27,500 nucleotides of DNA, taken from the IMG/VR virus record IMGVR_UViG_3300045993_000214, positions 1-27,500 of that record, one strand, 5' to 3'. Made by a program: the position numbers and the translations under genes. Shown here in pieces: positions 1 through 27,500 of the stretch. Numbering within the stretch: the first letter of the stretch is position 1; each line of letters begins with the position of its first letter. The notes beneath the pieces are model-generated. The model saw nothing but the letters and a program-made list of their open reading frames with translations. It was not told where the DNA came from and searched no databases. The stretch is from a virus.

Positions 1-1895
1 TTCCAATTAGAATAATACTTGTAAAAATGAAAGTAAGTGATAAGGGAGCTGAATACGAGGTATCTGCGGTTCCATTTAACCATCTTGGATTCTCAGATGT
101 AGTAGCTACAACACCGTTTAAATTGGAAGTAACAGCAAAAAACTTAACTGAGTTTTTCTCATTAGGGACGGATAGTGCTACATCAGTAAATAGTGAACCG
201 TCAATGATTACAGATGCCACCCATAGACAAGAGGCACTTGACGATAACGCAAGGTCTACTGCTGCTACATTCACTGGTGGTCAAGATCTACGGAAAGAAA
301 ATGAACTCAAGCGAGAAGCTCTTATGAAATCTGGAATAAGAGTAAAAAGTTATACTGGAGCAATGAATACCTGGCTCACTGATGTTAAAGCACAAGCCCA
401 GGCTGATTTTGCTGATACTATTTTATTTGAAATAGTAGATCCAGAAATAAAAGATAAACAAAATTTTGTCTCTAAAGATAAAATTGGGATACCCAACCGC
501 CAAATGGGTGATAAGACAAACCCACAAAGTGGTATTCGAACTATGATGGGTGATGATAACCATCCAACGACATTGGTAACAATAAACCAAGGATCATCAG
601 TCATTGATACTATAACCCTAGCAATGCTAGGCACGGAATATATACAAGAGCAGTTGATTGATCCTGACGACTCAACTATAACAGATTCTGACATAGAGGC
701 AAAACTAAAAAAACCGTTAAAGTGGTTTAAGATAATTCCTACCGTCCTATTGGGTGAATACGACGAGAAGAGAAAAACATACGCTAAAACATTCATCTAT
801 AAAATTATAAAGTTTGAACACTATGATACAAAAAGCATCTATGCGCCTAAGGGTGCTCCGCCTGGTTATGTAAAGGATTATTCCTACATTTTTACAGGCA
901 ACAACAAGGATATCTTAAATTTAGATCTAAGCTTTGACACGCTTTTTTATGTAGCAATGAATTTAAAGCCAGGAAATCAACCTAAGGTAACTGGACAAAA
1001 ATCTGCTGAGTTTGACAAGAACCAAATTACTACGAGAGAAAAGATTGCTAAAGCAAATGCAAAGCTAATACAAAATGTTGATGAATTTAGTCATAAGACT
1101 GTTTATACTAGCGGGTCTGGAATGGTGTCCAACCAAGATGTAAAATCATTGACGGCCCGAGAATTACAACGCAACCTATTAAACACTGCTCTAGGTGATA
1201 TGATCTCTCTCAAATTAAAAATAGTAGGTGATCCTGACTTTATCAAACAAGACGATTTTTTCTTCCCATCAGATTCTAGCCCATATCTTAATAGACTTAG
1301 AACACAGAACCTAAGCATTCTAACTGATGCTTCTAGCATATATGCTAATGTAACATTTAACACAGCAGAGGACTACTCTGAAGATGGCCTCGCTATTCCT
1401 GGTGGCACCGGAAAATACTCGTCAGGTACATTTTCAGGAATATATCAAATTATACAGGTCAAAAATACTTTTGATGGCGGTAAGTTTGAACAAGAACTTG
1501 ATTTAATACGGTACGAGAACCAGTTAACTGTTGATGATCAAAATGCTGCAACCTCGAGCGTAAATGAGGAAAGAATTGACACAAACTCACCTGAAATGGC
1601 GGCTATAATGGATTGTAGGCCTGATGTAACTGGTCCACCAATACCAGCTGGTTTGACTCCGCCAACAGTAGCAATACCAAAGACCGCAGCAGAAATGGCA
1701 ACGCTGGTCCCGTCTGGATCAAAGAGCATTACCTCAGGGTCGTTACTAGAAAAGTTACCTACTATGTCAGCAATACCAAAACTACCAGTTATACCACCGG
1801 GGACGCCATCAATAGGACCACTACCAGCTGGGGCACAATACGGCACTCCGCTATCAGAAACGGAATACAGAAGAATTTTAGGTGGGAGTAACTAA
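1..1895 (+). CDS. Baseplate hub-associated virion structural protein, 5' end cut by window
   Basis: Probably part of the central baseplate hub, next to the gp5-like spike gene that follows. The first ATG is at 27, but the frame is open to the left edge and no ribosome binding site precedes 27, so the gene probably starts outside the window. From the ATG, residues 10-45 (EYEVSAVPFNHLGFSD and following) resemble a segment I associate with structural proteins of large T4-like phages. Residues about 455-500 hold GIYQIIQVKNTFDGGKFEQE followed by LDLIRYENQ, a pattern seen at the end of gp27/gpD-type hub barrels, where a strand, turn and strand precede a final short arm. The last 80 residues are Pro/Ala/Ser-rich and probably disordered. 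The stop lies two bases before the next start. It could be a fused hub protein rather than a true gp27 homologue; the family assignment rests on local motifs only. Confidence 0.6.
   Translation, partial: PIRIILVKMKVSDKGAEYEVSAVPFNHLGFSDVVATTPFKLEVTAKNLTEFFSLGTDSATSVNSEPSMITDATHRQEALDDNARSTAATFTGGQDLRKENELKREALMKSGIRVKSYTGAMNTWLTDVKAQAQADFADTILFEIVDPEIKDKQNFVSKDKIGIPNRQMGDKTNPQSGIRTMMGDDNHPTTLVTINQGSSVIDTITLAMLGTEYIQEQLIDPDDSTITDSDIEAKLKKPLKWFKIIPTVLLGEYDEKRKTYAKTFIYKIIKFEHYDTKSIYAPKGAPPGYVKDYSYIFTGNNKDILNLDLSFDTLFYVAMNLKPGNQPKVTGQKSAEFDKNQITTREKIAKANAKLIQNVDEFSHKTVYTSGSGMVSNQDVKSLTARELQRNLLNTALGDMISLKLKIVGDPDFIKQDDFFFPSDSSPYLNRLRTQNLSILTDASSIYANVTFNTAEDYSEDGLAIPGGTGKYSSGTFSGIYQIIQVKNTFDGGKFEQELDLIRYENQLTVDDQNAATSSVNEERIDTNSPEMAAIMDCRPDVTGPPIPAGLTPPTVAIPKTAAEMATLVPSGSKSITSGSLLEKLPTMSAIPKLPVIPPGTPSIGPLPAGAQYGTPLSETEYRRILGGSN
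1880..1888 (+). promoter_or_regulatory. Shine-Dalgarno for the GTG start at 1898
   Basis: AGGTGGGAG lies inside the last codons of the upstream gene, with its 3' end nine bases before GTG at 1898. It supports the GTG as the true start of the gp5-like gene; no ATG is suitably placed. The two genes are separated by only two bases, so translational coupling is likely. Confidence 0.6.
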
Positions 1896-1897
1896 AA

Positions 1898-4024
1898 GTG
1901 GCATTTAAACGAACTGATAGCAAGAAGCCATCCTTTTTCATTGATGTGGATAGCGGAAACAATACTAAACGAGATACAGGTATCTATACTGCTATTGTAA
2001 AGAATAACATAGACCCAACTAGGGCTGGCCGCCTCCAAGTATTCATTCCAGACTTTGGCGGCAATGAGAAAGAGCCATCACATTGGGTCACAGTTAGTTA
2101 TGCCAGCCCGTTTATGGGTGCCGCAAGAATTCCGCAGGTTGATGAAACCAAGAGTGAGACTAACGATTTTTACCACGGTAATCATTCATATGGTATGTGG
2201 ATGACACCGCCAGATATTGGAAACTATGTACTTGTTACTTTTATCTCTGGTGATGCTAATCAAGGATATTGGTTTGCTTGTATAATGCCAGACTTAAGTC
2301 ATTATGCTATTCCTGGACAGGCAGGAGCCAAGATTGAGAAGGTGGAGTTAGCTAAAGATCCCAAAAATAAAGAGCTAGTTGCCGTACTAACTAATCCACC
2401 TTATCCCACTGTAGAGTTTAACGAAGAAAATACAGGCACAAAAACCCAATGGAATAACTTCCTAGAGATTGAAAAGCCAGTTCATATTCCTCAAGTAAGA
2501 ACCTTGCTCAATCAAGGATTGGAGGACGACAAGATCCGTGGTGTTATAAGTAGCAGTTCGCAGCGAGAAAGCCCAAGTAATGTATTTGGCATAAGCACTC
2601 CTGGCAGGCCTGGAGACGAAAGCTATGCCCCAGACAAAGAGACTATTACGAATCGTAAAGGTGGTCATACATTTGTTATGGATGACGGTAATAAGGATGG
2701 TATAGACCAACTAATACGATTGCGTACAGCCGGCGGTCATCAGCTGCTAATGAATGACAAAGAGAAAGTTCTCTACATTGGCAACTCTGAAGGAACAGTA
2801 TGGATGGAGTTTACGGGTGACGGAAAAATCCTAATGTACTCTAAGTCTGACTTTAATCTGAGAACTGAAGGCAATATTAACTTCCACGCTGACGAGAGTA
2901 TCAATATGTATGCCGCTAAAGATATTAAAATCTGTGCTGGTGGTATATTGAGAGAGCAAGCAAAAGAAATCAGTTTAAAAGCAACTGACACCCTTACTGC
3001 TTATGGAATGAATGTTGGTATCAAAGCAGGCGGAACAATAACAGCAAAAGCTGGAAAGATTTATCTCAATACCAATGATGTGACTGACCCACCAAATATT
3101 GATATTGTTCAGCATAAGGACGCAAAGAAAGAAGGTCTGAAATACAAATATACTGGGACTAAAGCATCATCTATCCCGGCATCAATGCCAATCCCAAGTC
3201 ACGAGCCATTTGATAATTCAACTCAACGAGCGTTAAAACATGGCACTGGAGGCGGCGGAGGTACCTATGCTACCTCTGGCTCTGGAAGCGCAGCAAACAC
3301 TTCAAGTCCTAATACTTCATCTAACCTAAGTGGGGATGCAAGTGTTGGTCCATCTAGTACGGTTGGTCAAGGTGGAATTAAAATACGGGCAACTCAGGCA
3401 GCCGTTGATCAGCAAGCAATTTTAGGTCCGGGCCAAGCACTCGGACAAGTTAGTGTTGACCAAATGACCGCCTTAAAGGCTCAAGTAGGAGCGCATGAGT
3501 CTGGTGGGAAGTATGATATTGCAGGCGGTGACAATGGGCACTTTTTAGGTAAGTACCAAGTTGGTAATCAAGTCTTAATTACACAAGGATATGTTAAACC
3601 AGGAACTACTGGGGCCGGACTAGATAATCCAGCCAATTGGACTGGAAAAGATGGCATTACAAGTAAAGCTGATTATCTAAATAATCCAGCCATACAAGAA
3701 AAGGTTATGGATCAGAATTTAAAACAAAACTTTGACACAATGTCAAAAGCGGGAGTAATAACACCCAATATGCCAGCTGAAGAAGTGGCTGGAAAATTGT
3801 CTGCAGCGCATTTACAAGGAGCAGGGGATGCCATAGCCTGGTCACGAGGCCAGACCCCATCAAGGGCATCAGATGCATTTGGAACTACGATGGCTACCTA
3901 TTACAAAGAAGGGCAATATGCAGTGTCAGTATTGTCTGGTGGAAAAACTGTCATAGCTAGTGCGTCCCAGCCGGCTGTTGCAACTGTAGTGAACGGCGTT
4001 CCAACAGTGATAAATAAAGGATAA
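1898..4024 (+). CDS. 5: gp5-like baseplate hub spike with C-terminal lysozyme/transglycosylase-like domain
   Basis: Central spike of the baseplate that pierces the outer membrane and digests peptidoglycan. Residues about 25-135 form the gp5 N-terminal OB-fold (GIYTAIVKNNIDPTRAGRLQ, then WMTPPDIGNYVLVTF and GYWFACI). Residues 255-395 are short repeated beta strands typical of the gp5/VgrG triple-stranded beta-helix needle (RLRTAGGHQLLMND, GNINFHADESINMYAAKDIK). A Gly/Ser/Thr-rich linker covers about 440-500. Residues 520-680 look like a lysozyme-like transglycosylase: HESGGKYDIAGGDNGHFLGK, with Glu534 in the ESGG motif the likely catalytic acid, then KYQVG and a helical remainder. In T4 gp5 the lysozyme sits between OB-fold and needle; here that interval (residues 140-250) shows no lysozyme motif. 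The start is GTG with a good ribosome site. The stop overlaps the gp25 start by one base. The hub role is well supported; enzyme activity is inferred. Confidence 0.88.
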   Translation: MAFKRTDSKKPSFFIDVDSGNNTKRDTGIYTAIVKNNIDPTRAGRLQVFIPDFGGNEKEPSHWVTVSYASPFMGAARIPQVDETKSETNDFYHGNHSYGMWMTPPDIGNYVLVTFISGDANQGYWFACIMPDLSHYAIPGQAGAKIEKVELAKDPKNKELVAVLTNPPYPTVEFNEENTGTKTQWNNFLEIEKPVHIPQVRTLLNQGLEDDKIRGVISSSSQRESPSNVFGISTPGRPGDESYAPDKETITNRKGGHTFVMDDGNKDGIDQLIRLRTAGGHQLLMNDKEKVLYIGNSEGTVWMEFTGDGKILMYSKSDFNLRTEGNINFHADESINMYAAKDIKICAGGILREQAKEISLKATDTLTAYGMNVGIKAGGTITAKAGKIYLNTNDVTDPPNIDIVQHKDAKKEGLKYKYTGTKASSIPASMPIPSHEPFDNSTQRALKHGTGGGGGTYATSGSGSAANTSSPNTSSNLSGDASVGPSSTVGQGGIKIRATQAAVDQQAILGPGQALGQVSVDQMTALKAQVGAHESGGKYDIAGGDNGHFLGKYQVGNQVLITQGYVKPGTTGAGLDNPANWTGKDGITSKADYLNNPAIQEKVMDQNLKQNFDTMSKAGVITPNMPAEEVAGKLSAAHLQGAGDAIAWSRGQTPSRASDAFGTTMATYYKEGQYAVSVLSGGKTVIASASQPAVATVVNGVPTVINKG

Positions 4025-4383
4025 TGGCAATATACAACGGATTCTCAACCTACAACCGAGCTAAAAAGTATCGGGTGTCTGACTTTGAGTTAGCAAAACA
4101 GGACCTGTTTAACTATCTAAATATCAGAAAGGGTGAGAAGTTGATGAATCCAAACTTTGGTACTATCATTTGGGATCTACTATTTGAACCGCTGACCACA
4201 GAGATCAAGTCTGCAATCCAGGCTGATCTGACAAAGATCATAAACTACGATCCACGGCTCTACCCAGAGAATATTACCATTGCTGAGTTTCAAAATGGTA
4301 TTCAAGTTATGATTGAGCTGCGATATGTAGAAACTAATCAAGTTGACACATTAAAGTTGCAGTTTGATAAACCAGTCGCATAA
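4024..4383 (+). CDS. 25: gp25-like baseplate wedge protein
   Basis: Small wedge protein that joins the gp6 ring to the inner baseplate and sheath initiation in T4-like tails. At 119 residues it is close to the usual size of the GPW/gp25 family. The signature segment at residues 39-58 reads LMNPNFGTIIWDLLFEPLTT, matching the family pattern of P-x-F-G-T, hydrophobics, then LLFEP. The C-terminal strand pair (IQVMIELRYVETNQVDTLKL) is also typical of the fold. The ATG shares its A with the TAA of the gp5-like gene, which suggests coupled translation. The gene ends in tandem TAA TAA stops, directly before the gap that holds a candidate late promoter. Placement after gp5 and before gp6 supports the assignment. 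Confidence 0.92.
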   Translation: MAIYNGFSTYNRAKKYRVSDFELAKQDLFNYLNIRKGEKLMNPNFGTIIWDLLFEPLTTEIKSAIQADLTKIINYDPRLYPENITIAEFQNGIQVMIELRYVETNQVDTLKLQFDKPVA

Positions 4384-4404
4384 TAACTACATATAACTGT
4401 AATA

Positions 4405-4412
4405 GATAAATA
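4405..4412 (+). promoter_or_regulatory. Candidate T4-type late promoter upstream of gene 6
   Basis: GATAAATA differs at one base from the T4 late promoter box TATAAATA and lies in the 49-base gap between genes 25 and 6. With the box at -13 to -6, transcription would start near 4418, giving a leader of about 15 bases that still contains a TAGG ribosome site (4422-4425) before ATG 4433. AT-rich DNA yields such boxes by chance, but the geometry is right. Confidence 0.45.
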
Positions 4413-4432
4413 CTTGATAGATAGGTATTACT

Positions 4433-7400
4433 ATGACATCATCAACACGCCAAAATAGTCTTCTCGTAGCCGAAGATTGGAAAAAGATTTACACGACATT
4501 CCGCGAAGCGGACTTCCAGTCATATGACTTTGAAACGCTACGCAAGTCAATGATTGACTATTTGCGTTTGTACTATCCAGAAGATTTTAACGATTTCATT
4601 GAATCCAGCGAGTATATTGCACTTATTGACTTGATTGCATTTATGGGGCAAAGTTTAGCGTTTCGTACAGACTTAAATGCCCGCGAAAACTTCCTTGATA
4701 CAGCAGAGCGTCGCGATAGCATACTTAAACTGGCACGGTTAGTAAACTATAGCCCAAAGCGTAGTACATCAGCATCTGGGCTCTTAAAGATTACCTCAGC
4801 ATCAACGACTGAAGTATTGTTTGACTCAAACGGAATCAATCTTTCAAATTTAGTGGTATCGTGGAATGACACTACTAACAGCAATTGGCAAGAACAGATT
4901 CAACTTGTGTTAAATGCTACCCTCTTAAATAGCCAAACCATTGGCAAGCCTGGCAACTCACAGGTTATCAATGGTATTAAAACTGATGAATACACAGTAA
5001 ATATCACATCAAATACAATTCCAGTGTATCCATTCACTGCTGCGGTTAATGGCGCAGGGACACAATTTGAAGTTGTCAGCGCCACTACTATCAATCAATC
5101 ATACATTTACGAAGTAAATCCAAAACCAACGGGTAAATTTAACTTTTTATATCGCAATGACAATCAAGGCAATGCAAGTAATAATACTGGGTTCTTTTTA
5201 TATTTCAAACAAGGATCATTGCAGAGTGTTGATTTTAACCTAGCTGAATCAGTCCCAAACCGTGTGTTGAATGTTGGGTATAATAACATCAACAACACAG
5301 ATATTTGGCTGTATAATCTGACAGCAACAAATGTAGAAAATAACCTATGGAAATCAGTGCCAACTGTTGCGGGCACAAATATCATCTACAACAAGACAAC
5401 TGACCGTAATCTCTACCAAGTGAATACTAAAGCTGGTGATCAGATTGATTTAGTATTTGGGGATGGCTCGTTTTCAAATATTCCACAGGGCCCATATAGA
5501 ATACGATTCAGAACGAGCAACGCACAGACATATAAGATTACACCAGACGAAATGCAAGGGGTAACCATCTCACTAAACTATGTGTCACGAGCTGGTAATC
5601 TTGAAACTCTTACTGTAAGAGCCAACTTGACATACTCAGTAACAAATGCAACAGGAAGTGAATCATTGACTGACATTAAGCTGAAAGCACCACAACAATA
5701 CTATACGCAGGGCCGTATGATTACGGGTGAGGATTACAACATTGTTCCTTATACTGCGTTCAATAACATTCTCAAAGTTAAAGCAGTAAATAGAACCAGC
5801 AGTGGAGTCAGTAGATTCCTTGATATCAATGATTCCACTGGTAAGTACTCAAGTACAAACATATTTGGTGAAGACGGATATCTGTATAAGGAAGCCTTCA
5901 TTGATCAACTAAAGTTTACTAGCATTTCCTCAGCAAATATTAAACAGATTGTTGAGGATGATTTGACTACGGTGTTGGCATCAAAGGAAATACTGCACTT
6001 TTTCTATGATAAAAATAACTTTACTCGCCATAGCTGCCCCAATACAAACTGGTCGCTAGTGTCACTGAACACAAACGGAAGTACGGGGTACTTTACTAAC
6101 CCAACATCAACAACTCCATTGGCTGCGTTGCAGTTAGGCTATACCACGAGCGCAACACAGCAATATATACGATTGGGTGCAATTCTCAAGTTTAAGGCGC
6201 CAACTGGGTCCTACTTCAATGCACAAAATCAAATAGTGGTAGGAACACCATCCAACATTGGCGATAAGATGTTTATTTACGCCTCAGTACGCCAGGTCAT
6301 TGGTGATGGAACTAACGGTGGAAGTTTTACTTTTGTCAATGGTCAAGGACCTGTGACCTTATCGCAAAAAGTGCCAACAGGTGCAATCATTGCGGATTAT
6401 GGTATTATACCAGTATTTAAGAATAGCCTCCCACAGACATTGATTCAAGATATAGTTAATCGTATATCAGCACTAACAAGTTTTGGACTTAGATATGATC
6501 TCATTACAGAAGGATGGACTATAATTGAGGACCATAACTTAGATATCGCGAATAGTTTTAGTATAGCGTCGTCAGGCACTACCTCTGACTCAAGTTGGGT
6601 TGTCAGATTTAAATACAGCATTAATGTTGGTTACACTTTATACTGGCGTGGTTTGCGCTATATATTTGAGAGCGCAGCAGAGACGAAGTTCTATTTTGAC
6701 GAAAAAGTTAAAATCTATGATAGCAAGACAGCAACTATCATTCAAGATCAAATTAAAGTATTGAAGATCAATACTGGCCCAGATACTCTCCAACCACTTG
6801 GCATTGATTACTCTTGGTTCATTTACAAAAACATAGTGGATGTTGATGGCTATGAAAATCAAAACAAAGTGTTAGTAACATATACTGACACCAATGTTGA
6901 CGGTATCCCAGACAATCCTGATGTGTTTGACATCATAGTAAATCCTGACAACATCGTATTTTTTGAGCAACAGATAAACTATGATAGCTTTATTCTATAT
7001 GTCCCTGTAAATTTAACGCTAACTCCTATTCAGCTTTACTCAACACTAACTGAACTGCAAACACATCTGTCAGAATTCTTACCTGGACAGATATTTTATA
7101 CATCAAGTGAAAATGCATTTTGGGTTCTTAATACCAACGGAGTAACGGTAACTAGAGTGTATAACTATATTGCAAATGTTGGTCGCGGTAATTTATATTT
7201 CCAGTATAGACACAATAGCCCAAGCTATCGCCGTATTGACCCTAGCCCAAACAATATCATTGATTTGTATATGCTTACGAATACATACTCAACTGATTAC
7301 GGAAACTGGATTAGAGATACTACCAATACTTTGGTTGAACCAGACATGCCAACAACTGATGAGTTAAAGCTTGAATACAGCTCATTAGAAAACTACAAGG

Positions 7401-7846
7401 CTATTAGTGATACTATCATCTTTAATAGCGCAAAATTTAAACCATTGTTTGGAGCCAAAGCAGTTCCATCATTACAGGCAATATTTAAGGTAGTGAAGAA
7501 TGTAGCGTTTAATACTAGTGACAACGATATCAAATCAAGCGTTACCAATGCCATCAATACATACTTTGCAGTAGAGAATTGGGACTTTGGTGAGACTTTT
7601 TACTTCAGTGAGTTAAGTGCCTACCTGCACACTGCACTAAGTCCTAATGTGTCATCTATCATCATTGTACCAACTGCACCATCCTCACTCTTTGGTAGTT
7701 TATATCAGATCAATGCGGAATCCAATGAAATTTTAACGAGCGCAGCAACGATTGATAATGTAGAAATTATATCAGCTATTACAGCAGCACAGATTAATGC
7801 AAATTTTGCAGGTGTAAATAGTTCTATTACCTTTGGAACAACCTAA
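4433..7846 (+). CDS. 6: gp6-like baseplate wedge protein, enlarged
   Basis: Forms the continuous ring of the inner baseplate wedges and transmits the conformational change that starts sheath contraction. Residues 1-115 carry the gp6 N-terminal signature: a D-x-x-TLRKSMIDYLRLYYPEDF segment, ESSEYIALIDLIAFMGQSLA and FRTDLNARENFLDTAERRDS, followed by LARLVNYSPKRS. Residues about 420-490 (RMITGEDYNIVPYTAFNNIL and KVKAVNRTSSG) match the region conserved between gp6 and P2 gpJ-type wedge proteins. The last 200 residues contain the C-terminal dimerisation-like part with VENWDFGETFYFSELSAYL and VSSIIIVPT. At 1137 residues it is about 1.7 times the 660 of T4 gp6; the extra material appears to lie between the conserved middle and the C-terminal part (roughly 490-950) and is beta-rich with no recognised domain. 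The stop overlaps the start of the giant gene by one base. Confidence 0.88.
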   Translation: MTSSTRQNSLLVAEDWKKIYTTFREADFQSYDFETLRKSMIDYLRLYYPEDFNDFIESSEYIALIDLIAFMGQSLAFRTDLNARENFLDTAERRDSILKLARLVNYSPKRSTSASGLLKITSASTTEVLFDSNGINLSNLVVSWNDTTNSNWQEQIQLVLNATLLNSQTIGKPGNSQVINGIKTDEYTVNITSNTIPVYPFTAAVNGAGTQFEVVSATTINQSYIYEVNPKPTGKFNFLYRNDNQGNASNNTGFFLYFKQGSLQSVDFNLAESVPNRVLNVGYNNINNTDIWLYNLTATNVENNLWKSVPTVAGTNIIYNKTTDRNLYQVNTKAGDQIDLVFGDGSFSNIPQGPYRIRFRTSNAQTYKITPDEMQGVTISLNYVSRAGNLETLTVRANLTYSVTNATGSESLTDIKLKAPQQYYTQGRMITGEDYNIVPYTAFNNILKVKAVNRTSSGVSRFLDINDSTGKYSSTNIFGEDGYLYKEAFIDQLKFTSISSANIKQIVEDDLTTVLASKEILHFFYDKNNFTRHSCPNTNWSLVSLNTNGSTGYFTNPTSTTPLAALQLGYTTSATQQYIRLGAILKFKAPTGSYFNAQNQIVVGTPSNIGDKMFIYASVRQVIGDGTNGGSFTFVNGQGPVTLSQKVPTGAIIADYGIIPVFKNSLPQTLIQDIVNRISALTSFGLRYDLITEGWTIIEDHNLDIANSFSIASSGTTSDSSWVVRFKYSINVGYTLYWRGLRYIFESAAETKFYFDEKVKIYDSKTATIIQDQIKVLKINTGPDTLQPLGIDYSWFIYKNIVDVDGYENQNKVLVTYTDTNVDGIPDNPDVFDIIVNPDNIVFFEQQINYDSFILYVPVNLTLTPIQLYSTLTELQTHLSEFLPGQIFYTSSENAFWVLNTNGVTVTRVYNYIANVGRGNLYFQYRHNSPSYRRIDPSPNNIIDLYMLTNTYSTDYGNWIRDTTNTLVEPDMPTTDELKLEYSSLENYKAISDTIIFNSAKFKPLFGAKAVPSLQAIFKVVKNVAFNTSDNDIKSSVTNAINTYFAVENWDFGETFYFSELSAYLHTALSPNVSSIIIVPTAPSSLFGSLYQINAESNEILTSAATIDNVEIISAITAAQINANFAGVNSSITFGTT

Positions 7847-10800
7847 TGTCAGTACGCACAATTGATTTTTTACCTAACATATTTAAGACTACTTCTAACC
7901 AGAAGTTTTTAAGTGCAACTCTTGACCAGTTAGTATCTGAGCCTGACTTTAAAAAGATTAACGGATACATTGGGAGAAAGTTTGCGCCTACTTTTAAAAC
8001 AGCTGATAACTATCTATTAGAGCCAACGACGGACAGGGAGAACTATCAACTTGAACCAAGTGTTGTGGTAACTGATAAAGCCGATAACATTCAATTTTTC
8101 AGTAGTTACACTGATCTTTTGCAGCAAATATCTCATTATGGTGGGGTAGTTGATAATCAATCTAGATTGTTTAGCAATGAGGCATATTCGTTTGATGGCC
8201 AATTTGACTTTGATAAGCTAGTCAATTTTAGTCAGTATTACTGGTTACCCAATGGTCCAGACACAGTAGATGTGTACGCTGGTCAAGTTGAAAATGTTAA
8301 AACATTTGCGGTTGATAGAAATCTAACCGACAACGCATACGAGTTAAGCAGCTTTGGTTCCAGCCCAAATCCAGACATCATTCTTGCCCGCGGAGGAACG
8401 TATCAGTTCGTCGTAAATCAACCAGGTTATAAATTCTGGATTCAAACTGTGCCAGATGTGTCTGGCACCACTCTGACACAAAAGAACATCAGCCTGCGTA
8501 ATGTATTTGGAGTAGTTGATAATGGGTCAGAGAACGGCATAGTGACATTTAACGTTCCGCAAAAGAATGCCCAAGATCACTTCGTCAATATGCCTGTGGT
8601 AAGACCAATTGACAATAATGCAAACAGTTTTGTTGATTTTGCAACGACATTAAAATTTAATCAAATTGATAATCAGTTAGTGCAAACTATGGTTGAGAAC
8701 TATGGAAGCATTGACGGGATATCTGACGCTAATGTCCTCAATGGCAAATATCTTGTTTTTATTGCCAATGATGTTGCTGATCCAGACTGGACAGAAGAAG
8801 GTGTTTATGCGCTTAGTGGGTGGGGCACTGATCTATATGATGAGGGCCAGCTCATAACTGATAATCAGCGAACAGGGATTTGGCAAATACAAATTAGTGA
8901 TACTGGTAATGGTGATCAACTTATAAACTTGGTATGGATTAAACCAATCCCACTTGAGCAAAAAGTTATCATCAAGTCTGGTTTAACCAATGCCAATAAG
9001 GAATTTTATAAAGTGGCGACGGGCGATCTAATTGAGGTCCCACTTATTACTGCTTTCCGCGACACATTTTACTATGTTGATAGCACTGATCAAAGATTCT
9101 TTGGTCGCATCAGAGTAGTTGATCAGTCTGGATATAACTTAGATATCAATGACGAAATTTTGGGGAAAAAGACGTATACTAGTCCAAACGGCATCGTATT
9201 TACCAATGGGTTAAAGATAAAATTTGATACCGCAGTGGTGCAGAGTGAATATGCCAATAATGAATATTATGTTGAGGGTGTTGGCACTGGCATACGATTA
9301 GTTAAAGTATCATCACTTATAACCCCTGAACTTACATCAAGTTCGTCATCAGTTGCATTTGATATATACGGATTCAGCGACGAATTTTATGATCAAATTT
9401 TAAATGGTCCACTGACTCCAGACTATATTACTATTAACCGTGCCAGCATTGATGGCAATGCTTGGTCTAGAAGTAATAGGTGGTTTCATTCTCAAGTCAT
9501 TGAAGCAACAGCAACATATAATTCAAGTATTCCTAATTTTGACGAACTGCAAAGAGGGTCCCGACCCATTATTGAGTTTAATGCTGACTTGCTGATATAT
9601 AACAACGGAAGAAGATCACGGCACAGTGTAGACATCATTGATTTTACGGTCAGTGATGCATTTATGAAGATGGAGGGGACTGAAGTTCTCTTTGTTGATG
9701 CAGATCACGACGGCAAAGACGATCTTATAACTTACTTTGAAGAAGCAAATTTTAAAGACGGTATGACTGTTATCTTTGCTGGCGATACAGATCCTATTGT
9801 TAGGAATCAAATATACCAGGTCAATGTGTTCCCTATCAATGGAAAACAAATGGTGCATTTAACTCCTATTATAGGTGGACAAATATCTGAGTATGATACA
9901 GTTATTCCTACCTCTGGCATTACAGTTAAACTTGATCCCGTGCCAGCTGGTTTTGATTCGACATTGACATTAAACCCATCTGCCCGTAAAATCTCAATGG
10001 GCAATGGTTTGGGGCTAATCAGTCTGGATGGGGTACTTGGTGCATCAACTGGATTGATATTAGGAAATACATTCTGGTTCAACGGAACATCCTGGGTACT
10101 TGCACAGAAAAAAACTGGGCTTAATACTGCGCCCAAGTTTGATATTATTGATTCCAACTTTGCAAGTTTCAGCGACACTTCCATTTACGTAAATTCATCA
10201 TTTACTGGAAGTAAAATCTTTTCGTATAAAGTTGGCGGTGGTACCACTGATACGATATTGGGTTTTCCTTTATCATATAGAAACTTTAATAATGTAGGTG
10301 ACATACAATTTGAGAACACCTATGATTCAGACACATTCAGTGAGCTAGTTGGATTGCAAACAGTAAGCCATAAAATCAACACTGGGTTTATGGCTAAAAT
10401 CTCTAGCAATGCAAGCATTGAAAAAATTAACATTTGGACCACCAAGCAGGAGCCAACTAAACAATATCAGATTATATCTAAATTGTGTGATGGAAAGACA
10501 TCATATTTTGAAATAGATATTTTGCCAGACGCTTATACTCTTATTCCATCGTTGAAAGTTTTCTTAAACAATAGATTACTAAGCATATTGGAATATCAGC
10601 CGCTTAAAGTTGGTATACGGAATGCTATAAAAATCAATACTGCTTTAGCGTTAAACGATAAAGTAGACATCTTCATCTATTCTTCAATACAAGTATCCAA
10701 GTTAGGGTATTACGAGATTCCACCTAATTTAGAATTTAATGCTTTAAACGATAACTTTACAGAACTGACATTAGGGCAATTCAGAAATCACCTGGCAATT

Positions 10801-13800
10801 GCCGCAAACAACAGCACTGACGTTGCTGGACAAGTGCCAGGCGCCAGCAATCTTCGTGACTTAGATGTTAAAACACGCGGCGGAAGCATACTTCAACATA
10901 GCGCACCAACTATCTATAGTTCATTATTCTTAATTGATAAGGATCTGAACTTCATTGATAGTATAACACGAGCACAAAAAGAGTATTCACAGTTTAAGAA
11001 TCGTTTTTTAGAATCCTTTGCCTCAGTGGTCAATGCAGGAATAACTGATCCATCAGTTGGTGTTGATTTTATATTGCACCAGATGAATGCGATAAAAAAT
11101 AGTTCAACTCCCTGGTATTACAGTGATATGGTTCCATACGATCAAAATCGTAGCTCTATCAAATACACTGTGCTAGATCCTGAGATTACTGAATATGAAA
11201 TAGATGCTATTTTTAATGACACGATTCTAAGCAACAAGGCAGTGCTAGTCTATATCAATGGAAAGCAGCTTGTCAAGGATATAGATTTCTATTTTGAACA
11301 AACCAGGCCGTCAGTTGTGTTTAGTAATGCCCTTGATTATAATGATGAGATTGAGATAAGGATCTATCACAATACAGATGGATGTTTCATACCAGAGACG
11401 CCAACTAAACTTGGATTATATCCTAAGTATATTCCAGCACAATATGTTGATACCACGTATCAAACTCCTACCTCTGTAATCCGTGGTCACGACGGAAGTA
11501 TTACTATAGCATTTGGTGACATGCGTGATGCATTGCTATTTGAGCTTGAGAAGCGTATCTATAACAATATTAAGATAGCCTACAGCCCGTTAAACTTTGA
11601 TATCTATAAGCATATCCCTGGCAAGTTCCGTACTACGGATTACAGTAAAACAGAATATGATCAGATTGTAACTCGTTGCTTTCTGTCGTGGATCAGCAAT
11701 AACAAGATTGACTATGCGACCAACCAATGGTTCTCAAGTAATAATCCGTGGTCTTGGACTTACAATAGATTTAAAGATGTGCTGACAAAGAACTATCTGC
11801 CAGGCAGCTGGAGAGGTATTTACAGATATTTTTATGATACTGATGCACCAAATGAGCGCCCATGGGAATGTTTAGGTATGTCAGTAATGCCAAACTGGTG
11901 GGTTGATACCTATGGGCCAGCACCATATACTGGTGGTAATGCAGTGTTATGGAATGATTTGGAGAATGGTATTATTCGTGATGGGCCGCTAGCTGGAACA
12001 TATCCCCAATACGCAAGACCAGGTTTAAGTAAAGTAATACCAGTAACTGATTCTGGAGAGTTGCGCCCACCATCAGAGTTTCTTATTACTGCATTCAATA
12101 GTTCAGATTTTGCCGGATCGTTCTCTATTGGGGACGAGGGCCCAGTTGAATCAGCGTGGCGCAAGAGCAGCGATTATCCATTTGCCGTCCAACAAGCTAT
12201 TGCATTGATGAAACCAGCAATATATTTTGGTCAGCTTGCAAATATACAGGATTACAAGAAGACGGGTGGAGTAAATCAGTATATCATAACAGATACAAAT
12301 CAACGTATCACACCAAAAGACTTTAAAATTAATGGAAATAGTACCATACTTCCTGGTGTTACAGAACGTAACGCTGGGTATGTAAATTGGATAGCTGATT
12401 ACTTACGATATAACGGAATTGATCCAGTTACAAAGATATCGTCATACCTGGATAATATCAGCGTTCGGCTTGGATACAAGGCGGCAGGATTTACAGATCA
12501 ACAATATTTGAAAGCACTGGCTGAACAAACTAGTCCTGGAAGTATAAATGAATCTATCGTTATCCCAAATGAAAACTTTAAGATTCATTTGCATAAATCT
12601 TCGCCAATGGGTAGGTTAATTTACAGTGCAGTTATCATTGAGAAAACCGTCGCTGGTTATACAGTCAGTGGATACAGCTCAGATCATCCTTACTTTACGA
12701 TTGTGCCAAGCGACCCTAACTCTAATCAATATGCAATATCTGTGTCAGGGACAACTGGTGTCATTTACAACGATTATCAACCAGTCAAAGTGTCCATTCC
12801 ATACGGATATGAGTTTAAAAACAAGCAACAAGTGGTTGACTTTCTAGTAAGCTATGGAAGATACTTAGTGACGCAGGGTTTCGTATTTGAAGAATTTAAC
12901 CAAGAACTTCAAGAAACAAAGAACTGGATTTTAGCAGCAAAAGAATTTTTAACCTGGACACAGCAAGGTTGGACACCAGGTAATATCATTGTGTTAAGTC
13001 CTATCCTTAATAAGATTAGTTTAGTATATGCTAATGCAGTAGTTGATGAAATCAGCAATGCCCCCAATGGTTCTCGCATCATTGATGTTGGCTTTAATAC
13101 TGTTAGAAGTAGTATGTTCAGTGCGGTTAGAGATGGAATTAATTTTGAATTAACGACATTACCAGAGATTACCATTGGGATGGTAGATTTAAACTTAGTG
13201 CAGTATGAACACGCATTAGTATTTGATAATCAAACTATTTTCAGTGACATCATCTATAAACCAGAGTTGGGGAACAGGCAATATAGAATAAAGCTAATAG
13301 GCAACAAAACTAGCAATTGGGCTGGCCAGTTAAATCCACCAGGGTTTGTATTTAACAACTCAAATATTGCAACCTGGACAGTTGGTAAGGATTACCGCAA
13401 GGGTGACATTGTATCCTATAAATCATTGATGTATGCTGCACTCCAAGACATTGATGCCAGTGATATCTTTAACTTTGGACACTGGAAGCAAATCAACTCA
13501 TCTACCTTCAAGACTGGGTTACTACCTAACTTAGCCTATAACGCTAAAAAGTTTGAAAACATATATGACGTTGATAATCAGATTGCTGATAACAGCATCA
13601 ACAAACACAGCAATAGCCTAATAGGGTATAGTGAACGCAACTATCTGACAGATTTAAACCTTAATTCAACGTCACAGGCTAAGTTTTACCAAGGTTATAT
13701 TAAAGACAAAGGAACAAAGGATTCTATTAGTGCTTTATCGTCTGCCACATTTAACAATATGCTAGGTGAGCTTTCATACTATGAAGAATGGGCATTCCGT

Positions 13801-16800
13801 GTTGGTGAGTATGGAGCACTTGATACTAACAAGTTTGTTGAAGTTCAATTGTCAGACAGCAAATACCTTTACGATCCAATATCAATAGCATTTACCAACA
13901 CTGGCATTGATGAAGTGACTGATGCTACAGTAATCAATGAGAACAGCAACACGTTATACAAGCGCCCAACTATACTTGATACAAACATTTTTGAAACTAG
14001 GTCAGCAGAATCCTTATATGAAAATGATATTCAAAGTGCTGGGTATGTAAATCTCAATGACATTGATGCAACCATTTTTGATATGCGAGATTATATAGAG
14101 CTATCTGGACTTGTATCTAAGATTTACAATGATTTTAAGATTTGGGTCGCCAAAGATGTTGATCAAGATTGGAACGTATATAAAGTAGATCAGACAAGCT
14201 CTATTGCGATAGAGATCAACTATTCTCTTGACAGTAGGGCCACGATTACTACTGCTGAAATTCACTCCTTGGTTGTGGGAGATATTTTTGCTATTAGAAA
14301 CTTCTCAACTGAAGTTGACGGATTTTACAAAGTGTTGCGTGTAGATGGATTGCACGAAGTATTTGTAGCTATCCCGTCAGCATTAGAAACTGTGATGATT
14401 AAAACTCCGTCACTCAGTGGAGGCGGAACTATATTTAAGTTATCCAGCTTACGATTTAACAAGATTACTGATATAGTAAAATACACACCAGCACTAGGAT
14501 GGCGCCCAACTGATAAGGTATGGGTTGACAATAACGAAGGTGATCACAAGTGGAAAGTATACAACAAAGTTGAACCTTGGACCTATACATCTGAAATATT
14601 AGGGTTCCAATCTACCCCACAAGCACATTACGGACAACAAGTAGCCTGCAACCCATCAGGTGAAATTCTTGCTGTATCGCAACCGGGTAGCAATTATACT
14701 GATAACATTAAACTGTTGATTAAAGAAGCCAATGGAGAATTTATAGAAACTGCTGGCATCTTTCCAGAATGGGAAAGCCTCATTTCTTATCAGATTGGTG
14801 ATATTATAACATACTTAGGTAGTGTATATGTAGCTATATCACAAACTACCATTGGGGCAGCATTTAACTTAACAAACTGGCAGCTAGTGCAGAACACAGT
14901 ATTTGGAAATGCTATCGCATTAACCAATTCAACAATAGTAATATCTGGTGAGAATCCTAATGCCAATGAATATTTTGTATTGATATACTCGTTAGCTACG
15001 TCTGGCAATGTAGCAATTACTAAACAACAGCGAATCAATGGGCCAAGTGGATTTGGGAAAACCATAGCCATTAGCTCGGATGGGATCTGGCTGTTTGTTT
15101 CAGAGACATCTACTGCCACAATACACATATACAATAAAGATCTCAATGGACATTTTAGTGCCGTACAAACATTATCTGGAGGTATAGACAGTGGATACGG
15201 GTTTGCACTAGATACTAATAGTGATGGATCAATGCTAGTTGTTGGTGCCCCGAATACAGATAACGCATTAGGCTCCAATGCAGGATTTGCGTATGTCTAT
15301 TCTAGAACTAATCTAACATTTAACGAAGTTGCTCTATTGCCTCCGCCAGCAATAATGTATGAAGGGCATTTTGGCTATAGCGTAAAACTAACTGCAGATA
15401 GTATCTTTATCAGTGAGCCTGACTATCAAGAAACAGATTATACACGAGGTGTCGTGTATCGTTATTCATTAGCCACATTTGAACCTATTGAGACGATCAG
15501 AAAACCATATTCCAATGTTGTAGAACGATTTGGCACTGGAATATCATTCTCTACTACAACAAAATCATTGATTGTATCTAGCCAAGGTGCTCCTACTCTA
15601 AATGAAACCTTACTGGACGGGAAGATATTTTATCTAGACGGAAAGACAACGACAATACTTGATACAGTTAAAAATACTGGTGCAGTGTATGTATTTGACC
15701 TACTTAGTGATTATTCTGGAAACAAATATTGCTTTAACCAACAGTTGGATGATGCTGGTATAAAGGTTGGAGACAACTTTGGTAGTTCAGTCGCAGTAGC
15801 TAACGGCAATATCTTTGTTGGTAGCCCACTAACTGATACACACGGTACAGACACTGGAAAAGTATTATGGTTTTCAAATAAGAACCAAGAAGCTGGCTGG
15901 AAGCTAACACGACAAGAGACTAGCAAGGTTGATCTAGACAATGTCACCAAGCTCTATTTGTATGATAGCAAGTCAGAGACCGTGCTAGTTAACCTAGATT
16001 ACATTGACCCAGCCAAGGGAAGAATCCTTGGCGTGGCAGAGCAAGATATTACTTACAAGACTACATTTGATCCAGCTAATTACAACTCTGGGACTAGTTC
16101 AACGGTAGCCATAGATACTAGCTATCATTGGGGAGCAGCACAAGTTGGGCAAGTATGGTGGAACCTAGATACTATTCGTTATATTGATTACGAACAAGAT
16201 ACGCTAACTTACCGTATTAAAAACTGGGGTCGTCTTTTCCCGGGCGCTACTGTAGAAGTATGTGAGTGGGTTGGGTCTAGCCAACTACCGTCGCAGTATG
16301 CTGGCGATGGTACGCCAAAATACGCTAATAACGATGCATATGTTGAAAACTTATCTGTTGATCCAACAACTGGTATTATTAGGTCATTATATTACTACTG
16401 GGTTAAAAATAAAACTTCAGTACCAACACTGCCATTTAGAAAGATAAGTGTTAAAACTATTGAAGAGTTGATAACTTCGCCATCTACACAAAACATCCCA
16501 TATACTACGATGTTACAAAGTAATGCATTATCTGTAATCAACGCCGCCCAGTATATCAATGCTAACAGAACTATATTGCATATAGATTATGCTATTACAG
16601 TAAATCAAAATCTGATTCACAACGAATACGATTTGGTGCAAGAGGGGTCAGATGATGAAATACTTCCAAATAAGATTGTTAACAAGTTCATTGACAGTTT
16701 AACTGGTGCTGACTATTTTGGTAATACGGTTCCTGACTATAAACTAACAACCCCCAATCGTTATGGTATTGCAATACGTCCAAGGCAAACAATGTTTGCC

Positions 16801-19464
16801 AATAGACTAATGGCAGTTAAAAACTTTGTAATCTATGTAAACTCTGTGTTTGCACAAGTGCCTATTGCAGAAGAATTTGATATATCGTCATTGTATCAAG
16901 CAGACCCAGTACCAACACTTTGGGATCCGTTGTCCCTCAATGTATCTGTTAACTCACTTATTGAAAGATCATACTTAGATGTAACACAGCTAACTCTGGG
17001 CCAGCAGATTTTAGTGACACAGGACTCAAATTATAACAATCAATGGACAATATATGAAGTTCAATCAGACAAGAGTTTTTCGTTAGTTAGAACCCAAACG
17101 TATAGGACTACTGATTACTGGTCAATGATTGATTGGTATGATACAACCTACGACCCAACAGTCAAACCAACTTATACTGTTGACACCATTAAAGATATGA
17201 GCAAGTTAACATTGGCCAGTGGAGATGTTGTCAAGGTAAGAAACAATGGCTCAGGTCAGTTTGTAGTATATCGTATCAACACAGATTTAACTGCAACCTT
17301 AGTTGGAGTACAGAACGGCACAATACAACTTAGCGATGCATTATGGTCTCATAACACGCATCAAATTGGATGGGACAATGATAGTTTTGACACAGTAAAG
17401 TATGACCGTAATCCAACTATTGAACTGCGTAATATTGTGTTGGCACTTAAAAATAACATCTTTATCAATACCTTGAACGGACAGTTCAACAAATTGTTCT
17501 TTGTTATGCTAAACTATATTCTGTCAGAGCAGAGAATGATTGATTGGGCATTCAAAACAAGCTTTATATCTATACTACACAAGCTGCGTAAGTTAGAGCA
17601 ATTCCCCAACTACATTAAAGACAATCAATCATTCTATGAGGATTATATAAATGAAGTTAAACCATACCGCACAAAAATTCGTGAGTATGTGATTGACTAC
17701 TCAGGATTTGATAATAGTGATCTACACGTGACTGACTTTGATTTACCGTCATACTTTGATACTGACTTGAATGTATGGCGTAGTCCAAACGGAGAGCATG
17801 CCCGCGATGAAGTTATCTTATCCACCCAGCCTCAATATGCGGACTGGTACTATAACTTTACCCATACATACGAGATTGGCTATGTGCAGATTGCCTCACC
17901 TGGCTATGGTTATCACGCCGTCCCTAAATTAGAAGTAGTGGGTGGCGGAGGTTCTGGTGCGGTGCTATCAGCATTAGTTGATTTTTATACTGGTAGCATT
18001 GCTAAAGTTATTGTAGTTAAGCCAGGACAAGGCTATACATCTACTCCAACGATACGAGTTCTAGGTGATGGTATTGATGAGTATGGAGAGCAAACATTTA
18101 GATGTTATCCAGTTATGTTCAATGGTAAAACACGGTCATTTACTACGACGCTGAAATTTGATCGCATATCATATTCAGAAGTTGGAACTTGGTCACCAAA
18201 TACTAATTACACAATGGGTGATCTAGTTTCATATGCTGATAACATTTATGCCGTAGTGCAGGATCTACTCAGTGATCCAGAATTTAATCCGCAAGATCTA
18301 GCTTCTTACTCGTTTGTTAGCTCTATTGCAGAGTATTCAGCAGCTGATAGAACAATGTCACTATATTCCCCAACAACAGGTATGCCACCCAAGAGCTTGG
18401 CACGATTATTTACTGGCACAGAGAACGAAAGTAATCGTATTGATGGTTCAAAGTTCTTACCACCAATCACTAACTCAAATGGGACGCTAACTTATCCAGA
18501 TGATCCATACTTGGATACACAGATTGAAAGCTTCTTTAACGATTTGCAGCTTGGACAACGAGCTGAGGATATCGTCATTGACGGATCAAGCAATCTAACT
18601 GATATATACGGGCTTGGTGCATATGCAGAGGGAGACGGAGTTCCACTTACTGATCCAACAGCAGTAGTTAACTCTGGGGTACATATTCCGTCGTTTATTG
18701 ATATCTACAATAGTCACGCCCCTGCAGAGTTGTTGCCTGGCCGCATTTACGATACGCTAGATATAAAAGTATTCACAATCCGCTCATTGGACAATCCAAC
18801 AGATAATCCAATTGGATATCGCATTAGCAAAACAATGGGCGATGATTTATCTGCAACGTCGTGGGAATTCCGCCGTATTTCAGCAGCAGCTACAACGACG
18901 TTGGCAAGAGACTTAAACATAACTGACACTGCGATTTATGTTGTAGATGTTACGAAGTTACCAGTGCCAAATCCAGCATTGTTGCATCCTGGTGTTATAT
19001 ACATCAATGGTGAGAAGATTACTTACTATGCTGTTGATACTCATAATAACGCATTGAGACAAATCCGTCGTGGCGTTTGGGGAACTGGGGCACCACTTAA
19101 ACACGGATTGGGGGCATTGGTCGTTGACGCCAGTGTAGAGCAAAAGATTCCTGGGGATGCAGCAAATGAAAGCTGGTTAAAGGTGAGCGCAATTCCGGAC
19201 CCAGCAAATCCATCGCTACCTAGTTACCCTGCAGATGGAACTGGCATATTTGGCGCTGCCGTAGCATCCGCCCTTCAAGCGACAATTCAAGCAGAGTTTT
19301 TAGCTAAATCTCCATCATACCTACCTTGGTTACCTGGTCAATCTGGCATCTACACTGATCCAAACTTGCACAATACGCGATTTGATGACGACGGATTCTT
19401 AGAGTTTAATACTCCAACACATCCGTTTGACATCGATCCTTTTGATTCATATGTAGCCACATAA
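7846..19464 (+). CDS. Giant modular baseplate/virion structural protein (3872 aa)
   Basis: A single uninterrupted frame encoding a protein of roughly 430 kDa, probably peripheral baseplate. The N terminus (RTIDFLPNIFKTTSNQKFLS, then NFSQYYWLPNGPDTVDVY near residues 125-145) resembles large structural proteins of cyanophage-like T4 relatives. Further modules in order: two beta-domains with a 'V-x-(I/L)-N-(N/G)' core (about 900-945, 1130-1175); an aromatic segment ERPWECLGMSVMPNWWVDTY (about 1335); three CBM5/12-like segments (about 1840, 2306, 3446); a seven-repeat FG-GAP-like propeller (2261-2681); a conserved helical stretch around 3220-3280 with SEQRMIDWAFKTSFI and YINEVKPYRTKIREYV; a Gly-Tyr/Gly-rich beta pair (3350-3411); and a GEKITYY/RRGVWGTGAP module (3680-3770). 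Its position after gp6 is that of T4 gene 7 (1032 aa), but I see no gp7 signature. No signal peptide is seen. It ends in tandem TAA stops. Structural role is well supported; the exact role is inferred. Confidence 0.8.
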   Translation: MSVRTIDFLPNIFKTTSNQKFLSATLDQLVSEPDFKKINGYIGRKFAPTFKTADNYLLEPTTDRENYQLEPSVVVTDKADNIQFFSSYTDLLQQISHYGGVVDNQSRLFSNEAYSFDGQFDFDKLVNFSQYYWLPNGPDTVDVYAGQVENVKTFAVDRNLTDNAYELSSFGSSPNPDIILARGGTYQFVVNQPGYKFWIQTVPDVSGTTLTQKNISLRNVFGVVDNGSENGIVTFNVPQKNAQDHFVNMPVVRPIDNNANSFVDFATTLKFNQIDNQLVQTMVENYGSIDGISDANVLNGKYLVFIANDVADPDWTEEGVYALSGWGTDLYDEGQLITDNQRTGIWQIQISDTGNGDQLINLVWIKPIPLEQKVIIKSGLTNANKEFYKVATGDLIEVPLITAFRDTFYYVDSTDQRFFGRIRVVDQSGYNLDINDEILGKKTYTSPNGIVFTNGLKIKFDTAVVQSEYANNEYYVEGVGTGIRLVKVSSLITPELTSSSSSVAFDIYGFSDEFYDQILNGPLTPDYITINRASIDGNAWSRSNRWFHSQVIEATATYNSSIPNFDELQRGSRPIIEFNADLLIYNNGRRSRHSVDIIDFTVSDAFMKMEGTEVLFVDADHDGKDDLITYFEEANFKDGMTVIFAGDTDPIVRNQIYQVNVFPINGKQMVHLTPIIGGQISEYDTVIPTSGITVKLDPVPAGFDSTLTLNPSARKISMGNGLGLISLDGVLGASTGLILGNTFWFNGTSWVLAQKKTGLNTAPKFDIIDSNFASFSDTSIYVNSSFTGSKIFSYKVGGGTTDTILGFPLSYRNFNNVGDIQFENTYDSDTFSELVGLQTVSHKINTGFMAKISSNASIEKINIWTTKQEPTKQYQIISKLCDGKTSYFEIDILPDAYTLIPSLKVFLNNRLLSILEYQPLKVGIRNAIKINTALALNDKVDIFIYSSIQVSKLGYYEIPPNLEFNALNDNFTELTLGQFRNHLAIAANNSTDVAGQVPGASNLRDLDVKTRGGSILQHSAPTIYSSLFLIDKDLNFIDSITRAQKEYSQFKNRFLESFASVVNAGITDPSVGVDFILHQMNAIKNSSTPWYYSDMVPYDQNRSSIKYTVLDPEITEYEIDAIFNDTILSNKAVLVYINGKQLVKDIDFYFEQTRPSVVFSNALDYNDEIEIRIYHNTDGCFIPETPTKLGLYPKYIPAQYVDTTYQTPTSVIRGHDGSITIAFGDMRDALLFELEKRIYNNIKIAYSPLNFDIYKHIPGKFRTTDYSKTEYDQIVTRCFLSWISNNKIDYATNQWFSSNNPWSWTYNRFKDVLTKNYLPGSWRGIYRYFYDTDAPNERPWECLGMSVMPNWWVDTYGPAPYTGGNAVLWNDLENGIIRDGPLAGTYPQYARPGLSKVIPVTDSGELRPPSEFLITAFNSSDFAGSFSIGDEGPVESAWRKSSDYPFAVQQAIALMKPAIYFGQLANIQDYKKTGGVNQYIITDTNQRITPKDFKINGNSTILPGVTERNAGYVNWIADYLRYNGIDPVTKISSYLDNISVRLGYKAAGFTDQQYLKALAEQTSPGSINESIVIPNENFKIHLHKSSPMGRLIYSAVIIEKTVAGYTVSGYSSDHPYFTIVPSDPNSNQYAISVSGTTGVIYNDYQPVKVSIPYGYEFKNKQQVVDFLVSYGRYLVTQGFVFEEFNQELQETKNWILAAKEFLTWTQQGWTPGNIIVLSPILNKISLVYANAVVDEISNAPNGSRIIDVGFNTVRSSMFSAVRDGINFELTTLPEITIGMVDLNLVQYEHALVFDNQTIFSDIIYKPELGNRQYRIKLIGNKTSNWAGQLNPPGFVFNNSNIATWTVGKDYRKGDIVSYKSLMYAALQDIDASDIFNFGHWKQINSSTFKTGLLPNLAYNAKKFENIYDVDNQIADNSINKHSNSLIGYSERNYLTDLNLNSTSQAKFYQGYIKDKGTKDSISALSSATFNNMLGELSYYEEWAFRVGEYGALDTNKFVEVQLSDSKYLYDPISIAFTNTGIDEVTDATVINENSNTLYKRPTILDTNIFETRSAESLYENDIQSAGYVNLNDIDATIFDMRDYIELSGLVSKIYNDFKIWVAKDVDQDWNVYKVDQTSSIAIEINYSLDSRATITTAEIHSLVVGDIFAIRNFSTEVDGFYKVLRVDGLHEVFVAIPSALETVMIKTPSLSGGGTIFKLSSLRFNKITDIVKYTPALGWRPTDKVWVDNNEGDHKWKVYNKVEPWTYTSEILGFQSTPQAHYGQQVACNPSGEILAVSQPGSNYTDNIKLLIKEANGEFIETAGIFPEWESLISYQIGDIITYLGSVYVAISQTTIGAAFNLTNWQLVQNTVFGNAIALTNSTIVISGENPNANEYFVLIYSLATSGNVAITKQQRINGPSGFGKTIAISSDGIWLFVSETSTATIHIYNKDLNGHFSAVQTLSGGIDSGYGFALDTNSDGSMLVVGAPNTDNALGSNAGFAYVYSRTNLTFNEVALLPPPAIMYEGHFGYSVKLTADSIFISEPDYQETDYTRGVVYRYSLATFEPIETIRKPYSNVVERFGTGISFSTTTKSLIVSSQGAPTLNETLLDGKIFYLDGKTTTILDTVKNTGAVYVFDLLSDYSGNKYCFNQQLDDAGIKVGDNFGSSVAVANGNIFVGSPLTDTHGTDTGKVLWFSNKNQEAGWKLTRQETSKVDLDNVTKLYLYDSKSETVLVNLDYIDPAKGRILGVAEQDITYKTTFDPANYNSGTSSTVAIDTSYHWGAAQVGQVWWNLDTIRYIDYEQDTLTYRIKNWGRLFPGATVEVCEWVGSSQLPSQYAGDGTPKYANNDAYVENLSVDPTTGIIRSLYYYWVKNKTSVPTLPFRKISVKTIEELITSPSTQNIPYTTMLQSNALSVINAAQYINANRTILHIDYAITVNQNLIHNEYDLVQEGSDDEILPNKIVNKFIDSLTGADYFGNTVPDYKLTTPNRYGIAIRPRQTMFANRLMAVKNFVIYVNSVFAQVPIAEEFDISSLYQADPVPTLWDPLSLNVSVNSLIERSYLDVTQLTLGQQILVTQDSNYNNQWTIYEVQSDKSFSLVRTQTYRTTDYWSMIDWYDTTYDPTVKPTYTVDTIKDMSKLTLASGDVVKVRNNGSGQFVVYRINTDLTATLVGVQNGTIQLSDALWSHNTHQIGWDNDSFDTVKYDRNPTIELRNIVLALKNNIFINTLNGQFNKLFFVMLNYILSEQRMIDWAFKTSFISILHKLRKLEQFPNYIKDNQSFYEDYINEVKPYRTKIREYVIDYSGFDNSDLHVTDFDLPSYFDTDLNVWRSPNGEHARDEVILSTQPQYADWYYNFTHTYEIGYVQIASPGYGYHAVPKLEVVGGGGSGAVLSALVDFYTGSIAKVIVVKPGQGYTSTPTIRVLGDGIDEYGEQTFRCYPVMFNGKTRSFTTTLKFDRISYSEVGTWSPNTNYTMGDLVSYADNIYAVVQDLLSDPEFNPQDLASYSFVSSIAEYSAADRTMSLYSPTTGMPPKSLARLFTGTENESNRIDGSKFLPPITNSNGTLTYPDDPYLDTQIESFFNDLQLGQRAEDIVIDGSSNLTDIYGLGAYAEGDGVPLTDPTAVVNSGVHIPSFIDIYNSHAPAELLPGRIYDTLDIKVFTIRSLDNPTDNPIGYRISKTMGDDLSATSWEFRRISAAATTTLARDLNITDTAIYVVDVTKLPVPNPALLHPGVIYINGEKITYYAVDTHNNALRQIRRGVWGTGAPLKHGLGALVVDASVEQKIPGDAANESWLKVSAIPDPANPSLPSYPADGTGIFGAAVASALQATIQAEFLAKSPSYLPWLPGQSGIYTDPNLHNTRFDDDGFLEFNTPTHPFDIDPFDSYVAT
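13366..13500 (+). other. CBM5/12-like segment 1 within the giant protein
   Basis: Residues about 1841-1885 read ATWTVGKDYRKGDIVSYKSL followed by MYAALQ and a closing GHWKQI. The order W, Y-x-x-GD-(I/V)-V-x-Y, Y-x-A and final W is that of small chitin/carbohydrate-binding modules of families 5 and 12, which bind polysaccharide through exposed aromatic residues. Binding is inferred from the pattern only. Confidence 0.55.
14626..15889 (+). other. Seven-repeat FG-GAP-like beta-propeller within the giant protein
   Basis: Residues about 2261-2681 contain seven repeats of an FG-x-x-(V/I)-A start, a hydrophobic strand, a (V/I)-(G/S)-x-P-like turn and a strand ending in (V/I)-Y. Repeat starts: HYGQQVACNPSGEILAVSQP, FGNAIALTNSTIVISGE, FGKTIAISSDGIWLFVSE, GYGFALDTNSDGSMLVVGAP, HFGYSVKLTADSIFISEP, RFGTGISFSTTTKSLIVSSQ and NFGSSVAVANGNIFVGSP. 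Seven copies is the number needed to close a propeller of the integrin-alpha type. A CBM5/12-like segment interrupts it between repeats 1 and 2. Confidence 0.65.
14761..14895 (+). other. CBM5/12-like segment 2, inserted in the propeller
   Basis: Residues about 2306-2350: FPEWESLISYQIGDIITYLG, then SVYVAISQTT and a closing LTNWQLV. It has the same aromatic and GD spacing as the other two copies. It falls between the first and second FG-GAP-like repeats, so it would project from one face of the propeller. Confidence 0.6.
17893..18078 (+). repeat. Tandem GxGY-x-x-xP beta repeat in the giant protein
   Basis: Two adjacent copies of a pattern: SPGYGYHAVPKLEVVGGGGS (residue 3351 on) and KPGQGYTSTPTIRVLGDG (near 3394-3411), separated by GAVLSALVDFYTGSIAKVIV. 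The pattern GxGYxxxPxI-x-V-x-G-x-G followed by an Ala-rich strand is one I associate with structural proteins of large marine myoviruses. Function is unknown; a beta-rich spacer is likely. Confidence 0.55.
18181..18327 (+). other. CBM5/12-like segment 3 within the giant protein
   Basis: Residues about 3446-3494: VGTWSPNTNYTMGDLVSYAD, then NIYAVVQD and a closing YSFVSS. The W, Y-x-x-GD-x-V-x-Y and Y-x-V spacing matches copies 1 and 2, but the final Trp is replaced by an aromatic pair, so this copy is more diverged. Confidence 0.5.
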
Positions 19465-19471
19465 TAAACAA

Positions 19472-19479
19472 GATAAATA
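19472..19479 (+). promoter_or_regulatory. Candidate T4-type late promoter after the giant gene
   Basis: GATAAATA, identical to the box before gene 6, lies five bases after the tandem stops of the giant gene (TAATAA, 19462-19467). By T4 geometry transcription would start near 19485, inside the ATG at 19484, so a transcript from here could serve the gene at 19636 but not the 50-aa gene unless that gene is also read from upstream. Confidence 0.4.
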
Positions 19480-19483
19480 AAGT

Positions 19484-19636
19484 ATGAGCGACCACAGCAC
19501 AGAAAATGATAAGCAAGAAATAGTAAAACCTACAGTTCAGAAGATGGTAGATGAGTCACCTGGACTGAATATTGAAGCTAGATTTAAAATATTTGACCCA
19601 GATACGGGCGAAGTTATGTTAGAAGGGCGAGGGTAA
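19484..19636 (+). CDS. 50-aa small protein, possible virion-associated peptide
   Basis: A short complete frame fills the gap between the giant gene and the 202-aa structural gene. The first half is polar and charged (MSDHSTENDKQEIVKP). The C-terminal part reads IEARFKIFDPDTGEVMLEGR, which resembles residues 7-25 of the next protein, where KISDPINGEIFVDKDN occurs; the shared core is F/I-K-I-x-DP-x-(T/N)-GE-(V/I). Its TAA overlaps the next ATG by one base, the same arrangement as two other gene pairs here, which favours a real translated gene. Against it, no convincing ribosome site precedes ATG 19484, and a candidate promoter box overlaps its leader. It could be the remnant of a duplicated N terminus or a small partner of the following protein. 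No function is recognised. Confidence 0.6.
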   Translation: MSDHSTENDKQEIVKPTVQKMVDESPGLNIEARFKIFDPDTGEVMLEGRG

Positions 19637-20244
19637 TGGATTCATTTCAGTTAAAAGTTGAAGGACATATTAAGATTTCTGACCCGATCAACGGTGAAAT
19701 CTTTGTGGATAAAGATAATGCCATACATTACGAGAACTTCTCTGAAGCATTAGCATACGGGGTTTCAAATAAAAGCACTGGATACATTTACGAAATGCAC
19801 TTGGGCAATGGTGGAACCAGCGTAGATCCTACGGGAGTTATTAGTTACTTGCCACCAAATTCAAGAGGTCAAAATGCTAACCTGTACAGCCCAACATTCT
19901 ACAAGCTCATTGACAATACGAGCGTCTTAAACCACGACAACCTCCGCAATAAAATGGAAGTCCGTCATATTCCTGGTACTATCTATACTGACATTTTAGT
20001 GACTTGCTTGCTTGACTACGGTGAGCCAAATGGTCAAGCAGCATTTGATAACAGCCAAAATTTAAATGGTCAATATGTTTTTGATGAACTCGGGCTTAAA
20101 GGATATGCGGCTGGTGCACCAGGTACGGGTAAATTATTAACACATGTTATATTCCACCCAGTACAAAAATCATTGAATCGTTTGATTCAAATTGATTACA
20201 CAGTGAGAATTAGCGCCTTAACTAACCTGAATTCAATAGGATAA
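19636..20244 (+). CDS. Virion structural protein, DP-x-x-GE-I N-terminal motif family (202 aa)
   Basis: Conserved-looking structural protein with no assigned T4 counterpart. The N terminus, KISDPINGEIFVDKDNAIHY followed by ENFSEALAYGVSN, matches a pattern I associate with structural proteins of cyanophage-like T4 relatives (a 'DP-x-TG-x-x-x-V-x-K-x-NAIHY' box followed by a helix). The middle (GYIYEMHLGNGGTSVDPTGV) and end (TYPE 'DYTVRISALTNLN') are beta-rich, without signal peptide or membrane segment. It starts on the stop of the 50-aa gene and ends four bases before fibre 1, with AGGA at 20238 serving the fibre start. Between baseplate and fibre genes, a baseplate-fibre connector is a reasonable guess, but the sequence does not prove it. 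It shows no similarity to T4 gp8 or gp9 that I can see. Confidence 0.65.
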   Translation: MDSFQLKVEGHIKISDPINGEIFVDKDNAIHYENFSEALAYGVSNKSTGYIYEMHLGNGGTSVDPTGVISYLPPNSRGQNANLYSPTFYKLIDNTSVLNHDNLRNKMEVRHIPGTIYTDILVTCLLDYGEPNGQAAFDNSQNLNGQYVFDELGLKGYAAGAPGTGKLLTHVIFHPVQKSLNRLIQIDYTVRISALTNLNSIG

Positions 20245-20248
20245 GCGA

Positions 20249-21973
20249 ATGGCATACGTTATTACTACTACAAATGGAAAAATTTATGCTACATTGGGCG
20301 AGGGTGTCATTGATGATAGTTTAGGTGTAGCATTGATTGGTCAAAACTATCATAACTATGGGCAACATATTGCCAATAACTTTGTCAGACTGTTAGAGCA
20401 CCAAGCTAGCGATACTCCGCCACTCAACCCAATTGCTGGACAAATTTGGTGGAGTACAAAAGAGCATGTGTTATATTTCTTTGATGGCAACCGCTTTAAG
20501 CCATGTTCAAGTAGTGCCATTGGAATTGATCCGCCAGTCAAACCACTTGACGGTGACCAGTGGTGGGACACAGTTAATGATCAATTAAGAATTTACACTG
20601 GAACTGAGTGGAGAGTTATCGGACCGCTATACACAAAAGCACAAGGGTTTACGGGGATAATCCCAGTCACTATTAGTGACATTTCCTTTCCAATAGCATC
20701 ACACACTGTTTCTAAATTGCAAGTCAATGGGATAACCGTCGGTATCATTAGTAGCGATGATGAGTTTCCAGTAGCCAGTGGAATTGAAGGTATCTATTCT
20801 CACTCAGTTAGAAATGCAACAAATAATACATACGAATATAGAATATCACCAGGTATTACACTTGCATCAAATGCAGTATTATATGGTACTACGGTCAATG
20901 CACAGCAGCTTGACGGAGTAGATGCCGCTAACTATCTCAGAAAAGATGTTGCGTCAAGTGTTATCAATGGTAGTATTGCAGTTAAGGGACTTAGTGGAGT
21001 ATCTGTTGGAACTCAAAGCTCACTAGCATTATACGAAGACACTAGCGGGATTCATCATATTGATTCACCTAGTGCCAATTTAACCATTAGCTCTGGCAGT
21101 GCATCTATTACATTAAGCAGTATCGATGGTAGTGTTCAATCATCATTGATACCAGTCAATGATGCAGACATTACAAATAAATTATATGTTGATTCAACGA
21201 TAACATCTACGGATCAAGCTACGCGAAATTACATTGATAATCAGCTATCGGCAGTTGCTGGTACAGCGCCCGGCAGTATTTCATCATTGAGTGTATTGTC
21301 ACAGGCATTGAATAATGATTCATTATTTTATGTTAACAATAATGCAGCATTAGCGTTAAAGGCCGACAAGAATAGCCCAGCATTGACAGGATTACCAACT
21401 GCAACGACTGCCCCAGCCGCCGATAGCACAACCAGGATAGCTACTACGGAGTTTGTCCATAGCGTATTAAACTCTGGAGTTAATGTTAATGCGCTGACCT
21501 CGGCTCTGCTTCCGGCTACAGACAATGCCATTGACATTGGCTCACAGACTCTACGATTTAGAAATATTTACGGAACAGCAATGAGTTCCAAATACGCTGA
21601 CTTGGCAGAAAAATATACGTCAGATATTGACTACCTGCCAGGACATGTTCTTATATTCGGCGGGTCGAAGGAAGTGACAAAGAGCACACGATATTGCGAT
21701 CCGCGAATCGCCGGCGTGGTATCAGAAAGCCCAGCTTACTTGATGAATGATAGATCGCCAGGCGTTCCAGTCGCATTGACTGGTAAGGTGGCATGCAAAG
21801 TATATGGTCCAGTTAAGAAGGGTGCTATGCTAGTTAGTTCAGAGTTTCCGGGCATTGCAAAAGTGCTAGTAACGCAAGCAGATTGGGCACCTGGCTGTGT
21901 AATAGGAAAAAGTTTAGAAGATAGCAACGAATCAGGAATTCATAGTGTTATGATTTCTGTTGGAAGATTTTAA
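20249..21973 (+). CDS. Tail fibre protein 1 (paralogue with YADLAEKY C-terminal domain)
   Basis: First of three paralogous fibres. Residues 1-135 form the shared attachment module: VALIGQNYHNYGQHIANNFV, then LNPIAGQIWWST and a second GDQWWDT...LRIYTGTEWRVIG repeat. The middle is a Ser/Ala/Thr-rich shaft with NKLYVDSTI (about residue 310-320) and one TTAPAADSTTRIATTEFVHS repeat (about 385-405) of the type seen in lambda/T4 long tail fibres. Residues 449-574 form a compact C-terminal domain starting YADLAEKYTSD, with IAGVVSESPAYLMND and VALTGKVACKVYGPVKKGAM, shared with fibre 3. This end is likely to trimerise or cap the tip; part of it recalls the Peptidase G2 autoproteolytic family, but that is a weak impression. 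The gene follows the 202-aa gene by four bases. Tail-fibre identity is well supported; the receptor is unknown. Confidence 0.83.
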   Translation: MAYVITTTNGKIYATLGEGVIDDSLGVALIGQNYHNYGQHIANNFVRLLEHQASDTPPLNPIAGQIWWSTKEHVLYFFDGNRFKPCSSSAIGIDPPVKPLDGDQWWDTVNDQLRIYTGTEWRVIGPLYTKAQGFTGIIPVTISDISFPIASHTVSKLQVNGITVGIISSDDEFPVASGIEGIYSHSVRNATNNTYEYRISPGITLASNAVLYGTTVNAQQLDGVDAANYLRKDVASSVINGSIAVKGLSGVSVGTQSSLALYEDTSGIHHIDSPSANLTISSGSASITLSSIDGSVQSSLIPVNDADITNKLYVDSTITSTDQATRNYIDNQLSAVAGTAPGSISSLSVLSQALNNDSLFYVNNNAALALKADKNSPALTGLPTATTAPAADSTTRIATTEFVHSVLNSGVNVNALTSALLPATDNAIDIGSQTLRFRNIYGTAMSSKYADLAEKYTSDIDYLPGHVLIFGGSKEVTKSTRYCDPRIAGVVSESPAYLMNDRSPGVPVALTGKVACKVYGPVKKGAMLVSSEFPGIAKVLVTQADWAPGCVIGKSLEDSNESGIHSVMISVGRF

Positions 21974-21986
21974 GGAATATACATAG

Positions 21987-24584
21987 ATGTCATACAATAT
22001 AACATTAACAAGCGGTCAAACACTAGTCAATATTGATGACGGTAAGTTTGACGATACGCATACCAGTCTAAACTTATTTGGTAAAAACTTTGCTGGTTAC
22101 GGAGATCTGCTTAACGAAAACTTTGTTAAGCTATTAGAAAATTTCTCAATGAATTCTGCACCACCGAATGCATTACAAGGGCAATTATGGTGGGATAGTA
22201 ATAATGGACTATTAAAAATTAAAACTACTGGGGATTGGAAGATAGTTAGCGGCCCCACCGCCTCAGCAATACAACCGAACTTATCAACCATTGGTGATAC
22301 TTGGTGGAATACGGATACATCACAGCTAAATGTTTATAACGGGTCTGACTGGACAACAGTTGGCCCAGTTTATACAGCCGCCCAAGGAAAATCAGGTCCA
22401 TTCGCACTATCAATAGCAGACTTAACAGCAAATCTTCATACAGCCATTGGATTTTATATCGGCGGAACAGTAGTAGGTATCTTCAGCAAAGATACTACAT
22501 ATACGACTAGCCAAATTGCTGGCTTTTCAACCATCAAACCTGGATTTAATCTTCCAGTAGGAACTAGTCAGTATTATGGAAATTCAGAAAACTCATTGAG
22601 TTTAGGTGGTGTATTAGCAGCAAACTATATTAGATCTGATGTCGATAGCGGTACATCACACAAGTTTAGCATCAATAATACAGACGGATTGCATGTTGGC
22701 ACACAAGGAACTGAACTTGATTTTTCAATCAAAGTACAAAATAACGCAGTAAGATTATCAAGCCATACCAGTGGTCAAAATACAGAGTTTTATGTTACCC
22801 TTGCTGGGGTTCCATCGCTCGCACTGCGGTTAAACGGATCCACTGGATTAGTGACGGTTGCTGGTGATCCAGTAGAAGATCTTGGCGTGGCTACAAGACA
22901 TTATGTTGACAATACATTAGCAACTGCGGGCAGTCAATGGATCAAAATAGATGGGTCAACTCCAATTACTGGAAATTTAGTGCCGGCTGGTAATAGTGTT
23001 CAATCTCTTGGGTCAGCATTGAATCCATTTAATGAAATTCGTAGCACATCATTCATTGGTAATAGTATTACCGCAGCGAGTGGTATTTTTAACTTCGCTA
23101 CAGTAGCATTGACCCCGTTTAACGATGCATCAGCAACATCTAAACATTATGTTGATACTGTGTTATCAATTCAAAATGATCAACAGACTGCATACACTGA
23201 TTTGACTGTTGGAAATTTGATAGGTGGGGCTCCTGGAAATATGTCAACATTAGGTGCATTGGCGGCAGCATTAAACGGTAGCACAACATTTGGGGTCGAT
23301 ACCAATAATGCATTGTTAGAATTGGCTCCAAAATTTAGCCCGTTTCTTGATGGTATTCCTACTGCATTAACGGCACCGTCAACGGAACCGGCGTCGGGCC
23401 GACTTGCAACAACACTATATGTTAAAACAGCAATAGATTCAGAGCATAATGATATGCATAATACATTATCAAACTATGCACAACTTGATAGCCCGTCATT
23501 CAGTGGAACCCCAGTCTTGTCTAATCCACCGAGCAATAATAATATTCCAAATGCTATTGCTTCTACAAATTTTGTAGTCAGTGAATTAACCAACAGTATG
23601 AATGGACTTGTAACATCATTGAATGAATTTGCACGACTTGACAGCCCAGGATTTATTGGATACCCATCAGCGACGACAGCTTCGTCATTGCCAGTAACTG
23701 ACAGCACCGATAAACTAGCAACAACTGCCTTTGTTAATGCTAAAGTAACTGATGCCATTAATGCAATTACCACCTTACCGACCTCGATTGGCCAATTAAC
23801 AAACGCACGATTAATTGGTGGAAGTAGCTTCAACGGAACTGCTGATATTACTGTTCAATCAGCAACCAGTGGATTCACTGTTTCTGGTGGTAAATTAAAT
23901 GTTGGTGCATCTACTGCGTCACAGGCAGCAATGAATATCGCAGTTGGAACAACCCCGCAATCTAATATTACCGCAGACGGTGATTTGTGGGTAGATGGCA
24001 ATGGGCTTAATGTAAGATTGGGTGGTGCGCCAAAAACAGTATGGCACTCTGGGAATTTAAACATAACTCAGTTTACAGCGCCAAAGGCCAATCAAGTAGT
24101 AGTCGGAACAACGGGTGTCGGAGTTTATAACGTAGTTTACAACCTCGGCGATAACGTGTATTCAAGTTCATCAGTTCAACTTAACCCAGCAAATGGTGCA
24201 ATAAATGCTGGTATTTTGACATTAAGCAGTAATGCAACCATTGGTGGAGATTTAAATGTTACGGGTGAAATTGCTGGTGGGTTGTCTGACGATAGACTTA
24301 AGACTAGGTTAGGCAACATTGAAAATGCATTGGATAAAATTTGCACACTAACTGGTTTTTATTATGAAGCAAACGACAAGGCACAATCATTAGGGTTTGA
24401 TACTAAACGACAGGTTGGTGTTAGTGCTCAAAAGACGCAAGAAACAATGCCTGAACTTATTCGCCCAGCGCCCGTGGATCCAGAATATATGACTCTGCAA
24501 TATGAAAAATTTGTCCCGTTTATTATTGAGGCCATTAAGGAATTGCGTGCTCAAGTAGATGAAATTAAGAGTGTGTTAAAATAA
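21987..24584 (+). CDS. Tail fibre protein 2 with C-terminal Peptidase S74 chaperone domain
   Basis: Largest fibre (865 aa). Residues 1-140 repeat the attachment module: LFGKNFAGYGDLLNENFVKL, LQGQLWWDS and GDTWWNTDTSQLNVYNGSDW. A shaft module around residues 233-310 ends DLGVATRHYVDNTL and recurs in fibre 3. Three tandem lambda/T4 fibre-type repeats follow near residues 452, 502 and 554, ending RLATTLYVK, AIASTNFVV and KLATTAFVN. Residues 767-865 form an intramolecular chaperone: SDDRLKTRLGNIENALDKIC, then LTGFYYE, VGVSAQKTQE and YEKFVPFIIEAIKELRAQVD. Ser767 and Lys772 have the spacing of the Ser-Lys dyad that self-cleaves S74 domains after trimer folding, so the mature fibre should lose about 99 residues. 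AAGGA at 21972-21976 precedes the ATG. It closely resembles fibre 3 at the N terminus and differs completely at the C terminus. Confidence 0.87.
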   Translation: MSYNITLTSGQTLVNIDDGKFDDTHTSLNLFGKNFAGYGDLLNENFVKLLENFSMNSAPPNALQGQLWWDSNNGLLKIKTTGDWKIVSGPTASAIQPNLSTIGDTWWNTDTSQLNVYNGSDWTTVGPVYTAAQGKSGPFALSIADLTANLHTAIGFYIGGTVVGIFSKDTTYTTSQIAGFSTIKPGFNLPVGTSQYYGNSENSLSLGGVLAANYIRSDVDSGTSHKFSINNTDGLHVGTQGTELDFSIKVQNNAVRLSSHTSGQNTEFYVTLAGVPSLALRLNGSTGLVTVAGDPVEDLGVATRHYVDNTLATAGSQWIKIDGSTPITGNLVPAGNSVQSLGSALNPFNEIRSTSFIGNSITAASGIFNFATVALTPFNDASATSKHYVDTVLSIQNDQQTAYTDLTVGNLIGGAPGNMSTLGALAAALNGSTTFGVDTNNALLELAPKFSPFLDGIPTALTAPSTEPASGRLATTLYVKTAIDSEHNDMHNTLSNYAQLDSPSFSGTPVLSNPPSNNNIPNAIASTNFVVSELTNSMNGLVTSLNEFARLDSPGFIGYPSATTASSLPVTDSTDKLATTAFVNAKVTDAINAITTLPTSIGQLTNARLIGGSSFNGTADITVQSATSGFTVSGGKLNVGASTASQAAMNIAVGTTPQSNITADGDLWVDGNGLNVRLGGAPKTVWHSGNLNITQFTAPKANQVVVGTTGVGVYNVVYNLGDNVYSSSSVQLNPANGAINAGILTLSSNATIGGDLNVTGEIAGGLSDDRLKTRLGNIENALDKICTLTGFYYEANDKAQSLGFDTKRQVGVSAQKTQETMPELIRPAPVDPEYMTLQYEKFVPFIIEAIKELRAQVDEIKSVLK

Positions 24585-24586
24585 AA

Positions 24587-25498
24587 ATGGCAATACCATC
24601 AACTGGCAAAATTACGTGGAGTATGATACTTGCAGAGTTTGGCGGCACTAAGGGAACTGCTAAACTTAGTGACTATCACCGTGGTGGTAACCGCGTCACA
24701 GCTAATAATGTTAATATACCTACTGCTGGGCCGATTTATTGGAGCCACTTCCGCGGTGCGACAAGTTACGTCCCTGGATCCATCATCGTAAATTGGCCAA
24801 CACAAGTCCAATCCTGGACTGTGCCTGGTTGGGTTCATCAAGTAAATATTGAACTAGTTGGTGCAGCGGGGGGAGGCGGGGGAGGCGACGGTGGTTTACC
24901 AGGCGCAGCTGGTGCTCCTGGAAGTTATCTGCACGGCACCTTGGCCGTTACCCCAGGGCAAGTTTATGTTTTATATAACAGCAACGGCGGAACTGGTGGT
25001 CAAGGTAATGCCAGCAATGCCGCAGGTGGCGGCGGTGGAATAAGCTCATCATATTTTGGTGGTGCCAAAGGTGGTAATGCTGGTGGCAGTGGAAGTTCTG
25101 GTGCTGGCGGCGGCGGCGGCGCCGCATCAGTAATATTGTTAAGTGGGCAGGCTGGACCTATTGCCGTTGCAGGGGGCGGTGGCGGTGGCGGTGGTGCTGG
25201 TGTTCGTGGTGGCTCATCTCCACAAATGCCTATTTCATACGATCCTGCTTCTGGAACAAGTGGCGGGCCTGGCAATACTAAATCAGGAGACGGTGGCGGT
25301 GCAGGTGGCGGTGGTGGTGGTTGGTATGGGGGTGCTGGCGGCACTTGCCCAAGCGGTGATGTTTTTGGATATTCTGGAGCGTCTGGAGGCTCACTGGTTC
25401 CGGCGGGGTGGGCTAAAGCAACCGCAAGTAACAACAGTGCAGCATCATCAGGTAATGGCGCAAACGGTGGCAACGGATGGATAAAGATTAGTTGGTAA
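24587..25498 (+). CDS. Glycine-rich tail fibre adhesin-like protein
   Basis: Small head followed by a glycine-rich body. Residues 1-55 (MAIPSTGKITWSMILAEFGG, then KLSDYHRGG and IYWSHFRGA) match a leader found in many phage tail proteins, an 'EFGG...LSDYYRGG' pattern. Residues about 65-92 (WPTQVQSWTVPGWVHQVNIE) begin a beta strand pair leading into LVGAAGGGGGGDGG, and from 92 to 296 glycine dominates, in runs of up to eight interrupted by short polar or aromatic segments, ending GGNGWIKISW. Glycine-rich bodies of this kind form polyglycine type II helix bundles in the receptor-binding gp38 adhesins of T2- and S16-like phages; that is a comparison, not shown homology. Located between fibres 2 and 3, two bases after fibre 2. 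No clear ribosome site is seen, so coupling to fibre 2 is likely. It may be a tip adhesin or a separate short fibre. Confidence 0.72.
   Translation: MAIPSTGKITWSMILAEFGGTKGTAKLSDYHRGGNRVTANNVNIPTAGPIYWSHFRGATSYVPGSIIVNWPTQVQSWTVPGWVHQVNIELVGAAGGGGGGDGGLPGAAGAPGSYLHGTLAVTPGQVYVLYNSNGGTGGQGNASNAAGGGGGISSSYFGGAKGGNAGGSGSSGAGGGGGAASVILLSGQAGPIAVAGGGGGGGGAGVRGGSSPQMPISYDPASGTSGGPGNTKSGDGGGAGGGGGGWYGGAGGTCPSGDVFGYSGASGGSLVPAGWAKATASNNSAASSGNGANGGNGWIKISW
24869..25330 (+). repeat. GGN-codon-rich tract encoding the polyglycine body
   Basis: Repeated GGT/GGC/GGG codons raise local GC well above the AT-rich surroundings. The densest runs are near 24869-24890, 25106-25122, 25170-25200 and 25294-25321. 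Such short-unit tracts can change length by slippage or recombination in frame steps of three. Confidence 0.7.
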
Positions 25499-25528
25499 AG
25501 TGAGTAAATAACTGGTTATTAAAAGCAG

Positions 25529-25536
25529 CATAAATA
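25529..25536 (+). promoter_or_regulatory. Candidate T4-type late promoter upstream of fibre 3
   Basis: CATAAATA lies in the 60-base gap after the glycine-rich gene, the longest gap in the window. Transcription would start near 25542, giving a leader of about 17 bases that contains the TGGAG ribosome site. This geometry matches the box before gene 6 and suggests fibre 3 is a separate late transcription unit. Confidence 0.45.
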
Positions 25537-25546
25537 ATACAAATAG

Positions 25547-25551
25547 TGGAG
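25547..25551 (+). promoter_or_regulatory. Ribosome binding site of fibre 3
   Basis: TGGAG ends seven bases before ATG 25559 and fixes the start, which also aligns with the starts of fibres 1 and 2 (all begin M-(A/S)-Y-x-I-T). Confidence 0.55.
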
Positions 25552-25558
25552 TAGTTCA

Positions 25559-27493
25559 ATGGCATACAATATTACATTAACCAACGGTCATAACTTAGTA
25601 ACTGTTGCTGACGGCACAACCGAAAGCAACTTTACAAGCTTAACGCTGATTGGTAAAAATTTCGCAGGTTACGGCGCTTTCTTAAACGAAAACTTTGTAA
25701 AGCTGCTTGAAAATTTTTCAAATAGCACGGCACCATCCAACCCATTGGCAGGTCAACTTTGGTGGGATTCTGTTAATAAGTCCCTTAAGGTATACTCAGC
25801 CAACGTTTGGAAAACAGTATCAAGCTCAACAGCGGCATCAACTAGTCCAGCTGGGGCAATCACTGGAGACTTATGGTGGGATACATCAGCAGGCGGCGGG
25901 CAATTAAAAGTATGGGATGGTACAGCCTGGGTAGTTATTGGACCAGCATTCACCGCAGTTATGGGTCAGACAGGTATCCTAGCTAAAACAATAGCTGAAT
26001 CTGGTAATGCATCAGCAGTCCACATCGTTGTATATTTTTATGTAAATAACACGGTCGTTGCTATCCTTAGTAAGGACCCATCGTTTGATGTATCATCAGA
26101 GCCAGGGTTTACCACTATTAATCCAGGTTTCAATCTATCATCAACAAACAATCTTGCATATTATGGTAATGCAAACAATGCACTAAGCTTAGGTGGTGTT
26201 TTAGCAGCAAACTACCTAAAATCAAATATTGACCAAACTACGCAAGGTGCCTTTACTGTGCAGGGCGGCGGTGGTTTAACTGTTGGTGCTGGTGGTGATT
26301 TTAATGTAAGCACTACCACAACAGCAGTCAATGTAGTTAGTGCAGCATCTGGTAAAGATATGAAATTCTGGGTTAATGTATCTGGAATCTCTAAGAACCT
26401 ACTTACATTAAATGGAACGTCTGGTGCAATCACCGTCTTAGCTGACCCAACCACAGATATGGGAGTAGCTACAAGACAATATGTTGATAATGTATTAACG
26501 GGATCTGGTAGCACAGTATTGAAACGTGATGGAACAAATACTATCACTGGGGTCATTGTTCCAGATGGCAATGGAACACGTAATTTTGGATCAGCCAGCT
26601 CAGCTTTTAACAATATCTATGCAGTTCACCATGTTGGTAATTTGACTGGTACCGCAGATAATGCACTAGCATTGAATGGAGTTCCATATACAAGCTATGC
26701 TAGAACTGATGCAGCACCAACATTTTTAACAAATGCTGGATTAACATTGGGTACAGGCAGCGATTTTACGATTGATGTCACAGCCTCACCAAATGCAGTC
26801 AACTTAAAAAGCAACACACAGAATAAGAGTATCAATATCAACGTAAATCGTGGTGGTACACCAACAACTGCGATTGCAATTGATGGGACCACTGGATTAG
26901 CTACGGTGGTTGGAGATCCAACATCTTCGCTTGGTATTGCAACACGCCAGTATGTTGATTCACATTCGGGTATCGTTAATTTAACCTCAGTAGCGCAAAA
27001 TATTTTACCAAGCCAGAATCTAACATACTCCATTGGTTCAGGTACAATGAAATGGACTGACATTTGGGCGACCACGTTCCATGGGAATGCTTCAACAGCT
27101 AACTACGCTGACTTAGCAGAACGCTTTGCATCTGATCAACCATACAGCCCTGGTACAGTTGTTGAACTTGGTGGCGCCGCAGAAATCACCAAATCGGTTA
27201 CAGAACTGAGTGATAATGTATTTGGTGTGATAAGTACGAAAGCAGCATATTTAATGAACGCAGGTGCAGGAACTGATACGACACACCCACCAATCGCAAT
27301 TCAAGGTCGTGTGCCAGTCCGTGTCATTGGCGTGGTAAGAAAGGGTGATCGTTTAGTTAGTGCTGGTAATGGTTTAGCTCGTGCAGCATCAAGAAGTGAA
27401 ATTACATCGTTTAATGTGATTGGTCGTGCTCTTGAAGATAAACTTACCAGTATTGAAGGAACAGTAGAAGCAATAGTGAAGTTGAATAGCTAA
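25559..27493 (+). CDS. Tail fibre protein 3 (paralogue with YADLAERF C-terminal domain)
   Basis: Third paralogue, 644 aa. Residues 1-140 carry the attachment module nearly as in fibre 2: LIGKNFAGYGAFLNENFVKL, LAGQLWWDS, GDLWWDTSAGGGQLKVWDGT. The shaft has two copies of a module of about 75 residues that starts GLT-(V/L)-G-x-G-x-DF and ends (V/I)-ATRQYVD, at about 237-310 and 391-467, each followed by a short 'G-S-x-x-x-F/W-x-x-I-(Y/W)-A' turn segment (NFGSASSAFNNIYAVHHVGN; YSIGSGTMKWTDIWATTFHG). Residues 516-644 repeat the C-terminal domain of fibre 1: YADLAERFASDQPYSPGTVV, VFGVISTKAAYLMN, IAIQGRVPVRVIGVVRKGDR and a last strand VEAIVKLNS. So fibre 3 combines a fibre 2-like front with a fibre 1-like end, suggesting recombination between paralogues. 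It has its own ribosome site and candidate late promoter. Tail-fibre identity is well supported; the target is unknown. Confidence 0.85.
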   Translation: MAYNITLTNGHNLVTVADGTTESNFTSLTLIGKNFAGYGAFLNENFVKLLENFSNSTAPSNPLAGQLWWDSVNKSLKVYSANVWKTVSSSTAASTSPAGAITGDLWWDTSAGGGQLKVWDGTAWVVIGPAFTAVMGQTGILAKTIAESGNASAVHIVVYFYVNNTVVAILSKDPSFDVSSEPGFTTINPGFNLSSTNNLAYYGNANNALSLGGVLAANYLKSNIDQTTQGAFTVQGGGGLTVGAGGDFNVSTTTTAVNVVSAASGKDMKFWVNVSGISKNLLTLNGTSGAITVLADPTTDMGVATRQYVDNVLTGSGSTVLKRDGTNTITGVIVPDGNGTRNFGSASSAFNNIYAVHHVGNLTGTADNALALNGVPYTSYARTDAAPTFLTNAGLTLGTGSDFTIDVTASPNAVNLKSNTQNKSININVNRGGTPTTAIAIDGTTGLATVVGDPTSSLGIATRQYVDSHSGIVNLTSVAQNILPSQNLTYSIGSGTMKWTDIWATTFHGNASTANYADLAERFASDQPYSPGTVVELGGAAEITKSVTELSDNVFGVISTKAAYLMNAGAGTDTTHPPIAIQGRVPVRVIGVVRKGDRLVSAGNGLARAASRSEITSFNVIGRALEDKLTSIEGTVEAIVKLNS

Positions 27494-27500
27494 TATAAAT
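27494..27500 (+). promoter_or_regulatory. Truncated TATAAAT late-promoter-like box at window edge
   Basis: TATAAAT begins directly after the TAA of fibre 3 and runs to the last base. If the next base is A it is a perfect T4 late box, which would start another transcription unit to the right. Confidence 0.35.

Follow-up and report, generated by a model that had tools for sequence, protein, structure and literature searches.

Genetic context of the giant gene

The window, i.e., the whole 27.5-kb stretch of DNA that was analysed, is a virus record from a large, uncultured phage, and its gene order starts with a 622-aa protein, followed by a gp5-like hub (1898-4024), gp25 (4024-4383), and a gp6-like wedge protein (4433-7846). 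The next gene (7846-19464, plus strand) encodes a giant baseplate or virion protein of 3872 aa, which matches PHROG 10938 and is placed by synteny at the gp7/VrlC position; downstream lie a 202-aa protein and then fibre-like genes. As for T4 gp7, the giant gene is found between gp6 and the distal baseplate and fibre genes. Its product is syntenic with the giant virion proteins of PA5oct, SCTP-2, Phosso, Atu_ph07, and Hallingskeid, as well as with those of Vibrio phage 2.275.O, RaK2, and GAP32. Of these, the PA5oct counterpart has a record that bears an ESI-MS/MS note, and this proteomics note, together with synteny, supports the setting in a baseplate protein that had been proposed in a preliminary description of this DNA. 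At the sequence level, a profile search of the carrier core against solved chains gave no match up to E 1, and hence no homology to the gp7 core was found.

Several other features of the window are worth recording. Three CBM_5_12-like modules are present in the giant protein, at 13375-13500, 14770-14895, and 18190-18315 (residues 1844, 2309, and 3449), one of which is the propeller insertion described below. Two fibre-like proteins (21987-24584 and 25559-27493) carry a Peptidase_S74 chaperone domain and match Peptidase_G2 below threshold. T4 late promoters (TATAAATA) number 0 within the window, versus 3 expected by chance.

Seven FG-GAP_2 repeats in the giant protein

The preliminary description had reported seven FG repeats in a row, characteristic of an integrin-type propeller, at 14626-15889. 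Exactly seven [FY]G repeats are indeed found, at residues 2262, 2353, 2403, 2451, 2509, 2562, and 2645 of the giant protein (YG at 2262 and 2451). Between residues 2219 and 2709 the motif occurs 7 times, whereas 5000 composition shuffles yield 0.75 occurrences on average and never more than 5. Moreover, a blade HMM made from homologues only, with the window sequence left out, gave exactly seven domain matches on the 3872-aa protein, all within this region, with i-Evalues from 1.5e-10 to 0.011. The weakest of these is blade 2 (0.011), which is lost in a joint search of all proteins, leaving six. The seven repeats are contained in residues 2246-2684 of the 3872-aa ORF; the coordinates first given were essentially right, although they omit an N-terminal strand that probably closes the ring (14581-14598) and take in a CBM5/12-like insertion (about 14770-14895).

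All seven blades are recognized by the HMM and by AlphaFold2 and succeed one another on the plus strand. Blade 1 (14629-14760, residues 2262-2305) is separated from blade 2 (14902-15042, residues 2353-2399) by a loop containing the CBM_5_12-like insertion (14770-14895, about residues 2309-2350), whose Pfam match (E 0.0039) is below the cut-off for the region alone and whose model confidence is low. Then come blade 3 (15052-15177, residues 2403-2444), blade 4 (15196-15339, residues 2451-2498), blade 5 (15370-15501, residues 2509-2552), blade 6 (15529-15747, residues 2562-2634), and blade 7 (15778-15876, residues 2645-2677), the last having three strands of its own.

With respect to known families, the Pfam FG-GAP_2 profile (PF14312) scores 27.6 bits on the whole protein and 48 bits on the region, above its curated cut-off of 23, and it matches 28 of the 29 members of the propeller alignment. 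No match to classic FG-GAP (PF01839) is seen at the propeller region; the sole, weak match to that family in the window falls outside the propeller, on a single DADHDGKDD loop at 9676-9732 (about residue 617). In a profile search of the PDB, the best match is integrin alpha-4 (E 5.8e-10) and other integrin alpha chains come next, while the propeller of phiKZ gp131C (4GBF) is absent from the matches up to E 1, so that sequence homology to gp131C was not detected.

Predicted fold and ring closure

AlphaFold2, run on residues 2219-2709 with 29 sequences, returned a confident all-beta model (mean pLDDT 84.2, pTM 0.84), in which the low-confidence part is limited to residues 2311-2348 of the CBM5/12-like insertion (pLDDT <50) and one short loop. 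This model has 28 propeller strands, or seven times four: blades 1 to 6 have four strands each and blade 7 has three, the remaining one being an N-terminal strand. The N-terminal strand (14581-14598, residues 2246-2251, strand 28-33 of the model) is spaced from the first YG as the outer strand of other blades is from the following FG, and because it stands in the same relation to this YG, it was assigned to blade 7 as its probable outer strand. Strand order and spacing would fit a 1+3 closure of the last blade.

The top Foldseek match of the model is integrin alphaM. Foldseek also aligns whole seven-bladed WD40 chains, such as 8x8n_B, which we take to be G-beta (TMt 0.68); query-normalised TM-scores are about 0.5, with sizeable rmsd. 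Together with the strand count, these alignments of the predicted model point to a closed ring. The opposite reading, in which the repeats are beta-sandwiches in an open series rather than blades of a closed propeller, could draw on the weak HMM match of blade 2 and on the CBM5/12-like insertion that parts this blade from blade 1, but it appears extremely improbable given a confident model with seven times four strands and top structural matches to integrin and to seven-bladed WD40 proteins. That the region is predicted to fold as a seven-bladed, integrin-like FG-GAP_2 beta-propeller is well supported by repeats, profiles, AlphaFold2, and Foldseek, in agreement with the fold initially put forward. 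The likeness to integrins holds for the fold, the profile match, and the top structural match, but does not extend to the DxDxDGxxD calcium loops of integrins, which are missing from every one of the 62 slot contents examined (see below).

A single hairpin turn with alternative contents

The propeller is bordered on both sides by conserved strands of the carrier, seen as strands in both models: an upstream arm, KVWVD..WKVYNKVEPW (14515-14580, residues 2224-2245), in which W2236 and V2238 are 100% conserved, and a downstream arm, the WKLTRQ strand (15898-15915, residues 2685-2690), in which W2685 is 100% conserved. Relatives were gathered from IMG/VR with the core region as query, and the sample is biased to the close kin of the window; a scan of viral contigs with the propeller sequence itself as query gave no relatives. 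In MAGs of assorted names, a genome profile search additionally detected six phage-like contigs; the names are too inconsistent to give a host.

The slot between the two arms was compared in 62 ORFs, including that of the window, that have both flanks in one frame. In most of them the slot contains the propeller, and the anchor-to-anchor distance then ranges between about 400 and 1479 residues, the window having 446. Homologues carry insertions that cluster in the loops of blades 3, 4, and 5, namely 14-250 aa after window residue 2435 (strand 3-4 loop of blade 3), others near residues 2492/2500, and 89-273 aa after residue 2541, the last in most homologues. The window's own insertion, between blades 1 and 2, is the CBM5/12-like one.

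In other relatives, the same site is occupied differently. L087 and the identical pair L080/L092 have a YHYH domain in the slot instead of the propeller (109.5 and 103 bits); YHYH domains have been reported as fusions to tail or baseplate proteins and are predicted metal-dependent hydrolases (PMC7824862). In L093 the slot is empty (WGVYQYDAVDNSWTVIRNQ), and a model of this site has two strands, 203-210 and 215-221, with a four-residue turn between them; Foldseek matched this empty-slot carrier model to no fold convincingly (TMq about 0.1). Finally, in L020, L022, and L025 the gene stops at the slot, just past which a second ORF begins, and in L019 the first ORF likewise stops at the slot, the next ORF having a different start. 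At the break in L020 (13180-13220), L022, and L025, AAGGATAAATACATA stands just ahead of the ATG of the second ORF; the corresponding sequence in L019 is TAGGATAAATACATA. A further ORF, L037, is broken within the propeller region, while the near-identical L041 and L042 are intact; this may be an assembly error. No FG blades were found in any of the giant proteins of eight isolated phages. That the giant protein at the gp7/VrlC position carries the propeller as a cassette, set into a single beta-hairpin turn, is well supported.

In a tree of the core, three changes of propeller state are counted (bootstrap 5-95% range 3-3) and a single clade of all propeller rows is rejected (p-AU 3.2e-47), the YHYH and split-gene lineages being sisters. 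The simplest history would have the propeller gained once, then lost in L093 and either lost or replaced in the YHYH/split lineage. In addition, L063 shares 77-79% identity with L049/L075 over the cassette versus 63-65% over the flanks, and L023 and L024 have flanks that are about 91% identical versus 42-66% around the blade-3 insertion. These values come from few pairs, for a carrier whose identity itself varies from 0.41 to 0.75, and would fit recombination and module replacement.

Possible roles of the propeller

A closed seven-bladed propeller could be plugged into the hairpin turn of the carrier as a self-contained unit, since the two ends of a closed ring meet and a tight turn can accommodate it without disturbance of the carrier. 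The carrier part of the giant protein would then build the baseplate, with the propeller acting as a solvent-exposed accessory platform whose loops bear extra domains, CBM5/12-like in the window and larger modules in relatives. Such an exposed, accessory role is favoured because the cassette is dispensable, can be replaced by another domain, and tolerates insertions.

A docking function, in which the propeller would be an internal structural domain whose partner is another virion protein (a fibre or the neighbouring wedge) rather than the host, was also considered. The fixed position of the cassette between carrier strands conserved on both sides would suit this role, as would the annotation of the stand-alone FG-GAP propeller of cyanophage S-TIM5 as a virion structural protein. 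However, relatives in which the propeller is missing, replaced, or interrupted keep intact flanks, which argues that assembly does not need it, and large, variable loop insertions are ill-suited to a buried interface. Docking is hence seen as rather unlikely.

Another site of potential importance is a conserved loop of blade 6 (15607-15663, residues 2588-2606): across 48 aligned cassettes, D2591 and D2598 are invariant, while T2602 and D2606 are conserved at 96% and 83%, respectively. This Asp loop may be a site for a ligand or a metal. The two invariant Asp could also be taken as a sign that the propeller has a lactonase- or hydrolase-like enzymatic activity against polymers of the envelope or capsule, as could a weak match to the Lactonase propeller family in 3 of the 29 alignment members and the predicted hydrolase nature of the YHYH domain that replaces the propeller. 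Nonetheless, the Lactonase match is minor beside that to FG-GAP_2, and outside the Asp loop the most strongly conserved cassette columns are mostly Gly, aromatic, Pro, or other structural residues, making an enzymatic function improbable.

Propellers of other phages are informative in this regard: the seven-bladed propeller of phiKZ gp131C (PDB 4GBF) and the five-bladed one of phi11 gp45 are located at the baseplate or tail periphery, with a shown or proposed role in receptor binding (PMC4901313, PMC6115969). Taken with the dispensability, replaceability, and insertion tolerance of the cassette, these precedents make display for host or glycan binding the most likely role. On balance, the propeller is likely to be a display domain, dispensable and exposed, binding host or matrix glycans either itself or through the domains it carries. 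It may bind the host surface or extracellular glycans either directly or via the inserted domains, and the cassette could be swapped, diversified, or lost with changing host pressure, which would link it to host range.

More tentatively, the giant protein at the gp7 position could have a dedicated display slot, consisting of one beta-hairpin turn that exchanges whole domains and is filled by a propeller with variable passengers or by a YHYH domain, empty, or the site of a gene break; this slot would give the baseplate a host-recognition layer of its own, apart from the tail fibres. Fibres and separate receptor-binding proteins are usually credited with host recognition in phages; a domain slot in a core baseplate protein would, if true, amount to a second recognition layer. 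The naturally empty, swapped, and split slots offer ready comparisons for the function of a plug-in domain. Furthermore, an annotation is gained for a domain in giant proteins for which "virion structural protein" is mostly the only label.

Comparison with known systems

Integrin alpha chains, the closest solved relatives by profile, have an FG-GAP propeller that resembles the one described here in its seven FG repeats and its seven-bladed fold. By analogy, the extra domain between blades of the phage propeller recalls the integrin alpha-I domain. Unlike in integrin alpha, however, the phage propeller is devoid of DxDxDGxxD loops, lies mid-chain in a baseplate protein, and matches FG-GAP_2 rather than classic FG-GAP.

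Regarding the carrier, the position of the giant gene after gp5, gp25, and gp6 is that of T4 gp7 and of VrlC, to which it may be related. VrlC has been reported in place of gp7 in pelagi- and cyanomyophages (PMC7029224).

Among phage propellers, that of phiKZ gp131C is similar in having seven blades in a tail or baseplate protein. Yet gp131C and phi11 gp45 are separate proteins, with a receptor-binding function or a peripheral place on the tail, whereas the propeller of the window is a cassette within a giant protein at the gp7 position. Matches in a viral library include FG-GAP proteins of uncultured phages and of S-TIM5. Cyanophage S-TIM5 (AEZ65754) and Sinorhizobium phage Phosso (gp129) possess stand-alone FG-GAP_2 propellers with seven blade matches each, plus an eighth, truncated, C-terminal one in S-TIM5. 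In contrast to the window, both are separate genes of about 400 aa, and no FG blades are detectable in Phosso's own giant protein.

No paper joining FG-GAP with the phage baseplate, or with a bacteriophage propeller, was found in the literature searched. Baseplate propellers and phage FG-GAP proteins are both already known; what is new, as far as the literature and databases searched show, is an FG-GAP_2 propeller that forms an exchangeable cassette in a single hairpin turn of a giant protein at the gp7 position.
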